NCBI RefSeq assembly: GCF_021228235.1
Contig: NZ_JAJQRG010000001.1
Location: 1-64,000 of the forward strand
DNA: 64,000 nucleotides
Direction of reading: 5' to 3'
From: Pseudophaeobacter flagellatus
Lineage (GTDB): Bacteria; Pseudomonadota; Alphaproteobacteria; Rhodobacterales; Rhodobacteraceae
How positions within the stretch are numbered: position 1 is the stretch's first letter; each line of letters begins with the position of its first letter. Under the pieces are notes generated by a model that was given only the letters and a program-made list of their open reading frames with translations, ran no database searches and had not been told where the DNA came from. Both the position numbers and the translations under genes were made by a program. Below, piece by piece: positions 1-64,000 of the stretch.

Positions 1-430
1 GGTGTAGCTGGTGCCGGATCCCGTCAGCGTCGCGGTGGCATTGGTCAGGGAGAGATCTCCAACGACGAAGTTGGTGCTTGCTTCTGACAGGGTGATCGAC
101 GCGGTGTAGCTGCCAGCAGTCGGCCCCGATAGAGCGCCGATGGTGACAGTCGGCGGCGTACCGTCAAAGACTGCCGTCACCTCATTCGACGCCGTATTGT
201 CGTTGCCCCCCGCATCGGTGAAGCTACCCGCCCCGACCGACAGCGCGATCTGGCCATCGGCCACGGGCGTCAATGTTGCGGTGTAGCTGGTGCCGGATCC
301 CGTCAGCGTCGCGGTAGCATTGGTCAGGGAGAGATCTCCAACGACGAAGTTGGTGCTTGCTTCTGACAGGGTGATCGACGCGGTGTAGCTGCCAGCAGTC
401 GGACCCGATAGAGCGCCGATGGTGATCGTT
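1..430. repeat. Tandem 279-bp coding repeats
   Basis: The sequence at about 1-150 recurs at about 280-429 with only scattered differences (for example cgcggtggc versus cgcggtagc, cggcccc versus cggaccc). The period of 279 bp equals 93 codons, so copy number can change without breaking the frame of the Ig-like protein. Confidence 0.85.
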
Positions 431-1332
431 GGGGGAACAGCCGTCACGTTAATAGTAGCACTTGCTGTACCAGAATTGCCAAGACTGGACGTCAAATCAC
501 CTGAAGCGTTGAAAAAAGAGCCTCCGGCCACCGATGTTACATCTGCTGAAATTGTGCAGCTTGCACCCGCGCCAACTGTACCGCCCGAATAACTTATTGT
601 ACCCGATCCATTCGTGGCAGTGATCGTTCCACCCGTGCAGGTCGTCGAGGCGTTAGCTGGTGTGGCCGCCGTAACATTCGCAGGTAGGTTGTTGGTGAAA
701 CTCAACCCTGTCGCTGCACTGGAACTGGCGGTGTTGTCGATGGTAAAAGTCAAGGTTGAAGTGCCGCCCTCGACAATTGTGCTGGGCGCAAAAGCCGATG
801 TAAAATTCGGAGGAGGATCAGCGCTAACAATGTTCGTGCAATCATTGTCCAATGCAGCAGCATCAAAAGAACCCGAACCAAGTTGTCGGCCATTCGCAGT
901 ATAAGTCGCACCGATCGACTGGTCGGGAGCGTTGGTGTCAACATCATAGACGTAAAAGGTAAAATCTCCGAGCGCAGTTGGCTGAGTTTGGACATTACCG
1001 GCAAAGTCGTTCGCCAGATAGCTGTTTGCAGGTGCGTTAAACGTTGAACTACCGAGGATCACATTGGCTGAATCTGTCAGGTAGAATGCTATCCAATCGA
1101 CGGAACTCCCAAAAGCATCCGTTCCATCAGAAGGACCCGTTGGACCCGTTGCCTGTGCAAGGAATGAGGTCGTAGATCCACCTGCGCCGCAAGTTCCGTC
1201 CGACTGAAGCCGGAAGCTTGAAACAGACACGCTTTGCGCATGGCCGACGCTAACGCTCGCAAGGATCCATAACACCGACGACACAAAACCAAGAAAAACC
1301 CGGAAACGAATTGATTCAATAAAAGCGACCAT
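1..1332 (-). CDS. Secreted Ig-like repeat surface protein (partial, C-terminus outside window)
   Basis: An open frame of 444 codons starts at ATG 1330-1332 and runs off the left edge without a stop. The N-terminus has a charged start, a hydrophobic stretch and an Ala-x-Ala-like cleavage site near residue 32 (GHA before QSVSV), so it is exported. Residues about 175-280 resemble the DUF11/DUF7933-type adhesin domain (FAPSTIVEGGTSTLTFTIDN). From about residue 297 there are tandem bacterial Ig-like (Big_12-type) repeats of 93 residues, each with a VADGQIALSVGAGSFTDAGG signature. Two nearly identical 279-bp units are visible (starting near 1 and 280). Such proteins usually end in an OmpA-like, autotransporter or sorting domain; that end cannot be seen. 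Role is probably surface adhesion or structure (inference). Confidence 0.8.
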   Translation of the reverse strand, partial: MVAFIESIRFRVFLGFVSSVLWILASVSVGHAQSVSVSSFRLQSDGTCGAGGSTTSFLAQATGPTGPSDGTDAFGSSVDWIAFYLTDSANVILGSSTFNAPANSYLANDFAGNVQTQPTALGDFTFYVYDVDTNAPDQSIGATYTANGRQLGSGSFDAAALDNDCTNIVSADPPPNFTSAFAPSTIVEGGTSTLTFTIDNTASSSAATGLSFTNNLPANVTAATPANASTTCTGGTITATNGSGTISYSGGTVGAGASCTISADVTSVAGGSFFNASGDLTSSLGNSGTASATINVTAVPPTITIGALSGPTAGSYTASITLSEASTNFVVGDLSLTNATATLTGSGTSYTATLTPVADGQIALSVGAGSFTDAGGNDNTASNEVTAVFDGTPPTVTIGALSGPTAGSYTASITLSEASTNFVVGDLSLTNATATLTGSGTSYT

Positions 1333-1966
1333 GGCCTCACCATAAAAAAACATTTTCGTCGGAACTCGTACTGCCCTGAAGCGATATTTGTTGAGTCCTT
1401 GTCTGAGGTTGAAGCGTTTATCCTTTAGACTGCAGCAATTTGATCACATTATTTTAACGATCTTGAGATCTCTCTAAAGTTGTGGTTTGATACTCAAACC
1501 TCAGCGGCACTTTTCCTCGGCAGTCGTGATTTCGGTGAAAGTATCAATGCGTCATTGTGAATGTCTGCATTACTCTGTGGATACGAATAATGCAGTTCTT
1601 GCAGCGAAGGCCGACTCCCGCCCTTTCCAGTAGGCACATCCCCTGGGCCTAGTCATGCAAGCGTGGGGCTGCTTCCAGCCCAAACTCGACATCCGTGCAA
1701 GGTGTGGCATTGCGCCAGTCACCGACGCAAAGGGCGGATTGCAGACATTCGCTGCGGGTATGAAACGACGAGCCTGTTGGACGTAAAGCAGACGCAGATC
1801 ACTCTGGGCAGCCTCAAACCTGAGCGCGCGTTGCTCTGCCTCGGTCTTCCAGTCCGCTGCTTCGGTTGCAGATTAGGCTAAAAACACGTTCAACCTCTCG
1901 AAGTAGCGTGCATATTCGAACCCGATGTGCTTGGTTGATAAGCATTAACGTAGAGGCGAGAGCATT
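1333..1966. other. Gene-free intergenic stretch
   Basis: About 630 bp between the divergently oriented Ig-repeat gene and the SIR2 gene. The short open frames here do not look coding. It must hold the promoters of both flanking genes. Around 1735-1762 it contains gcagacattcgctgc, a word of the degenerate intergenic sequence type that recurs elsewhere in the window. Confidence 0.5.
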
Positions 1967-3097
1967 TTGTCAAAAATCAACAAGTCCGATATTTACGATA
2001 AGAATTTGAACTTTTTGCTAGGGTCGGGAGCATCACATGGCCTCTTGCCGACGTTAGCTTTAAAGTTAAAGGTGGATGGGACCGAAATTGCTCACACTGT
2101 AGAAACGCTGGCAACAAAGTATGCAGGCAGCCCAGATATACTGGCACACCTATTCTCATGGTATGTTCAAGAAGTCATATCGCCCGCAGCACAATACGAT
2201 CCCGACGATGTGATCTTTAATACTGCAGAGCAAGACAAAGCAATTGAGAATTATCAAATTTTTCTCAGCACGGTTCTCAAGTTTCTCGCCAAGAAGAAGG
2301 ACAAAAATAGGGCGAATATTTTTACTACAAACTATGATGGGATGATTGCTCACACTGGTGAGCAGTTACTTCGCATCGGCGCATATGACTTTCATCTGAA
2401 CGACGGGGGGGCTGGATTTGTCAAACGAACCCTGAACGCTAGAAACTTTAGTCGATACTATCAAGACCACGGGGTGTTCGATCGGCACGCCAAGAGCGTA
2501 CCACAAATCAATTTAATCCAACTCCACGGAAGCGTCTATTGGTACAAAGACGAAGAAAATATCGAGATATCTTACGACCTCAAGCGTGCGTCAAAGAGAG
2601 TTAATGAAGTACCATGTAGAGAGAGCGAAGCTTTTAAAGCTATCCTGTCAGATGAAACCAAAACAGATTTAGGCTTGGCAGCACTTAACCTTACTTCAGA
2701 AGATCCGCAGGCAAATTTGAGTTTTCAAAGCAGTTACGAAACTTTGCCCGTAGTGAATCCGACCAAGTGGAAATTTCATGAGACTGTGTTCGAAGAGCAC
2801 TATTATCAAATGCTTCGGCTGCTGAGCTATGAGCTAGAAAAACCCGACTCAGTCTTTATCGCCTTCGGCTTCTCTTTTGCAGATGAGCACATCCTAAATC
2901 TAGTCAAACGCTCTTTGTCTAATCCTTCTTTGCAGCTCTTTATCTGCTGTTTTTCCGGCGAGACAGTAAGTGAGATGAAGGGAAAGTTCAAGGGTTTTGA
3001 CAACGTAGAATTTATTACCGTCGATGGTGACCTCGACTTTACTTCGTTTAACAAGGAAGTGTTCAACGTTAGCAGCGAGGGGCTTGCTGTAGAATGA
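1967..3097 (+). CDS. SIR2-domain NADase of a SIR2-HerA anti-phage system
   Basis: A 376-residue SIR2_2-type protein. Visible motifs are the nucleotide-binding GSGAS (residues 19-23), TTNYD (120-124), LHGSVYW with the candidate catalytic His187, and a C-terminal GFSFADEHI typical of defence-associated SIR2 proteins. These enzymes hydrolyse NAD+ when phage infection is sensed, stopping growth of the infected cell (established for the family). The start is TTG at 1967 with GAGG about 10 nt upstream; the in-frame ATG at 1925 is followed by a stop. The stop overlaps the start of the HerA gene (ATGA), so the two are translationally coupled. Base composition is clearly more AT-rich than the core genes, consistent with horizontal transfer. 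Confidence 0.9.
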   Translation: MSKINKSDIYDKNLNFLLGSGASHGLLPTLALKLKVDGTEIAHTVETLATKYAGSPDILAHLFSWYVQEVISPAAQYDPDDVIFNTAEQDKAIENYQIFLSTVLKFLAKKKDKNRANIFTTNYDGMIAHTGEQLLRIGAYDFHLNDGGAGFVKRTLNARNFSRYYQDHGVFDRHAKSVPQINLIQLHGSVYWYKDEENIEISYDLKRASKRVNEVPCRESEAFKAILSDETKTDLGLAALNLTSEDPQANLSFQSSYETLPVVNPTKWKFHETVFEEHYYQMLRLLSYELEKPDSVFIAFGFSFADEHILNLVKRSLSNPSLQLFICCFSGETVSEMKGKFKGFDNVEFITVDGDLDFTSFNKEVFNVSSEGLAVE

Positions 3098-4884
3098 GCA
3101 TCCCAATAGGCGCAGTAATATCTGTAATGGGGGTCGAGGTGGCGGTGAAGGCCTTCGAGAACTCTAACCATGAAACACACTTTCATGGCGGTAAACGCTA
3201 TAAAGGCATCTCGATACGAGAGTTTATTGCAATCGAACATGGTTTTCGCGAAATAGTTTGCACCGTAGAGGGCGAATTTCTGGACGAGAAGAACTACGAG
3301 ACAGAAGGGACAATCAAGACCTTTACGCGAAAATTGAAGGTCAAACCGATTGGCTACTTTGAAGATGGGGCGTTCAAAGATGGGATAAAGTTCCTACCCA
3401 AAATCGGAGACATCGCTAGGCTGTTGTCCGAAGAACAAGTAAGTAACATATTTGAACGCAATACTGTTGAGAGCTATATCATCGGAAAGCTCCTCAAAGA
3501 GGAACTAGCGGTATCCCTTCCGTGGGGACGACTTTTCAACTCTCATCTTGGAATTTTTGGGAACACTGGAAGCGGCAAGTCAAACACTTTGACTAAGCTC
3601 TACACAGTTTTGTTTGACAATAAGATTGAAGCTATGGGAGGCCGTAGCAAGTTTGTGTTTCTGGACTTCAACGGAGAATACACTGGCAACCAGTTGGCAA
3701 GCGAGAACCATAAGAGGGTAATTAGGTTAAAAACGCGAACCGATGATGGTGACAAGTTCGTCTTGCACGAGGATGAGTTTTGGGACGCTGAAACACTGGG
3801 CATTCTTTTTCAAGCAACAGCGAATACGCAAAGACCATTTCTGCGCAGAGTCACATCAGGAAGGAAGAGGTTTGCAAATATTCCTAACAGTCTGAATACC
3901 TATTTACGAAAGACTTTTCGGAACGTTCTGACTTCATCCGACCCGAACCTAGAAGCTCTAGAACTCTTAAAAACACTAGCCAGAAATGTTACTTATGACC
4001 AAGGTCTAATGGACTCACTTGGAAAGGTCGCCCGACAAAGTGGTAACAATACAAGCACATTTCACCATGTAATCGGCCCCGGCGACTGGCGTTTTCTGGC
4101 TAACGATGACAACTTCTATAACTCTGAGTTTGAAGTAAAACTCAACAATATCAACCTGTCCGAAGTATCTGGTTTTAACGAGCTATTGATACGTTCAACC
4201 CTTCAAGTCATTCGAGATGTCCTGTCAGGTTCAGCACAGTACGATCATATCAACCCCCTTCTACGCCGAATAGAAGCTTTGAAAAGCGATTTTTCCAGAG
4301 TGCTGTCCGTTGTGGACAGTGTAGAGGTCGATCCAAAGTTGATAACTGTCATTTCGCTTAGAGAATGCAAGCAGGAAGTAAAAAAGATACTGCCTATTCT
4401 GATTGCCAAACATCACTATGAACAACACAAAGCGGTTGTTGGTTCTCCGCCTACAACAACACTCCATCTTGTAATTGACGAAGCACACAACATTTTATCG
4501 CAGCAGTCGAACCGAGAAGCAGAAAGCTGGAAGGACTATCGACTCGAACTTTTTGAGGAGATTGTCAAAGAAGGACGAAAGTTTGGAGTATTCATCACGC
4601 TTGCAAGCCAGAGGCCTGCGGACATATCACCTACAATCGTGTCTCAGCTCCACAATTACTTCATCCACCGATTGGTGAATGACCGGGACCTAGCCTTACT
4701 CGAAAATACCATTTCGACCCTCGACAGTGTTTCCCGCAGCCAAATCCCTTCGCTCCCACAGGGAGCGTGTGTCGTGACTGGCACCACGTTCGACATACCG
4801 ATGCTTATGCAAATCGACAAACTCCCCGCCAACCGAGAGCCCGACAGTGGCGACGTTCAGCTCGACCAAATCTGGGGAGATTAG
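3094..4884 (+). CDS. herA: HerA-type ATPase partner of the SIR2 protein
   Basis: A 596-residue FtsK/HerA-superfamily ATPase (DUF87). Residues about 1-110 form the N-terminal HAS-barrel-like region; Walker A GNTGSGKS lies at 156-163 and Walker B LVIDEAHN at about 457-464; a downstream segment TLASQRPADIS carries the sensor Gln and an Arg-finger-type region follows near the C-terminus. Family members form hexameric DNA-translocating ATPases; in SIR2-HerA systems the ATPase assembles with SIR2 into a large complex needed for defence (established for characterised pairs). It overlaps the SIR2 stop by 4 bp. No third gene is visible in the operon. A DUF4297-HerA system is excluded because the partner is a clear SIR2 protein. 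Confidence 0.9.
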   Translation: MSIPIGAVISVMGVEVAVKAFENSNHETHFHGGKRYKGISIREFIAIEHGFREIVCTVEGEFLDEKNYETEGTIKTFTRKLKVKPIGYFEDGAFKDGIKFLPKIGDIARLLSEEQVSNIFERNTVESYIIGKLLKEELAVSLPWGRLFNSHLGIFGNTGSGKSNTLTKLYTVLFDNKIEAMGGRSKFVFLDFNGEYTGNQLASENHKRVIRLKTRTDDGDKFVLHEDEFWDAETLGILFQATANTQRPFLRRVTSGRKRFANIPNSLNTYLRKTFRNVLTSSDPNLEALELLKTLARNVTYDQGLMDSLGKVARQSGNNTSTFHHVIGPGDWRFLANDDNFYNSEFEVKLNNINLSEVSGFNELLIRSTLQVIRDVLSGSAQYDHINPLLRRIEALKSDFSRVLSVVDSVEVDPKLITVISLRECKQEVKKILPILIAKHHYEQHKAVVGSPPTTTLHLVIDEAHNILSQQSNREAESWKDYRLELFEEIVKEGRKFGVFITLASQRPADISPTIVSQLHNYFIHRLVNDRDLALLENTISTLDSVSRSQIPSLPQGACVVTGTTFDIPMLMQIDKLPANREPDSGDVQLDQIWGD

Positions 4885-5093
4885 AAGATGTTAAGGAAAA
4901 TTTGGGTCAGTCCTTCAGAGCCAGAACCAAATATCGAATTCTTAGGGAAGTCCCGTACAGTGCTAGTTCGCATAGGTTTTGATTTTGCAACTGCGGCGGA
5001 AGTCCGGTCTGATGGGCCGCACCGCAGCATCCAAAATTTGGCTGGACGTCGGTTCTGGGCCGTCCCCGCCTCAATGTTGCGGTCGGTTCCCTA
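4885..5093. repeat. Degenerate dispersed intergenic sequence
   Basis: Between the HerA gene and the first insertion sequence. The segment at 5014-5035 (gggccgcaccgcagcatc core) matches 42399-42421 closely (gggccgcgccgcagcatc) with similar flanks. No coding frame is convincing here. Confidence 0.45.
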
Positions 5094-5156
5094 GGGTCAG
5101 GACCCATTAATTTCCGTATGGCGGCGTGATTCATCGGTCGAAAATTGAGCGATGAT

Positions 5157-5504
5157 ATGAGCGATCTTTTCTGGCTGACGGACGCGCAGATGGCGCGTTT
5201 GGAGCCCTACTTTCCGAAGCCCCATGGCAAACCACGTGTGGATGATCGGCGTGTGCTGAGTGGCATTATCTTCATCAATCGCAATGGCTTGCGCTGGCGA
5301 GATGCCCCCAAGGAGTATGGTTCGCACAAGACCCTGTACAATCGCTGGAAGCGATGGAGCGACAAAGGGGTCTTTGCCCAGATCATGATGGGTCTGGTCG
5401 CCGAGCATAGCGAGGAAAAGACCGTCATGATTGACGCTACCTATTTGAAGGCCCACCGCACCGCGACCAGTATGGGCGTCAAAAAAGGGGGCGTGGACGT
5501 TTGA
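5157..5504 (+). CDS. IS5-family transposase, N-terminal frame (OrfA), copy 1
   Basis: Encodes MSDLFWLTDAQMARL..., the N-terminal DUF4096-type half of an IS427 transposase, including the first catalytic Asp in VMIDATYLKAH. The ATG at 5157 is preferred to the upstream TTG at 5145 because it matches the start of copy 2. The frame contains an A6G5 run at 5481-5491; a -1 slip there joins it to the next frame and gives the full transposase. Confidence 0.85.
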   Translation: MSDLFWLTDAQMARLEPYFPKPHGKPRVDDRRVLSGIIFINRNGLRWRDAPKEYGSHKTLYNRWKRWSDKGVFAQIMMGLVAEHSEEKTVMIDATYLKAHRTATSMGVKKGGVDV

Positions 5505-5914
5505 TCGGTCGGACCAAGGGTGGTATGAACACCAAATTGCATGCCGTCTGTGACAGCCAGGGGCGTCCGCTGAACCTTTTCGTCACGGCTGGTCAGGTCA
5601 GCGACTATATCGGCGCACGGGCTTTGCTCAGCAGTCTGCCGAACGTCGATTGGTTACTTGGTGACAGGGGCTATGACGCTGACTGGTTCAGAGAAGCCCT
5701 GCAAGACAAGTGCATACGGCCATGCATCCCGGGGCGAAAGCAACTCAAGACGACAGTGAAATACGACAAGCGACGGTACAAGCGTCGCAACCGGATCGAG
5801 ATCATGTTCGGCAGGCTGAAAGACTGGCGACGGGTCGCAACCCGATATGACCCCTGCCCCAAAGTCTTCCTTTCGGCAATCGCCCTCGCCGCAACTGTCA
5901 TTTATTGGTTATGA
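5501..5914 (+). CDS. IS5-family transposase, C-terminal DDE frame (OrfB), copy 1
   Basis: The downstream frame holds the remaining DDE residues: the second Asp in LLGDRGYDADWF and the Glu in RNRIEIMFGRLKDW. It lies in the -1 frame relative to OrfA and overlaps it, so it is probably expressed as a frameshift fusion. It ends just inside the right inverted repeat. No internal stop is seen, so the element may still be active. Confidence 0.85.
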   Translation: MIGRTKGGMNTKLHAVCDSQGRPLNLFVTAGQVSDYIGARALLSSLPNVDWLLGDRGYDADWFREALQDKCIRPCIPGRKQLKTTVKYDKRRYKRRNRIEIMFGRLKDWRRVATRYDPCPKVFLSAIALAATVIYWL

Positions 5915-6003
5915 GTCCTGAACCTAGGGGTGCTATAGGCATCCATCATGGCCCTTGCAATCACACTAATCCTACCCCCACGGGGTCTAAATGCTGTTCC
6001 GAT

Positions 6004-6156
6004 TTACTTTCCCTTGCCTGAGCGCATGAACATCCAAAACAGCACAACACAAGAGAGAGAAATCGGAACCATAATGTCGGTATAGATGTGTAGTTCACGA
6101 AGCAAATACCAAAGACCAAAGGCCACAATCGGTACTAAGCGTACTAGAATATCCAT
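6004..6156 (-). CDS. Small two-helix membrane protein between two IS copies
   Basis: A 50-codon frame from ATG 6154-6156 to TAA 6004-6006. It encodes MDILVRLVPIVAFGLWYLL..., with two hydrophobic stretches (residues about 4-19 and 28-44) and a basic C-terminus (RSGKGK). AAGGA lies about 12 nt upstream of the start. It follows the truncated gene at 6171-6333 by 14 nt on the same strand, so the two were probably one operon before the IS landed. No family recognised. Confidence 0.5.
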   Translation of the reverse strand: MDILVRLVPIVAFGLWYLLRELHIYTDIMVPISLSCVVLFWMFMRSGKGK

Positions 6157-6170
6157 TTCATCCAAAATCC

Positions 6171-6333
6171 TTATCTGTAAAATCCAGGAGGAATACCATT
6201 AGCATTCTTTGGAAAGCGGCCACTAAATGCCGGCAACTTGTCGGCACTACTGTAGGGGAAATCCTGCCAAGACTCATCTATAGAATAACAGACCCCGCCT
6301 TCTCTCTTGCAAGCCCTTTTGCAAAATCCTCTA
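6171..6333 (-). pseudogene. C-terminal fragment of a gene cut by IS copy 2
   Basis: A coding-like frame enters from the IS boundary and ends at TAA 6171-6173. The readable product includes CKREGGVCYSIDESW and ends GIPPGFYR. The 5' part is missing where the IS427 element inserted. It is followed by the small membrane-protein gene. The original protein is not recognised. Confidence 0.4.
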
Positions 6334-6408
6334 GGCTCAGGACCTATTAATCGGCTTGAGATCGCATTGGTTGCATGATTCAAATCCCCAAACTTTCAGG
6401 GGGGTATC

Positions 6409-6756
6409 ATGAGCAATCTTTTTTGGCTGACCGACGAACAGATGGCGCGTCTGCGTCCGTTCTTCCCCAAGAGCCATTGCAAGCCGAGGGTCGATGATCG
6501 GCGGGTGTTAAGTGGGATAATTTTCATCAATCGCAATGGCTTACGGTGGTGCGATGCACCGAAAGAATATGGCCCGCCGAAGACGCTCTATAATCGCTGG
6601 AAACGCTGGAGCGAGATGGGTGTTTTTGCCAGGATGTTTGAAGGGTTGGCCGCAGAGGCGACGGCCCCGACGACAATCTTGATCGACGCGACCTATCTCA
6701 AAGCCCATCGCACGGCATCAAGCCTGCGGGGTAAAAAGGGGGGCGTGGGCGCCTGA
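6409..6756 (+). CDS. IS5-family transposase, N-terminal frame (OrfA), copy 2
   Basis: 115 residues beginning MSNLFWLTDEQMARL, with the first catalytic Asp in ILIDATYLKAH. The frame contains an A5G6 run at 6733-6743, the likely -1 frameshift site joining it to the DDE frame. A good ribosome-binding sequence (ggggg) lies just upstream of the ATG. Confidence 0.85.
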   Translation: MSNLFWLTDEQMARLRPFFPKSHCKPRVDDRRVLSGIIFINRNGLRWCDAPKEYGPPKTLYNRWKRWSEMGVFARMFEGLAAEATAPTTILIDATYLKAHRTASSLRGKKGGVGA

Positions 6757-6776
6757 TCGGGCGGACCAAAGGTGGC

Positions 6777-7166
6777 ATGAACACCAAGTTGCATGCCATC
6801 ACCGACACCGACGGGCGGCCCATCCGCTTCTTCATAACGGCTGGCCAGATCAGCGACTATACAGGTGCGGCGGCTCTTCTGGGCTACATGCCGAAAGCCC
6901 AGTGGCTTCTGGGAGATCGCGGATATGATGCCGACTGGTTCCGCGAAGCCCTGCAGGATATGGGGATCAGGCCCTGCATCCCGGGCCGAAAGGCACGAAA
7001 GAAACCCGTCAAATACGACAAACGCCGCTACAAGCGCCGCAATCGCATCGAGATCATGTTCGGGCGCCTGAAGGATTGGCGGCGGGTCGCCACGCGATAC
7101 GACCGCTGCCCCGAAGTCTTCCTATCCGCCATCGCTCTCGCAGCTACGGTCATGTTTTGGTTATGA
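6777..7166 (+). CDS. IS5-family transposase, C-terminal DDE frame (OrfB), copy 2
   Basis: Contains LLGDRGYDADWF and RNRIEIMFGRLKDW with the second Asp and the Glu of the catalytic triad. The -1 frame relative to OrfA is open upstream of this first ATG, as expected for a frameshift fusion product. It is intact up to the right inverted repeat. Confidence 0.83.
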   Translation: MNTKLHAITDTDGRPIRFFITAGQISDYTGAAALLGYMPKAQWLLGDRGYDADWFREALQDMGIRPCIPGRKARKKPVKYDKRRYKRRNRIEIMFGRLKDWRRVATRYDRCPEVFLSAIALAATVMFWL

Positions 7167-7450
7167 GTCCTGAGCCTAAACACTATGACCTCGTCGGGAA
7201 ATTTCTTGGTCTGGTCTGCGCGACACTCTGTAGATCATGGCAGACGACCGCTTCGTACCGCTCTGCCGCCGTTGGCCCCAAAATTTCGCTGCACCTCTCA
7301 TCAATGACCGCTTCTCACGCGGCATCGCCTGGGCGACATGGGCAACAAAGTCGGGGCTAAGGGCGATTTTGAAGTCGCACATAGCCGTTAGTATCACTCC
7401 GAATCAGGTATACCCAATCTCCAAACCACATTGAAAATAAATGGAAATCA

Positions 7451-7500
7451 TTTGATTGTGGATCAGGAGGTCGCCCGTTCGAACCGGGCAGGTGGTACCA
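7451..7500 (+). tRNA. 3' half of a tRNA with GTG anticodon (His-like), island attachment scar
   Basis: The 50 bp fold as anticodon arm (tttga / loop ttgtgga / tcagg, anticodon GTG), a 5-nt variable loop, a perfect T arm (gcccg ttcgaac cgggc), the 3' acceptor strand aggtggt and ACCA. No 5' acceptor strand or D arm precedes it. Alphaproteobacterial tRNA-His genes can carry A73, so the discriminator fits. Integrases commonly recombine in tRNA 3' ends, leaving such a fragment at the far end of the element. It is a remnant, not a functional tRNA. Confidence 0.7.
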
Positions 7501-7631
7501 TTTACCGCTCTATATGCATAATGAGATATGGCATCACCGCTTGTACCAGGCGATTGATAGGCTGTTATCTTTGATGGGGTGCGGTGTATTCCTGTGCTTT
7601 CTGACTTTGCTATTGATCGTGGGATTTGACT

Positions 7632-8582
7632 ATGCCGAATTCGGTTCTTTATGTTCGCAACTCAGGTTTTGGGGACATGCTGCGCCAGATAAATGTCTTC
7701 TTTCATTTGGCTGATATTTATTCGTTCAACCCCACGATATGCTTTCCTCGCAACAACAATAGAAACAGTCTGGGGAATGCGACGCTCTTCAAAGAGGTGG
7801 GGTTCGCGGACATAACTGCCCACGGCCCGGGTTTGCCTCGGGAGCAGGTGGGCAGCCTTGCTGATATATCATCCCGGGTAGAGGGCGCATATAGATTTGA
7901 TGCGCGCTGCTACAATAGCTCTGATTTCGCCAGAGTACTGGGGGAAAGGGCGCAGGAAAGACACCCCAAGCTGCGCGCGTTAGCGCTGCAAAGCAGCCTG
8001 TATGCCGAGATTGCAAAGCGGCAAGAGGGCAACAAGAACCGTATCGTTGTGCATGTCAGGCGGGGGGATGTTGCGCAGGTATGTCTCAGAGAATTTACTG
8101 ATATATTTGATGAAAATTCCGTTGCGGGAAAGGTCCTGCATTGTCGGGGGCTGTTTGATGCAGCCTCTTTGCGAGAGGATCTCCCCTATAGCAACCGGCG
8201 CAGGTTTGCCAGTGTGCCGTCCTATCTGCAGGCGCTGAATTTAGCTAAGGAACAACAGGGGGCAGGAAGCCATGTGCTGATTTCAGATGGGTTCAGCAAG
8301 ATCGCCCGCGTTGTGGGTGAACAACATGCCGATCTGCTTGTTGATGGCAGCCTGTCGGTTGGAGCGTTGGAAAAGGCGTTTGAAAACGAATTACGCCCGT
8401 TGATGCTTGGGGCAAGCCGGGAAATTATCGGCGAAAGCAGCGCTGCCTTTCTTGACGTCATTTATGCGGCATTGACCGCCAGGGTCATTGTTTCGCAATC
8501 ACCGGGGTTTTTGAAAGAGCTTGCCCGGTTGTTCGAGCTGGATATTGAGTTTGTCTATCCTGAATTTCAGCCGCGCATGTGA
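7632..8582 (+). CDS. Fucosyltransferase/NodZ-like glycosyltransferase
   Basis: About 316 residues from ATG 7632 (a TTG two codons earlier is also possible). The N-terminus NSVLYVRNSGFGDMLRQ resembles the donor-side start of GT-B fucosyltransferase-like proteins, and VVHVRRGDVAQ matches the HxRxGD donor-binding motif of the GT11/GT23/GT65 group. It probably transfers a sugar to a surface or secreted glycan; substrate unknown. It is the first gene to the right of the tRNA scar, and stands alone. Confidence 0.55.
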   Translation: MPNSVLYVRNSGFGDMLRQINVFFHLADIYSFNPTICFPRNNNRNSLGNATLFKEVGFADITAHGPGLPREQVGSLADISSRVEGAYRFDARCYNSSDFARVLGERAQERHPKLRALALQSSLYAEIAKRQEGNKNRIVVHVRRGDVAQVCLREFTDIFDENSVAGKVLHCRGLFDAASLREDLPYSNRRRFASVPSYLQALNLAKEQQGAGSHVLISDGFSKIARVVGEQHADLLVDGSLSVGALEKAFENELRPLMLGASREIIGESSAAFLDVIYAALTARVIVSQSPGFLKELARLFELDIEFVYPEFQPRM

Positions 8583-8654
8583 GGCGCGGCCTTGCCTGCA
8601 GGCCTTTGCCCGGGGCTGTGGGGGCGCCTCTGTTGGGCCTTGAGGCTGGTGGCG

Positions 8655-8957
8655 CTATTTAATGTTGATCTTCTGGCGCACTTCATGGCTTTCAGGGTCG
8701 AGGATCAGGATCTGATTCTGTGTTGTGATCACGGCAATCCAGCCAGTCCCGAAGGTCACTGCCTGCGCGGTTGTGCCTGTGGGCAGGGTAATTTCGGCGG
8801 GCAGGCGGGGCCCATCGGCAGACAAGCGGATGACAAGCAGGCTAATTACCACTACAAGCCCGCCAATCATCACCACGGTCAGGGTGGTCACCAGTCGACG
8901 CAGAAATCTGAGCTGCGCAGGCTCTTCTAGAATTTCAGGCTTGGAAGGATCAGTCAT
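8655..8957 (-). CDS. DUF6476-type small membrane-anchored protein
   Basis: A 100-residue protein starting MTDPSKPEILEEPAQL, with one hydrophobic helix at about residues 22-44 and a predicted outer domain containing a short beta-propeller-like strand pattern (GWIAVITTQNQILILDP). It matches a conserved Rhodobacterales family of unknown role. Its start codon overlaps that of the divergent rluD gene by two bases (8956-8957). Confidence 0.7.
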   Translation of the reverse strand: MTDPSKPEILEEPAQLRFLRRLVTTLTVVMIGGLVVVISLLVIRLSADGPRLPAEITLPTGTTAQAVTFGTGWIAVITTQNQILILDPESHEVRQKINIK

Positions 8958-9993
8958 GGGCAGCCGCCAGATTGAGTTTGTCATTGCGGAAAACCCGCCT
9001 AAACGGCTTGATAAAGCGGTTTCACGTGATGTGCCAGAGGAAGCGACGCTTTCTCGGACCCGGCTGGCGCGCCTGATCGAGGCCGGCAGTGTGCAAATCG
9101 ACGGCGTGGTTGTGCAGGATGCCAAGGCCCGTGTCGCCGAGGGCGCGCAGGTCTCCATCACGGTGGAAGAGGCCGAGGACAGCCATATCGGCCCTGAAGA
9201 CATCACACTGAATGTGATTTTTGAAGACGATGATCTGATCGTGATCAACAAACCTGCGGGCATGGTGGTGCATCCCGCACCGGGGACGCCATCGGGTACG
9301 TTGGTCAATGCATTGCTACATCATTGCGGGGACAAGCTGTCCGGTGTCGGTGGCGTCAAACGCCCCGGAATTGTGCACCGTATTGATAAAGAGACCTCTG
9401 GCCTCTTGGTGGTGGCCAAATCCGATGTGGCGCATCAGGGGCTGGCAGCGCAGTTTGAAAAGCATACGGTAGAACGCTATTACCGGGCCATCTGCTATGG
9501 GGTGCCAGATGCCAATGATCCGCGGCTGCGCGGGGTCAAGGGCACCAGTTTTGAACCCGGCAACATCTTGAAGCTGACAACGCAGCTGGCACGGCATAAA
9601 TTTGACCGCCAGCGTCAGGCAGTGCTGTTTCAGGGCGGTCGCCATGCAGTGACACGGGCGCGCATTGTGCAACCCTTTGGCACACCGCCCGTGGCAGCCT
9701 TGATCGAATGCTGGCTGGAAACCGGGCGCACTCATCAGATCAGGGTGCATATGACCCATGCCGGTCACAGCCTGGTGGGCGACCCGACCTATGGCGGCAA
9801 ACGCAAGCTGGCAGCCAAATCACTGACCCCTGCGGCCATTGCTGCAGTGCAGGGGTTTCCCCGTCAGGCGCTGCATGCGGCGGTGTTGGGTTTTGTCCAC
9901 CCTGTCAGCGGTGCGGCGCTGCGATTTGAGGCCCCGTTGCCCGATGATATGGCAGGCTTGATTGATGCTCTATCTCAACCCGTTGAAAAGTAA
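8956..9993 (+). CDS. rluD: Ribosomal large subunit pseudouridine synthase (RluD-type)
   Basis: 345 residues from ATG 8956. An N-terminal S4 RNA-binding domain (about 15-75) is followed by the RluA-family catalytic domain with HRIDKETSGLLVVAK, whose Asp is the nucleophile, and GRTHQIRVHM. RluD converts uridines of helix 69 in 23S rRNA; the subgroup call rests on the S4 domain and overall length. An upstream in-frame extension is not used because the start overlaps a divergent gene. It is followed by a palindrome and rpoH. Confidence 0.88.
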   Translation: MGSRQIEFVIAENPPKRLDKAVSRDVPEEATLSRTRLARLIEAGSVQIDGVVVQDAKARVAEGAQVSITVEEAEDSHIGPEDITLNVIFEDDDLIVINKPAGMVVHPAPGTPSGTLVNALLHHCGDKLSGVGGVKRPGIVHRIDKETSGLLVVAKSDVAHQGLAAQFEKHTVERYYRAICYGVPDANDPRLRGVKGTSFEPGNILKLTTQLARHKFDRQRQAVLFQGGRHAVTRARIVQPFGTPPVAALIECWLETGRTHQIRVHMTHAGHSLVGDPTYGGKRKLAAKSLTPAAIAAVQGFPRQALHAAVLGFVHPVSGAALRFEAPLPDDMAGLIDALSQPVEK

Positions 9994-10005
9994 TAACTAG
10001 TTTTA

Positions 10006-10037
10006 CAACTATCTGTGATATGCGTCACAGATAGTTG
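10006..10037. promoter_or_regulatory. Perfect 13-bp palindrome with TGTGA-N6-TCACA core
   Basis: Arms CAACTATCTGTGA (10006-10018) and TCACAGATAGTTG (10025-10037) enclose tatgcg. The core is the CRP/FNR-superfamily consensus. There is no T-run after it, so it is a poor intrinsic terminator on the plus strand. It sits about 40 bp upstream of the likely rpoH -35 box. Confidence 0.5.
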
Positions 10038-10074
10038 CGCCAGCACAGTCTATGGTGTTTCATGTTAGCGCCCC

Positions 10075-10105
10075 CTTGAAAGGGTGCAATCGCTGACCCA
10101 TATAA
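10075..10105 (+). promoter_or_regulatory. Candidate heat-shock (sigma-32) promoter of rpoH
   Basis: CTTGAAA at 10075-10081 and CCCATATAA at 10097-10105, separated by about 15 bp, closely resemble the sigma-32 consensus (CTTGAA, then CCCATnT). It lies about 40 bp before the rpoH start, so rpoH may be autoregulated by its own product. Confidence 0.55.
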
Positions 10106-10146
10106 CCTAATGTTAAACCTATAAACATCTTGGGAGGGACCGTTGA

Positions 10147-11043
10147 ATGGCTAATTATGCAAATCTGCCTGCGCCAACACCTGAAGGCGGTCTCAACCGC
10201 TATATGCAAGAAATTCGTAAATTCCCGCTCTTGGAGCCGGAAGAAGAATACATGCTGGCCAAGGCCTGGGTGGAGAAGGAAGATTCCAGTGCTGCGCACC
10301 GGATGGTGACCTCGCACCTGCGTCTGGCCGCCAAGATCGCTATGGGATACCGAGGCTATGGCCTGCCACAGGCCGAGGTGATCTCGGAAGCCAATGTTGG
10401 CCTGATGCAGGCGGTAAAGCGCTTTGATCCCGAAAAAGGCTTTCGTCTTGCGACCTATGCGATGTGGTGGATCCGTGCCTCGATCCAGGAATATGTGCTG
10501 CGCTCCTGGTCGATGGTGAAACTGGGCACCACCTCGGCGCAGAAAAAGCTGTTCTTCAACCTGCGCAAGGCCAAGGCCCGTATCGGCGCGCTGGAAGAGG
10601 GCGACCTGCGGCCTGAAAACGTCAAGCGGATCGCCCATGATCTCGGCGTGACCGAGGATGAGGTGGTTTCGATGAACCGCCGGATGTCCGGTGGCGATGC
10701 CTCTCTCAATGCCACGGTTGGCAGCGAAGGCGAAGGCACCATGCAGTGGCAGGATTGGTTGGAAGATGAAGATGCCGACCAGGCCGGTGACTATGAAGCT
10801 CGCGATGAGCTGGAAGCCCGCCGTGAGCTTCTGGGTCAGGCCTTGGATGTGCTGAACGACCGCGAGAAGGATATTCTCACCCAGCGGCGCTTGGCAGAAA
10901 AGGTGCATACTCTGGAGGAACTGAGCACACAGTATGGTGTCAGCCGCGAGCGGATCCGGCAGATCGAGGTGCGTGCATTTGAAAAGCTGCAAAAGAAGAT
11001 GCGTGAACTGGCTGCGGCCAAGGGGATGCTGGCAGCACATTAA
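10147..11043 (+). CDS. rpoH: RNA polymerase heat-shock sigma factor RpoH
   Basis: 298 residues. Region 2 is seen in MVTSHLRLAAKIAMGYRG and the -10-binding stretch YAMWWIRASIQEYVL; the diagnostic RpoH box QKKLFFNLRK lies near residue 133; region 4 carries the helix-turn-helix LSTQYGVSRERIRQIEVRA. The product directs polymerase to heat-shock promoters (chaperones, proteases). It is monocistronic, with a terminator following. Roseobacters often have more than one RpoH paralogue; which one this is cannot be settled here. Confidence 0.96.
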   Translation: MANYANLPAPTPEGGLNRYMQEIRKFPLLEPEEEYMLAKAWVEKEDSSAAHRMVTSHLRLAAKIAMGYRGYGLPQAEVISEANVGLMQAVKRFDPEKGFRLATYAMWWIRASIQEYVLRSWSMVKLGTTSAQKKLFFNLRKAKARIGALEEGDLRPENVKRIAHDLGVTEDEVVSMNRRMSGGDASLNATVGSEGEGTMQWQDWLEDEDADQAGDYEARDELEARRELLGQALDVLNDREKDILTQRRLAEKVHTLEELSTQYGVSRERIRQIEVRAFEKLQKKMRELAAAKGMLAAH

Positions 11044-11085
11044 CTGCCGCCGGTTTCGATCGGTTTTGACAAGTGAGTTCATAAG

Positions 11086-11116
11086 CGGGCGGACCCATCG
11101 GGGGCCGCCCGTTTTT
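11086..11116 (+). terminator. Rho-independent terminator of rpoH
   Basis: Stem CGGGCGG (11086-11092) with CCGCCCG (11105-11111), followed by five T residues. Confidence 0.85.
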
Positions 11117-11653
11117 GGTGGGGCTGCGGTGCATCTGGCGGGGGGCTGGCGCCCTGCGTGGTTGCATGGAGGCTGGCTGGGCCGGACGCCCGGAAAAGGC
11201 AGAGATGTTCAGCCCAGCTGGGGCAGAGCCTTGCGTGCTGGCCATAAGGCTGGCGGGCGAGAGACCTGGCGTGCTGGACTGCATAGGGTGTTACCTAACA
11301 ATCTGCAGGTAAGGTTGCAGATGAGAGGTGTCCAAATCGCAAGATATCCGGAAACCGAACACTGTAGAAGCTGAACAGTGAGGAACGGCTTGCTAAGATC
11401 GATAAGTTGCTGGCTTGGCTGGCTGTCTGGCGTGTCCTGGTAAGACCCGGACTGGCTGGAGTAGCTTGCTGCTTGCTGCCTGACGATCTGGCTAGCTACA
11501 GTTCCTGTCTTATGGATAGGGTTGCCTCAGCGAGTCGTCAACAGGTTTTTTGGAAAAACCGTGTGAATTCAATTAGTTGACAGTAATAGTCGGGTAATCA
11601 AATTGGCGCTTCCACGCGCGGAGCTCTTAAAGACGGGAAGTGGCGTCCCATCC
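11117..11653. other. ORF-poor 530-bp intergenic region
   Basis: No convincing coding frame on either strand. The stretch has repeated ctggct/ttgctggc words around 11410-11500 and several potential hairpins. It does not match what I know of 4.5S, 6S, RNase P or tmRNA signatures. A small RNA cannot be excluded. Confidence 0.4.
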
Positions 11654-12508
11654 TTAAAACCTGGACTGCTGGATCAACAGGTGGTCCAACAAGGTCAGGT
11701 CCGGATCGCGTTGCAGATCCGCCCCCCGGCGCCACACAAGGGACAAAGCGCATTTTGCACTCGCCCATTGTAGTAGGCGTTTTGGTGAGACGTCGAAGAT
11801 TTGCCCCCAAAGCTTGGCGCGCTGCCCTATCAGATCGGCGCCAAATGAGTCTTTCTCCAGACCCTTGGGGTGGCGAAAGGCATTGGCCAATTCATAGCAG
11901 CGCTCGCCAATCATGCCCTTGGCGTCAAAAGCACAATAGCCGCCAGCGCCCTGGCGAATGTTATCGTGATGCAGATCCCCATGCAGGGGGCGGATGTCTT
12001 CTTGGCTGGCCAGCAGGGTCTTTGTCAGGCTCTGTGCCTGTTGCAAATTGCTGCGCTGGTGGGATGTCAGGTTCAGGTCAGTGGGGAGAGGGGCCCGCAA
12101 GGCTTCGAACCAGGCGACAAGAGGCATCATGCCGGTGAGCTTTAGCGCGCTGGTTTGGGAGTGAATTCCTGCGGCAACCTGCGCCAGAGTTTTATCTGCA
12201 TCAGCCTGTCCGCCGCTGCGGGCGATATCCCCCAGCGAAGGCCCCGGCAACCATTCCATCAGCACTGCATTTTGCGTGACCTGGTAGATCTGTGCCACCG
12301 GCCCCTGTAACGCCGCCAGGAAGGGAAAGCCACTGGCCTCGTTGCCCATATGCCCTGCCGCGTAGTGTTTCAAAGCCGCCTGACCATACTGCCGTGTTTC
12401 GACATGCCAGATCTGTGCCCTGGGCACCTCTTGAAGCGAAAGGGTCCGGATGATTTGGAAGGTCGAAATCAGGTCGGCTGGAATGGCGGGCGGTGGCGGG
12501 CGGTTCAT
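11654..12508 (-). CDS. APH-family small-molecule kinase (streptomycin 6-kinase/hydroxyurea type)
   Basis: 284 residues with a protein-kinase-like fold. LHGDLHHDNI at about residues 175-184 is the catalytic loop (Asp base and Asn), and AFDAKGMIGE supplies the Mg-binding Asp in the DxKG form characteristic of the APH(6)/hur family. It would phosphorylate an amino-sugar or related compound; many chromosomal members are not proven resistance genes. It overlaps the end of the truncated GNAT gene by a few bases and is the last gene of the pepF operon. Confidence 0.75.
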   Translation of the reverse strand: MNRPPPPAIPADLISTFQIIRTLSLQEVPRAQIWHVETRQYGQAALKHYAAGHMGNEASGFPFLAALQGPVAQIYQVTQNAVLMEWLPGPSLGDIARSGGQADADKTLAQVAAGIHSQTSALKLTGMMPLVAWFEALRAPLPTDLNLTSHQRSNLQQAQSLTKTLLASQEDIRPLHGDLHHDNIRQGAGGYCAFDAKGMIGERCYELANAFRHPKGLEKDSFGADLIGQRAKLWGQIFDVSPKRLLQWASAKCALSLVWRRGADLQRDPDLTLLDHLLIQQSRF

Positions 12509-12771
12509 TCTGGTTCCCTTGTCCCAAAATCCAAACTCTCGGTCTCCCGCAGTCCCAGCTCAGGCCCCTGGGCGAGGCCAAAGGCCCGGTCGATTTTGAA
12601 AAAGCCAACAGCATCATCATAAAAAAAGATGGCGTGGAAATCCACGCCATCCTCAGCGGTTTCAAAGGCCTGCGCCGTGGTACCCGAAAACAGAACCGGA
12701 TCCGGCGCCACCGCGATGTGGTGCGCAAGATCATAGTCGCGCGCGGGGATTGGGCGCAGGTTCAGCGCCAT
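12505..12771 (-). pseudogene. C-terminally truncated GNAT acetyltransferase
   Basis: 88 residues, MALNLRPIPARDYDLAHHI..., matching the N-terminal half of GNAT N-acetyltransferases (VDFHAIFFYDDAVGFFKID, then ELGLR). Normal members are about 160-180 residues; the acetyl-CoA-binding motif A (Q/RxxGxG) and the rest are absent. After ELGLR the sequence diverges and stops, overlapping the APH start. Its ATG overlaps the pepF stop (TGATG). Probably non-functional, unless it acts as a short partner. Confidence 0.65.
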
Positions 12772-14591
12772 CAGTCCTCCATGGCTTCCAGCTCATCAAT
12801 CATGCCAGAGATCATCGACAGGCCCTTGTCCCAGAACTTGGGGTCCGAGGCATCAAGGCCAAAGGGGGCAAGCAGTTCTTTGTGGTGTTTGGATCCACCG
12901 GCCTTGAGCATGTCGAAATACTTGTCCTCAAAGCCTTCTTCGCCCTCGGCATAGACGGAATAGAGCGCATTTACCAAGCCGTCGCCAAAGGCATAGGCGT
13001 AAACATAAAAGGGTGAATGGACAAAATGCGGGATATAGACCCAGAAGGTTTCATAGCCTTCCATGAAGTCAAAGGCGTCGCCCAGGGATTCGGCCTGTAC
13101 CGACATCCACAGCGCATTGATGTCATCGGGGGTCAGCTCTCCTTGTGCGCGGGCCGCATGCAGTTTGCATTCAAAATCGTAGAACGCGATCTGGCGCACC
13201 ACGGTATTGATCATATCCTCGACCTTGCCTGCCAGCAGGATCCTGCGCTGTTCTTTGGTTTCAGCTTTCTCCAGCATCTTGCGGAAGGTCAGCATTTCGC
13301 CAAAGACGCTTGCGGTTTCGGCCAGGGTCAGCGGGGTAGAGGATAGCATTTCACCCTGATCGGCGGCCAGTACCTGATGCACGCCGTGGCCCAGCTCATG
13401 CGCCAGGGTCATTACGTCGCGCGGTTTGCCAAGGTAGTTCAGCATCACATAGGGGTGCACATCCGTGACGGTGGGATGGGCAAAGGCACCCGGGGCCTTG
13501 CCGGGTTTGACAGCGGCATCAATCCAGCCCTTGGAAAAGAATGGCGCGGCGATTTCACCCATGCGCGGATCAAAGGCCTCATAGGCCTCCATCACGGTTT
13601 TTTCGGCCTGCGCCCAGTCAACCACGCGGCTGTCTTCCATCGGTAGGGGCGCGTTGCGATCCCAGACCTGCATGCGTTCCAGCCCCAGCCATTTGCGCTT
13701 TAGCTCATAATAGCGATGGCTCAGCTTGGGGTAGGCGGCGACCACGGCTTCGCGCAGGGCCTCGACCACTTCGGGTTCGACATGGTTTGACAGGTGACGC
13801 CCAGTCTGTGGCGTTGGCATGCCACGCCAGCGATCAACCACCTCTTTTTCCTTGGCCTGGGTGTTGTGGACCCGCGCAAAGGTTTTGATGTTGTCCTGAA
13901 ACACCGCTGCCAATGCGCGCGAGGCGGCCTCGCGTTTGCTGCGATCCTGTTCGGTCAGCAGGTTGAGGGTGCCTTCGATGTTCAGCTCTTGGCCGTCGAT
14001 GGTAAAGGTGAGCCCGGCAATGGTTTCATCAAACAGGCGCTCCCAGGCGTCGCCAACAACCCCCAGATCATGCAGGAATTTCTCCAACTCGTCTGATAGC
14101 TGATAGGGTTTCATGGCTCGGATGCGATCAAACACTGGCCTGTAGCGGGCCAGATCGGCATTGGCGGCAAAATGGGCCTCAAGCGCGGTGTCTTCAATGC
14201 GGTTGATTTCCAGCGTGAAAAACACCAGTGGTGTGGTGAAGACGGTGATCTTTTCCTGCATGTCGGACATGAACTTGGCGCGGTCAGCATCGGTGGTCAG
14301 CTGGTAATAGCGCAGGCCGGCATAGGACATGATGCGCCCGGCAATGGCATTGATCTTTTCATTGCGCAGCACACAGGCCAGCAGGCCATCGGCATCCAGC
14401 CCGGCCAGGTTGCCCTCGTAATCGGCGGCAAAAGCGGTGCATTCCTGCTCCAGCCAGTCCAGATCGCGGCGTAACTCGGGTGCGTCATCTGCTGTGTAAA
14501 GGTCGGTCAGATCCCATTCGGGCAGGTTGCCCAGCTCATCAGAGCCAGAGCTGGCATTGGCGTCACGGACAGGGAAGGGGAGTGGCAACAT
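12771..14591 (-). CDS. pepF: Oligoendopeptidase F (M3B metallopeptidase)
   Basis: 606 residues, usual length for the M3B family. The zinc site is seen as TLAHELGHGVHQV near residue 398 (HExxH), with the third ligand Glu in the downstream helix ETASVFGEM. It degrades short cytosolic peptides. The gene is translationally coupled to the truncated GNAT and then the APH-like kinase. Confidence 0.93.
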   Translation of the reverse strand: MLPLPFPVRDANASSGSDELGNLPEWDLTDLYTADDAPELRRDLDWLEQECTAFAADYEGNLAGLDADGLLACVLRNEKINAIAGRIMSYAGLRYYQLTTDADRAKFMSDMQEKITVFTTPLVFFTLEINRIEDTALEAHFAANADLARYRPVFDRIRAMKPYQLSDELEKFLHDLGVVGDAWERLFDETIAGLTFTIDGQELNIEGTLNLLTEQDRSKREAASRALAAVFQDNIKTFARVHNTQAKEKEVVDRWRGMPTPQTGRHLSNHVEPEVVEALREAVVAAYPKLSHRYYELKRKWLGLERMQVWDRNAPLPMEDSRVVDWAQAEKTVMEAYEAFDPRMGEIAAPFFSKGWIDAAVKPGKAPGAFAHPTVTDVHPYVMLNYLGKPRDVMTLAHELGHGVHQVLAADQGEMLSSTPLTLAETASVFGEMLTFRKMLEKAETKEQRRILLAGKVEDMINTVVRQIAFYDFECKLHAARAQGELTPDDINALWMSVQAESLGDAFDFMEGYETFWVYIPHFVHSPFYVYAYAFGDGLVNALYSVYAEGEEGFEDKYFDMLKAGGSKHHKELLAPFGLDASDPKFWDKGLSMISGMIDELEAMED

Positions 14592-14663
14592 GGGGCCTCC
14601 TTGGCGGGCATGTTTGTTTCAGCGTTGCACAACATCTAAGCGCCACATGGCCGGATCACAAGC

Positions 14664-14696
14664 AAAGCCCCGCGCCGAAATTCGGGGCGGGGCGGA
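14664..14696 (-). terminator. Hairpin downstream of the SCP2-hydrolase operon
   Basis: An imperfect stem pairs ccccgcgccgaa with ttcggggcgggg, and on the minus strand it is followed by ctttgctt, a weak T-rich tail. Confidence 0.5.
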
Positions 14697-14783
14697 ATTT
14701 ATGCGCGGTATTTGGTGCAGGTTTGGCCTGACGTGATTTTGCCCGTGCATTCGCATATTGGCCGCAGGACGCGTCGGAAACGG

Positions 14784-15749
14784 CTACCGGTACTGATCAA
14801 ACAGCCGGGTCATCTTGTCAAAGGCTCGGGCGCGAATTTCGGGAGCTTCCATTACGATTTCATGCTGTGCCGGGTCAATCAGATCCAGCTCGCCGCCGGG
14901 CCAGCGGGCCATGCGGTCCTGCACCGCGGCGCTGTTGACGATCTGCTCCTGCCCGCCAAGAAATGTAATGCAGGGCAGTGCCGGAGAGGGACGTTTCGCG
15001 AGGGATTCGCATTCTTTCAATCCCTGGGTCAGCCAATTGATCGTTGGCCCGCCCAACACCAGCGCGGGTTGCTCGCTTAGCTGGTCAATCATCAGTTGAT
15101 ACATCGCCGGGTCATTGGTCAGGGTGTTGTTCTTGAAGGGGGCCGTTTCCACATAGTGGCCGACTGTGGTGGTGGGCACCCGCTTGTCGCCAAGGCCCAG
15201 ACTGGGGGCAAGGCCGCCCAGGATGCGGGCAACGGGTTTTAGCGCTGGCGGAATCAGGATCCCCCACATGGGTGCGGAAAAGGCGCAGGCCTTGACGGGC
15301 AGCCCTTCCATCAGGGCGCGCAGACCAATGGCACCGCCCATGGAATGGCCAAGCAGGAACCAGGGCTCAGGCAGGCGCAGCTGCTTGGCAATTTTGACCG
15401 TCGCGGCGACATCTTTTTGAAAATCATCAAATTCATCTACATGGCCCAGGCGACTGTCCGGCAACATGCGATCCGCCAAGCCCTGGCCGCGCCAGTCAAT
15501 GGCCAGTGTTGCATAGCCGCGCGCGCCAAGTTCGATAGCGGCGGGGCCGTATTTTTCAATATATTCAGTACGGCCGGGAAAGATCAGCACGGTGCCTTTG
15601 GCGGCGGTGCCATCGCGGGTCAGCCAGTGGCCAACCCGGATACGCAGCCCGTCCTCGGTGGTTGCCCAATGGGCCTGCCCTGTGTCGGGTCCTTGCGCGA
15701 TCTCGGCAAAATAGGGCGCCGGGGTCAGGTCCATCAGGCTCTTGTCCAT
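14784..15749 (-). CDS. Alpha/beta hydrolase, lysophospholipase-like
   Basis: 321 residues. The nucleophile elbow GHSMGG lies near residue 140, an oxyanion-type segment FPGRTEYIEKYG near 55, and the fold matches serine aminopeptidase S33/monoglyceride lipase proteins (AIDWRGQGLADR). Probably hydrolyses lysophospholipids or monoacylglycerols. The start overlaps the SCP2 stop (TGATG), implying a two-gene lipid-related operon. Confidence 0.8.
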   Translation of the reverse strand: MDKSLMDLTPAPYFAEIAQGPDTGQAHWATTEDGLRIRVGHWLTRDGTAAKGTVLIFPGRTEYIEKYGPAAIELGARGYATLAIDWRGQGLADRMLPDSRLGHVDEFDDFQKDVAATVKIAKQLRLPEPWFLLGHSMGGAIGLRALMEGLPVKACAFSAPMWGILIPPALKPVARILGGLAPSLGLGDKRVPTTTVGHYVETAPFKNNTLTNDPAMYQLMIDQLSEQPALVLGGPTINWLTQGLKECESLAKRPSPALPCITFLGGQEQIVNSAAVQDRMARWPGGELDLIDPAQHEIVMEAPEIRARAFDKMTRLFDQYR

Positions 15750-16039
15750 CAGGCCAGCGCCGACGCCAGTTGCATTGCGGTGCCCATGTCACCGTCAATG
15801 GTCAGTTTGCCGGACATAAAGGCGCTGGTGGGGTTCATTTCCCCGGACAGAATATCCTGAAAGGTTTCGGCATCCGCCGAGAGGGTCACGTCGGCTTCGT
15901 CATCGCTGACGCGGGCACCGGAGCTGTCCAGGACAATGGCCCCCATGCCTTCGATCTGGAATTTTGCTGAGGCTGAGAAATCGCTTCCGGCCAATTTTTC
16001 GTTCATGGCGGCGGCGGCCTGTTCGAGTGTTTCGCTCAT
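15749..16039 (-). CDS. SCP2 sterol-binding domain protein
   Basis: 96 residues forming a single SCP2 domain: FQIEGMGAIVLD, the VTLSADAETFQDILSGEMNP segment, and a hydrophobic C-terminal GTAMQLASALA. Such small soluble proteins bind lipids or fatty acyl chains. It is coupled to the downstream lysophospholipase-like gene, which fits a lipid-handling role. Confidence 0.85.
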   Translation of the reverse strand: MSETLEQAAAAMNEKLAGSDFSASAKFQIEGMGAIVLDSSGARVSDDEADVTLSADAETFQDILSGEMNPTSAFMSGKLTIDGDMGTAMQLASALA

Positions 16040-16168
16040 TTTTACGTCCTTTGATCATCGGTGCGCCGGGTGGCACCAAAACTGAAATTTGGCGCTTTGC
16101 GCAATTTTATGTGACGCAGCGATTTCCAGTACTGGAAAATATGTTGCGCAGGGTTACACTAAGCCATC

Positions 16169-16738
16169 ATGATCGCAAATCACCTGAACCTCAAAGCTAT
16201 CGTGGCGGCAACGCTGTTTACAGTCACTATTTCGCTGCCCATGGCAATATCGGCGGATGAAAAACCCGACGAATCTGCGCTCTTGGCCGCGCTGGTTTCT
16301 GCCGATGCCAAGGCGGCCTCGGCACTGGACCGCGAGTTGCAGGCCCTGTGGCGCAAGAGCGGATCGGCAGCGATGGATCTTTTGCAATCGCGGGCCAATC
16401 GCGCGCTGGAGGCAGGCGATCTTGCTGCGGCCATTGAACATCTGACGGCGCTGACTGATCACGCGCCGGATTTTGCCCGGGGCTGGTATCTGCGGGCGCG
16501 AGCCTATCATGCGGCCGGGCTTTATGGTCCTGCGGTTGCCGATCTGGAACGCGCCCTGGCGCTGAATCCAAATGATTACAATGCAATCTATGCACTGGGC
16601 ACTGTGTTTGAGCAGTTTCGCAGGCCCAAGCGTGCCTATGCAGCCTATTTGCGGGCCAAGGCTATACATCCCCATCACGAGGAAGTACTCAACGCGCTGG
16701 AACGTCTGCAGCCACAGGTGGCAGGCGAGGATCTTTAG
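16169..16738 (+). CDS. Exported TPR protein
   Basis: 189 residues with a signal peptide (about residues 1-29, cleavage after ISA) and two to three TPR units: GDLAAAIEHLTALTDHAPDF, GLYGPAVADLERALALNPND and RRPKRAYAAYLRAKAIHPHH. Likely a periplasmic scaffold for protein-protein contacts; partner unknown. It lies just upstream of the helicase gene on the same strand, with its own start region. Confidence 0.8.
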   Translation: MIANHLNLKAIVAATLFTVTISLPMAISADEKPDESALLAALVSADAKAASALDRELQALWRKSGSAAMDLLQSRANRALEAGDLAAAIEHLTALTDHAPDFARGWYLRARAYHAAGLYGPAVADLERALALNPNDYNAIYALGTVFEQFRRPKRAYAAYLRAKAIHPHHEEVLNALERLQPQVAGEDL

Positions 16739-16802
16739 CCGACCTGGTCCCCGAAGTGTCACAATTGACCTGTAGGGGTGGGGCAGAATAAGGGCTGAAC
16801 AG

Positions 16803-19754
16803 ATGGCAGGCGGATCACGGGTCCTTGCAGTTTTGGGGCCGACCAATACTGGCAAGACGCATTACGCGATTGAACGGATGCTGGGCCACCGCACTGGCAT
16901 CATGGGCTTTCCGCTGCGGCTTTTGGCGCGCGAGGTCTATGACAAGATCGTCGCCATTCGCGGTCCTTCAGTGGTGGCGCTGGTCACCGGCGAAGAGCGG
17001 ATCGTGCCGCCGCGGGCAAAATACTGGATCTGCACGGTCGAAGCGATGCCGCCGGGCATGGGTTGCGATTTTCTGGCCATTGATGAAATCCAGCTCTGTG
17101 CCGATCCGGAACGCGGCCATGTCTTTACCGAGCGGCTGTTGAAATCGCGCGGCACCAACGAGACCCTGTTTCTGGGAGCCGACACCATGCGCGGACCGAT
17201 TGCAGCGCTGGTGCCGGGGGTGGAGTTTCTGCGCCGCGAGCGGATGTCAGAGCTGGTTTATGGCGGCTCCAAAAAGATCAGCCGGATGCCGCCGCGCACT
17301 GCGATCGTGGGGTTTTCAGTTGATAACGTCTATGCCATCGCGGAGTTGCTGAAACGGCAAAAAGGCGGTGCGGCGGTGGTCATGGGGGCGCTGAGCCCGC
17401 GCACCCGCAATGCCCAGGTGGCGCTGTATCAAAATGGCGAGGTCGATTATCTGGTGGCCACTGATGCCATCGGTATGGGGCTGAACCTGGATATCGACCA
17501 TGTGGCCTTTTCGGCCACCGCAAAATTTGATGGCCGTCGGATGCGCCCCCTAATGCCTGCGGAACTGGCGCAGATCGCGGGCCGGGCCGGGCGCGGCATG
17601 AGCCATGGCAGCTTTGGCGTTACCGGGGATGCCCGCCCGCTGGACGATCATGTGGCCGAGGCCATCATGGAACACCGTTTTGAGCCGCTGAAAAAGCTCA
17701 ACTGGCGGTCGTCTGATCTGCAGTTCGGCACTGTCGAGGCGCTGATCCGTTCGCTCGAATCAATCCCCGAGGACGAAGTGCTGATGCGCGCGCGTGAGGC
17801 TGATGATCTGGGGGCATTGAAGTTTCTGTCCCGCGATAGCGGCATAATCTCGCGCACGACCAACCCGCAATCGGTGCGTTTGCTGTGGGATGTTTGCCGG
17901 ATTCCGGATTTTCGTGGTATCTCTCATGGGGAACATGCAGCGCTGATTGGGGGTATATTCGAATATCTGCATGGCGGCGGCGTGGTCCCGGATGATTGGC
18001 TGGCCCGCCAGATCAAGCGAATTGACCGCACGGATGGTGATATTGATACACTTTCCAAGAGACTGGCCTTTATTCGTACATGGACCTATGTCTCACAGCG
18101 TAAAAATTGGCTGCATGACGAAAGCCATTGGCGCGGGGTGACTCGCGCTGTAGAAGACAGGTTGTCAGATGCGCTGCACGAGCGCTTGACTCAGCGATTT
18201 GTGGACCGGCGCACATCCGTGCTTCTGCGCCGGCTCAAACAGAAGGAGGCCCTTTTGGCCGAAGTGAATGACAAGGGTGAAGTGACCGTCGAGGGCGAAT
18301 TCGTCGGACGGTTGGACGGGTTTCGGTTTACGCCGGACAAAAGTGCACAGGGCGCCGAGGCAAAGACATTGAAGTCTGCCTCGCTGCAGGCGCTGGCGCC
18401 GCAATTCCATCTGCGCGCCGATCGGTTCTATAATGCACCCGATACCGAGATCGACTTTACCGAACAGGGTGGCCTGATGTGGGGCGACGCTGCGGTTGGT
18501 AAACTGGTGGCGGGCGCTGACCCGATGAACCCGAAGGTTGAAGTCTTTGTTGACGATGCCGCCGGTGCCGATGTTGCGCAAAAGGTTGAACGCCGCTTGC
18601 AGCATTTCATCTCTCGCAAGGTGCAGGCGCTGTTTGAGCCGCTGATTAATCTGCAAAAAGACGAAGATCTGACTGGCCTGGCCCGTGGCTTTGCCTTCCG
18701 TCTGGTCGAATCTCTTGGCCTGCTGCCGCGTCATACCGTGATGCAGGAAGTCAAAGAGCTGGACCAGGATGCCCGTGGCGCGCTGCGCAAACACGGTATT
18801 CGCTTTGGTCAGTTCACCATCTTCATGCCGCTGCTGCTGAAGCCTGCTCCGACGCGTCTGCGTCTGGTGCTGTGGTCCCTGGCAAACGGTGTGCAGGAAT
18901 TCCCTGAAGCACCGCCCCCCGGTCTGGTCACCGTGCCGGCCGCCAAAGACGCGCCAAAGGGCTATGATACCATGTCCGGCTACCGCGAAGCAGGCGAGCG
19001 GATGATCCGCATCGACATGCTGGAACGTCTGGCCGATATGTTGCGCGCCGAAGACAGCCGCGGCGGTTTTGAAGCCAAGGCCGATATGCTGTCGATCACC
19101 GGCATGACTCTAGAGCAGTTTGCCGACCTGATGCAGGGGCTTGGCTACCGTGCCGAAAAGGGCGAACGTGCCAAGGTGAAGGCCACAGCCGAGGCTGCCA
19201 AAGAGCCCGCAGCTGAGATATCGAGCGACACAGCCGCAGACGCGCCAGCTGAGACTCCAGCCGAAACACCTGTTGAAGCGCCGATTGAGTCTCCAACAGA
19301 GACCCCAACAACCCCTCCAGCCGAAGTTCCTGCCGAGACCCCGACAGAAGCACCGGCCGAGGCCCCCGTAGAGGGGGCTGCTGACACCGCTGCCGAGGCC
19401 CCGGCTGAGATGGAGGTTTTTTATACCTTTGCCTGGGGCGGTCGTGGTCGCCAGGGTGGCAACCGTGGCGCGCGGCGCAGCGATGCTTACGGTCAGGATG
19501 GTCAGGAACGCCGCAGTGGCAAGCCGCGAGGCGCTGGTGGCAATGCACGGTCTGGGCAGGCCGGCTCTTCTGGTGAGCGCACGGCTGGTAAACCCGGTGG
19601 CCGCCCCGGTGGGAAGCCAGGCGGAAAAAAGGCCGGTCGTCCGCAGCAGCAGGGTGGCAAGACCTATTCCGCCCGCCCGCCCAAAAAGGAAAAGCAGATC
19701 GATCCGGACAATCCCTTTGCAGCAGCTCTCATGGGGCTGAAACAGGGCGATTGA
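16803..19754 (+). CDS. SUV3-like DEAD/DExH RNA helicase
   Basis: 983 residues. Motif I GPTNTGKTHYA lies near residue 13, motif II AIDEIQL near 97, and motif VI QIAGRAGRG near 260; this set and the SUV3 C-terminal region resemble the mitochondrial degradosome helicase. After about residue 800 there is a Pro/Ala/Glu/Thr repeat tail followed by an Arg/Gly-rich basic segment ending DNPFAAALMGLKQGD, suited to RNA binding or degradosome contacts. Rhodobacterales commonly carry this protein. It is followed by the S4 gene after 6 nt. Confidence 0.88.
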   Translation: MAGGSRVLAVLGPTNTGKTHYAIERMLGHRTGIMGFPLRLLAREVYDKIVAIRGPSVVALVTGEERIVPPRAKYWICTVEAMPPGMGCDFLAIDEIQLCADPERGHVFTERLLKSRGTNETLFLGADTMRGPIAALVPGVEFLRRERMSELVYGGSKKISRMPPRTAIVGFSVDNVYAIAELLKRQKGGAAVVMGALSPRTRNAQVALYQNGEVDYLVATDAIGMGLNLDIDHVAFSATAKFDGRRMRPLMPAELAQIAGRAGRGMSHGSFGVTGDARPLDDHVAEAIMEHRFEPLKKLNWRSSDLQFGTVEALIRSLESIPEDEVLMRAREADDLGALKFLSRDSGIISRTTNPQSVRLLWDVCRIPDFRGISHGEHAALIGGIFEYLHGGGVVPDDWLARQIKRIDRTDGDIDTLSKRLAFIRTWTYVSQRKNWLHDESHWRGVTRAVEDRLSDALHERLTQRFVDRRTSVLLRRLKQKEALLAEVNDKGEVTVEGEFVGRLDGFRFTPDKSAQGAEAKTLKSASLQALAPQFHLRADRFYNAPDTEIDFTEQGGLMWGDAAVGKLVAGADPMNPKVEVFVDDAAGADVAQKVERRLQHFISRKVQALFEPLINLQKDEDLTGLARGFAFRLVESLGLLPRHTVMQEVKELDQDARGALRKHGIRFGQFTIFMPLLLKPAPTRLRLVLWSLANGVQEFPEAPPPGLVTVPAAKDAPKGYDTMSGYREAGERMIRIDMLERLADMLRAEDSRGGFEAKADMLSITGMTLEQFADLMQGLGYRAEKGERAKVKATAEAAKEPAAEISSDTAADAPAETPAETPVEAPIESPTETPTTPPAEVPAETPTEAPAEAPVEGAADTAAEAPAEMEVFYTFAWGGRGRQGGNRGARRSDAYGQDGQERRSGKPRGAGGNARSGQAGSSGERTAGKPGGRPGGKPGGKKAGRPQQQGGKTYSARPPKKEKQIDPDNPFAAALMGLKQGD

Positions 19755-19760
19755 CCCGGC

Positions 19761-20135
19761 ATGGAGCCGCAGGACGCTAAACTCCGGGTCGACAAATGGC
19801 TTTGGTATGCGCGGTTTTTCAAAACCCGCAGCCTTGCGGCCAAACAGGTCAGCGCCGGGCATCTGCGGCTCAACGGCACCAAGATCACAAAAACGGCTCA
19901 GAGCATCACCCCAGGCGATGTTCTGAGCTTTCCACAGGGGCGACAAACCCGAGTGGTCGAAGTCCTCGCTATCGGTAATCGTCGTGGTCCGGCCTCCGAG
20001 GCACAGGCGCTTTATCTTGATAAAACGCCAAAACAGGACATTGTACCTTTAAACCCCGGGTTTGAGGGAAAAGGGCGTCCTGACAAGAAGACTCGCAGAG
20101 CGCTTGACCTTTCCCGCCAGCGGGACTTCACGTGA
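19761..20135 (+). CDS. Hsp15-like S4 RNA-binding protein
   Basis: 124 residues. The S4 domain begins at once (LRVDKWLWYARFFKTRSLAAKQVSAGHLRLNG) and is followed by a basic tail. In E. coli Hsp15 (HslR) rescues 50S subunits carrying stalled nascent chains; orthology is inferred from size and motif. It follows the helicase by 6 nt, so the two RNA-binding proteins are co-expressed. Confidence 0.8.
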   Translation: MEPQDAKLRVDKWLWYARFFKTRSLAAKQVSAGHLRLNGTKITKTAQSITPGDVLSFPQGRQTRVVEVLAIGNRRGPASEAQALYLDKTPKQDIVPLNPGFEGKGRPDKKTRRALDLSRQRDFT

Positions 20136-20199
20136 TGGCTTGAAGCTGGGGCGAGTCTGATTTAGCTAGTGGCCAAACAACAAATGGGACCGCACCCAC

Positions 20200-20538
20200 A
20201 TGACCTATGTCGTTACGGATAACTGCATTGCCTGCAAATACACCGACTGTGTCGAGGTTTGCCCGGTAGATTGTTTCTATGAAGGTGAAAACACTCTGGT
20301 GATTCACCCGGACGAATGTATCGATTGCGGCGTCTGTGAACCGGAATGCCCGGCGGATGCTATCCGCCCAGATACCGAGCCAGACATGGATAAATGGGTT
20401 GAATTCAACCGCAAGTATTCCGAAATGTGGCCGGTGATCGTTTCCAAGAAAGACCCGCTGCCCGACGCAGAAGAGCGCGACGGAGAAGAGGGCAAGTTGG
20501 AGAAATATTTTTCCGAAGCCCCCGGCGAAGGCGGGTAA
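20200..20538 (+). CDS. fdxA: Ferredoxin FdxA (3Fe-4S/4Fe-4S)
   Basis: 112 residues with two cluster-binding motifs near the N-terminus, [14 protein letters not shown] and [12 protein letters not shown], and the long acidic C-terminal extension of seven-iron ferredoxins. A cytosolic electron carrier. Gene order fdxA-carD is common in alphaproteobacteria. Confidence 0.93.
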
Positions 20539-20631
20539 TCCGGGGAAATTTGGATAATTTTCGGCTGCTATCCTGCTGAAATCGCTTAAAATGGCCGAAT
20601 TTTGTCTGCCCGGCGCCAGTTCACGCCCTTG

Positions 20632-20656
20632 CTCGCCTTTCGGTGAGGGGGTTTTT
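20632..20656 (+). terminator. Likely terminator of fdxA
   Basis: Stem ctcgcc / ggtgag with a tttc loop, then ggggtttttg. The remaining 200 bp up to carD (20657-20863) show no gene and probably hold the carD promoter. Confidence 0.65.
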
Positions 20657-20863
20657 GTGATATGATAACCATCAGATGTATATGAAACTGGAACTCACCT
20701 CACGCAGCACAGCTGCTGTCGCGCGCGGGCTGGGGGATTGAATCACGGTGACGATTGATCTCTGGTACCGCACTGTTGCGGGGCCGGGGCGAAAGCGTTG
20801 CCGTTGTTGTGTCGGGTATCCCCTCGGGGACTATGCCGGCCTCAAGTGCAAGGAAAGACCTGT

Positions 20864-21376
20864 ATGACAAAATCGAAGAAGCTCGCATTCCGTCCTGACG
20901 AATTTGTGGTTTATCCCGCCCATGGGGTTGGACAGATCATCTCGATCGAGGAACAGGAAGTGGCCGGCTTTGCGCTGGAACTTTTTGTAATCACCTTCGA
21001 AAAAGACAAGATGACCCTGCGGGTGCCAACCAACAAGGCGATCGAAGTGGGCATGCGCTCGCTCAGCTCTCCGGATGTGATCAATCAGGCGATGAAAACC
21101 CTGAAGGGCAAGGCGAAGGTCAAGCGCGCCATGTGGTCCCGTCGGGCCCAGGAATATGAGCAAAAGATCAATTCGGGCGATCTGATCGCTATTGCCGAAG
21201 TGGTGCGCGACCTGCACCGCACCGATGATCAGCGCGAGCAAAGCTATTCTGAGCGCCAGCTTTATGAAGCCGCTCTGGAGCGGTTGACCCGTGAAGTTGC
21301 CGCAGTGGCTGGCGGTGATGAAATTCTGGCCGCAAAACAGGTCGGCGATGTGCTGACCTCACGGGTTGCCGCCTGA
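20864..21376 (+). CDS. carD: CarD-family transcription regulator
   Basis: 170 residues from ATG 20864. The N-terminal RNA-polymerase-interacting Tudor-like domain shows FVVYPAHGVGQI, and the helical C-terminal domain has the KVKRAMWSRRAQEYEQKI stretch with the conserved Trp that contacts the promoter bubble edge. CarD stabilises open complexes, notably at rRNA promoters. A perfect terminator follows. Confidence 0.92.
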   Translation: MTKSKKLAFRPDEFVVYPAHGVGQIISIEEQEVAGFALELFVITFEKDKMTLRVPTNKAIEVGMRSLSSPDVINQAMKTLKGKAKVKRAMWSRRAQEYEQKINSGDLIAIAEVVRDLHRTDDQREQSYSERQLYEAALERLTREVAAVAGGDEILAAKQVGDVLTSRVAA

Positions 21377-21442
21377 TCCGACTGTCGCCCCTTTAAAACG
21401 GTTCTCACCGAACCAGGAAGGGGCATGACAAGGGTAGTGAAG

Positions 21443-21475
21443 AGGCCCGCAGTCGTATCGGCTGCGGGCCTTTTT
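21443..21475 (+). terminator. Rho-independent terminator of carD
   Basis: Perfect 10-bp stem AGGCCCGCAG (21443-21452) / CTGCGGGCCT (21462-21471), then a T-run. Confidence 0.88.
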
Positions 21476-21486
21476 GTGGTGGCAGG

Positions 21487-22245
21487 TCAGCTGAAGATCG
21501 CTACCAGGGTAAGTACTCCCACCATTTCACAGAGTTGTTGGCAGGCGCCCAGTACATCACCGGTCTGGCCGCCGATCTTTTGGTGCGCCAAGGCCCCCAG
21601 CCCCAGACAAGTCAGCATCAGTATGGCTAGAACGGCCAGCATATGCGCCCCAAGCAATGGCAGCGCCAGTGCAACGGCGAGGCAAACGCCAAGGCCGACG
21701 GCCCACCGGGGCGGCCGCCCGAGGCTTTGCGAAAGGCCCGACTGGCGGGCATTGGGAAGCCAAAGCATCACTACGGGCATCGCCGCCCGGCTAAGGGCTG
21801 CCAGGGCCAGCAGGCTCCAGATCTGCTCCAGTTCGATTAGCAGCGCAATGGCCTGCCAGCGCAGCCCGAGTGAGAGCACCAGCGCCAAAACGCCGTAGCT
21901 GCCGATCTGGCTGTCCTTCATGATCTCAAGCCGACGCGCGGGATCAAATCCACCCCAGAACCCATCGGCGCAATCCGCCAGCCCGTCTTCGTGCATCGCG
22001 CCGGTCAACAGCAGCTGAACCATCAGCAAGATCCCGGCGGCCAGGGGGGCTGGCAGGCCAAGCGCCAGGGCCAAAAGCGCCAGCAGGCAGGCGGGCAGGG
22101 TAACGGCCACTCCGGCCAGCGCAAAGGCCCATGTGGCGCGCGCCTGCCGATGAAAGCTGGCCGCTTTCAGACGCGGCAGCGGCAACCGGGTCAGCAGCAC
22201 CAGCGCCAAGGGGATATCCACCAGAGATGTGTCGTTTTTTCGCAT
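21487..22245 (-). CDS. cobS: Adenosylcobinamide-GDP ribazoletransferase
   Basis: 252 residues, a polytopic membrane protein with many Ala/Leu-rich helices. The diagnostic acidic motif TGAMHEDGLADCADGFWGG lies near residues 80-98. It joins alpha-ribazole to GDP-cobinamide in the last steps of vitamin B12 assembly (called cobV in the aerobic pathway nomenclature). It is divergent from cobT, which makes alpha-ribazole phosphate, across a 102-bp gap. Confidence 0.93.
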   Translation of the reverse strand: MRKNDTSLVDIPLALVLLTRLPLPRLKAASFHRQARATWAFALAGVAVTLPACLLALLALALGLPAPLAAGILLMVQLLLTGAMHEDGLADCADGFWGGFDPARRLEIMKDSQIGSYGVLALVLSLGLRWQAIALLIELEQIWSLLALAALSRAAMPVVMLWLPNARQSGLSQSLGRPPRWAVGLGVCLAVALALPLLGAHMLAVLAILMLTCLGLGALAHQKIGGQTGDVLGACQQLCEMVGVLTLVAIFS

Positions 22246-22347
22246 TTGCGGGCCTCATGCAGGACTTGTGAAGCCGCGATAAGCCGCTAAACAGGACGAA
22301 CCAGATTTACCCGCACCTGCGGTTCAGATGCAACGAGGCTTTAGTCA

Positions 22348-23364
22348 ATGCTGCCAACACTTTCTTCCCTTGATGATATGCGCCGCCAGTTGGCGCAGGC
22401 CAGCGGTGCAGACCAGATGGCGCTTGATGCGGCTGGTCTGCGCAATACCCAGTTGACCAAACCCCCCGGCGCACTGGGGCGGCTAGAGGATCTGGCGATC
22501 TGGTACGGCGGATGGCGCGGGACGGACCGGCCAGAGATCACATCGCCGCAGGTCATTGTCTTTGCAGGCAATCACGGGGTGACGGCGCAGGGGGTTTCCG
22601 CCTTCCCGGCTGAGGTGACCGCCCAGATGGTGCTCAACTTTGAACATGGCGGCGCGGCAATCAACCAGCTGGCCAAACTGGCCGACGCGCGCATGGATGT
22701 TCATGCGCTGGAGCTGGATACCCCGGTGCAGGATTTCACCACGGGGCCAGCCCTGCCCGAGGCAGAGCTGCTGGCCGCCTTGCAGGCGGGCTGGAACGCA
22801 GTTGATCCGGCGGCGGATCTGCTGGTCGTCGGCGAGATGGGTATTGGCAATACCACCTCGGCGGCGGCCCTGGCCTATGCGTTGTTTGGCGGCGACGCGG
22901 CAGACTGGACCGGCCGAGGTACCGGCGTCGACGATGCGGGGCTTGCGAACAAGAGCCGGGTTGTCGCCGAAGGCGTGGCGCTGCACCAGGCGGCGATCAG
23001 CGATGGGTTGGATGCGCTGGGATGCCTGGGCGGGCGCGAAATTGCCGCTATGGCGGGGGCGATTGCCGCTGCCCGTGTTTTGCATATTCCGGTGATCCTG
23101 GATGGCTTTATCTGTTGCGCCGCGGCGGCCTGCCTGATGCGCACCGATCCAGGCGCGCTGGACCACGCCGTGGCAGGCCATGAAAGCGCCGAGAGCGCGC
23201 ATCCCGCCCTGCTGAAGCAGCTTGGCAAGGCACCACTGCTGTCCTTGGGCCTGCGCCTTGGTGAAGGCTCTGGTGCGGCGCTGGCAATCCAAGTGCTGAA
23301 GGGGGCGGTTGCGTGCCACAGCGGCATGGCGACCTTTGCCGAGGCGGGGGTCGCCGAGGGTTAG
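22348..23364 (+). CDS. cobT: Nicotinate-nucleotide:dimethylbenzimidazole phosphoribosyltransferase
   Basis: 338 residues. The family pattern is seen in [44 protein letters not shown] and the C-terminal glycine-rich [13 protein letters not shown]. Called cobU in the aerobic-pathway nomenclature. It makes alpha-ribazole 5'-phosphate, the lower-ligand precursor of cobalamin. No B12 riboswitch can be seen in the short divergent gap with cobS. Confidence 0.93.
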
Positions 23365-23390
23365 CCCAAGAGGTGTTGCGTGATTAGAAG

Positions 23391-23420
23391 AAGCCCCCGG
23401 CGCATGCCTTGGGGGCTTTT
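23391..23420. terminator. Terminator of cobT
   Basis: Stem aagccccc (23391-23398) / gggggctt (23411-23418) with a T-rich tail. The 150 bp to its right hold no gene. Confidence 0.82.
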
Positions 23421-23550
23421 CGTTTCAAAGACCGCAGGCGCGGCCTCTAGGGTGCGTCGCGCTCATTCGCAGTCACGTAACTTGCTCTGCTTATTTGATC
23501 TCGCATGTTTTAGAGGCGCAAGATCTGCGGCCTCTTTTGCGCGCCATGTC

Positions 23551-23574
23551 CTAGCCCTAGCCCTAGCCCTAGCC
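23551..23574. repeat. Four tandem CTAGCC hexamers at the antiporter stop codon
   Basis: CTAGCC is repeated four times without change. On the minus strand the first TAG it offers is the stop codon of the Kef-type gene, so the repeat begins exactly at the end of that gene. Confidence 0.85.
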
Positions 23575-25449
23575 CTTGTCCTTTTTCTCGGCCAGGTCCT
23601 GCAGGGCGATTTCCAGATCCTTTTCCATCTCGCGGGCGCGTTCGATATAGGCTTGGTTTTCGCTGGTCGGGGTGTCGGCCCGCCAGAACGTTGCCAGCTC
23701 GCGCAGGCTTTTGCGATCATGGGCGTAAAAGGTCTGTTCTGCCTGGGCGGCTTCGTATTCGCTCAGCCCGATTTTTTCCAGAACATAGCGCCCGGCCCGC
23801 AGTGAGCTATCGAACATTTCGCGTACGATATCATCCGCACCCGCCTGGTAGAGCGCAAAGACATGGTTGCGATCATAGGCGCGGGCGATGATATGCAGAT
23901 CCGGATAGGTGCGCCGCACATAGCTGACCAGCTTGACGCTTCTTTCCGTGTCATCCAGCGCCACCACCAGCACATGCGCCTTGGCAATCCCGGCCGCCTT
24001 GAGCAGTTCTGGGCGGGTCGGATCGCCTAGAAAGCTCTTGAATCCGAAGCGGCGCATCAGCTGTACCGCCCGCATGTCATTGTCCAGCAATACGGTCTTG
24101 AACCCGCTTGCCCGTACCAGCCGGTTGACGATCTGGCCAAAGCGGCCGATGCCGGCAATGATCACGGGCCCCTGTTCGTCGATTTCATCCGGTTCATGTT
24201 CGACCCGCGGATCCTTTACGAAATGGGACAGTAAATCATAGAGAATGAACAGCAGCGGGGTGATCAGCATCGAGAGCGCAATGACCAGCAACAGCTTTTC
24301 CGCCAGCGGTCCGGGGATTACATTTTGCTGCCGGGAAAAGGCCAGCAGCACAAAACCAAATTCGCCTGCCTGCGCCAAGCTTAGCGTGAACAGCCAGTGA
24401 TTACGCTGTTTCAGACCAAAGGCCCGGCCAATGAAATATAGAATGGTTCCCTTGGCCACGATGACGAGCAGCGCCAGCCCAAGCAGATCGCCAGGGTTGG
24501 CCAGAAACAGCTTGTAATTGATGCCGGCCCCCACGGTGATGAAAAACAGACCAAGCAACAACCCCTTGAAGGGGCTGAGATCGCTTTCCAGCTCGTGACG
24601 GAATTCAGAGTTGGCCAGCACCACCCCGGCCAGAAAGGCGCCAAGCGCCGGGGACAGGCCCACCAGGGTCATCAGGAAAGAGATCCCAACCACGATAAGC
24701 AGCGCCAGCGCGGTATACATTTCACGCAGTTTGCTGGCATGGATGAAGCGGAACACCGGTTGGGTCAGATAGATGCCAGCCAGGACCACAGCCCCGATCA
24801 CCCCGAGGGTTGTCAGCGTCACGGCCCAGCCGGGCAGCCCGGCAACAAGTGACAGGCTGTCATGGCCCGCAGCACTATTTGCCGCGCCTTCAAGGCCGCG
24901 TTCAATAGTCCCGTCTTCACCAAGTTGCAGCCCGTTGTTCACAGCCAACAGGGGCAGAAAGGCGAGAATGGGAATGACGGCAATATCCTGCGTCAGCAGC
25001 ACCGAGAAAGAGGCCCGACCACCACCGGTTTGCATCAACCCCTTTTCTGACAGGGTTTGCAGCACAATCGCGGTAGAGGACAGCGACAGCGCCAGTCCGA
25101 TCGCCAGGCTTACTTGCCAGGTTTCCCCGGCCATCAGCGCGGCCGCCATCAGCGCTAGGGTACTGGTCAGGACCTGTAGCCCGCCCAGCCCGACCAGTTT
25201 ATGGCGCATCGCCCAGAGAGCGCGGGGATCAAGCTCAAGCCCGATCAGAAACAGCATCATGACAACGCCAAATTCGGCAAAATGCTGCAGGTCTTCGGTT
25301 TCGGCGCCGACAAGACCTAGCACTGGTCCGATAATGATGCCGGCTGCTAGATAGCCCAGAACAGAGCCCAGCCCAAGCCGCGCCGCGAGGGGCACGGCGA
25401 TGACGGCAGCTGCGAGATAGATTGTTGCTTGATACAAAAATGCGTCCAT
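23569..25449 (-). CDS. Kef-type cation/proton antiporter (CPA2) with RCK domain
   Basis: 626 residues from ATG 25447-25449. The first about 380 residues form 12 or so membrane helices of the Na/H exchanger fold; a TrkA-N (RCK) domain follows with GPVIIAGIGRFGQIV binding a nucleotide. The C-terminus is charged (KKDKG). It resembles KefB/KefC glutathione-gated potassium efflux proteins; the ion and gating ligand are not proven. A KefF/KefG-like oxidoreductase partner is not adjacent. Confidence 0.87.
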   Translation of the reverse strand: MDAFLYQATIYLAAAVIAVPLAARLGLGSVLGYLAAGIIIGPVLGLVGAETEDLQHFAEFGVVMMLFLIGLELDPRALWAMRHKLVGLGGLQVLTSTLALMAAALMAGETWQVSLAIGLALSLSSTAIVLQTLSEKGLMQTGGGRASFSVLLTQDIAVIPILAFLPLLAVNNGLQLGEDGTIERGLEGAANSAAGHDSLSLVAGLPGWAVTLTTLGVIGAVVLAGIYLTQPVFRFIHASKLREMYTALALLIVVGISFLMTLVGLSPALGAFLAGVVLANSEFRHELESDLSPFKGLLLGLFFITVGAGINYKLFLANPGDLLGLALLVIVAKGTILYFIGRAFGLKQRNHWLFTLSLAQAGEFGFVLLAFSRQQNVIPGPLAEKLLLVIALSMLITPLLFILYDLLSHFVKDPRVEHEPDEIDEQGPVIIAGIGRFGQIVNRLVRASGFKTVLLDNDMRAVQLMRRFGFKSFLGDPTRPELLKAAGIAKAHVLVVALDDTERSVKLVSYVRRTYPDLHIIARAYDRNHVFALYQAGADDIVREMFDSSLRAGRYVLEKIGLSEYEAAQAEQTFYAHDRKSLRELATFWRADTPTSENQAYIERAREMEKDLEIALQDLAEKKDKG

Positions 25450-25576
25450 AGCAAATGGTATCGCAAGCGTTCCACGACTTGGCAACGGTTTAAGCGGTCG
25501 AGCGGTAAAGCCAAATCGCCGTCCGGCGCATCCCCGCCAAGCGAATAGGGGGGAAAGGGCAGCGTCAAATGGGAAA

Positions 25577-25598
25577 CGGCGGCCAGGTTTCCCCGCCG
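25577..25598 (-). terminator. Weak hairpin after the PAS-protein gene
   Basis: Stem cggcgg / ccgccg with a 10-nt loop, followed on the minus strand by TTT only. Confidence 0.35.
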
Positions 25599-25638
25599 CC
25601 GCCTGTGCTGCCCTGCATCTCCCGGTTTGGGGGCTGGG

Positions 25639-26859
25639 TTACTGATCCATCATGCGGATTTCATTGCTGAGCTTGGTAATATTGTCGAGGCGACGCGAAA
25701 TCCGTTCCTGGAAGACCCCAAGCTGGTCGATGATATCCGAAAGGGTCTCGCCTGATTCTGGCAGGCGTGCGCTTTCAATCTTACACAGGACGCGGGTTGA
25801 ACTCAGCCCCAGGAACTGGCGATGCATGACCTGGCAGGCGCGCATGATACGGTCTGCCTCAAGATCCACCTCTTCCACGCCTTTTCTGGCCCGATCTGTT
25901 TCCACTTGCACCAGATCAGTTAGGATACCGCGTTCGGCTTCCATATCGATATTGCCCAGGCCCCGTCGTTCGGTCTGAAGCTGCGCATCGCATTCATTCA
26001 GGATGCGGGCCATGCCTTCGACAAAGAGGCTATTGGTGACGGCCAGTTTGATGGTGTTGAAATTGCTGTTTTCGCCCATCACATGGGCTGCAAACCAATC
26101 CGACATCTCGCGCGACATCGCGCCATAGTTCTGGGACAGAACAGTGACCGGGCCGCCCGAGGGTTCGATGCGAGAGGCAATGACCCGCAGATTATGCGGG
26201 ATCGTGTGCATGGCGTCAAAATCCTTGACCAGGCCCTGGGTTTCTTCGACCAGCGTTTCAGCATTGGCCATCATCCGGCGCAGATCAGAGATCTTGGCGT
26301 CTTTGGGGCGTTCCAGCCCTGCATCACGGGACAGCAGTTCTTCGCTCAGCGCATGGGTGGCAAACTGATGATAGTTTTCGAACCCCTTGCTATGGATCCA
26401 ATCCATCATCCTTTGGGCGCTGTCTGCCGGGCTTAGACCTTCGTTGACTTCCGCATCGTGCATGTCGCTATAGGCGGCTTTGACTTCCTCAAACAGGGTG
26501 CTGCTGGGGGAAATCCGTGCCGACAGGTAGCCACTCTTGCAGGGCACGACAACTGCAAAAACCCAGTAATACAGCCCGTCTTTTGCCTTGTTCTTGATGT
26601 AGGCGCCAATGCTGTCGCCTGAGTTCAGGGTATCCCAGAATAGCTGGAAAACACCCTTTGGCGTATCAGGGTGGCGGATAATCTTATGTGGTGCGCCGAG
26701 CAGCTCTTCCCAGCTGTAATGGGCGACACGTTTGAATACATAGTTACCCGCTTGGATAACGCCTCGCTCGTCGGTACGGGAAAAGAATACCTCGTTCAGA
26801 GCAAAGGGGGCGGCGCCTGTCGAGGGGCGAACTTCGATGCGACGGTCTACAAAGGACAA
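25639..26859 (-). CDS. PAS-domain protein, Aer-like sensor
   Basis: 406 residues. The N-terminal PAS domain resembles aerotaxis receptors (DERGVIQAGNYVFKRVAHYSWEELLGAPHKIIRHPDTPKGVF is the region; conserved NxxF and RHPD elements are seen). The remainder is mostly helical (about 190-406). No membrane helix and no canonical MCP signalling hairpin were recognised, so it may be a cytosolic energy-taxis or signalling protein. The start was kept because it directly precedes the PAS fold. Confidence 0.7.
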   Translation of the reverse strand: MSFVDRRIEVRPSTGAAPFALNEVFFSRTDERGVIQAGNYVFKRVAHYSWEELLGAPHKIIRHPDTPKGVFQLFWDTLNSGDSIGAYIKNKAKDGLYYWVFAVVVPCKSGYLSARISPSSTLFEEVKAAYSDMHDAEVNEGLSPADSAQRMMDWIHSKGFENYHQFATHALSEELLSRDAGLERPKDAKISDLRRMMANAETLVEETQGLVKDFDAMHTIPHNLRVIASRIEPSGGPVTVLSQNYGAMSREMSDWFAAHVMGENSNFNTIKLAVTNSLFVEGMARILNECDAQLQTERRGLGNIDMEAERGILTDLVQVETDRARKGVEEVDLEADRIMRACQVMHRQFLGLSSTRVLCKIESARLPESGETLSDIIDQLGVFQERISRRLDNITKLSNEIRMMDQ

Positions 26860-26921
26860 GGGAGGGTTCCACTTCTAAATCATTCAAGCATGATTCCTAC
26901 ACCGCAAACCTTCATTTATTG

Positions 26922-27377
26922 TTAAGTCGGCAGGGGGGCGTCGTGTTTTAGTTGCGCCATGACAATCTGGCTTTGCACGCGGGCCACGGCGGGATGCGGC
27001 AAAAGGATCTCGTGGATCAGCTGATTTAGCGCCTGCAGGTCATGGCAATAGACCCGCAGCAGGTAATCGGCCTCGCCGGTCATGGTCCAGGCGGAAGTGA
27101 TTTCGGGGCGGGTGCTGACCAGGCGGCTGAAGCTGGCGGATTGTTCCGGGCCATGGCTGCCCAGATTGACATGTACAAACCCCTGAACCGTAAGGCCGAT
27201 CTTGACCGGATCCAGCCGGGCGCAATAGGCTTGGATATAGCCTTCGGCCTCTAGACGCTGGCGTCGCCGGCCTGCCTGGCTGGGGGAGAGGTTCAGCAAC
27301 TCTCCCAGATCCTGCGCGGTGAGATGTGCATTTTTCTGCAATGCCGCGAGCAACTTGGTGTCGGTGGCGTCAATCAT
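26922..27377 (-). CDS. Lrp/AsnC-family transcription regulator
   Basis: 151 residues from ATG 27377 (MIDATDTKLLAALQ). An N-terminal winged helix-turn-helix (LTAQDLGELLNLSPSQAGRRRQRLE) is followed by the RAM ligand-binding domain. It is divergent from hpd, so it probably controls tyrosine/phenylalanine breakdown in response to an aromatic amino acid (inference). The 160-bp shared gap has AT-rich, Lrp-like sequence around 27395-27425. Confidence 0.85.
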   Translation of the reverse strand: MIDATDTKLLAALQKNAHLTAQDLGELLNLSPSQAGRRRQRLEAEGYIQAYCARLDPVKIGLTVQGFVHVNLGSHGPEQSASFSRLVSTRPEITSAWTMTGEADYLLRVYCHDLQALNQLIHEILLPHPAVARVQSQIVMAQLKHDAPLPT

Positions 27378-27536
27378 ATGCGGTGTTTTCCTGATTTTTC
27401 GTAATATTGCGCTAATATCCCGCATATGGAAAGGGGTATCTCATGAAGAACGCGCAAAACAAGCATCTCATGTGCGCTATTATCAAGGGGAACAGACACC
27501 TAAGCCCGCATCCCGCGACAATTGGAGGAAACCACC

Positions 27537-28637
27537 ATGGGTCCATTTCCGCATAACGCGCCAAAAACAGTTATCAGCGAAGAAAACCCCGCCGGTACCG
27601 ACGGTTTTGAATTTGTTGAATTCGCCAGCCCGAACCCGCAAGAGCTGCGCGATCTTTTCACCAAGATGGGCTATGAACAAGTTGGCCATCACAAGACCAA
27701 AACCGGGGTAGAGCTGTGGCAGCAGGGCGATATCACCTATATCCTCAACGCCGAAAAAGACAGCTTTGCCGATAAGTTCGTAGCCGAGCATGGCCCCTGT
27801 GCCCCCTCGATGGGCTGGCGTGTTGTGGATGCGCAAAAGGCCTTTGAACATGCGGTTTCCAAAGGTGCCGAAGCCTATGAAGGTGACGACAAGACGATGG
27901 ATGTGCCCGCGATCAAGGGCATTGGCGGTTCGCTGATCTATTTCATCGACCAGTATTATGAAACCTCGCCCTATAACGAGGAATTTGAGTGGACCAAGCA
28001 ATCCAAGCCGCGTGGCGTTGGGTTTTACTATCTCGATCACCTCACTCACAACGTCTACAAAGGCAACATGGACAAGTGGTTCAATTTCTATGGTGAGCTG
28101 TTCAACTTCAAGGAAATCCGCTTTTTCGATATCGAAGGCAAGTTCACCGGGTTGCTGAGCCGCGCGTTGACCTCGCCCTGTGGCCGCATTCGCATTCCAA
28201 TCAACGAAGACCGTGGCGAGACCGGCCAGATTGTTGCCTATCTGAAGAAATACAAAGGCGAGGGCATCCAGCACATCGCAGTTGGCACCGAAGATATCTA
28301 CAGTGCAACCGACGAAATCGCGGATCGCGGCATCACCTATATGCCGCCGCCACCGGCCGCCTATTATGAGCTGAGCCATGAGCGCGTCGTGGGCCATGAA
28401 GAACCGCTGGACAAGATGCAGAAACACGGCATCTTGATTGATGGTGAAGGTGTCGTGGATGGTGGCGAGACCAAAATTCTGTTGCAGATCTTCTCTAAAA
28501 CAGTGATCGGGCCGATCTTCTTTGAATTCATTCAGCGTAAGGGCGACGATGGCTTTGGCGAGGGGAATTTCAAAGCATTGTTTGAATCGATCGAGCGCGA
28601 ACAGATTGCCAATGGAGAACTGGACGCGGCGGAATAG
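27537..28637 (+). CDS. hpd: 4-Hydroxyphenylpyruvate dioxygenase
   Basis: 366 residues from ATG 27537 with ggagga about 9 nt upstream. Two vicinal-oxygen-chelate halves are present; iron ligands fit the His of HLTHNV, the His of GIQHIAVGT and the Glu of FFEFIQRKG. It converts 4-hydroxyphenylpyruvate to homogentisate in tyrosine degradation. No other pathway genes are adjacent. The divergent Lrp gene is the likely regulator. Confidence 0.95.
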   Translation: MGPFPHNAPKTVISEENPAGTDGFEFVEFASPNPQELRDLFTKMGYEQVGHHKTKTGVELWQQGDITYILNAEKDSFADKFVAEHGPCAPSMGWRVVDAQKAFEHAVSKGAEAYEGDDKTMDVPAIKGIGGSLIYFIDQYYETSPYNEEFEWTKQSKPRGVGFYYLDHLTHNVYKGNMDKWFNFYGELFNFKEIRFFDIEGKFTGLLSRALTSPCGRIRIPINEDRGETGQIVAYLKKYKGEGIQHIAVGTEDIYSATDEIADRGITYMPPPPAAYYELSHERVVGHEEPLDKMQKHGILIDGEGVVDGGETKILLQIFSKTVIGPIFFEFIQRKGDDGFGEGNFKALFESIEREQIANGELDAAE

Positions 28638-28661
28638 GCCAGACAGTTTATCAGGCTAAGA

Positions 28662-28696
28662 AAAAGCCGGGCCTCTTGCGTGAGGTTCGGCTTTTG
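28662..28696 (+). terminator. Terminator of hpd
   Basis: Stem aaaagccg..cctc / gagg..cggctttt with a short loop and T-rich end. Confidence 0.75.
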
Positions 28697-28755
28697 TCGT
28701 TAGATTTCAGGCTTTTGCAGCCCTTTGACGCCTGTGGCCAGTTGGGGAGCAGGGA

Positions 28756-31344
28756 TCAGTTGCCAGGAAGTTCCAACATGATGTTTTTACTTCGTTTTTG
28801 ATACTGCAACTGGCTTTCGCCAATGGCCAGAACGGTGCCCCCATCCAGGCGATCCCCGGTACTGACCTGGCGGGTGCGGCCGCTGGGCAACCGGATCAGC
28901 GCCTGCCGGTTAGAGGGTTTGCCGAAGATCCCGATCAGGTTCACTCGCCGTAGGTTGATGGCATTATTGATCGTGGCCTGGCGGGCCACCGAAGCAGAGC
29001 TGGGGATACTGGGAGAGACGGTGGGCGGGGCTGCTGTTGCTGCCGTCGCGCTGCTTGCTGCGGCAGTGGCGTGCTGCCGGGTCGCACGGTCTACCAGATT
29101 GGCAAAGTTAGCAGGCCTGCTGCGCGGCGCAGTGGACGAGGCCACAGCCAGGCTGCTGACGGGCTGGTTTTCCTGTTCTTCTGTCTTCAGGCTGGCCGGG
29201 CGGGCGCGGGGTCTGACACGGGCCAATTCTGCCCGGCTTAGCCCGCCCAGGATCGCACGCTCTGCCTGTTCTACCAGATCAGACGGGCGGGGGCGGGGGC
29301 GTGTTTGCGACAGGGTCGCAATGCGGGCATTTTCCGCCTCGGTGTCGGCGGCGTCAAGCGCGGCGCGGGCGGGCGTGGCCGGCGGCACCACCTTTGGACG
29401 GCCCAGATAGACCATCACCCCATCCGGGTTCAATGTGCCGTCCGGGCTGGCGGTTACGAGTCCGCGATTGTCCAGTTCGAATCCGCGTCCCGCCGCTGCC
29501 GGGTCGCTCAGCGCATTTGGCACTGTATCGTGCTCCAAACCGGGGGACAGGGACAGGGCAATCGCATCCTGCGACAGATTACTATTGTCGATAGAGGCAA
29601 TATACATGTCATCCAGTGAGACCAGCGCAGGCGGCTGGGTGATCTGGGGCACCTGCTGCCAGATGCCTGTCGCCGCATAGAGCGCAGCTGCGCTGCGCGC
29701 TGCTTCTCGTTCTGTCTGATCTTCTGTGGCCTCAGCCTCCTGCGGCGTGCTCTCCTCGTCTAACGTATCAAGCACGGGCTTGCCCGTGCTTGCATGCAAT
29801 TGCGCCTCTGTTTCTTGCGATTCTGGGGCAGCCTGCTCGACAATGCCGGGGTCGGGTTGGTCAGGGATTACGCTCACCTGTGGGGCGATGCTGACAGGTT
29901 CCGTTTCATTTTCGCTGAGCGGGATTGCCGCAGGCTGGGTCACGTCGGCCTCGGCGGGGGCAATATTTTCTGCTGGCTCTGGCGTGGGGGCTGAACGTTC
30001 GGCAGGGGGATCGAGCGGCGGTTCTTCTTCAGACACTTCCAGTGGTGCGCGTTCAGAGGCAAAGAAAGATCCACCCTCGGAGAACAGCGCAAAGGCAGCG
30101 ATCGCGGCCATAGTCAGCAACAGCGCCGCAGTCAGGATCAGCCCCAGGTGCCGGGGTTTGCCCTTGGTGCCTTCGGTTCCGAGGCTGTTTGCCGCCTGAG
30201 CGGCGGCAGGGCTGATGGCGGGGCGGGTGGTTGCCGCGCGGTCTTCGGCGGGCAGGGGCTTGTGGCTGGCCTGTACGGGGTTTGCTGCGCCTGTACCGTT
30301 TGCGGGGCGTGGCGGTGCAACAACAGGGGCGAATGCGCCGCCCTCTTTGGGGTTGGCGGCTGAGGCGTCAAATTTTCCACCGCTGCCAGTCTTGCCAGCG
30401 ACAGTTGCGGCGCGGGCCGGGCCAATCGGTTTTGTCGCTTCGTTCTTGGGATTGGCGGTGGCGGCAGGTGCCGGTTTGACATGCGGCGCTTCAACCGTGG
30501 CTGCGATCTTTGCTGTTTTTGATGTCGCGGCACCAGCATCGGGGCGGCTGGGTGGCGCGCCCGTGGGTTTGCGGCGACGACTGCTAAACCCGGCGATTGG
30601 ACCGCTGTCTGCCTGCACGGCCTTGTCCGACAGGCCAGATCCCGAAGCAGGGGCATCCGGGTCCAGTTCTGCCGGTGCCTCGGGCAGGGTGAGCACCGCT
30701 TTGGCCGCAGGTGTCTTGGTATGGCTGATCTTGTCTTTGCCCTCTGGCTCTTGGGGGGCTGGCGCCTTTGTCTCTGATATCCGTGGCGTCTTATCCTGCG
30801 GCTGGGGCGGTTTTGCGGGGCCGATATCAACCACGGCAATGCCGTCTGGCTCTATCTCTTGATCGCCCAGCGATGTGGCAGCACCAAAGAACGGCTCTCC
30901 GAGGAAGTCGGCCCCTCCGGGCGCCGCCACAAAGGAGGCTGGCGTAAAGCCGTTTTCCAGCGCAAAGCTTTCGGCCTCTGCCAGGGTTTCATGGGCCACG
31001 GCGGCAATATGGGTCTGGCTGCCGTCTTCTGACAGATCAAACGCCAGGTCAGACACGGCATAGGGTGTGGCCCCCTCCAGCGCGGCACGCGCCATGTCGC
31101 GGCGGCGCGCGGAATCCGAGACCTCGGTTTCAATGGTCAGATAGCGGATCTGGTCATTTGGAATAATCAGCTTGCACAGACCATTGCTGTCCAGCGCGTC
31201 GCCCTTGGCGCGCAGGGCGGCAAGATCAGCAGCCATATTGTCACCGCCAAGCGGTACAGACCCCACATTGCGCCAGCCCCCGGCGGCACGATGCAGCAGA
31301 ACAATACCCTCAGCGGAAAGAGAAAGAGCAAACCCCGGTTTCAT
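28756..31344 (-). CDS. Large membrane protein with PilM/GspL-like N-terminus and PilP/GspC-like C-terminus
   Basis: 862 residues from ATG 31342-31344. The first about 190 residues read like the cytoplasmic actin-like domain of PilM/GspL proteins. A long Pro/Ala-rich linker follows, then one transmembrane helix (LGLILTAALLLTMAAIAAFALF, near residue 405, given here as two parts of a single helix). A second Pro/Glu-rich periplasmic linker leads to a C-terminal domain (IGIFGKPSNRQALIRLPSG ... GDRLDGGTVLAIG) typical of PilP/GspC modules. Such a layout suggests a type IV pilus or secretion assembly role; no pilus genes are adjacent. Similar Rhodobacterales proteins are usually annotated as hypothetical. 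Confidence 0.6.
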   Translation of the reverse strand: MKPGFALSLSAEGIVLLHRAAGGWRNVGSVPLGGDNMAADLAALRAKGDALDSNGLCKLIIPNDQIRYLTIETEVSDSARRRDMARAALEGATPYAVSDLAFDLSEDGSQTHIAAVAHETLAEAESFALENGFTPASFVAAPGGADFLGEPFFGAATSLGDQEIEPDGIAVVDIGPAKPPQPQDKTPRISETKAPAPQEPEGKDKISHTKTPAAKAVLTLPEAPAELDPDAPASGSGLSDKAVQADSGPIAGFSSRRRKPTGAPPSRPDAGAATSKTAKIAATVEAPHVKPAPAATANPKNEATKPIGPARAATVAGKTGSGGKFDASAANPKEGGAFAPVVAPPRPANGTGAANPVQASHKPLPAEDRAATTRPAISPAAAQAANSLGTEGTKGKPRHLGLILTAALLLTMAAIAAFALFSEGGSFFASERAPLEVSEEEPPLDPPAERSAPTPEPAENIAPAEADVTQPAAIPLSENETEPVSIAPQVSVIPDQPDPGIVEQAAPESQETEAQLHASTGKPVLDTLDEESTPQEAEATEDQTEREAARSAAALYAATGIWQQVPQITQPPALVSLDDMYIASIDNSNLSQDAIALSLSPGLEHDTVPNALSDPAAAGRGFELDNRGLVTASPDGTLNPDGVMVYLGRPKVVPPATPARAALDAADTEAENARIATLSQTRPRPRPSDLVEQAERAILGGLSRAELARVRPRARPASLKTEEQENQPVSSLAVASSTAPRSRPANFANLVDRATRQHATAAASSATAATAAPPTVSPSIPSSASVARQATINNAINLRRVNLIGIFGKPSNRQALIRLPSGRTRQVSTGDRLDGGTVLAIGESQLQYQKRSKNIMLELPGN

Positions 31345-31517
31345 AATGCGGTCAAACCACCCAAATCTTAAGTGCCCGGACCGCGAGGAGTCCAATCAGG
31401 CTGTCAAGGCAGACCATAAAGCAGGACTCCGCCGAGTGAAAGGAAAAGAGCGCAACCAGCCCTTGTCAGCGGTGATCTGCCACCCCCATGTTAGGCGAGA
31501 ACAAAGGAGCCTTAGCA

Positions 31518-32237
31518 ATGAAAACAAAGAAATTTTTGATCACCGCCCTGGCATTGGGGTTGTCCCTGGGTAGCGCAGCCAAAGCGGAGACCCCAGTAGA
31601 TCGCAATATCGTGGTTACCGGAGAGGGCCAGGTCGAGGTCTCGCCGGATATGGCGGTTATCACTCTTGGCGTGCGCAAAGAAGACGTCGAGGCAGGCGCG
31701 GCCATGGCGGCTGTCTCGCAGGATATGGCGGCGGTAGTGGCCGCGCTGCGTGACGCGGGGATCGCTGCCACGGATATGCAGACACAGCAGATCTCTTTAC
31801 ATCCGGTCTGGTCCAACCCGCGGGGGCAGGGCACAGAGGAGCCACGCAAGATCACCGGGTTTTCGGCCAGCAATACCCTGAACCTGCGGGTGCGCGATCT
31901 AGATCAGCTGGGCACCGTGCTGGACCAAGTTCTGCGGGCAGGGGCCAATCAGTTCCAGGGGCTGCGCTTTGATGTGGCGGATCACGCGGGCCTAGAGGTT
32001 CAGCTGCGCTCCGATGCGGTTGCGGATGCCAGAGACAAAGCTGAACAGTTGGCCAGGGCCGCTGGGGTGACATTGGGCCCGGTGCGCAGCATCACCGATC
32101 GCCGACCCGGCGGTGGGCATCCGATGATGGCAATGGAAATGGCGCGCGGCGGAGCCATGCCAATCGAAGCGGGTGAGTTGAGCTTTACCCATAGTGTCGA
32201 TGTGGTCTTTGATCTGCAGGTGCCGGAAACGAAGTAG
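31518..32237 (+). CDS. SIMPL-domain (DUF541) periplasmic protein
   Basis: 239 residues from ATG 31518 with ggag 10 nt upstream. The signal peptide ends near AAKA-E (residue 24). The DUF541/SIMPL pattern is clear: IVVTGEGQVEVSPDMAVITLGV, the IAATDMQTQQISLHPVW segment and FTHSVDVVFDL at the end. Homologues are envelope proteins linked with oxidative stress; molecular role unclear. It is divergent from the PilM/PilP-like gene. Confidence 0.87.
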   Translation: MKTKKFLITALALGLSLGSAAKAETPVDRNIVVTGEGQVEVSPDMAVITLGVRKEDVEAGAAMAAVSQDMAAVVAALRDAGIAATDMQTQQISLHPVWSNPRGQGTEEPRKITGFSASNTLNLRVRDLDQLGTVLDQVLRAGANQFQGLRFDVADHAGLEVQLRSDAVADARDKAEQLARAAGVTLGPVRSITDRRPGGGHPMMAMEMARGGAMPIEAGELSFTHSVDVVFDLQVPETK

Positions 32238-32368
32238 CGCAGTTGCCAGATCTTAGGGCGTGTTGTGCAAAAGCGGCTGCCGGTTCTGCGCAACTAAATC
32301 ATGCGAAATTAAATAATTGTGTATTTCTGCATGACTGCAAGTGAACACGACAAGCTCTCGTGATCAAA

Positions 32369-32396
32369 AGGCCGGGCAATTGCCCGGCCTCTTTTC
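32369..32396. terminator. Bidirectional terminator between SIMPL gene and metY
   Basis: Stem AGGCCGGGC / GCCCGGCCT with an AATT loop, T-rich on the plus side and A-rich upstream, so it can end both converging transcripts. Confidence 0.82.
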
Positions 32397-32422
32397 TTGT
32401 CAGTGACGGCTGGGGGCCAGAC

Positions 32423-33715
32423 TCAGCCGCAGGCTTTGGTCAGGGCCTGATCCAGATCGCGGATCAGATCGGCAGAATCTTCCAGGCCGATGGAAATCCG
32501 CACCACATTGGCACCCGCGCCAGCGGCCTCTTGCTGTTCCGGCGAAAGCTGGCGGTGGGTGGTCGAGGCAGAGTGGATGATCAGCGACCGGGTGTCGCCA
32601 AGGTTGGCCACATGGCTGAAGATCTCCAATGAATCGACCAGTTTGATGCAGGCGTCATAGCCGCCCTTCACTGCAAAGGTGAACAGCCCACTGGTGCCCT
32701 TGGGGAAGCATTTCTGCGCCCGTTCATAGTAGGGAGAGCTTTCCAGTCCGGCGTAGGTCACATAGTCGACCCGATCGTCCTGCTCTAGCCAGCTGGCGAC
32801 GGTTATGGCGTTTTCGCAGTGGCGCTGCATCCGCAGCGACAGGGTTTCAACCCCCATCAGTGTGTAATGCGCCGCCTGTGGGTTCATCGTCATTCCCAGG
32901 TCCCGCAGCCCAATGGCGATGCCATGGAAGGTAAAGGCCAATCCGCCAAAGGTTTCATGAAATTTCAGCCCGTGGTAGGCGGGCTCTGGCGCGGAAAGCG
33001 AGGGGAATTTATCGCTGGCGGACCAGTCGAATTTACCGCTGTCGATCACTGCGCCACCCGTAACGGTGCCATTACCGGTCAGATATTTGGTGGTTGAATG
33101 CACCACCAGGGTCGCGCCCTGGGCAATGGGGTTGCACAGATAGGGGGTGGCGGTGGTGTTGTCGACAATCAGCGGCACACCTGCGGCATCTGCCAGATCG
33201 GCAATGGCGCGTACATCGGTGACATAGCCGCCGGGGTTGGCGATGGATTCGCAGAATACCGCGCGGGTGTTTTCATCAATTGCCGCCGCAACCGCAGCCA
33301 GATCATCGGTATCAACAAATTTGGCCGACCAGCCAAACCGTTTGATCGTCTGGCTGAACTGGGTAACCGTACCGCCATAAAGACGGGTCGAGGCAATGAC
33401 ATTGCAGCCCGGTGCCATCAACGGGAACAGCGCCATGATCTGCGCCGCGTGACCAGAGGAGCAGCATACCGCCCCAACGCCGCCTTCGAGCGTCGCCAGG
33501 CGTTCCTGCAACACCGCAACCGTGGGGTTGGTCAGGCGGGAATAGATAAAGCCGACTTCCTGCAGATTGAACAGGGCAGCGGCATGATCGGCATCGCGAA
33601 AGACATAGCCGGTTGTCTGGTAGATCGGTGTCTGCCGGGCCCCGGTTGCCGGGTCGGGCTTGGCGCCTGCATGGATCTGCAAGGTGTCAAAGCCATAGGC
33701 TGGTGCATCGCTCAT
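32423..33715 (-). CDS. metY: O-acetylhomoserine sulfhydrylase / aminocarboxypropyltransferase
   Basis: 430 residues, Cys/Met metabolism PLP enzyme family. The PLP lysine lies in VHSTTKYLTGNGT, and the family segments SRLTNPTV and SSGHAAQ are present. The length and the ending match the MetY/Met17 group rather than MetB/MetC. It makes homocysteine from O-acetylhomoserine and sulfide. The 190-bp upstream region has hairpins, but I could not match it to SAM-II or another known SAM riboswitch. Confidence 0.92.
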   Translation of the reverse strand: MSDAPAYGFDTLQIHAGAKPDPATGARQTPIYQTTGYVFRDADHAAALFNLQEVGFIYSRLTNPTVAVLQERLATLEGGVGAVCCSSGHAAQIMALFPLMAPGCNVIASTRLYGGTVTQFSQTIKRFGWSAKFVDTDDLAAVAAAIDENTRAVFCESIANPGGYVTDVRAIADLADAAGVPLIVDNTTATPYLCNPIAQGATLVVHSTTKYLTGNGTVTGGAVIDSGKFDWSASDKFPSLSAPEPAYHGLKFHETFGGLAFTFHGIAIGLRDLGMTMNPQAAHYTLMGVETLSLRMQRHCENAITVASWLEQDDRVDYVTYAGLESSPYYERAQKCFPKGTSGLFTFAVKGGYDACIKLVDSLEIFSHVANLGDTRSLIIHSASTTHRQLSPEQQEAAGAGANVVRISIGLEDSADLIRDLDQALTKACG

Positions 33716-33908
33716 TTTGGTCTCTCCCTGATCAATACTCTTGGCAAATGTCTAGGACAGCTTGCCGCGCAGTACAACGCAGGCGTTGCAGTTTGGAACG
33801 CCTTGGCGTCTTTTGCCACCACAGGAAGAATATTGTTCCAAGGCCCCGCCTTGGTGTCTAATGGCTGCCGCAAAACCCGCATGGGGGGCGGCTGCGGGGC
33901 AGCCGACC

Positions 33909-34898
33909 TTAGCGCAGCCAGTACCCTGCGGATTTGATCTTGTTGCGGATGGCCTGTTCGCGCCGGGGCAGGTTGTCTTGTTCAAACAGGGCCCGCACCT
34001 TCGCGCCTCGGTTCTGATAGACCAGACGCTTGATCGGCTCATAGGTTTTTAGTACTTTTTTCAACCAGTTTGGCGCCGCGATCTCTTCCAACAGTGCAAT
34101 GACCGCATCGCTTTCACGGGCATAGAGCAGCGGGAAAAGGCGGTAGTGACAGCTGGTGTCGCCATCAAGATAGCCGTCAGGCAACGTGTCGCGCCCACCA
34201 CCAAAGGAGTGGATTACCAGCGGCAGTGCCACCTGATCCAGCCAGGGATCCAGCGACTGGCCAACCAGTTCAATGGGCGGATCTGTCAGGATAGACTGCG
34301 CATAGCTGGCAAACCTTGCGCCAAAGGCCTGCGGACAGGCGCCATAAAAGAACCCGGCATTGAAATAGAGATAGCGTTTCCAATATTCATCTGGCTGGCT
34401 GTGATCCAGCGTTGGTTCGATATCAAGATCAAAACGTCGATACAGGGCGCGCCAGATCGCGTCATAGCCAGGCCCGTACAGGGTTGGCTTGGGCCAGGTG
34501 CCTTCGCGCCGCAAAGACGCCGAGGGGCGGGAAAAATCGAATGGCACTGCCTGCAGATCGCCGGTGATTAGGGTGTCGCTGTCAAAGAAGACAAAGGGCT
34601 CCCCCTCGGGCATGGCCTGCAGGGCCTCGATCTTGTTTCCATAGGGGTAGCTTTCGCCAAAAAGCTTGCTCTCAAAGGGGAGCAATTCAACATCCAGACG
34701 GGTCAGCGCCGCCAGCACCGCCGCATTGCGCAGGCTGGGATCTTTCTGCCAGAGCGGTCCGGGCTGCGGCACGGCGACAAACAGGCGCCCTGAAAAATCA
34801 GGGCAACTGTGGCGCAGAGAGGCGGCGAAAAGCAGGGCCTCATATTGCAGGCGGCCGGACTGGCCGATGATCATGACGTTGAAAGATTGCTGCGCCAT
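33909..34898 (-). CDS. Putative glycosyltransferase (GT-A type)
   Basis: About 329 residues from the ATG at 34898, preferred to a longer frame because MAQQSFNVMIIGQSGRLQYEALLF looks like a natural start. FVFFDSDTLI contains a DxD-type metal/nucleotide-sugar site near residue 100. The remainder shows the aromatic-rich acceptor region of nucleotide-diphospho-sugar transferases. Substrate unknown. It is followed on the same strand by metY at a distance of about 190 bp and is probably independent of it. Confidence 0.55.
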   Translation of the reverse strand: MAQQSFNVMIIGQSGRLQYEALLFAASLRHSCPDFSGRLFVAVPQPGPLWQKDPSLRNAAVLAALTRLDVELLPFESKLFGESYPYGNKIEALQAMPEGEPFVFFDSDTLITGDLQAVPFDFSRPSASLRREGTWPKPTLYGPGYDAIWRALYRRFDLDIEPTLDHSQPDEYWKRYLYFNAGFFYGACPQAFGARFASYAQSILTDPPIELVGQSLDPWLDQVALPLVIHSFGGGRDTLPDGYLDGDTSCHYRLFPLLYARESDAVIALLEEIAAPNWLKKVLKTYEPIKRLVYQNRGAKVRALFEQDNLPRREQAIRNKIKSAGYWLR

Positions 34899-35056
34899 CG
34901 CTGTTCCTGTCTGCTGCCTGCCGCGCGCGGTTGGGGCTTGGGGGTCTTTTGCTCTATAGTCCAACTTGGGCGGGGCCAAAACCCACTCTGCAAAGGGGGG
35001 CGTCTCATGGCGCCGCGCCGCGACTTGTTTGTATCAGTTTCAGCGAGGGATTGAGG

Positions 35057-35482
35057 ATGTTGAGAGTTCCATATGCGTTACCTATCTGCCTAGTCTTGGG
35101 CACGGTGCCAGCCCTGGCGCAGGCGGCGCCCTTTACCACTGCTGCTGAGGTAAAGCCGATACTGGCAGCAACCAAGGCAAACTGGATCTCTGTGCGGGAA
35201 TTTCAGGGGCAGGATTTGCTCTATGTGACGCATCTGTGGTCCTGGCGCTGTGGGCTGTCGGGGATCCGCATCAGCATCAATGGCGCTGCGCCTGAAAACT
35301 GGCCTCTGCCGCCATGCCATGAGGACCAGCCCGCCCCCAATGCCATCTTGGAGGAAGACGGGATGCCCTATAAAAGCTATCCGTTACAGTCGATTGAGCA
35401 GATTTCTATTGATCTGTTTTATGATGATCAAACGGTAGAGAGCCTGACCGTCGATCGCACAGGCCAGCCAGTCGCGCCCTAG
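35057..35482 (+). CDS. Small secreted protein, conserved hypothetical
   Basis: 141 residues from ATG 35057 with a signal peptide (cleavage after ALA or AQA, near residue 22). Mature sequence has two Cys (WRCGLSG and PPCHED) that could form a disulfide. No enzyme motif recognised. Confidence 0.65.
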   Translation: MLRVPYALPICLVLGTVPALAQAAPFTTAAEVKPILAATKANWISVREFQGQDLLYVTHLWSWRCGLSGIRISINGAAPENWPLPPCHEDQPAPNAILEEDGMPYKSYPLQSIEQISIDLFYDDQTVESLTVDRTGQPVAP

Positions 35483-35500
35483 GGTCGCTAAGCTGATCCA

Positions 35501-36376
35501 TCAGGGCGTGAGCAGGGTAACGCCGGGAATGCTGCGGATTCTCCCCATGTCCGCTTCATAAAGCGCAGTCACATCCTCAACCAAGGTGTCGTTCCAGCCG
35601 GGCAGGTCGATTTCCTCTACCAGCGCGTCTTCATCGACGTATTTGTCCAGAAAGGCAGCAAAGACGCGATGGCGTTGGGGCTGGGACAGGTCGGGATGCT
35701 GCGCCAGATATTGACGCAGGCGTCGCATGCCTTCGCGGTCCATGATCGCCGAGAGCAGATCCATGCCGCCGTTCAAGCGTTCATCAGCAGCTATTCCGGA
35801 CATGTCGCGGATGATTTCAGCCCAGATAAGCGGCATGTCCTCAAAGCAGAAGGTGGTGATCTTCACCTCGGGCACCGCTTGGCGCAGCCGAAACAGCAGG
35901 TCAGACCAGCGCAGACGATAGGGATCTAGCGCTTGCAGCACCTGCGCTCTTCGATCTGGGTGGGCGTTTTCCAGTAGGACAGGCAGCAGGGTGGCGGGGT
36001 TGCGCAACCCGATGAACAGTTCAATCTGGTCCTGCGCAAACAGCTGCTGCAGCGAGCGTAGGCGTTCCTCGGCCTCGGGGTAGAAGCGACTGCCGTCAAT
36101 GGATTGCCGCGGCGAACCGAAGAAATGGGCATTCGACAGCAAGACACGCTGGACCTCTTCCTCCTCCAGAATCGCGTCCCACAGAACATCGCCTGATCCT
36201 GCCGTGGCCGTGCCATCCTGCAGCGCGGCGATGCAGTCCTTTAGCAGATAGCGGTATTTCCCCGGCAGCGGCACAGCCGTTCCATGGGCGCGAAACCGTT
36301 CCTGGTTGCGCTGCAATGTCTTGACCAGTCGATCCTCTTCGGTGCCATGTGCTCCGCAGTGAAAAATGACCTGCAT
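35501..36376 (-). CDS. Sulfotransferase-like P-loop protein, conserved hypothetical
   Basis: 291 residues. The start MQVIFHCGAHGTEEDRLVKTL resembles the PAPS-binding P-loop of degenerate sulfotransferases found in Rhodobacterales; IELFIGLRNPATLL would be the 3'-phosphate-binding segment. Catalysis is not assured. Transcribed toward the convergent secreted-protein gene, with only 18 bp between the stops. Confidence 0.5.
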   Translation of the reverse strand: MQVIFHCGAHGTEEDRLVKTLQRNQERFRAHGTAVPLPGKYRYLLKDCIAALQDGTATAGSGDVLWDAILEEEEVQRVLLSNAHFFGSPRQSIDGSRFYPEAEERLRSLQQLFAQDQIELFIGLRNPATLLPVLLENAHPDRRAQVLQALDPYRLRWSDLLFRLRQAVPEVKITTFCFEDMPLIWAEIIRDMSGIAADERLNGGMDLLSAIMDREGMRRLRQYLAQHPDLSQPQRHRVFAAFLDKYVDEDALVEEIDLPGWNDTLVEDVTALYEADMGRIRSIPGVTLLTP

Positions 36377-36659
36377 GTAGGGTCTCCGGGCGTCTTGGAT
36401 GCGTCAGGCTTACTCTGCTAACCTACCAGGGTCAAACCGGCTGGATCGGGGGGCTGTGGGGCCACCTAGGACCATTCCGCGCGCGACATGCCCTTTGCAG
36501 TCGGGCTCAGCCCCTGGTATGGGGGTAAGCAGGAGCCGCAGAAATTCCGCGCATTTTCTTTCTCGGGGGTCTTGCAAACAGTTTCTGTTGGTGTAGAAGG
36601 ACGCTGCAACTGCGAAGTGCCGATCTGATCCGGTCTCAACGCGGTCTTGCAGTAAGAGT

Positions 36660-36735
36660 GCCCCTATAGCTCAGCTGGTAGAGCAACTGATTTGTAATCA
36701 GTAGGTCCGCGGTTCGAGTCCGTGTGGGGGCACCA
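36660..36735 (+). tRNA. tRNA-Thr (anticodon TGT)
   Basis: A complete cloverleaf: acceptor gcccct(a)/tggggggc-type pairing, D arm gctcagctggtagagc, anticodon arm ctgat ttgtaa atcag with TGT, T arm cgcgg ttcgagt ccgtg, and encoded CCA. It marks the left border of an accessory region, as tRNA genes often do. Confidence 0.95.
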
Positions 36736-37013
36736 GTTTTTAGTTTAAAATCAACACATTAAGAACCAACCTTCGCAGGTCGTGAAGTTTCGTGCCGTTG
36801 CCGGAAGCATACCGGAAGCAACAGAACCAATAGTTTCACTGTTGCATCGTTGCACTACGCCATCAGGTCAAATCGTCATCAGAGCCTAGCTCGCCATGTT
36901 GACGCAGAATTTTGCGTGACTCATTTGTTTGATCAGCTGAACCGTTCCGAACCGTTCAAACAACGGCTTGCAACGGTTGATCAGCGGTCAAATTTACAAA
37001 GGAGCACTAAAGT
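36736..37013. other. Left end of the accessory region after tRNA-Thr
   Basis: No coding frame. It contains the doubled word ccggaagca (36799-36819 area) and the phased AACCGTT array described separately. Confidence 0.5.
36930..36990. promoter_or_regulatory. Phased four-site AACCGTT array (operator- or iteron-like)
   Basis: AACCGTT occurs at 36940 and 36950 in direct orientation, and AACGG/AACGGTT at 36962 and 36972 in the reverse orientation; each pair is spaced exactly 10 bp. TGATCAG flanks both ends (36930-36937 and 36977-36984), making a long imperfect palindrome. It ends about 25-35 bp before the next gene's start. Confidence 0.6.
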
Positions 37014-37427
37014 ATGACTATTCAAAAGGCAGGCATAGGAGCCGCAATCCCTCTACTGTTAAACCCGGCAGCCCTCGGCGTTGTTGCTATCGGAGCGGTT
37101 GGCTGGGGACTTTTCAACCTTCTGCGCGGTGAAGAAGACGGTTGCGAGGAACCGTCAGACACCGCTCAGAAACCGCTCGCGAAACCCGATGTGGTCAAAA
37201 CAGAAACCACAGGTACAGTGCCGGAGGGGTCCCAAACGACCACACAGGAAGCCGCTTGCGAAGTCAGTGATGAGGACGAACCGCAGTCAATTTCGGATGA
37301 GTGTGCCGATGAGGCTGAGCGGAAACTGATGATCCGTCAGGCAATGTCTGAGCTTGGAAAGCGCAGCGCTGCCGCCCGCGCCAAACGGAAAGCGGCTGCT
37401 TCTGAAGGCGTGCTAGCCGCAATGTGA
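37014..37427 (+). CDS. Small membrane-anchored protein of the accessory region
   Basis: 137 residues with aaaggag upstream of ATG 37014. One hydrophobic helix (about residues 10-38) is followed by an acidic, Thr/Glu-rich linker and a C-terminal basic helix (ERKLMIRQAMSELGKRSAAARAKRK). No family recognised. The phased AACCGTT array directly upstream suggests autoregulation or a link with replication. Confidence 0.55.
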   Translation: MTIQKAGIGAAIPLLLNPAALGVVAIGAVGWGLFNLLRGEEDGCEEPSDTAQKPLAKPDVVKTETTGTVPEGSQTTTQEAACEVSDEDEPQSISDECADEAERKLMIRQAMSELGKRSAAARAKRKAAASEGVLAAM

Positions 37428-38018
37428 GGCTTGAGAAGCTAGTTAAGGCCGCTCTGAGCCAGTGCAAGTGACTAACATGTAGGCCTGCAATTGGCCCAAG
37501 TTGACCACTATGGGTCGATAAGATGGGCGGAAACCGGACCTTAGCTGCGTCAGCGAAGGTAATGTGCCAGAATTGCAAAAGCGGCCATTCAAGCTGTAGC
37601 GATCGAAGCCCCTATGCTGCGCTGCGCACCAAGGTCGGCTGTGCGCAGAGAGCGACCTTTGCAAACCCAGCCTTCCCATGACCCCAAGTGATCACCGCCG
37701 CCCCCATAAGCCGACCTTTACCGCAGCTGCAGCCGTAGGATGTTATGCGATGGCGGCTCAGCGAACAAAGGAGCCAGTCCCAACATGGCTCCAGCGGATT
37801 TTCATTGCAATCACCGGAAATGGAGAGAATGCCGTTGAAATCAGATAGTGACATTTGCAAAGTGTGGCGACCGGCCCTGAGCTGGCGTGTCCCTATTGCA
37901 AGTTTTCTGCTGCGAAGCTTGCCCGAAGCAGACTTTGACTGAGTTTCCAGTCTCCCCAAATATGGCACCTGCTGATTGTGACGTTCATCGAGGCGAGACT
38001 GGGTTAAGCCTCCACAGA
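37428..38018. other. Gene-free stretch with degenerate dispersed-repeat words
   Basis: About 590 bp. The open frame on the minus strand that crosses it (to 38190) overlaps the HEPN gene in another frame and looks non-coding. Words such as ggtcggctgtgcgcagagagcgacctttgc fit the decayed repeat-like sequence seen in other gaps (given here only as description). Confidence 0.4.
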
Positions 38019-38624
38019 CTATTGACCGAACGACTTCTTTACTTCGTTCAGGAAAGTACGCATAGCCTTGCGGTACCTGAACAACATGGGTGTCCCAATA
38101 ATCAACCGATCTCCAAATTCGGGTGGAGGAGATACAAAATCTTTCACGATATTGATTGACCGCTCGTTCCATTGCCCCCCAGCATGGCAAAGCACATTCC
38201 GAACAGCAATCATTTCCAAGCAGGCGTCACGCGACCACTCGAACCTATCATCCACGTAAGTGTAAAGTTTCTCGACTTTGGATTGCGGGTATTCACCAGC
38301 CTTTGTCGACAGCTCCAGCAGCGCTTCCGACATCATCTCATCGAAAATTACAACTAGGTCTTGAAGCAACATCTTGACTACATTTTGAGCGATTGGCTCA
38401 AAATTTTTAGCCGGGTCACGTCGAAATGTTACTTTTGCGCGCCCAAAATCCTCATCCAAGAGAGGAGAAGAGAACGAGCATTTTGGTTCGAACCAATTTC
38501 CGCACGAGATGATGGTTTCACCTAAATTTTCCCTATTGGAAAATCCATTATTCTTCGCCACATCTAATGCATAGAGGACAGTATACAGAGTCGATGTCCA
38601 CGAGTTCACTCGCTCCCAATTCAA
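38019..38624 (-). CDS. HEPN-like protein with R-x4-H motif, putative RNase
   Basis: 201 residues. The start is TTG at 38622-38624 with AGGAG about 10 nt upstream. A long helical region is followed by EMIAVRNVLCHAGG, in which Arg142 and His147 match the R-x4-H signature of HEPN ribonucleases found in toxin and abortive-infection systems. No antitoxin-like neighbour (for example MNT) is visible. Function inferred from the motif and the defence-rich context only. Confidence 0.5.
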   Translation of the reverse strand: MNWERVNSWTSTLYTVLYALDVAKNNGFSNRENLGETIISCGNWFEPKCSFSSPLLDEDFGRAKVTFRRDPAKNFEPIAQNVVKMLLQDLVVIFDEMMSEALLELSTKAGEYPQSKVEKLYTYVDDRFEWSRDACLEMIAVRNVLCHAGGQWNERSINIVKDFVSPPPEFGDRLIIGTPMLFRYRKAMRTFLNEVKKSFGQ

Positions 38625-38677
38625 AGGCGTATCTCCTCATAGTCACCTATCCGGCAGACATGTAGTAATTTCACAAG

Positions 38678-38863
38678 GTGCTTGAAACGTTCAATATTGC
38701 GAGCGGCCTAGAGCTTCCATTCGCGTCCCCATGCGGGGCTTTCCAGTCTGTCATGTTATTCGCTGTCGCTGAAGGCCAGACATTGCGTGACGCGGCCCTT
38801 GCTGCGGGCGCTGACCCCGAGGCCAACCAATTTATTGTGGGCATTTCCGAAGCCTGTGTCTAA
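38678..38863 (+). CDS. Short hypothetical ORF
   Basis: 61 codons (GTG start) in antisense position, touching the end of the membrane-protein gene. The C-terminal half (EGQTLRDAALAAGADPEANQ) has a protein-like composition, but no family or good ribosome-binding site is seen. Confidence 0.25.
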   Translation: MLETFNIASGLELPFASPCGAFQSVMLFAVAEGQTLRDAALAAGADPEANQFIVGISEACV

Positions 38864-39408
38864 GGATCATCCTTTTTGAAAATCAGTGGTTTCGCATATT
38901 CTGCGTCGAATACTTCATGAGCGCGTTTCAAGACCATCGCGACAGTCAGGAGAAAATGCACATAGAGCGCAATTAGGATACCCGCCTCCACTACTTCCGG
39001 GATAGGTGCCGCAAAAAAAACAAGAAATACCGTGACGGCAACACACGAAACAAAAATCAAGTAGGAAACGTTAGCGTTGATTTCCCTTAAGAGTTTGCGA
39101 GTATCTTCAGCCTTTTCGCGTTGATCGCGATCCAAAATAGCGTCGCCAGTTACTTTACGATCAGACCGAAATACTCCGTACATGGCGACTTGAACGCTAA
39201 AAAGCAAAGCCGAAAAAATCGCGAATACCGAGATAGAGGCTGAATACACCTCTGAGGAAAGTTTCAAACAGGCGAACCAGCTAGCAATACCCAAAGCAAT
39301 TGGAAAGCCATAGAAAACAAGAATATCCAGACAGCTCACCTTTGCATCGCCAAGATTTCGGAGTGTTTCGAAGTGAGCCTTTAAGACCGAAGTCAATCCA
39401 ATTTTCAT
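38860..39408 (-). CDS. Four-helix membrane protein, putative effector of a two-gene cassette
   Basis: 182 residues from ATG 39406-39408. Four predicted membrane helices lie at about 28-48, 57-79, 116-137 and 141-162, with a charged cytoplasmic segment between helices 2 and 3 (DRDQREKAEDTRKLL). The layout recalls S-4TM-type membrane effectors of bacterial defence systems, but no family can be assigned. Its start overlaps the stop of the upstream gene (TGATG), so the two proteins are made together. Confidence 0.6.
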   Translation of the reverse strand: MKIGLTSVLKAHFETLRNLGDAKVSCLDILVFYGFPIALGIASWFACLKLSSEVYSASISVFAIFSALLFSVQVAMYGVFRSDRKVTGDAILDRDQREKAEDTRKLLREINANVSYLIFVSCVAVTVFLVFFAAPIPEVVEAGILIALYVHFLLTVAMVLKRAHEVFDAEYAKPLIFKKDDP

Positions 39409-40322
39409 CACCGCATTCCGTATTGCTCGCGGAAGTCACCAATAACACGGGTAGTCACTTCCGCAACCGATGCAAGAGTCGGGTGCTGATTTGCGCCCAA
39501 AATTACATCGTCGCTTATGTCAATAACGCCCGCATTGTTAGACGGACCTACTATACCCACCTTCATATAGGTGCCCCCGATTGCCACCATTGCACTGGCC
39601 TCATCAAACTCTATCCCGTCAAAAACAAAAGCCGCTCCGCCTCGCGCCCCTCTTATTTGCGGTGCAACATCTGAGAATACGCCGAAACGGCCATTTCTGA
39701 GAACCGAAAAAGACAGTTCGACATTCAATTCTTCCGGCGGCAGGTTTCGAAGGATTTCAGCACGATCCTTAGGGACACGTTTCTTTGACAATATCAATTT
39801 CTTAACAGGAGAGTTTCGGTAAACAGCGTCATTTGCAGGCATTACTTTTCGAGGCGTAAGTTTGACATTGTCATACCTCTGATTGAACTCTCGTGCTAGT
39901 TCGCCAAGAACTTGGCCAACGCAAGAACGGTCTCTGAACGATTGGAATGCAGCGAAGCCGAAGTTGCCGTTCTCAGGAACCCAAAACTTGTAATAGAGTG
40001 GAATTTCTTCAACATGGTTCGCACTTCGGTTAAAGAGAATCTCTCTCCCTTCTTCACCCTCGGGATCGATAATGTCTGAGCTAAATCCATAGGTTCCGTA
40101 GCGGACTATCCCATGACGACTTCTCCCGTCGTCGTCCTCTGGAACGAGCCGCCAGCTACGCTCAATGTTATTGTTTTGCATCGACGTTCGTTTTCCGCGC
40201 ACAAAAAGCGGTAAAAATTCGTTGAGTTCTGACCCTAAACCTTCGGTGGCCAACTGGACTGGCTGGTGATTGTGCGCGTGGCTAAGGCAAAGCTGATATA
40301 CGTACATGCCGATTTTGCTCAT
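39408..40322 (-). CDS. Uncharacterised soluble partner of the four-helix membrane protein
   Basis: 304 residues from ATG 40322 (MSKIGMYVYQLCLSH); an 11-codon longer form from a GTG is possible. No membrane helix. The middle (RSFRDRSCVGQVLG-like stretch at about 125-150) and the C-terminal half (KKLILSKKRVPKD, VFDGIEFDEASAMVAIGG) show no motif I can name. Coupled to the downstream membrane gene by TGATG. A sensor-effector arrangement is an inference from layout and neighbourhood. Confidence 0.55.
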   Translation of the reverse strand: MSKIGMYVYQLCLSHAHNHQPVQLATEGLGSELNEFLPLFVRGKRTSMQNNNIERSWRLVPEDDDGRSRHGIVRYGTYGFSSDIIDPEGEEGREILFNRSANHVEEIPLYYKFWVPENGNFGFAAFQSFRDRSCVGQVLGELAREFNQRYDNVKLTPRKVMPANDAVYRNSPVKKLILSKKRVPKDRAEILRNLPPEELNVELSFSVLRNGRFGVFSDVAPQIRGARGGAAFVFDGIEFDEASAMVAIGGTYMKVGIVGPSNNAGVIDISDDVILGANQHPTLASVAEVTTRVIGDFREQYGMR

Positions 40323-40694
40323 AGAAATTCCAATATAACTTGCAATAAAGAACACTAGACTTAGAGGCTAAGGGGTTACAACCTCTACGCGTCTCTAGCC
40401 AGGACTTTTGCGTGTTCCAGTCGCCTTTCTCACCTTCCACTCCTCAGAGGTTGCGATGAGCCAAGAACACACTCTTGTCAAACAACGCTATTTGGATCAG
40501 GACTTGAAGTGAATGGCCGCTTTAAGAGGGCAGGAACAAAAAATCTCGTTCGCAGCGAAAGCACGGTTTCCGCCCGTGGTGTCGGAACGTCATGTCTGCT
40601 TTGGGCTGATTGCTGTCAGCCGCACATGGGACCTAAATAAGCGTTGCAGGACCAATAGGCCGCCAGCGCTTCCTCGCGGACCGTTACCGTGAGG
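40323..40694. other. Intergenic stretch with a possible gene remnant
   Basis: A short plus-strand frame ending in a TGA at about 40510 reads VAFLTFHSSEVAMSQ then EHTLVKQRYLDQDLK and lacks a proper start; it may be the tail of a lost gene. Further right are degenerate dispersed-repeat words (tgtctgctttgggctg). Confidence 0.3.
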
Positions 40695-41402
40695 CTATGA
40701 CAGGCTATTGATTATGTCCGCGCCAAGTGATCGAGTGTTCTTCATGTTCCCAGATCCATTGAGAATATCGACACCAACTTGCTTGGCAATGTCCCGAAGA
40801 ACAGGCTTTGTGACTTCCTGAACCATGCCATCTGTCTCCACCAAAATTGAACCGTTCTCATACTGAACAATCCGGTGTGATTTAAAATTTGCACTCCCGG
40901 TCTCTTTAAGTCTTTTAAGCTCTGAGACAGATAGACGTTGGCGCCCTGTGTTAGACGCCTGCTCGGCACCTCCTTCCGCCCGCCAACCGCTGATAGGCAC
41001 AATATAGTTGCCATCTCCGCTTGCACCCCTCTTGCGGATTTCATCTGCGGGACAGTCGAGTATTTCTTCAATAGAAACTGCATCATCTTCAACCACCAGT
41101 CGGAGGATAATCACGCGCTGCACGATATCGAAAGTGCTGGCACGAAACTTTACATGATTCGAGCTGGTGACCGTTTTGACCGAAATGTACTCCCCCTCCA
41201 TCGACACAACATCGTAGCCACGTTGGTTTGTGGCCAGAGCCATTTGCCCTCGCGTCACCATTGCCGCGTAAAGTTCTCCAATCCTACCTGTCAAGTGGCC
41301 TAACTCACCTGGAGGGACGCCCCATCCGATTTCTTTTTCAAACCACTCAAGAGCCTGTCCAAGTGAACGAATTATTTGAGTTTGTGAAAGTGCTTGAGAC
41401 AT
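40695..41402 (-). CDS. DUF6998-like protein, possible nuclease fold
   Basis: 235 residues. The segment GELYAAMVTRGQMALATNQRGYDVVS followed by EYISVKTV has the spacing of a PD-(D/E)xK-like core (Asp then x-K), though the usual Glu/Gln before the Lys is replaced by Ser, so catalysis is doubtful. Related Rhodobacterales proteins are annotated as hypothetical or DUF6998. Stands alone on the minus strand. Confidence 0.55.
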   Translation of the reverse strand: MSQALSQTQIIRSLGQALEWFEKEIGWGVPPGELGHLTGRIGELYAAMVTRGQMALATNQRGYDVVSMEGEYISVKTVTSSNHVKFRASTFDIVQRVIILRLVVEDDAVSIEEILDCPADEIRKRGASGDGNYIVPISGWRAEGGAEQASNTGRQRLSVSELKRLKETGSANFKSHRIVQYENGSILVETDGMVQEVTKPVLRDIAKQVGVDILNGSGNMKNTRSLGADIINSLS

Positions 41403-41527
41403 AATTCTTCATACCGACATTTGTTCATAGAATCGTTGAGAATATCCATGAACATTTTTTGGGTAACAAGATGAACTTGCCCTCGTTTAATGACCATGTC
41501 TGGCAGGTGCAGCGTCACCTTGGTCAT
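41372..41527 (-). CDS. Short ORF overlapping the DUF6998-like gene start
   Basis: 51 codons from ATG 41527: MTKVTLHLPDMVIKRGQVHL... with a His/Lys-rich end. It ends 31 bp inside the next gene in another frame. Could be a small upstream gene or the tail of a lost one. The rest of 41403-41698 is gene-free. Confidence 0.3.
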   Translation of the reverse strand: MTKVTLHLPDMVIKRGQVHLVTQKMFMDILNDSMNKCRYEELCLKHFHKLK

Positions 41528-41698
41528 CTGAGCGGTTCGAAGGTCCGCTCTCCGGAAAACCTTCGCGACTGCAGCGTGCCTGTGCTGCACCTCGCGTGAA
41601 TGTCGTGACTGGGCTGAGACGCATCGACCGAAATATAGGACGCGGCCTCGGGCTCTACGTCAGCTAACGGCCCATCGTCGTTGTGACGCGGCTCCTAT

Positions 41699-42226
41699 CT
41701 AGCAGCCACCATAGTTTTTCCGACCGCTGGCGGTGATCGTATAGGTTCCGCCTCGTGGCCCGACATAGCATCGGCTTGATCTGCGAATTGATCGCGTTGT
41801 TTTACTCCCTTTTGAAGCGACGCGTTTGAGCTGCGCGCCCCACTCACAAGCCAGTCCATCACCATCACGATCGAGGCCATTCCTGTCTCCGACAGGGCCG
41901 CCTGACGTCAAGAAGAATTTCTGCGCAGCAGCCGCACTTGCGAAGTCCGAACAATCCCTATCACCTGCTTCGTCAACTTCTCGGGCGTACAATTGGCGGC
42001 CATATGCTGATCCAGTAGTTCGGCCTAGAAAGTCACTATAGGTGTTCGTCTCTCCTCGAGTAGCGAGTTCAACCTCGATAAGACTTAGCTCAAGTGGCTC
42101 GGAAGTTGTGTAGTGCAGACTCCAGAGATGAGACGTTGACAGGCTTTCAAAACGTTTGGCGGCAATCGGCGCTGAAACCGTTGCACAGCCCGCAATTAGC
42201 AGGGTGGTAAGAAGAGCTATTCGCAA
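41699..42226 (-). CDS. Excalibur-domain lipoprotein
   Basis: 175 residues from a TTG at 42224-42226 preceded by AAAGGAG. The lipobox is LIAGC (Cys at residue 14), so the protein is lipid-anchored. The calcium-binding excalibur motif is clear: DCSDFASAAAAQKFF ... DRNGLDRDGDGLACEW. Excalibur domains often accompany nucleases or sit alone in surface proteins. The longer upstream frame lacks a start and signal. Confidence 0.75.
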   Translation of the reverse strand: MRIALLTTLLIAGCATVSAPIAAKRFESLSTSHLWSLHYTTSEPLELSLIEVELATRGETNTYSDFLGRTTGSAYGRQLYAREVDEAGDRDCSDFASAAAAQKFFLTSGGPVGDRNGLDRDGDGLACEWGAQLKRVASKGSKTTRSIRRSSRCYVGPRGGTYTITASGRKNYGGC

Positions 42227-42650
42227 AAAAACTATCTCCTTTGAGGTATATCTCAATAAGGAGAACCTTAGGTTGGAACTCGAACAGTGTCTATATAGGC
42301 TGGGAGCAACCAACTGTGTTGATCTAGCGATCGGCTCTTTTGTCCGCGTTGCCGAGCTCCGATTATTGCCGGGGTTCGCATTTACGGCGAACGGCGGGTT
42401 CGACGGGCCGCGCCGCAGCATCAAGAACCAACGATGAAGGTCCGGAATGGGCCGTTGATGTCGGTGGCACCAAGCGCGCGCATAGGCGGAGCGACCGGCA
42501 AGACCGTCGGCTCTACGTAGTTTGCTGCCATTGCAATAAATCGGCCGCGTTAGAGCACCTTTGAGAATGACTGTCAGACGCCGCCATCACTACTAGCTGC
42601 GGCGAAGGCCCGCTTCGATCCAAGTTACACTTTCCTGCAACGCCTTTTAG
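42227..42650. repeat. Gene-free stretch with degenerate dispersed sequence
   Basis: 42399-42421 matches 5014-5035 closely, followed by gaaggtccggaatgggccg. No coding frame is convincing. Confidence 0.45.
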
Positions 42651-43088
42651 CTAGAATAACATCTTGTACACATTACCTCTTGTATCCTTGGCGATCCCAT
42701 ACCCATTGGCGGTGCCGCTACCAGTGAAAAACTCAATATCAAACCGCGTATTATCAGAGCAGGTAGAGAATGCCTGCCCTCTATTCACACCCGGCAGGTT
42801 TCCTACAGTCGTGGAATAGCCAGCTACTGAACCATATTCTGCGAAGAGCGTTCCAGTTGTGACGCTCGCAAATTGGGGTGCAACAGAAGACCACTTGCCC
42901 GAACAAGCAGAGCCATTTGGCATTGTAAAGTTAAAGTTTCCGGTATTTCCAGTTATCCCGTCAACCGTCGCAATCAATGTTGGAATTGGGTTTTCTTCTG
43001 TCAGTGGTCCTGAGATTGGGTACAAGTTTGCCGTTGTCGAGCAAGCCGCCAGACCAAGCAAAAATACAAACGAAAATCGATGGTGCAT
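42651..43088 (-). CDS. Small lipoprotein, hypothetical
   Basis: 145 residues from ATG 43088. MHHRFSFVFLLGLAAC gives a lipobox LAAC with Cys at residue 16. The mature part is Gly/Thr-rich and beta-like (NFNFTMPNGSACSGKW, FDIEFFTGSGTANGYGI). No family assigned. The 280 bp on its left hold no gene. Confidence 0.6.
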   Translation of the reverse strand: MHHRFSFVFLLGLAACSTTANLYPISGPLTEENPIPTLIATVDGITGNTGNFNFTMPNGSACSGKWSSVAPQFASVTTGTLFAEYGSVAGYSTTVGNLPGVNRGQAFSTCSDNTRFDIEFFTGSGTANGYGIAKDTRGNVYKMLF

Positions 43089-43368
43089 CAAAGTTCCTGA
43101 TCAAAATACAATTTGATGTGCCATTCTCTCAGCACAGGATGAGTGTCGCTCACCGTTTAGGAATACCCGACCGCCCGCACTTAATCAACGTACAGAAATT
43201 GGATGAAGGTTATGCGTCGACAGCCAGCATTGTTCGCTAGGCTAACCCGTAGATCAGATAATGCTTCTGACGCCGGTGACGATCGACAGCTCAGGGCCGT
43301 TCCCACCGCTATGTAAGGGTTCGGGTCTGTGCGTAACAACATTTGCGCGGCGATGATCTAGTTTCATT

Positions 43369-44517
43369 TTATCCAATAAACCGATAGCGTTCTTTGGCTT
43401 CGTCTAGCTTGCGAAAAGCCTTTTCACGGTCGCCTTCAACCATGCTCGCCAAGCGGTCGCCAATCTGCTCCATGTAGTCGACCAGTTCGATATCGTCGAC
43501 GCCTTCTAGGGCGGCTAGAGTGGTCGCGTTGCCGACGACTTGGGCGAGGATCAAGCGGATATATTCTTGGCGGTGAACGTATTTGATTTGGGTTGGGTCA
43601 ATGTGGCTTCGCATTTCCATGAGGTCATCATCAGATGACACCGCCGCCAAATCCCAAATCTCGTGATTGGGCCAGCGAGCGCGGTTGCCGTCATCAGAGG
43701 GTTCACAGTAGCGGATTTTTTCAAAAGCTTCGGCCACGATGTCGCCAAACATGGCATCAAGCTGCGCCCATGTGCGGACCTGCCAGCGGTCTTTGAGAAG
43801 GTCTTTGCCTGCACGTACCTCGATACGCCATACACGGCTTGTGCTGGCCTGCGTGGGGTCCAGCGATGGTAGGGCGTCCCGTTCAAGATTAGCATTCCAG
43901 ATATCCCACCAGATTGGTTTGTGCTTGTCTATCACTTCACGGCGCTTGTCGTAGATGATCACTTGTCGTCCGGGCATTTTGCCAATCGTGACAGACGTGA
44001 AACGACCTGATTTCCCATTGCTGCGCGTGTCGTCATCTGCAGCGAGATAGTCGCCTCGATTGGCATGGCTGTGAATGACAAAATGTTCAGGTGTCAGTTC
44101 GAAATCTGGTGCAAGGATATCAATGCAGAAATCCACGCGCGCGATACTTACCTGATGGTTTTCAAAAGAAACTCCGAGCCGTTCTAACATTTTGTCGATG
44201 TAGGCACGAGCAAAGCCCAAGCCTTGTGTTGCCAGAAGTGTTGATCCAACCGAGACGCGAATGCCCCATGGATCACGGGCATTGGGCTTCTTTAAAAACC
44301 ATGTAACATCCAGAGGGCCGCCTTTGAGAATGAAACGGTAGCCGTTGCCGCCATGGGGAAGGACGTCAAATTCTGCGCCTCCATAAGTGAAGGGGATAGG
44401 TTTTCTGACTTCCTCGGCCTTCTCGCGCTCTGCGTCCAAAATCTTAAACAGGTCTGCTGAGATATTGGCTTGGATGGACAGGGCGATTGTATCAAATCCG
44501 CGATGGACGATATGCAT
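43369..44517 (-). CDS. Plasmid/phage-type replication initiation protein
   Basis: 382 residues. The overall pattern (VHRGFDTIALSI start, FILKGGPLDVTWF, VSIARVDFCIDIL, VIIYDKRREVIDK with a possible catalytic Tyr) fits the replication initiation factor family of small plasmids and filamentous-phage-like elements. Such enzymes nick the origin for rolling-circle replication. Partition and integrase genes are not seen nearby, so the element may be a fossil or a mobilisable passenger. Confidence 0.6.
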   Translation of the reverse strand: MHIVHRGFDTIALSIQANISADLFKILDAEREKAEEVRKPIPFTYGGAEFDVLPHGGNGYRFILKGGPLDVTWFLKKPNARDPWGIRVSVGSTLLATQGLGFARAYIDKMLERLGVSFENHQVSIARVDFCIDILAPDFELTPEHFVIHSHANRGDYLAADDDTRSNGKSGRFTSVTIGKMPGRQVIIYDKRREVIDKHKPIWWDIWNANLERDALPSLDPTQASTSRVWRIEVRAGKDLLKDRWQVRTWAQLDAMFGDIVAEAFEKIRYCEPSDDGNRARWPNHEIWDLAAVSSDDDLMEMRSHIDPTQIKYVHRQEYIRLILAQVVGNATTLAALEGVDDIELVDYMEQIGDRLASMVEGDREKAFRKLDEAKERYRFIG

Positions 44518-44639
44518 TGGTGTGGTTCCTTGTGGGGGCTGTATTTCCAGAGGGGGGTGCTACAATCACCCCCCTTTTTCGGCGGATGCCGCGTTGTGCT
44601 GTGAATTTTGGAAAGCTGCTGGGGGGCTGCCCGCCGTGA

Positions 44640-44906
44640 TTAGCGCCTCCGGCGGGGCAGCTTGTGTTTTGGGGCCGGGCTGGTGCCCGGCTTTGCTGTT
44701 AGTGCTGGGCGCTTAGGCCCCGGCCTGATCGTTATCAAAAGCATGTCCGCCCCCCCCCCCCCGGGGGGGGCATGGGGGAGGACGGGCACGGTGCGCCGGA
44801 TTAAGCGCGCTAATCCATCAATGAAGAGCGTCGGTTTCCCCTGTGTCCCGAGCTCAACTAACAGATCGGCGAGCCGGTCCGTCTCAAGGCGTAGATGTGT
44901 GGCCAA
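44640..44906 (-). CDS. Short hypothetical ORF upstream of the replication gene
   Basis: 88 codons from a TTG. LETDRLADLLVELGTQGKP is protein-like, and the frame stays open upstream, so it may be the end of a lost gene. It runs through a C13G8 tract (44750-44770), which could shift its frame. Confidence 0.35.
   Translation of the reverse strand: MATHLRLETDRLADLLVELGTQGKPTLFIDGLARLIRRTVPVLPHAPPGGGGADMLLITIRPGPKRPALTAKPGTSPAPKHKLPRRRR
44750..44770. repeat. C13G8 homopolymer tract
   Basis: Thirteen C followed directly by eight G. It is slippage-prone and self-complementary at its centre, and is also a site where an assembly error would be likely. Confidence 0.85.
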
Positions 44907-45749
44907 CGCAGGCCAGCCGGGGCCAATGAGCCGCTTTTCAGTTCCCGCAATCGCTGGAGAGCACGTTAGGGCTTCGCGACGTACGGGTCCCAGTCGAAGG
45001 AGCGGTCAAGCAAAGAAAACGACCGGCCAACGGCTATTCGCTCAGGTCACTTTTTGTCTTTTCCAAGAAAACGTCTTCTAGGAACATTCAACCCTCCAGT
45101 TTCCAAAGCGGAGGTTAAATACATGCCCCCTTCATCGTCGTGTCTTGTAAGGTCGGAGAGAGCAAGAGAATTTAGGATATATGTATTTTATTTCATTGGC
45201 TTATGGGGGGACTTCTTTCGAAGAGACAGAGATGTGATCATTGCCAGACTGGGGTTCGTCATGGAAACCAACTGGGTTTGAGATCGCCTTTTGTGGCATC
45301 TGAACCGGGTACCAAAAGGTGCCCTAGGTGACCCACAAAAACTGGGAAGTGCCCCAAGTTGAGGGGCACTTTTTTACATTCTACAGGTAGTTTCAACCAG
45401 CGGCCAAACAGATTAATGCCAGTAAGAGCACTTACCTGAGCGTTATGACCTGCAGCGCCTTCTCTCTTTCATAAGTCAAAGTAAACTCCTCAGCCTATTT
45501 GAACGCCAACCTGACCCCGAAAGATGTTAGCCCATGCGGATCGTGGCCAGTTCCATCCAAAAGCCTTTCTGGTTGATCCCTAGGGAAAGAAAGCGAAGGG
45601 GTAGCTGTGAAAGAGGGGCCGTTAAGTGAGGCTGTAAGTTTATTGTTGCTAAACCAAATGAAGAGCCGCTCAGCCCCGGCATGGCGTGTTTGCGGAACAT
45701 AGATGGATCACGCTAGAGTTCAGTGTCTGTAAGGCCATCTGAATTCCCT
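44907..45749. other. Right end of the accessory region, no clear gene
   Basis: About 840 bp. A 75-codon plus frame at 45054-45281 (ending IIARLGFVMETNWV) is the only candidate and is weak. A good terminator lies at 45347-45375. No tRNA fragment matching tRNA-Thr was found here. Confidence 0.4.
45347..45375 (+). terminator. Strong hairpin terminator
   Basis: Stem aagtgcccc (45347-45355) / ggggcactt (45363-45371) followed by a T-run. No obvious gene ends just before it on the plus strand. Confidence 0.75.
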
Positions 45750-45751
45750 CC

Positions 45752-46140
45752 TTGGATTACTCGTGTAGCCCCATGTCGGTGAACACGCCGGAACTGGCCG
45801 CGACGGCGCTTTCAAAGGCGCGCTGCTCGCGTCGTTCCAGATCGTCCGACGCAAAGCCGAGGATCGTGAGGGGGACTCTTTGCGCATGGCGGCAAAGTCG
45901 ATCCCTAGCGCGTCGAGTTTGCCGGGGCGGAGGTTCTCGACGATAATGTCGGCTTCGGCGCAGAGCGCGCGTGCCTTGGCCAGCCCGTCGTCGGACTTGA
46001 GGTCAAGATTCACGATGAGCTTGTTGCGCATCAGGATCGCATTGGCCGGGCTGTCCAACACCGGGCCGTCTGGCGGGGCAATATGCACGACCGTTGCGCC
46101 CAGATCCCCCAACAACATCGTCACGGCAGGCTCGGCTATA
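45752..46140 (-). pseudogene. CaiB/BaiF CoA-transferase remnant
   Basis: The frame reads VTMLLGDLGATVVHI, then ALCAEADIIVENLRPGKLDALG, a classic CaiB/BaiF (class III CoA-transferase) start, to about AAMRKE. A frameshift near 45880 moves the reading to LTILGFASDDLERRE ... ASSGVFTDMGLHE, which then stops. The first dozen residues and about two thirds of the enzyme (normally near 400 residues) are gone, so the gene is dead. It lies beside the accessory region border. Confidence 0.8.
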
Positions 46141-46223
46141 TATTATTGCCCGAAATCAACTGCTTTGACCTTGGTAGAGGCAGTTTTGAGAATGAATTGT
46201 GCATGATATTTCGGACAGGCGTG

Positions 46224-47888
46224 TCATCGGTCGGACAGGATCCAGCGGGCCGCCTTTTCTGCTATCATGAGCGTCGGGGAATTGGTGTTGCCACTGGTGA
46301 TCTCGGGCATGATGCTGGCATCAATGACGCGCAGCCCGGCCACGCCCTTCAGCCGCAGGTGAGGGTCCAGAACGGCACTGTCATCACCCTCGCGCCCCAT
46401 CTTCACGGTCCCTACAGGGTGAAAGATCGTGTTGGCGATGTCTCCGGCCAGCTTGGCGAGCTCCTCGTCGCTCTGGTACTGGACGCCCGGTTTGAATTCC
46501 TCAGGCTGGTAGCTTGCCATCGCGGGCTGCGACATGATCCGGCGGACCTGCCGCAGGCTGTCGGCGGCGACCTTCCGGTCCTCCTCGGTCGTCAGGTAGT
46601 TGGGCGAAATCATCGGTGTGTCGCGGAAGTTGGCGGACCGGATGCGCACATGGCCCCGGCTGGTGGGGTTCAGGTTGCAGACGCTGACCGTGATGGCCGG
46701 GAAGTCGTGCAGCGGCTCTCCAAATGCATCAAGGCTGAGCGGCTGCACGTGGTATTCAAGATTGGCATGGGGCTGGTTCGGGTCAGAGCGGGTAAAGGCC
46801 CCCAACTGGCTGGGCGCCATGCTCATCGGGCCGGATCGTTTCAGCGCATATTCCGCGCCGATCATCGCCTTGCCGAAAAGGGTGCTGGTCAGCGCGTTGA
46901 GCGTGCGGGTGCCGCTCACCTTGAAGACCGTACGAATTTGCAGGTGATCTTGCAGGTTTTCGCCCACGGGGGTGTCTTTCAGCACTTTGATGCCATGCTC
47001 ACGCAGTAGAGCCGACGGGCCGATCCCCGACAATTGCAGGATCTGCGGCGAGTTGATCGCCCCGGCCGACAGCACCGTCTCGCGTCGGGCCGTCACGGTG
47101 ACGGTTCGGCTCTTGTGATTAACCAGCGCGCCGGAACAGCGCAGTGCACCGCTGGCGTCCTTCTCGAAGGTCAGTTTTTCGACCTGCGCCTCGGTCCAGG
47201 TCGTCAGGTTGCGCCGCGCTCTGGCGGGCTTCAGGAAGGCCTTGGAGGTGTTCCAACGCCAGCCCGACCGCTGGTTTACGTCGAAATAGCCGACTCCCGC
47301 ATTGTCGCCGCTGTTGAAATCATCGGTCTTGTCGATCCCGGCCTCTTCGGCTGCATCGGCAAAGCTGTCCAGCACGTCCCAGCGCAGGCGCTGCTTTTCC
47401 ACTCGCCATTCGCCGCCATGGCCATGCATATCGGAGAAACGCTCGTTGTTCCCCACCTTGGGGTCGGCCCCGTCATCCAGCTTGTAATGGTCTTCATGTG
47501 CCTTGAAATCGCGCAGCGCGCCGTCCCAGGACCAGTCGTCTTCGCCGGTTAGCGCGGCCCAGTTTTCGTAGTCGCGGGCCTGACCGCGCATGTAGATCAT
47601 GCCGTTGATAGACGAACAGCCGCCCAGCGTCTTGCCGCGCGGGTAGCGCAGGCTGCGCCCGTTCAGCCCCTTGTCGGCCTCGGTGTTGTACATCCAATCG
47701 GTGCGCGGATTGCCGATACAATATAGGTAGCCCACCGGCACGTGGATCCACGGATAGGTATCCCTCTTGCCGGCTTCCAGCAACAGGACACGGTTGCCCG
47801 GATCGGCGCTGAGCCTGTTGGCCAGAAGGCAGCCAGCAGACCCGCCACCAATGACGATGAAATCGAACTCTGTTGCGGCGTCGGCCAT
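46224..47888 (-). CDS. GMC-family oxidoreductase (choline/alcohol dehydrogenase-like)
   Basis: 554 residues. The FAD-binding [18 protein letters not shown] lies at the N-terminus, GMC signature 1 near [20 protein letters not shown], signature 2 near [17 protein letters not shown], and the catalytic His region in [10 protein letters not shown] with [18 protein letters not shown] at the end. It oxidises an alcohol, perhaps choline-like or an aliphatic or polyol substrate. Divergent from a LysR gene that probably controls it. Confidence 0.88.
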
Positions 47889-48027
47889 GTCTTCCCCCTC
47901 GATCTGCCGGGCAACCGAGGTCTCCCCGCGGCCCCATCCTATCTGGGGGCTTTCGGGTCGAAGGCTCCTCCCTGCCCATCAACACATCCCGGTGTAGAGA
48001 GGCGCGCGGAACAATCCTAATGACATA

Positions 48028-48042
48028 TATCACTGACTGATA
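48028..48042. promoter_or_regulatory. Candidate LysR-type operator
   Basis: TATCA-ctgac-TGATA inverted repeat in the gap between the GMC gene and its divergent LysR gene, 15 bp before the LysR start. Confidence 0.5.
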
Positions 48043-48056
48043 TTAAAATTGGTAAT

Positions 48057-48965
48057 ATGGAAAGATTCTCCAATCTCAACAGTATCCTCGCCTTTATCAC
48101 GGTCGCCCGTGAGGGCAGCGTGTCCCGCGCGGCGGAGGTGCTGAACCTGACGCAGCCGGCGCTTAGTCACCAGATCAGGCGTCTGAGCGAAGAAACTGGG
48201 GTGACCTTTTTCAAGCGTGCGCCGCACGGGCTGAACTTGACGCCGGACGGCAAGGCGCTGCTGCCAAAGGCTGAGGCCGTCTTGAGTGCCATGGCAGAGT
48301 TCCAGCAAAGTGCAAGCAGCCAAGTCGGTCAGGTCTTGGGCACGCTGCGGATCGGAACGATCGTGGACCCTGAGTTCATCCGCTTGGGTCGCCTGTTGAG
48401 CCACTTGGGCGAAACTTACCCCGGCATTGCCACGGAACTGGTGCATGGTATTAGTGGCGATATCCTCGAAAAGCTGCGCCGCGGCCAGATCGACGCGGGG
48501 TTCTACCTGACAGATCCCGGCGCGGTCGACGATCTCGCGGCAGGGGTCCCCTTGCAGGTGCAGCTGCTCGCCACCTTCAACTACCGCATCATCGCCCCCG
48601 TCGGCTGGGAGGCCCGGGTCGCCCGCGCCGACTGGTGCGACCTGGCGCAGCTGCCGTGGATCGGGACCAGCGCGGTTTCTGTTCATAATCGTCTATTGAG
48701 CAGGATCTTTCAGGACCACGGCTGTACGCAGAACACTGTCGCGCTGGTCGATCATGAGGCGTCGATGCTGGAGATGGTCCGCGCCGGGGTTGGCCTGTGC
48801 CTGTGCCGCGAAAACATCGCGCTCGATCAGCAGCACTCCTACAGCCTGAGCCTGTGCGAGACCCAAAGCATACCGGCCTGTCTGGTGATGCTTTCACTAG
48901 AGGCCCGCAAATCCGCGCCTACCATCGCAGCCCTATTCGAACAGCTGGCCACTGTCTGGCGATAA
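48057..48965 (+). CDS. LysR-family regulator
   Basis: 302 residues. The N-terminal helix-turn-helix (GSVSRAAEVLNLTQPALSHQIRRLSEETGV) is followed by a periplasmic-binding-protein-like effector domain. It likely activates or represses the divergent GMC gene. An inverted repeat sits just upstream of its start. Confidence 0.87.
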   Translation: MERFSNLNSILAFITVAREGSVSRAAEVLNLTQPALSHQIRRLSEETGVTFFKRAPHGLNLTPDGKALLPKAEAVLSAMAEFQQSASSQVGQVLGTLRIGTIVDPEFIRLGRLLSHLGETYPGIATELVHGISGDILEKLRRGQIDAGFYLTDPGAVDDLAAGVPLQVQLLATFNYRIIAPVGWEARVARADWCDLAQLPWIGTSAVSVHNRLLSRIFQDHGCTQNTVALVDHEASMLEMVRAGVGLCLCRENIALDQQHSYSLSLCETQSIPACLVMLSLEARKSAPTIAALFEQLATVWR

Positions 48966-49075
48966 ATGATCGCGACGAAAGCATGTTATCAACCAAACGG
49001 CCTGCTGGTTTGGATCGAGACCGCACTCTTGCGCGCTGTCGAAGAACTGAACACCACCTTCGAAACGCCGATCGT

Positions 49076-49144
49076 TCAAAAATAGGCAAGTGAAGCTCCG
49101 GCAATGCCGCCGCCAATAATTGCGATGTCATGAATTTCAGGCAT
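49076..49144 (-). pseudogene. 22-codon N-terminal stub of an FAD-dependent oxidoreductase
   Basis: MPEIHDIAIIGGGIAGASLAYF then stop: the FAD-binding GxGxxG start of a DAO-type enzyme with everything after it deleted. The ATG overlaps the end of the M81 peptidase gene by 8 bp, showing it was once the last gene of that operon. The deletion junction lies next to the LysR gene end. Confidence 0.75.
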
Positions 49145-50645
49145 GAAGCGTCTCCAGAGGAAAAACCGGGCGGCGCAGGCGGGTGTATCTGCGCTTGCTG
49201 ACATCCGGGGTGCAAAGCCCGCCTGCGTCGGCGGTGATGATCGCTGAGGCGATGGGAGCGAAGGCGCCCTTGAAATGCTGCATCGACTTCACGGCGAGGA
49301 CCGATTTGCTTGCCGGTTCGATGCCGATCAGGCGAAAGATATTCTGATCCAGCATCTGCATGCGGTCCGTGACGATCATGATGTCGATCCCCTCGACCCG
49401 GAAACACACGCTTATCCCGGTCGAGCCGGGCAACCCGGTGAACATCGGCCCTTCGAACGTGAAGGCACCGTCGCTGATGGCGCGCACCTCTCCGGTGAGT
49501 TCAAGCGGACCGCCGCCGACCGAAGGGTCGCATTTCCCCCCGATACTGAGCGTGACCTGTGCTCCAATCCCGGCCTCCGCCAGTTCCGTGGCCGCCGCAG
49601 GATCCCACAGCGCGCCAGCGGCCGCGTTGGTGATCCCGGCGTCCAGCAGGGCGGCGATCATCGCCGTGCAGTCACTATAGGCACCGGAACCCGGATTGTC
49701 AGAATAATCAGCTACGACAATCGGGCCTTGCGGCGTCGGCTTTTGCTGTAACTGCTCTTGAACCTGGGTGATGCACTCAGGCAGGGAAACCGGCAGGTTC
49801 CATTCGTCGCGAAAAGCCCAGATCTGGTCACAGATACGGGAGCCAATCCCGGCAGCGGTTGCGGCGTCGACCCTGGCGGTGTCATGGGTGACCAGAACGC
49901 TTGGCCCAGCGGCCCAGACGTCTGCATCCGTGAACCCGGCATTGATCGCAACATTCAGGACTCCCGGGGCCTTCATTTCTTCAGCGGCGTTTTCCAACAG
50001 GCGGCACATTGGTCCGCCTTCGGTGGTACGCCCGTCGTCGCAGCCCAGCAGCATCGCAGGGCGTTCAATGGTCAGTTTGGGTGTTATATCCCCGGTCATG
50101 GCCCTGTGAAGCAGGCCTGCTGCCTCGTGGCCCACTTTATGCATATCCACATGCGGATAGGTGCGGAAGGAGACGGCAATCTGTGCCAGGTCTGCCATCT
50201 CATCAAAGATATTGGCATGCAGGTCCAGGGTGATGGCCAAGGGCACCTGCGGTCCGACAACCGATCGGATCTCGCGCAGAAACTGGCTATCGCCATCCTG
50301 ATCGGTTTCCGTGACCATGGCGCCGTGCAACGCCGCGAATACGCCGTCAAAGGGGCCATGTTCCTTCAGACGGCGCAGGCACTCCGTGGTGATTTCCCTG
50401 CGGGTCTCCTCGGTCACGATGCCACCTGGTTCGGCATGGGCCGCAGTGATGAAGACAGGTGTCCAGCCGTGGTCTTCGGCGGCGTCGATGCAACCGCCGA
50501 CCTCGGACCCGGTGCCCTTGAACTTTGCAAGGATTTCATCGCCCTTGAAATAATGGCTGGCATGGAAATCGTTCATATCCGTGCGCATGACCGTGAAGGT
50601 GTTGCTTTCGTTTATGAATTCTATAATGGCGACACGGAAGCTCAT
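49137..50645 (-). CDS. M81 metallopeptidase, MlrC-like
   Basis: 502 residues from ATG 50645. The M81/MlrC pattern is plain: IIEFINESNTFT, AALHGAMVTE, TLDLHANIFDEMADLA, SFRTYPHVDMHKVG with zinc-ligand Asp/His. MlrC cleaves linear microcystin products, but family members are widespread and likely act on other peptides or amides. It is the last full gene of the ABC transporter operon, which suggests that its substrate is what the transporter brings in. Confidence 0.85.
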   Translation of the reverse strand: MSFRVAIIEFINESNTFTVMRTDMNDFHASHYFKGDEILAKFKGTGSEVGGCIDAAEDHGWTPVFITAAHAEPGGIVTEETRREITTECLRRLKEHGPFDGVFAALHGAMVTETDQDGDSQFLREIRSVVGPQVPLAITLDLHANIFDEMADLAQIAVSFRTYPHVDMHKVGHEAAGLLHRAMTGDITPKLTIERPAMLLGCDDGRTTEGGPMCRLLENAAEEMKAPGVLNVAINAGFTDADVWAAGPSVLVTHDTARVDAATAAGIGSRICDQIWAFRDEWNLPVSLPECITQVQEQLQQKPTPQGPIVVADYSDNPGSGAYSDCTAMIAALLDAGITNAAAGALWDPAAATELAEAGIGAQVTLSIGGKCDPSVGGGPLELTGEVRAISDGAFTFEGPMFTGLPGSTGISVCFRVEGIDIMIVTDRMQMLDQNIFRLIGIEPASKSVLAVKSMQHFKGAFAPIASAIITADAGGLCTPDVSKRRYTRLRRPVFPLETLHA

Positions 50646-50717
50646 GTCTTTTATCCTTTGTGCCAAAAGGGGAAATGTGCCGGGCGGTGGCCCGGCTCAG
50701 AATGCAGTGACCGGTTC

Positions 50718-51461
50718 TTAGTGGCCGATCACCTGGTTGATGAATGTGCGCGCCCGGTCGGTTTCCGGGGTTGCGAAAAAGGCCTCGGGGGTGTTGATCT
50801 CCAGTATCTGCCCGGCATCCATGAAAACGATGCGATCCGCCGCCTTGCGGGCAAATCCCATCTCGTGCGTGACGCAGACCATTGTCATCCCGTCGCGGGC
50901 AAGATCGGTCATGACGTCCAGAACCTCGCCAATCGATTCCGGATCCAGCGCCGAGGTTGGTTCGTCGAACAGCATGATGTCGGGCATCATGCACAGGCTG
51001 CGCGCAATCGCGGCGCGCTGTTGCTGACCACCGGACAACTGTGACGGGAATTTCCCTGCGTGATCCACCATGCCCACCCGTGACAGGAGTTCCATCGCCT
51101 GCCGTCTTGCTGTCGCCTTGTCGAGGCGCAGCGTGCAGGTCGGCGAAAGCGTGCAGTTGTCGAGCACTGAGAGGTGCGGGTACAGATTGAAATGCTGGAA
51201 GACCATGCCCGCCCGGGCCCGAACCTGACGCAGCACTGCGGCTTCGTCCGAAAGGGTGACGCCGTCAACCGTGAGACTACCGGACTGATGATCCTCTAGC
51301 CCGTTGATGCACCGGATCAGGGTGGATTTCCCGGATCCGGATGGGCCGCAAATGACGATCCGTTCGCCCTTTTCCACGGTCAGTGTCACGTTCTTCAACG
51401 CGTGGAAGCTGCCGTAGTACTTGTTCAGGGCTTGAATGGATATAGCGCGGGTGTCAGCCAT
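50718..51461 (-). CDS. Polar amino-acid-type ABC transporter, ATP-binding protein
   Basis: 247 residues, GlnQ-like. Walker A GPSGSGKSTLIRC, signature LSGGQQQRAAIARSL, Walker B IMLFDEPTSALDPE and H-loop CVTHEMGFARK are all present. It powers the two permeases encoded upstream. Confidence 0.93.
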   Translation of the reverse strand: MADTRAISIQALNKYYGSFHALKNVTLTVEKGERIVICGPSGSGKSTLIRCINGLEDHQSGSLTVDGVTLSDEAAVLRQVRARAGMVFQHFNLYPHLSVLDNCTLSPTCTLRLDKATARRQAMELLSRVGMVDHAGKFPSQLSGGQQQRAAIARSLCMMPDIMLFDEPTSALDPESIGEVLDVMTDLARDGMTMVCVTHEMGFARKAADRIVFMDAGQILEINTPEAFFATPETDRARTFINQVIGH

Positions 51462-51485
51462 AAAGCGTGTCCTTTCTCTGGGGGC

Positions 51486-52160
51486 TCAGGCTGCCCAGGC
51501 GTTGCGCCTTTCGATCCGGCGCAAGAGCCATTCCAGCACCAGCACCAGTACGAGGTAATGCAGGGCGGCAACGTAATAGGCACGCAGATCAAAGGTTTCG
51601 GAGAAGATGAAACGGGCTTGTCCCATCAGATCAAAGATAGTGATGATGGCCAGCAGAGAGGTGGCTTTGAGCAGCAGGATGAATTCATTGCCAAGCCCGG
51701 GAAGAGCGCGGGCGATGGCAATCGGAAACAGAACGCGGCGGAAGGCCGTCCAGCGCGTCAGGTTAAGCGCCGCATTGGCTTCCCTGATGGAACTGGGAAT
51801 ACCGTTGAGACTGCCGCGAATGATTTCTGCCTGATAGGCGGCGGTGTTCAGCACGAGCGCCAGCAGGCCGCAGTAGTAGGCGTCCCGGAAGAACCACCAA
51901 AGGCCAAGCGACCGCAGGTCCCGGCTGAACTCGCCGGCGCCATAGTAGACCAGGAACAGCAGCACCAGCAGCGGCATGCCCCGGAAAAAAATCACATAGC
52001 CGTAGGCCAGAACGCCGCTGAGGCCCCGGTTGCGCGCCCGGGCGACGCCGATGGGAAGGGCCAGCACAAATCCCAGCAGGATGGCAAGGAGGGTCAGGCT
52101 GGCAGTGACCTTGAGCCCCGAAAGCCACAAGTCTTTGTAATCGAACCAAAGGTCAAGCAT
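51486..52160 (-). CDS. ABC transporter permease (HisM/GlnP type) 1
   Basis: 224 residues from ATG 52160, with about five membrane helices and the EAA-loop NAALNLTRWTAFRRVLFPIA. Its start overlaps the end of the other permease gene by 8 bp. Paired permeases form the heterodimeric channel of polar amino acid importers. Confidence 0.9.
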   Translation of the reverse strand: MLDLWFDYKDLWLSGLKVTASLTLLAILLGFVLALPIGVARARNRGLSGVLAYGYVIFFRGMPLLVLLFLVYYGAGEFSRDLRSLGLWWFFRDAYYCGLLALVLNTAAYQAEIIRGSLNGIPSSIREANAALNLTRWTAFRRVLFPIAIARALPGLGNEFILLLKATSLLAIITIFDLMGQARFIFSETFDLRAYYVAALHYLVLVLVLEWLLRRIERRNAWAA

Positions 52161-52878
52161 GGGCGCGCCCTCCGGCGACAAAGCCGCGCGCGGCACGCCT
52201 CTCAAGCCGTTTCTGGATCCAGGACGAAAAGATCACCAGGCTAATGTAGATGGCCGCAATCACAAGGTAGAAGAAGAACGGCTCCCGGGTGGTGTTGATG
52301 GCCAGGGCGGCCACATGGGTCAGGTCGCTGAGCGCGATCACGGATACCAGCGAGGTGTCCTTCAGTAGGATCACCCAGAGATTGCCAAGCCCAGGCAGGG
52401 CATGGCGCCAGAACTGAGGCAGGACAACCTTCCAAAAACAGTGGAACCGTGACAGCCCAAGCGCCTGAGCCGCCTCGACCTGACCTTTGCCAATGGCCTG
52501 AAGGGCGCCGCGCACCACTTCGCTGCCATAGGCGCTGATGACCAGGCTTAGTGCGATCAGACCGGCCAGAAAGGGGCTGATCGACAGCGTGCTGTCGAGC
52601 CCGGCATAATCCGCTACCCAGCTGATTACGACCTGCGATTGGTAGTAGATGATCAGCAATGTCAGAATCTCGGGCAGGCTTTTGAAGATCGAAACATGCA
52701 TCTGCGCCAGATACCGCAGCGGTCGCCTCCGGGAGCTGCGCGCCCAGTGAATCAGGAACGACAACATGATCGAGACCGGAAAGGTGGCCAGAGCCAGCCC
52801 AAGAGTCATGCTGAGACCGATAAGAAGTTCGTCCCCCCAACCGGTGGGACCGGGGGTCAGAAGGGAAAGTAATTCCAT
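52153..52878 (-). CDS. ABC transporter permease (HisQ/GlnP type) 2
   Basis: 241 residues with about five membrane helices; the EAA-loop region is VEAAQALGLSRFHCFWKVVLPQ. Partner of the downstream permease. Confidence 0.9.
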   Translation of the reverse strand: MELLSLLTPGPTGWGDELLIGLSMTLGLALATFPVSIMLSFLIHWARSSRRRPLRYLAQMHVSIFKSLPEILTLLIIYYQSQVVISWVADYAGLDSTLSISPFLAGLIALSLVISAYGSEVVRGALQAIGKGQVEAAQALGLSRFHCFWKVVLPQFWRHALPGLGNLWVILLKDTSLVSVIALSDLTHVAALAINTTREPFFFYLVIAAIYISLVIFSSWIQKRLERRAARGFVAGGRAHA

Positions 52879-52951
52879 GGAGTCATCCAGGTGGGGGAAG
52901 TTTCAGGCCCTGTCGCCGGTTTCTGTGCTATGGCGACTGAGGCCTTTCTGT

Positions 52952-53749
52952 TCAGCCTTCGAATAGATCGCTGACCATGCGGGGTTGCGAGCGGATGTCG
53001 AATCCAAAGTATTTGGCGCGGATGTCGTCATAGGTGCCGTTGGCGATGATCGCGGCCAGAGCGTCGTCAATGCGTGTTTGCAGCTTTTCATCCTCCAATC
53101 GCATGGCAATACCCGCCCCGATGGTACCGTCCATCAGGAAGTCTTCGCCCACGAAAGCGCAGCAATCGGTACCGTCCGCCATCCAGTCCCCGATGCTGAA
53201 TTTACTTTCCAAAACCAGATCTAGCCGACCGCTTTCCATATCAAGTAAGGCTTCGCCCAGCTTCGGATAAAGCTTGATTTCATTCTCCGGGAAATACTCC
53301 TGCAGAACAGTCACAGCAACCGATCCGGACTGTGTGCCAATGACCATGCCTTCAAGGCTGGCAGGGGTGGCAGTGTCCAGTTCCAGTTCTTTCAGCGCGG
53401 CAAAGCGCATGGCGTTGAAATAATAGGGCGAGGAAAAACGGACCTTTTCCTGGCGCTTCTCGGTGATGGCCATGGAGGCCACCATCACATCGAATTTTTT
53501 CGCGTTGAGAGCGGGTATGATGCCGCCCCATTCGTGGGTGCTCCATTCACACTCTACCTGCATCTGCATGCACAAAGCGTTGCCGATATCCACGTCGAAC
53601 CCTTTGAGAGAGCCGTCTTCAGTCACAAAATTGAAGGGTGCGTAGGCACCTTCTGTGCCAATCCGCAGGGTCTCGGCAGCAGCTGGGAGGGCCAGACTTG
53701 CAGTCAGGAAAACTGCGCAGGGCAGCTTGAAGGGGGCAAAGGCTGTCAT
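52952..53749 (-). CDS. ABC transporter substrate-binding protein (polar amino-acid type)
   Basis: 265 residues from ATG 53749 with AGGTGAG upstream. A signal peptide ends near AAA-E (residue 26). SBP_bac_3 features are visible: LRIGTEGAYAPFNFV, GFDVDIGNALC, and SSPYYFNAM. Binds the solute in the periplasm and delivers it to the permeases. First gene of the operon. Confidence 0.92.
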   Translation of the reverse strand: MTAFAPFKLPCAVFLTASLALPAAAETLRIGTEGAYAPFNFVTEDGSLKGFDVDIGNALCMQMQVECEWSTHEWGGIIPALNAKKFDVMVASMAITEKRQEKVRFSSPYYFNAMRFAALKELELDTATPASLEGMVIGTQSGSVAVTVLQEYFPENEIKLYPKLGEALLDMESGRLDLVLESKFSIGDWMADGTDCCAFVGEDFLMDGTIGAGIAMRLEDEKLQTRIDDALAAIIANGTYDDIRAKYFGFDIRSQPRMVSDLFEG

Positions 53750-53823
53750 GTTTTCGTGTCTCACCTGTTGAGCCCGTAGCGGGTGGCGCTAGTTTGGGCA
53801 ATGTATTAGTTTTTTGGAACGTT

Positions 53824-53839
53824 TGGTGATATTGCACCA
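53824..53839. promoter_or_regulatory. Candidate LysR-type operator in the divergent gap
   Basis: TGGTG-atattg-CACCA inverted repeat lies between the ABC operon and the divergent GcvA-like LysR gene. Confidence 0.5.
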
Positions 53840-53909
53840 CCACGTCCACATTGCTTAAGAATTAGGATCAAAGGGCGTTCGCAAACAATGCAAAAGAAGT
53901 ATTTGTGGT

Positions 53910-54842
53910 ATGAGAAAAAATAATACCGAGGCGCTTTCTAGACCGCAGCGGCGTCAACTTCCCAATCTTAAGGCTCTTCGGGCATTCGAGGCGGTGGCGT
54001 TCCACGGCAGTTTTACCCGCGCCGCTGACGAACTGGCTGTCAGTCAGGGGGCGGTCAGCCATCAGGTGCGACAACTGGAAGAGAACCTCGGCGTTTCTCT
54101 GTTTCTGCGCGGTGCAAGAGGAGTTTCCCTGACACAGGAAGGCAAGGTGCTGCAGGAGGCCAGTGAACGCGGCTTTGACGAGATCGCAGAGAGCACTGCC
54201 CTGATCCGCCGCGATCGCAAGGACCGGGTGCTACGGGTACGTGTCGGTCCGTTCTTTGCCATGAAGGTTATTGCCCCAAGAGTGGCGGGCTTTCTGGAGA
54301 AAAATCCCGGTGTTCAACTGCATCTCACCAATCTTGAGGCCGACGCGCCGCCGCCCGGCGCCGGGGATATTCAGATCAAGTATTGCCTTGAGCCGCCTGC
54401 GGGGTGTCCCGCGATAGAGGTGTTCCGCGAGCGTCAGGTCCCGGTGTGTAGTCCTGAGTTGCTGCAAACCGTGCGCAATCCGGTGGAGTTGCTGGAAGAC
54501 CCGAAGATGCCCCGTCTGCATTACAGGGATTTAGCTGAGTGGCAGGCATGGCTGGACGGCACGGACCTTGGCGCGGCGTCTGCTAATTCCAACCTGATCT
54601 TTGACGATCAGCATACCATTCTTGCGGCGGTGCGATCTGGTCAGGGCGTTGGGTTGGCCGACCGGGCCTTGATTTCCGAGGACGTCGAGCGGGGGCGCGT
54701 CTGTGTCGTGTCTGAAAAATCGGTTGAACCGGAAATCTCCTATAAATTCATCTGCGGGGCAGGGCGGAATACCCCGGGTTCTTTAATCGAGACCTTTCGC
54801 GTTTGGCTGATGTCGGAACTGGAAAGCCTTGAAGGAGCCTGA
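53910..54842 (+). CDS. LysR-family regulator, GcvA-like
   Basis: 310 residues. After a short basic lead, LKALRAFEAVAFHGSFTRAADELAVSQGAVSHQVRQLEENLGV (shown in part) is the winged helix of the GcvA subgroup. Divergent from the ABC/M81 operon it probably regulates. Confidence 0.87.
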   Translation: MRKNNTEALSRPQRRQLPNLKALRAFEAVAFHGSFTRAADELAVSQGAVSHQVRQLEENLGVSLFLRGARGVSLTQEGKVLQEASERGFDEIAESTALIRRDRKDRVLRVRVGPFFAMKVIAPRVAGFLEKNPGVQLHLTNLEADAPPPGAGDIQIKYCLEPPAGCPAIEVFRERQVPVCSPELLQTVRNPVELLEDPKMPRLHYRDLAEWQAWLDGTDLGAASANSNLIFDDQHTILAAVRSGQGVGLADRALISEDVERGRVCVVSEKSVEPEISYKFICGAGRNTPGSLIETFRVWLMSELESLEGA

Positions 54843-55200
54843 AGGCGCATGGCAGTGATCCGGGACTGAAGGGCCTTGAGCCGGGGCTCGGAAATTCGGG
54901 TCCGGAGATTTCTTGCGGCGCGGCGAAGTGCCGAATGAAGCTGGGCCGGTTGACTGCCGGAACTCGGCCAGTTTGGACCGCGGCGAATGGCCGTGCTCGG
55001 CGCTTGTTTTGGACGACCTGCGCATAAAACACCATTTGCAAAGTCGTGGGATCTGGCGACATGACGGACGATCGTTGCCGCATAGGCACTGGAAAAAGCT
55101 GGCCTTCGCTGCACAGGCAGCATCAAATCAAGCTGGAACGGAAGAGATGCGGGATTTGCCCGTCTTCTATTCAATCTGCATGGTCCCTTTTGGGTTGTCT
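54843..55200. other. Gene-free stretch, degenerate dispersed sequence
   Basis: About 360 bp with no coding frame. The word cttcgctgcacaggcagcatc near 55104-55124 recalls the dispersed intergenic sequence at 5014 and 42399. Confidence 0.35.
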
Positions 55201-55371
55201 CTAAATGCCTAGGATAAAGACGGCAACATACCAGGCCGTGAATACTAGCAGCATGCATCCGGTTGCAACCAATAGCAGGCGCGTCAGCGAAGACGGAAAG
55301 AGAGCCCCCAATAGGCAAATGGCCGCAACAATTAGCATTATGATTGGAGGTAGGAGCGCAATAGATGTCAT
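55201..55371 (-). CDS. Small two-helix membrane protein
   Basis: 56 residues from ATG 55371: MTSIALLPPIIMLIVAAICLL and, after a short loop, a second hydrophobic stretch to the C-terminus. No family assigned; the longer upstream frame is less convincing. Confidence 0.4.
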   Translation of the reverse strand: MTSIALLPPIIMLIVAAICLLGALFPSSLTRLLLVATGCMLLVFTAWYVAVFILGI

Positions 55372-55531
55372 GTAGAAGCATAGAGCATGATCACCCGATC
55401 TTGGCAAGCACGCTGCCAGAACGTCTAAACATCTACTTTTCAAAAGGGCGATTAAAAACCAGTGAATTACAAATATCAGAATCTATGCATTCACAAGGGG
55501 CTATACGACCGAATTTGGAGTATACGAGAAC

Positions 55532-56026
55532 ATGCGACTAATTATTGCAATATTATATGCAATTTGCGCGACACCTGTCTTCGCACAGGATTTCAAAATT
55601 GATCCACACTTGATTGACCGCTGTTTTCCCATTGTGGACGACCCGATGCTTTGTGTGGGGCGCGAAGCCTATGATTGCATTTTCAGAAATGGCGGTGGGC
55701 CAAACATGGTTCTCGGCGCTTGCTACGAAGCGGAAGCTGCAGTTTGGGATGACTTTCTGAACGAAGCCTACCGGGATTTGATGTCCCTTGCTCATGATCT
55801 CGAAAGTTCGGATAGTGGGTGGGAGACGGGGGTGTTGGTTAATACGTTGCGTGGCATGCAACGGTCTTGGATTGTTTACCGTGATGCGCGCTGCGCAAAT
55901 GCCGTGGCGCTTGCCAAGCCTTTTGGGTCTCGTGCCTCCGCTGCTTCCGCGTTTTGCCAGATGGAGGAAACGGCAAGGCAATACTTTGTGCTGCGCGGAA
56001 TGCGCAAGGATTATGAATTTCACTAA
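55532..56026 (+). CDS. LprI-like (DUF1311) secreted protein
   Basis: 164 residues with a signal peptide ending at VFA-Q (residue 18). The LprI N-terminal domain is recognised from the Cys spacing and W..YRDARCANAVALAK...C.ME.TARQYF. Some members inhibit lysozyme; many are of unknown role. Confidence 0.75.
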   Translation: MRLIIAILYAICATPVFAQDFKIDPHLIDRCFPIVDDPMLCVGREAYDCIFRNGGGPNMVLGACYEAEAAVWDDFLNEAYRDLMSLAHDLESSDSGWETGVLVNTLRGMQRSWIVYRDARCANAVALAKPFGSRASAASAFCQMEETARQYFVLRGMRKDYEFH

Positions 56027-56262
56027 ATGCTTGGCCCTTGTGAAGAGCAAACTGAGGGGCTGTAGGACCAGTCCTGAAAGTATGCCGCAGTGCTAAAGTA
56101 AACCACTGATCTTCGAAAGCAGCATAACCGCCTGTTAAGTTCTTTGCAGAGTGCGCCTTGTTATCGCGCCCCGAAGCGTGAAGCGCTGGACTGCGTGGAT
56201 GAATAGAAAAAGGCGGCACTCAAAAGAGCGCCGCCTGTTACTCGTTACGAACGATTGGCAGG

Positions 56263-57108
56263 TCACATTCCGGATGACGCTGCAAAGCTGGAAACCTCTG
56301 CGGTCCCCAAATCCGACAGAAGTGTTGCGGCGCCCGTCATCAAGTCGATGGCATACAGTCCTGCGCTGTCCTGTCCATCAATCTGAAGCACGGCATAGGC
56401 GGCATCGCTGCCTTCCTCGGGTGAGACGATGTCGAACCCGCCGACGGGTAGGATATCGGCCGGTTCGCCGTTGATGGTCACAAGACCGATCGTCTCAAGC
56501 GTCCCTGCGTTGTTCGCCAAGCTCACCAGCGCATTGGTGCGCGCATCCAGGGCGTATTGGAACGTGCCGCTGGCCTTCGCACTGTTGATCGCGTTGGTGT
56601 AGGCATTGGCAAAGATCAACGGCTTCTCGCTTTCGAACATGTCGCCTGCGGCGTAGAACAGATCGGTAAAGCGCCGAACGGAATTGGCCTTGTCACCGCC
56701 AAAGTCGGTCGGGAAGTAGACGAGGTTATCGCTCATCGATGAGACGGCGCGCACGGCGTCGATCTTGTTGTTGAAATCAAACGCAACCACCGCATCGTCC
56801 GCGATCATGGCGTCGTTCATGAAGGTTGCGCCCTGATCCATGGTTTTGCCGGTTACTGTGTCGATGGTCACTATCATACCATCTGCATAGCCGATGAGGT
56901 CGCCGGTGACAGGACGCCACGCGATGGACCGGACCGGCGTGGACAGCTCCACCATGCGTGCCTCTTCGGGGGTCGAGATGCTATCGATGATCGTCAGGCC
57001 TGTGCCATCGGCGGACAGCATATAGCCCATGGTGCCTGCATGGCTATCCGCAAAGGCGGGGACGGCGAGCAGGGCGATGGCAGCGGTGAGGGATGTAGAG
57101 CGTAGCAT
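56263..57108 (-). CDS. DUF4394-type exported protein
   Basis: 281 residues from ATG 57108 with AAAGGAAA upstream. The signal peptide ends near AFA-D. Beta-propeller-like repeats (GTGLTIIDSIST, GTLETIGLVTING, AGLYAIDLMTGAATLL) match the DUF4394 family. It stands next to MsrB, fasciclin and an ECF sigma pair, which suggests an envelope-stress module. Confidence 0.72.
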   Translation of the reverse strand: MLRSTSLTAAIALLAVPAFADSHAGTMGYMLSADGTGLTIIDSISTPEEARMVELSTPVRSIAWRPVTGDLIGYADGMIVTIDTVTGKTMDQGATFMNDAMIADDAVVAFDFNNKIDAVRAVSSMSDNLVYFPTDFGGDKANSVRRFTDLFYAAGDMFESEKPLIFANAYTNAINSAKASGTFQYALDARTNALVSLANNAGTLETIGLVTINGEPADILPVGGFDIVSPEEGSDAAYAVLQIDGQDSAGLYAIDLMTGAATLLSDLGTAEVSSFAASSGM

Positions 57109-57172
57109 GAGGTTTCCTTTCATGAATCCCGTTCGGGATCGCGCAGCGCTGGTCGCACGGCGCATGTTTGTT

Positions 57173-57628
57173 TCAGGTTTTGAATGTCAGGCTGACACCA
57201 TTGAGACAGTGGCGTTTGCCGGTGGGGGCCGGCCCGTCGTCGAAGATATGTCCCAGATGTGATCCGCAGCGCCTGCAATGGACCTCGGTGCGGGTGGCAA
57301 ACAGGCTGTTGTCCGGCTTGGTACGCACAGCCCCGGGCAAGCTTTTCCAGAAGCTGGGCCAGCCGGTTTCACTGTCGTATTTGTGCTGCGAGGAATAGAC
57401 TGGCAGATCGCAGCCCTTGCAATGGTATGTTCCCGCGCGCGTCAGGGTAAGCAGCGGGCTGGAATAAGGGGGCTCGGTCTCTTCCTCCCGCATGACGGCG
57501 TATTCCGCATTTGTCAGCATGGCGCGCCACTCGACCTGCGTTCGGGTGATCTCAAAGGGTCCTTCCTGGGCGTGAAGACGGGTTCCGGCAAAGGCAATGA
57601 TCCCGGTCAGAAGCGTACGGCGGTTCAT
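57173..57628 (-). CDS. msrB: Exported peptide-methionine (R)-S-oxide reductase
   Basis: 151 residues from ATG 57628. The N-terminus (NRRTLLTGIIAFAGTRLHA-Q) is an export signal with a twin-arginine-like start. Zinc Cys pairs are CKGC and CRRC, and the catalytic Cys lies in RHCLNGVSL. It repairs oxidised methionine in periplasmic proteins. Confidence 0.88.
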   Translation of the reverse strand: MNRRTLLTGIIAFAGTRLHAQEGPFEITRTQVEWRAMLTNAEYAVMREEETEPPYSSPLLTLTRAGTYHCKGCDLPVYSSQHKYDSETGWPSFWKSLPGAVRTKPDNSLFATRTEVHCRRCGSHLGHIFDDGPAPTGKRHCLNGVSLTFKT

Positions 57629-57694
57629 TTGGAAGTCTCCTTTCAATTGGACGTGCCCCTCCGCCGAAGCGGAGGGGGGAGCGAACGCGCGGAA

Positions 57695-58246
57695 TTACTT
57701 GGGAACAAGCACGCTATTGACGACGTGGATCACGCCATTGGATTGATCGACATCAGCAACGATGACCTTGCTGGCATTGCCGTTTTCATCGATGAGGTAG
57801 ACATTGCTGCCCTTCACCTGTGCCGAAAGCGCATCACCGGACACGGCGTTGAAGTGGTAGAACCCATCGCTGCTGGCGCGCGCTGCGGAAACGATATCGG
57901 CGGCCGACCAGTCACCGGCCACAACATGCGCCGTCAGGACCTTTTGCAGCATTCCCTTGTTTTCGGGCTTCAGCAGTGTTTCGACCGTGCCGGCGGGCAG
58001 CGCCGCGAATGCATCGTTAACCGGGGCGAATACTGTGAAGGGGCCTTCGCCTTGCAACGTGTCCACCAGATCAGCGGCCTTCACAGCCGCGACAAGCGTC
58101 GTGTGGATGGGGGAGTTCACGGCATTTTCAATGATATTGCGATTTTCCAGCATCGGCGCGCCGCCAACGGTTGGGTTGTCAGCAAATGCAGCGGTGCCAA
58201 GCGCCAGAGCAGCAGTGGAAGCGGCAATGAATGTCTTGATAGTCAT
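57695..58246 (-). CDS. Fasciclin-domain exported protein
   Basis: 183 residues from ATG 58246 with ggaga upstream. The signal peptide ends at AFA-D (residue 22). A single fasciclin (FAS1) domain shows the H1-type GPFTVFAPVNDAFAAL and H2-type GVIHVVNSVLVP. Commonly paired with ECF sigma factors in alphaproteobacteria; role in surface attachment or envelope stress is inferred. Confidence 0.9.
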   Translation of the reverse strand: MTIKTFIAASTAALALGTAAFADNPTVGGAPMLENRNIIENAVNSPIHTTLVAAVKAADLVDTLQGEGPFTVFAPVNDAFAALPAGTVETLLKPENKGMLQKVLTAHVVAGDWSAADIVSAARASSDGFYHFNAVSGDALSAQVKGSNVYLIDENGNASKVIVADVDQSNGVIHVVNSVLVPK

Positions 58247-58367
58247 GGGTAGTCTCCTTCGTTGCGTTGGCCCTTTGTGGGCCGGCGATGAAGGAGACAC
58301 GGGGCGTTCCGAGATAAAGTTTCAAAGTTTTTTGAGTTTTTTCGAAACCCTGTTTTAGGGCAGATGC

Positions 58368-59054
58368 CTAGGCGTCAGCCACAGATCCAACCGCAAGTAC
58401 CGCACCCGTCGGTGCACCCGTGGGCGAGCCTCCGACTGGCTCGTCACTGATGGCCAGCACCGCCTTGGCCATTTGCGTCGCCAGGGCGCTTGGCACTTTG
58501 ATGCGTGCCTCGAGATCGTCAGGCAGAACGCCCAGTGACACCGGCGCATCCGCGCCGTCTGCAATCAGCCACAATTCCAGTACGCGCCCCGGTAGGGCGT
58601 TCCCGGTTTGGCGCGACACCTGAAGTGTGTTCGTTTCGGCAATGAAGCGCGCAGCAACAATAAGCGAGCCGTCTTCAGCAGCAATACTTGCCGTGTATGT
58701 CGGGTCGGGACCGGCATCCGGGATAAGGTTAGGCACCAACAGAATGGCCCCGATACCAATGCCAGCAGCAGCGACACCGCCCATCAGCCAGCCCCACCAG
58801 CGGCTGCGTGGCGCTGTGTTGTCCGAAAAGAGCGAGTTTTGCAGCCGGGCTTTCACAGCGGCTGGTGGCGTAACAGGTGCAATATCCTGCGTCATGAGGG
58901 AAAACTGTTCGTCCCAATCGCGCACCAGATCGCGCAGGGCCGGCTCAACAGCCATACGCTGCTCGAACGCTGCGCGCTCGGCATCATCAAGAAGATGCAG
59001 CACATACTCGCCCGCAAGGGCGGTATCGTCGCTATGGTCTTCTTCCGGGCTCAT
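58368..59054 (-). CDS. Anti-sigma factor (RskA-like)
   Basis: 228 residues from ATG 59054. A cytoplasmic N-terminal helical domain (GEYVLHLLDDAERAAFEQRM) binds the sigma factor; one membrane helix lies at about 100-118; the periplasmic RskA domain follows (LELWLIADGADAPVSLGVL). Overlaps the sigma gene by ATGA. Confidence 0.88.
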   Translation of the reverse strand: MSPEEDHSDDTALAGEYVLHLLDDAERAAFEQRMAVEPALRDLVRDWDEQFSLMTQDIAPVTPPAAVKARLQNSLFSDNTAPRSRWWGWLMGGVAAAGIGIGAILLVPNLIPDAGPDPTYTASIAAEDGSLIVAARFIAETNTLQVSRQTGNALPGRVLELWLIADGADAPVSLGVLPDDLEARIKVPSALATQMAKAVLAISDEPVGGSPTGAPTGAVLAVGSVADA

Positions 59055-59593
59055 CGGCTTAGGCATTCCCTCAGTTTCAAAAGGCTGCGTCGCAGCCATG
59101 TACGCATTGTATTGAGCGGCACATCGTATCGTACCGCTAGGTCCTGGTAGCTGTCACCGTCCAGATAAGCGCGACGCACAGCCTCTGATTTCTGTGCCTC
59201 CAGCTCTTGCAGGCATCGGTTCAACTGCGCGCGCTCGGACGAGGCGACAGCCTCTGCCTCGGGCGTCGGCGCCCCGTCAGAGAGATCGTGGACATCGTCG
59301 ATATCCACATGGCCGTCCCGCCGGGTGCGTAGCTTGTCGATTGCCGTATTGCGGGCCAAGGTAATCAGCCAGGTCATCGGGCTATATCCGTTCGCACTAT
59401 AAAGACTGGCCTTCTGCCAGACCTTCACAAATACGTTCTGGAGCGCGTCTTCGGCTTCGGCCCTATTGTTCAATACACGCAGGCACACGCCAAAAAGTTT
59501 CGCAGAAGTTGCATCATAGAGCGCAGAAAATGCAGCACGGTCACCAAGACCCACCTGCAAGATCATGCTCTCAATGTCGCTCTTCTCGGTCAC
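59051..59593 (-). CDS. ECF-type RNA polymerase sigma factor
   Basis: 180 residues from a GTG. Region 2 (AEDALQNVFVKVWQKA) and region 4 (YQDLAVRYDVPLNTMRTWLRRSLLKL) are clear. It is held by the downstream membrane anti-sigma and probably transcribes itself and the envelope genes to its left. A GGAAC at 58306-58310 (minus) upstream of the fasciclin gene could be a -35 site. Confidence 0.92.
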   Translation of the reverse strand: MTEKSDIESMILQVGLGDRAAFSALYDATSAKLFGVCLRVLNNRAEAEDALQNVFVKVWQKASLYSANGYSPMTWLITLARNTAIDKLRTRRDGHVDIDDVHDLSDGAPTPEAEAVASSERAQLNRCLQELEAQKSEAVRRAYLDGDSYQDLAVRYDVPLNTMRTWLRRSLLKLRECLSR

Positions 59594-59973
59594 TTGGTGT
59601 TCAAACCTTTCCTGATTTCAGGGAACAATGCTCTGGCGAACTCCGAAAGACCAGTGGCAAAAGAACACCTAAGTCAGTGCCGCGCGATGGGCAATAACCT
59701 GTTGCCAGACCCCATGTGCCAATATCCGCCATTTTTGACCTGTACGGAAAGCAGAGGTCGGCGCAATCACAGCGAAAGCTCACTGACCGGATTGCGGGCG
59801 AGGCGCTGCAATTGTTCGTTCAGCTTTGCTGCGACGTCGTGTTGATGCAGCATTGCAAACGGGTTGGCATCAGTCGCGGATATGCCAGCCGCCTGCGCTG
59901 CCGCAAGCGGCGTGGCCTCTTCTATCGTCCCAGCCGGTGCGTCAATTATGCAATATCACTGCTCCGGCTGTAA
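59594..59973. other. Intergenic stretch with a start-less coding-like fragment
   Basis: On the minus strand a frame ending at TGA 59767-59769 reads GTIEEATPLAAAQAAG then ISATDANPFAMLHQHD and NEQLQRLARNPVSELSL. It looks coding but is closed upstream by a stop and has no good start, so it is either a remnant or a very short peptide from the internal ATG. The rest shows nothing. Confidence 0.35.
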
Positions 59974-60441
59974 TCATCCGCGACCACGATATGTCGGTAC
60001 GCCCTGATCCGGGATCCAGACAGTCGCAGGCTGCGCGCCTGTCTGGTAGAAAATATCAATGGGAATGCCACCACGCGGATACCAGTAGCCCCCGACACGC
60101 AGCCACTTGGGGCTCAGCAAATCCACGAGCCGCTTGCCAATGGTGACGGTGCAGTCTTCGTGAAAGGCGCCATGATTGCGGAACGCGCCAAGAAAGAGCT
60201 TCAGCGATTTGCTTTCCACAAGCCAGTCACCGGGCACGTAGTCCAGCACGATATGGGCAAAATCCGGTTGCCCGGTCATCGGGCAGAGTGAGGTGAATTC
60301 AGGCGCTGTAAAGCGCACCGCGTAGTCGGTTCCGGCCTGGGGGTTGGGAACGCGTTCCAGCACCGCCTCTTCTGGCGAGCCGGGCAGCTCGGTCTTGCCG
60401 CCAAGCTGGGTCAGGTTTGCATAGATGTCTTTGTTTTCCAT
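59974..60441 (-). CDS. queF: NADPH-dependent 7-cyano-7-deazaguanine reductase
   Basis: 155 residues, the short QueF type. The catalytic Cys is in [12 protein letters not shown], and the C-terminal [12 protein letters not shown] is the usual ending. It reduces preQ0 to preQ1 for queuosine. Last gene of queCDEF, so the operon feeds tRNA queuosine rather than another 7-deazaguanine use. Confidence 0.95.
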
Positions 60442-60453
60442 TGTTTTAGTCCT

Positions 60454-61173
60454 TCAAACGCCGCGTTTGTTGCCCCAGACGAGCACATGCAGCTGTGGCA
60501 GGATGGTAGGGGTGTACCAGCGATCCCCCAGAGTTTTATCGATCAACCATTCGTAGCGGTCCATGATGCCATCCATGTCGATTTCGGCATCTTCTGCCTC
60601 GGGGGGCGGGGGGGTATGATTGCCCGGTTGCAGATAGAGCGGCAGGCGGGGGTATTCCGCGGCGACGCCGCGTGCCCAGGCATAATCGATCTCGTCAAAG
60701 ATCACGATTTTCATCACGGTTTGCCTGTCTTGCGCAGCTGCGATGCAGGCGTCGAACCTGGCCCAATCAACCGTCTCGCCCGAGGAGGGCGGCTTTGGGC
60801 TTAGGATCAATGTGGACAGCGCGCTGAACCAATCCTGCGCAATGGATCCCTGGGTTTCCATCACAAAGCTGTAGCCCTTGGCCCGCCCCAGTTCGATCAG
60901 CGGTGCAAAGTCCTGAATTGCCGGGTTGCCACCGGATAGAGAGACGGCCAGCGGCACCCCTCCGGACAGGCGCTCTACCGCAGCAAAAACCTCTGATGGG
61001 CTCATGGCTTTCCAGTCATGGCGGAACTTGTTGTCCACCGCATGCAGGCTATCACACCAGCTGCAGCGATAGTCACATCCACCCGCCCGCACAAAGACGG
61101 TGGGAACCCCGATGACGGCGCCTTCCCCCTGTATGGTGGGGCCAAATATCTCTGCGATACGTAGCGGCTTCAT
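60454..61173 (-). CDS. queE: 7-Carboxy-7-deazaguanine synthase
   Basis: 239 residues. The radical SAM cluster motif is [10 protein letters not shown] (Cx3CxxC-like), followed by SLSGGNPAI. It turns 6-carboxytetrahydropterin into 7-carboxy-7-deazaguanine. Its start overlaps the queD stop (ATGA). Confidence 0.94.
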
Positions 61174-61526
61174 GGGCGGTACTCGGCCCAGGTTTTGGGG
61201 GTCTCGCTGATCCGCACGGCGCTGGTTTGTGGCCAGCGTGCCCGGCAGAAATCGAAGATTGCCTTGGCCAGATATTCCGAGGTGACCATATCGTGGTCGA
61301 AGACCTCGTTCAGATGGCGGTGATCCAGTGCGTCGTCGATCCAGGCCTTCAGCGGTTTCAGCTCGCGGTAGTCGAGAACAAAGCCATGCTCATCCAGCTC
61401 TGGTGCTGCCAATTCCACCTCGACAATATAGTTGTGCCCATGCAGGCGGGCGCAGGGGTGGTCCTGATGCAGGGCACAAAGCTGGTGGCTGGCGGAAAAG
61501 TGGAACTCTTTGGTGATCCGGTACAT
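61170..61526 (-). CDS. queD: 6-Carboxytetrahydropterin synthase
   Basis: 118 residues from ATG 61526. Zinc-binding His residues are seen in FHFSASHQL and [10 protein letters not shown], with DYRELKP and [11 protein letters not shown]. The track of overlaps (TGATG with queC, ATGA with queE) shows tight coupling. Confidence 0.94.
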
Positions 61527-62218
61527 CAAGCGGCCCCCACCACGGATTTCCAGTAGTCTGGATCGCTGTAGGTGGTGGGATCCGTGATCCCGGCGATATG
61601 GAAGGCTTCGCGCCGTTCGACACAGGTGCCGCAACGTCCACAGTGATCGCTGCCGCCCTTGTAGCAGGACCAGGTTTCAGCAAAGGGCGTGCCGTGCCGG
61701 GCGCCTTCGGTTACGATGGCTGATTTGGGGACATGCACAAATGGCGTATAAAGTTTGACATCGGCATAGCCATCCAGAGCCTTGGCCTGCATTGCCTCAA
61801 AGGCCTCGGTGAACTCGGGGCGGCAATCGGGGTAGATGAAGTGATCCCCCCCGTGGACGGCGGTGGCCACCGCATCGGCCTGTTTGGCCGCCGCCACGCC
61901 AAAGGCAATGGCAAGCATGATGGCATTGCGGTTTGGCACCACGGTGGCCTTCATGGTTTCTTCGGCATAGTGGCCGTCGGGGACATCTACATCGTCGGTC
62001 AGGGCCGAGCCCGACAGATGGGCACCGATATGGCGCATGTCGATCAAGTCAAAGGGGGCATCCAGACGTTTGGCGCAGAGCGCGGCAAAGTCGGTTTCCT
62101 TGCTGTGGCGCTGGCCATAATCAAAGGAAATCAGGCCTGTCAATTCGTGCTCTGCCGCAACCTTATGCGCCAAAGACACCGAATCGAGACCGCCTGAGCA
62201 GATAACGATTGTCTTCAT
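61526..62218 (-). CDS. queC: 7-Cyano-7-deazaguanine synthase
   Basis: 230 residues. The PP-loop ATPase motif is SGGLDSVSLAHK, and the C-terminal zinc site is CYKGGSDHCGRCGTC. Makes preQ0. First gene of queCDEF; the leader upstream can fold into a closed stem (62253-62305). Confidence 0.95.
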   Translation of the reverse strand: MKTIVICSGGLDSVSLAHKVAAEHELTGLISFDYGQRHSKETDFAALCAKRLDAPFDLIDMRHIGAHLSGSALTDDVDVPDGHYAEETMKATVVPNRNAIMLAIAFGVAAAKQADAVATAVHGGDHFIYPDCRPEFTEAFEAMQAKALDGYADVKLYTPFVHVPKSAIVTEGARHGTPFAETWSCYKGGSDHCGRCGTCVERREAFHIAGITDPTTYSDPDYWKSVVGAA

Positions 62219-62576
62219 TTTTCAGATCCATGTTTTGTTTGCCGGGTTGGCTACGACCGGCGCCCACACTGTGTGAACGCGGTGTTTGTAGCAGATATCG
62301 GTCGTGGGGAAAACCAACTTTCTCTGGGGGGGATGCGCACCGGGCCGCGTGCGATCATGCGTTTTCCGGGGGCGATCCGGAGCAGAGCGTCGCTAAGTTG
62401 AAGGCATCGAGCGCGGCAGGGGGCTCTTTGCTGTTGGGTCAGTGGAAATTGCGACGTGGAAACAGCCGCCTGGCTTGATCGCGCGGATGGCGTGCGGTTT
62501 GGTGGATCAGCGCAGGCCAGCCGGATCAGGCGCGCTACGCCTATGATCGTGAACTACGCCCCTCTGGCAACAGAGG
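62219..62576. other. Leader of the que operon and gap to the sensor kinase
   Basis: About 360 bp without a gene. A 7-bp stem ACGACCG (62253-62259) / CGGTCGT (62299-62305) encloses an inner CACAC/GTGTG hairpin in the queC 5' region. I cannot match it to a known preQ1 riboswitch class. Confidence 0.35.
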
Positions 62577-64000
62577 CTAGCGCGCAGCAACAAGATCGCG
62601 CATCCGGGTGTCGCTTACAGGTTTGGTCAGCCTTGTCAGGTGCGGCGCATTCGCCAGAGCCTTGGGGGTGCGGCTGGTTTCGCGGGTGGACATCAGCGCC
62701 AGCTGGCAGTCGGGAAACAGCTGATGGCCAAGCTGCAAAATCTCCCATCCCGAGGCACCGCTGTCGAGGTTGAGATCGCTGACAATCAGATCGAGCTGAT
62801 CCTGCTGGCGCAGCTGGGCGGTGCCATCCGCAAAAGAGGTCGCGCGGATCACCTGATAGCCGAGAGCCTCTAGGCTGGTGGCGGTCGAGGCGAGATAGGC
62901 CGGGTCGTCATCCACCACCAGGGCGCTGCGCGGTGTTGGCAGCGGATCTGCGCGCGGAGTTTCGTCGGCCAGGGGCGGAAAGCACAGGGTGACGGTGGTG
63001 CCCTGCTCGGGCGGGGCCGTGCGTGATGTCAGGGTCAGACTACCGCCGGATTGATGCACAAAACCATCCACCATGGACAGCCCGAGCCCGGTGCCATTGC
63101 CACCATCGCGATGGGTGAAAAACGGCTCTGTTGCGCGCCGCAGCACCTCTGGCGGCATGCCAGAACCGCTGTCGCGCATGGTGAGCCGCGCGCCGCCATC
63201 TGTGCTTTCATCCACCCGCAGACTGATGGTCCCAGCCCCGCTGATCGCCTGACCGGCATTGACGCAGAGGTTAAGCACCGCACTTTCCAGCTGGCCTGGA
63301 TCAATGCGGGCCAGAACCGGGCTGTCGCTGCGCTCTAGCTGGATGGTCACGGTGCTGGGCAGGGCGATTTCCAACAGATCAACCATGCCATCGATCAGCA
63401 GGCCGATATCTGTCACCTGGGGTTCCAGATGCTGCTTGCGGGCAAAGGCCAGCAACCGTTCCGTCAGGGAGACGCCCAGATCCACAGCTGAACGGATGCG
63501 GGCGCGGAAATGGCGCGCCTGTTGCGAATCCGCCCCCTCCAGCAGGTGTAGGTTGCCGGAAATGCTCGATAGGATATTGCCAAAATCATGGGCGATTTCA
63601 CCCGAAACCTTGCCCAGGGTTTCGATCCGGCGGATTTCTTCCAACCGTTCCTCGACCTTCTTGCGTTCGGTGGTTTCCGACAGCAACCAGACCACGCCAC
63701 CATCGGGCAGGGGGGAATGGCGCATCTCCAGCACATTGCCGGCGGGATCGACATATTCCTCAAAGCCGCCGCGCTCTCCGGCGCTGGCCTGACGTACAAA
63801 GGAAGACTGCGCGATCAGATCCTGCATCCGGTCATGCGCATCGGGGGCGGCCCGTTCCAGCCGCAGCAAGTGGCGCAGATTGTCGTTTTCCGCCTCAATC
63901 CAACCGGTCGCCGAGGCAATCGCCACCCCGTCTGTGATATTACGAAACACCCGTGAAAACAGGGCGTTCTGGTGGCGGATCTGGTTGGTGCGTCGATCCA
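62577..64000 (-). CDS. Hybrid sensor histidine kinase (partial, N-terminus outside window)
   Basis: The frame is open to the right edge (reading ...QNALFSRVFRNITDGVA), so the start lies beyond it. In the window: a PAS-like region, HisKA with H-box SGEIAHDFGNILSSI, HATPase with GTGLGLSMVDG, and a C-terminal receiver with ALVVDDDPAYLAS and LIVSDLNL (phospho-Asp). The upstream part probably carries further sensing domains. Target regulator unknown. Confidence 0.9.
   Translation of the reverse strand, partial: DRRTNQIRHQNALFSRVFRNITDGVAIASATGWIEAENDNLRHLLRLERAAPDAHDRMQDLIAQSSFVRQASAGERGGFEEYVDPAGNVLEMRHSPLPDGGVVWLLSETTERKKVEERLEEIRRIETLGKVSGEIAHDFGNILSSISGNLHLLEGADSQQARHFRARIRSAVDLGVSLTERLLAFARKQHLEPQVTDIGLLIDGMVDLLEIALPSTVTIQLERSDSPVLARIDPGQLESAVLNLCVNAGQAISGAGTISLRVDESTDGGARLTMRDSGSGMPPEVLRRATEPFFTHRDGGNGTGLGLSMVDGFVHQSGGSLTLTSRTAPPEQGTTVTLCFPPLADETPRADPLPTPRSALVVDDDPAYLASTATSLEALGYQVIRATSFADGTAQLRQQDQLDLIVSDLNLDSGASGWEILQLGHQLFPDCQLALMSTRETSRTPKALANAPHLTRLTKPVSDTRMRDLVAAR

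Follow-up and report, generated by a model that had tools for sequence, protein, structure and literature searches.

A probable SIR2-HerA abortive-infection system carried by a degraded tRNA-His-integrated element in Pseudophaeobacter flagellatus

The published SIR2-HerA complexes consist of twelve SIR2 and six HerA subunits, and the helicase is required for NADase activity, according to the available part of one study (PMC11559045). In the same part, the exchanges N168A or H227A are reported to abolish immunity by the Nezha system of V. cholerae (PMC11559045). Gao19 homologues of S. thermophilus share a mutual identity of only 17.9% (SIR2) and 22% (HerA); in the accessible portion of the report, similar activity towards L. 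cremoris phages and different activity towards streptococcal phages is described (PMC12322248). Thus, divergence of this extent is normal in the family, and specificity is not readable from sequence. A statement on the trigger of SIR2-HerA systems was not found in the portions surveyed of the published accounts.

An earlier note had described a SIR2-HerA pair in the window, i.e. the whole stretch of 64,000 nucleotides analysed here. Both open reading frames were located on the plus strand. The gene of a predicted SIR2-family NADase (1967-3097, 376 amino acids, TTG start) is intact, as the note had claimed, and is followed by the gene of a HerA ATPase/translocase, predicted to be hexameric (3094-4884, 596 amino acids, ATG start). 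The reported ATGA overlap of stop and start was confirmed, with the bases 3094-3097 (plus strand) shared by the two genes. Searches with defence-system models, proposed in the note as a check, matched both proteins well above chance level. The best-fitting known models were PADLOC PDLC04089 for SIR2 (1.8e-50, 170 bits) and PDLC04097 for HerA (3e-171, 569 bits, residues 4-595 of 596), and no difference from these models was found. With Pfam, the first protein matched SIR2_2 (5e-6, 27.1 bits, above the cut-off of 24.5) and the second DUF87 (1.6e-13). The scores for the NCBIfam equivalogs SIR2_antiphage and HerA_antiphage (NF042942 and NF042943) were 62.9 of 500 and 118.5 of 800 bits, i.e. below the cut-offs. 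Hence, the pair belongs to a different subfamily and is related to these equivalogs, not a member of them.

Family models, linkage, active-site residues and folds support the reading of the note. The pair is very probably a two-gene abortive-infection system of the SIR2-HerA type (Nezha, Gao_19) and cargo of a degraded element integrated at tRNA-His. This kind of system is already known; the pair is distant from its solved members.

The SIR2 protein contains the motifs GSGAS (19-23), FTTNYD (119-124, with Asn122) and LHGS (186-189, with His187). By profile alignment to PDB 8j4u, counted manually, Asn122 corresponds to residue 168 and His187 to residue 227 of the E. coli SIR2. Both residues were conserved in all 56 rows of an alignment, composed of the window, nine plasmid pairs and 46 hand-picked full-length sequences from 76 two-gene loci. 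The candidate catalytic His187 of the earlier note therefore stands. These residues also bear on the question whether SIR2 might act mainly as a nuclease, together with HerA on phage DNA, instead of killing by loss of NAD+. A review (PMC12198126), as far as its text was available, attributes nuclease and ATPase activities to Sir2-HerA and suggests that phage genes are degraded. The conservation of the NADase residues in 56/56 rows argues against this, as does the abolished immunity of V. cholerae after alteration of these residues, described in the available part of PMC11559045. Furthermore, no separate nuclease domain was detected in either protein with Pfam. A mainly nucleolytic SIR2 is thus quite improbable, and the NADase reading is retained.

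The folds were compared by means of AF2 models, as the note had suggested, and for both proteins they match components of solved SIR2-HerA systems. For the SIR2 model (pLDDT 90.9), all 35 Foldseek matches against the PDB at E<=0.001 were SIR2 chains of SIR2-HerA systems, with 13-18% identity. Among them are E. coli complexes, SIR2 alone (8sxx), PsSIR2 (8w9l) with its complexes, and 8yhx, which contains SIR2 chains despite its title 'trimeric HerA'. The first match beyond these 35 was the Sir2 deacetylase 1szc (1.0e-3). PADLOC, Pfam and fold therefore agree in placing the first protein inside the SIR2 family, where the note had put it.

With regard to the TTG start of SIR2, the SIR2 frames of two related loci, L022 and L028, have their first start codon at the same position. 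In a third, L017, this position is an internal TTG, downstream of the annotated start. Judging from the start codons, SIR2 may be characteristically subject to weak initiation in this small group of four. Compared with L017, the SIR2 gene differs most at third codon positions (0.63; first 0.27, second 0.17), the pattern expected of genes kept functional.

The second protein was described in the note as a HerA ATPase with Walker A and B motifs, and this description holds. Walker A (GNTGSGKS) was located at 156-163, Walker B (VIDEAH) at 460-465 and the additional motif WKDYRL at 479-484. K162 and S163 of Walker A and D462 and E463 of Walker B were conserved in all 55 rows of the HerA alignment, which comprises the same sets as the SIR2 alignment minus one row, the window included. 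For the HerA model (pLDDT 88.4), the Foldseek ranks 1-16 were HerA chains of SIR2-HerA systems, 8wiv and 8wld among the PDB entries being identical in sequence, followed by HerA-NurA and DUF4297-HerA. The TM-scores of about 0.43-0.72 and the large rmsd indicate a shared fold, not close kinship.

The later ranks bring up the idea that HerA serves DNA-end processing of the HerA-NurA type or a DUF4297-type system, and that SIR2 is an incidental neighbour. The HerA folds of those systems (9x1m, 9c1m, 8ziq, 4d2i) also match the model, and DUF4297-HerA (9c1m, 8ziq) has a HerA motor of related fold. However, its partner is the nuclease DUF4297 and not SIR2, and the HerA proteins of 9c1m and 8xau, the latter presumably a DUF4297-HerA as well, are placed on a separate branch. 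The partner protein in the window matched SIR2 families; a DUF4297 match was not found with PADLOC and Pfam, nor a NurA match with Pfam, and the gene following HerA encodes an IS transposase. The first sixteen fold ranks belong to SIR2-HerA systems. The linkage to SIR2 recurs in other genomes. In public genomes, 296 HerA loci were confirmed and the best 80 analysed; a SIR2-profile frame lies upstream on the same strand in 76 of these 80, a rate valid for this branch only, as the loci were picked by likeness to the query, and one from loci that are not all independent, since HerA is identical in L052-L054 and in L074-L075. An incidental SIR2 neighbour is therefore barely credible. Contrary to what would refute the note, relatives of this HerA do lie beside SIR2 genes, and the two genes are treated in the following as one SIR2-HerA system.

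Of the four loci without SIR2, three (L056, L085, L094) are cut off by the end of the contig, at HerA or immediately ahead of it; in the fourth (L057) HerA is truncated. L050 and L086 have a short SIR2 frame, L032 and L062 a split one. The SIR2 stop lies at most 200 nt from the start of the HerA frame in 73 of the 76 two-gene loci; the exceptions are L062 and L098, with split HerA frames, and L076, where the genes are 1.6 kb apart. The ATGA junction was present in 28 of the 76. In all eight plasmid records closest in HerA the genes lie side by side, and the plasmid whose SIR2 and HerA are both closest to those of the window comes from a species of the Rhodobacterales. The distance matrices of SIR2 and HerA (55 pairs) were correlated with r=0.95, compared to a maximum of 0.39 in 2000 permutations. 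According to these sequence distances, SIR2 and HerA travel together; the value is not proof of contact, and shared descent contributes to it.

Within the genus and beyond, HerA matches at E<=0.001 were obtained for 11 of 60 genomes, the own genome included. Only the own genome spans residues 1-596; the other ten gave partial matches with 24-35% identity. No full-length match was found in the other 11 genomes of the genus, and no second HerA of the same family at E<=0.001 in the own genome. At class level, 3 of 385 genomes had a match at 1e-50, again including the own genome, and in both others a SIR2-profile frame is present in the HerA locus too. In 50,697 phage records, searched at 1e-5, SIR2 had no match and HerA two partial ones (22% and 23% of the query). 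The PHROGs families matching the two proteins are phrog_35569 and phrog_7035.

Some neighbourhoods of pairs in other genomes were also observed. On a plasmid of Vibrio coralliilyticus (L021, 4033-15903), a second SIR2, a SLATT protein and McrBC-type genes are annotated around the SIR2-HerA pair; this region is a plasmid defence island. In Persicobacter (L023, 1930-13004), the genes of a type I restriction-modification cluster surround the pair, with N6_Mtase/HsdM_N and Methylase_S genes upstream and a HSDR_N gene downstream. The pairs of L130, L131 and L132 each adjoin a recombinase gene and two of them a Tn3-family transposase, as if carried by transposons.

The system of E. coli and V. cholerae (Nezha; 8j4u, 8sub, 8uae) is like the pair in having two genes, the SIR2 fold, an Asn/His active site and HerA Walker A and B. 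It differs by an identity of 15-18% in the fold matches listed for E. coli, and the Walker B of the 8j4u HerA is EEAH without a W-x-DYRL motif, whereas the window HerA has DEAH with this motif. Among solved structures, 8yhx/8yho, which we take to be the S. aureus system of Zhen et al., was the best sequence match for both proteins. However, the scores were only 39 bits for SIR2 and 110 bits for HerA (phmmer), W-x-DYRL is absent and its HerA is placed outside the branch of the window.

This branch was delimited in a rapidly computed tree with 64 HerA rows, 55 of which, chosen by likeness to the query, form the branch. The window HerA groups with L017, L022 and L028 (four rows, SH-aLRT 100), and then with a mostly proteobacterial set; L017 is a Paroceanicella plasmid, and its HerA is 69% identical to that of the window. 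Outside the 55-row branch are five HerA proteins from the PDB and the other SIR2-HerA pairs L130-L133 from plasmids of Enterobacteria and Listeria (SH-aLRT 100, branch length 2.46). For 8j4u, 8yho and 8wiv long-branch warnings were obtained, and only the position outside the branch was drawn from the placement of the PDB sequences; 8ziq, 4d2i and 9x1l were left out of the tree.

The motif W-x-DYRL follows Walker B in 78 of the best 80 of the 296 HerA loci; it is missing in L086 and in L066, the latter a fragment that ends ahead of the motif. It was found in none of the four pairs L130-L133, in none of ten HerA frames of relatives with other HerA genes (L006-L015; one stretch in L006 is a possible chance match) and, checked by eye, in none of the five PDB chains. 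The HerA of L134 carries the motif, and L135 has WKSYRL instead. DEAH in Walker B was also considered as a mark of the lineage, and dropped, as L133 and some other HerA genes share it. The branch with W-x-DYRL covers many phyla and has no close solved relative. Since residues 471-480, which overlap the motif in part, have a mean pLDDT of 51 in the monomer model, the loop may reasonably be guessed to have a role at an interface or in DNA contact. That it is a switch contacting DNA or a partner, absent from the solved systems, and that the branch thereby has a different phage signal or a different route of SIR2 activation, is a rather doubtful proposal. As an alphaproteobacterial pair on a branch that lacks close solved relatives, the pair of the window can usefully serve as a second point of reference, and its lineage-specific loop is open to mutation.

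Both genes are open and linked, the active-site and ATPase residues are conserved, and the folds match SIR2-HerA components. We infer phage protection, NAD+ loss and the trigger of the pair. SIR2 subunits and a HerA ring would form one large complex, in which the NADase is kept inactive. Phage infection would give a signal, probably sensed by the HerA translocase, that shifts the ring and opens the SIR2 pocket. Active SIR2 would then deplete NAD+ in the infected cell, which is thought to stop the phage. Due to the distance from the solved systems (13-18% SIR2 identity, best HerA match 110 bits), details of activation may differ.

The pair lies on AT-rich DNA beside insertion sequences and a tRNA scar, in agreement with the earlier note. 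The G+C content is 43.5% for SIR2 and 45.7% for HerA, compared to 58.7% for window positions 9000-30000. Downstream of HerA, two IS5-type elements were found on the plus strand, with approximate ends set by eye. The first (5093-5930, PF13340 2.1e-24) has related inverted ends, GGGTCAGGACCCATTAA and TTATGAGTCCTGAACC, and its transposase is encoded in the overlapping frames 5145-5504 and 5501-5914; the second lies at 6337-7178 (PF13340 2.6e-21). They are 75.7% identical over 775 bp, and transposase domains (DUF4096, 'IS4/5 family') are encoded at 5145-5504 and 6409-6756. As to a third gene of the operon, the frames directly after HerA (4888-5094 and overlapping ones) are short and run into the IS, and this candidate was rejected.

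The scar at 7453-7500 (plus strand) is a copy of the tRNA-His 3' end, identical in 48/48 bp to the intact gene elsewhere in the genome (G000:C24:342383-342459), and represents the far-end attachment repeat. It was not called as a tRNA gene by ARAGORN. The only Rfam match in 1-9000 up to E=1 was a tRNA at 7435-7489 below threshold (24.1 of 29 bits), which proved to be the scar; a known RNA upstream of the pair was thus discarded. The contig with the intact tRNA-His, C24, ends 3.4 kb after this gene, and the contig of the window, C1, begins 7.45 kb before the scar. Towards the end of C24 lie an integrase remnant (164 amino acids, phrog_1 2.5e-5 over 82 residues, without Pfam match), a gene for a phage endolysin (Phage_lysozyme, 2e-38) and a Big_12 protein that is cut off by the contig end, its C-terminal part being present. 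At the start of C1 (1-1332, minus strand), the N-terminal part of a large Ig-like protein (Big_12/DUF7933; PF25564 1.4e-37, PF19078 3.5e-16) also runs off; this upstream neighbour is probably in the same element as the pair. Because the Big_12 parts are on the same strand and C24 ends with the same 45 bases with which C1 begins, the contigs are very likely neighbours, joined via a repeat of undefined copy number. The duplication of the tRNA 3' end at the far border is that of a tRNA-integrated island. Of the integrase only the C-terminal remnant was seen; the element is split between two contigs, and unassembled content is possible. The SIR2-HerA pair is located within an integrative element that has degraded.

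With the surrounding element decayed, expression is not assured, and the genes could be silent cargo that no longer defends the strain. The remnant integrase and the two adjoining IS elements fit such a state. Moreover, no promoter stands out: 4 promoter-like sites were found with 4.2 expected, in a scan for sigma-70 patterns only, and candidate promoters and terminators were rejected with counts at the shuffled expectation. On the other hand, both frames are open with the tested motifs present, and substitutions are mostly at third positions, a pattern that a recently arrived gene could show as well. Silent cargo is accordingly unlikely, and a defending SIR2-HerA system is preferred. A recent arrival is consistent with the low G+C content, and with the finding that none of the other 11 genomes of the genus gave a full-length match.

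The gene to the right of the scar encodes a pseudouridine synthase (PseudoU_synth_2 8e-31) and was named rluD by eye. Among 11 genus relatives searched, six have tRNA-His and the rluD match on one contig, at distances of 0.17 kb (G002), 0.58 kb (G009), 1.3 kb (G006), 2.3 kb (G003), 3.6 kb (G007) and 30.5 kb (G008). G001, G005 and G011 have them on separate contigs, and the listing for G004 and G010 contained no tRNA-His match. In G003, G005 and G008, degenerate tRNA-His repeats lie beside rluD. This arrangement resembles an integration hotspot whose cargo here is the SIR2-HerA pair, and defence cargo of the genus may be sought at the tRNA-His site. Apart from this site and the branch position, the pair is an ordinary, well-supported annotation.

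Some minor observations concern this site and the neighbouring DNA. At the same tRNA-His site of G008 (C8:43400-76000, L125-L126), about 30 kb are present, in which a scan of three frames gave genes of metabolism or transport (AMP-binding, DctM, solute-binding protein). Between scar and pseudouridine-synthase gene, a frame of 318 amino acids (7626-8582) had no Pfam or PADLOC match; in G002, tRNA-His and the match of this synthase gene are only 0.17 kb apart. Upstream of SIR2, a stretch of 75 bp (1601-1675) recurs with 82% identity elsewhere in the genome, at C22:385267-385341, and is a candidate repeat or gene remnant. A second block of low G+C (38001-46000, 0.465-0.566 per kb) starts about 1.3 kb after a tRNA-Thr (36660-36735). 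Its seven scanned frames gave no PADLOC match; the domains detected were DUF6998, Excalibur and, weakly, PIG-F, and the block is possibly another island.
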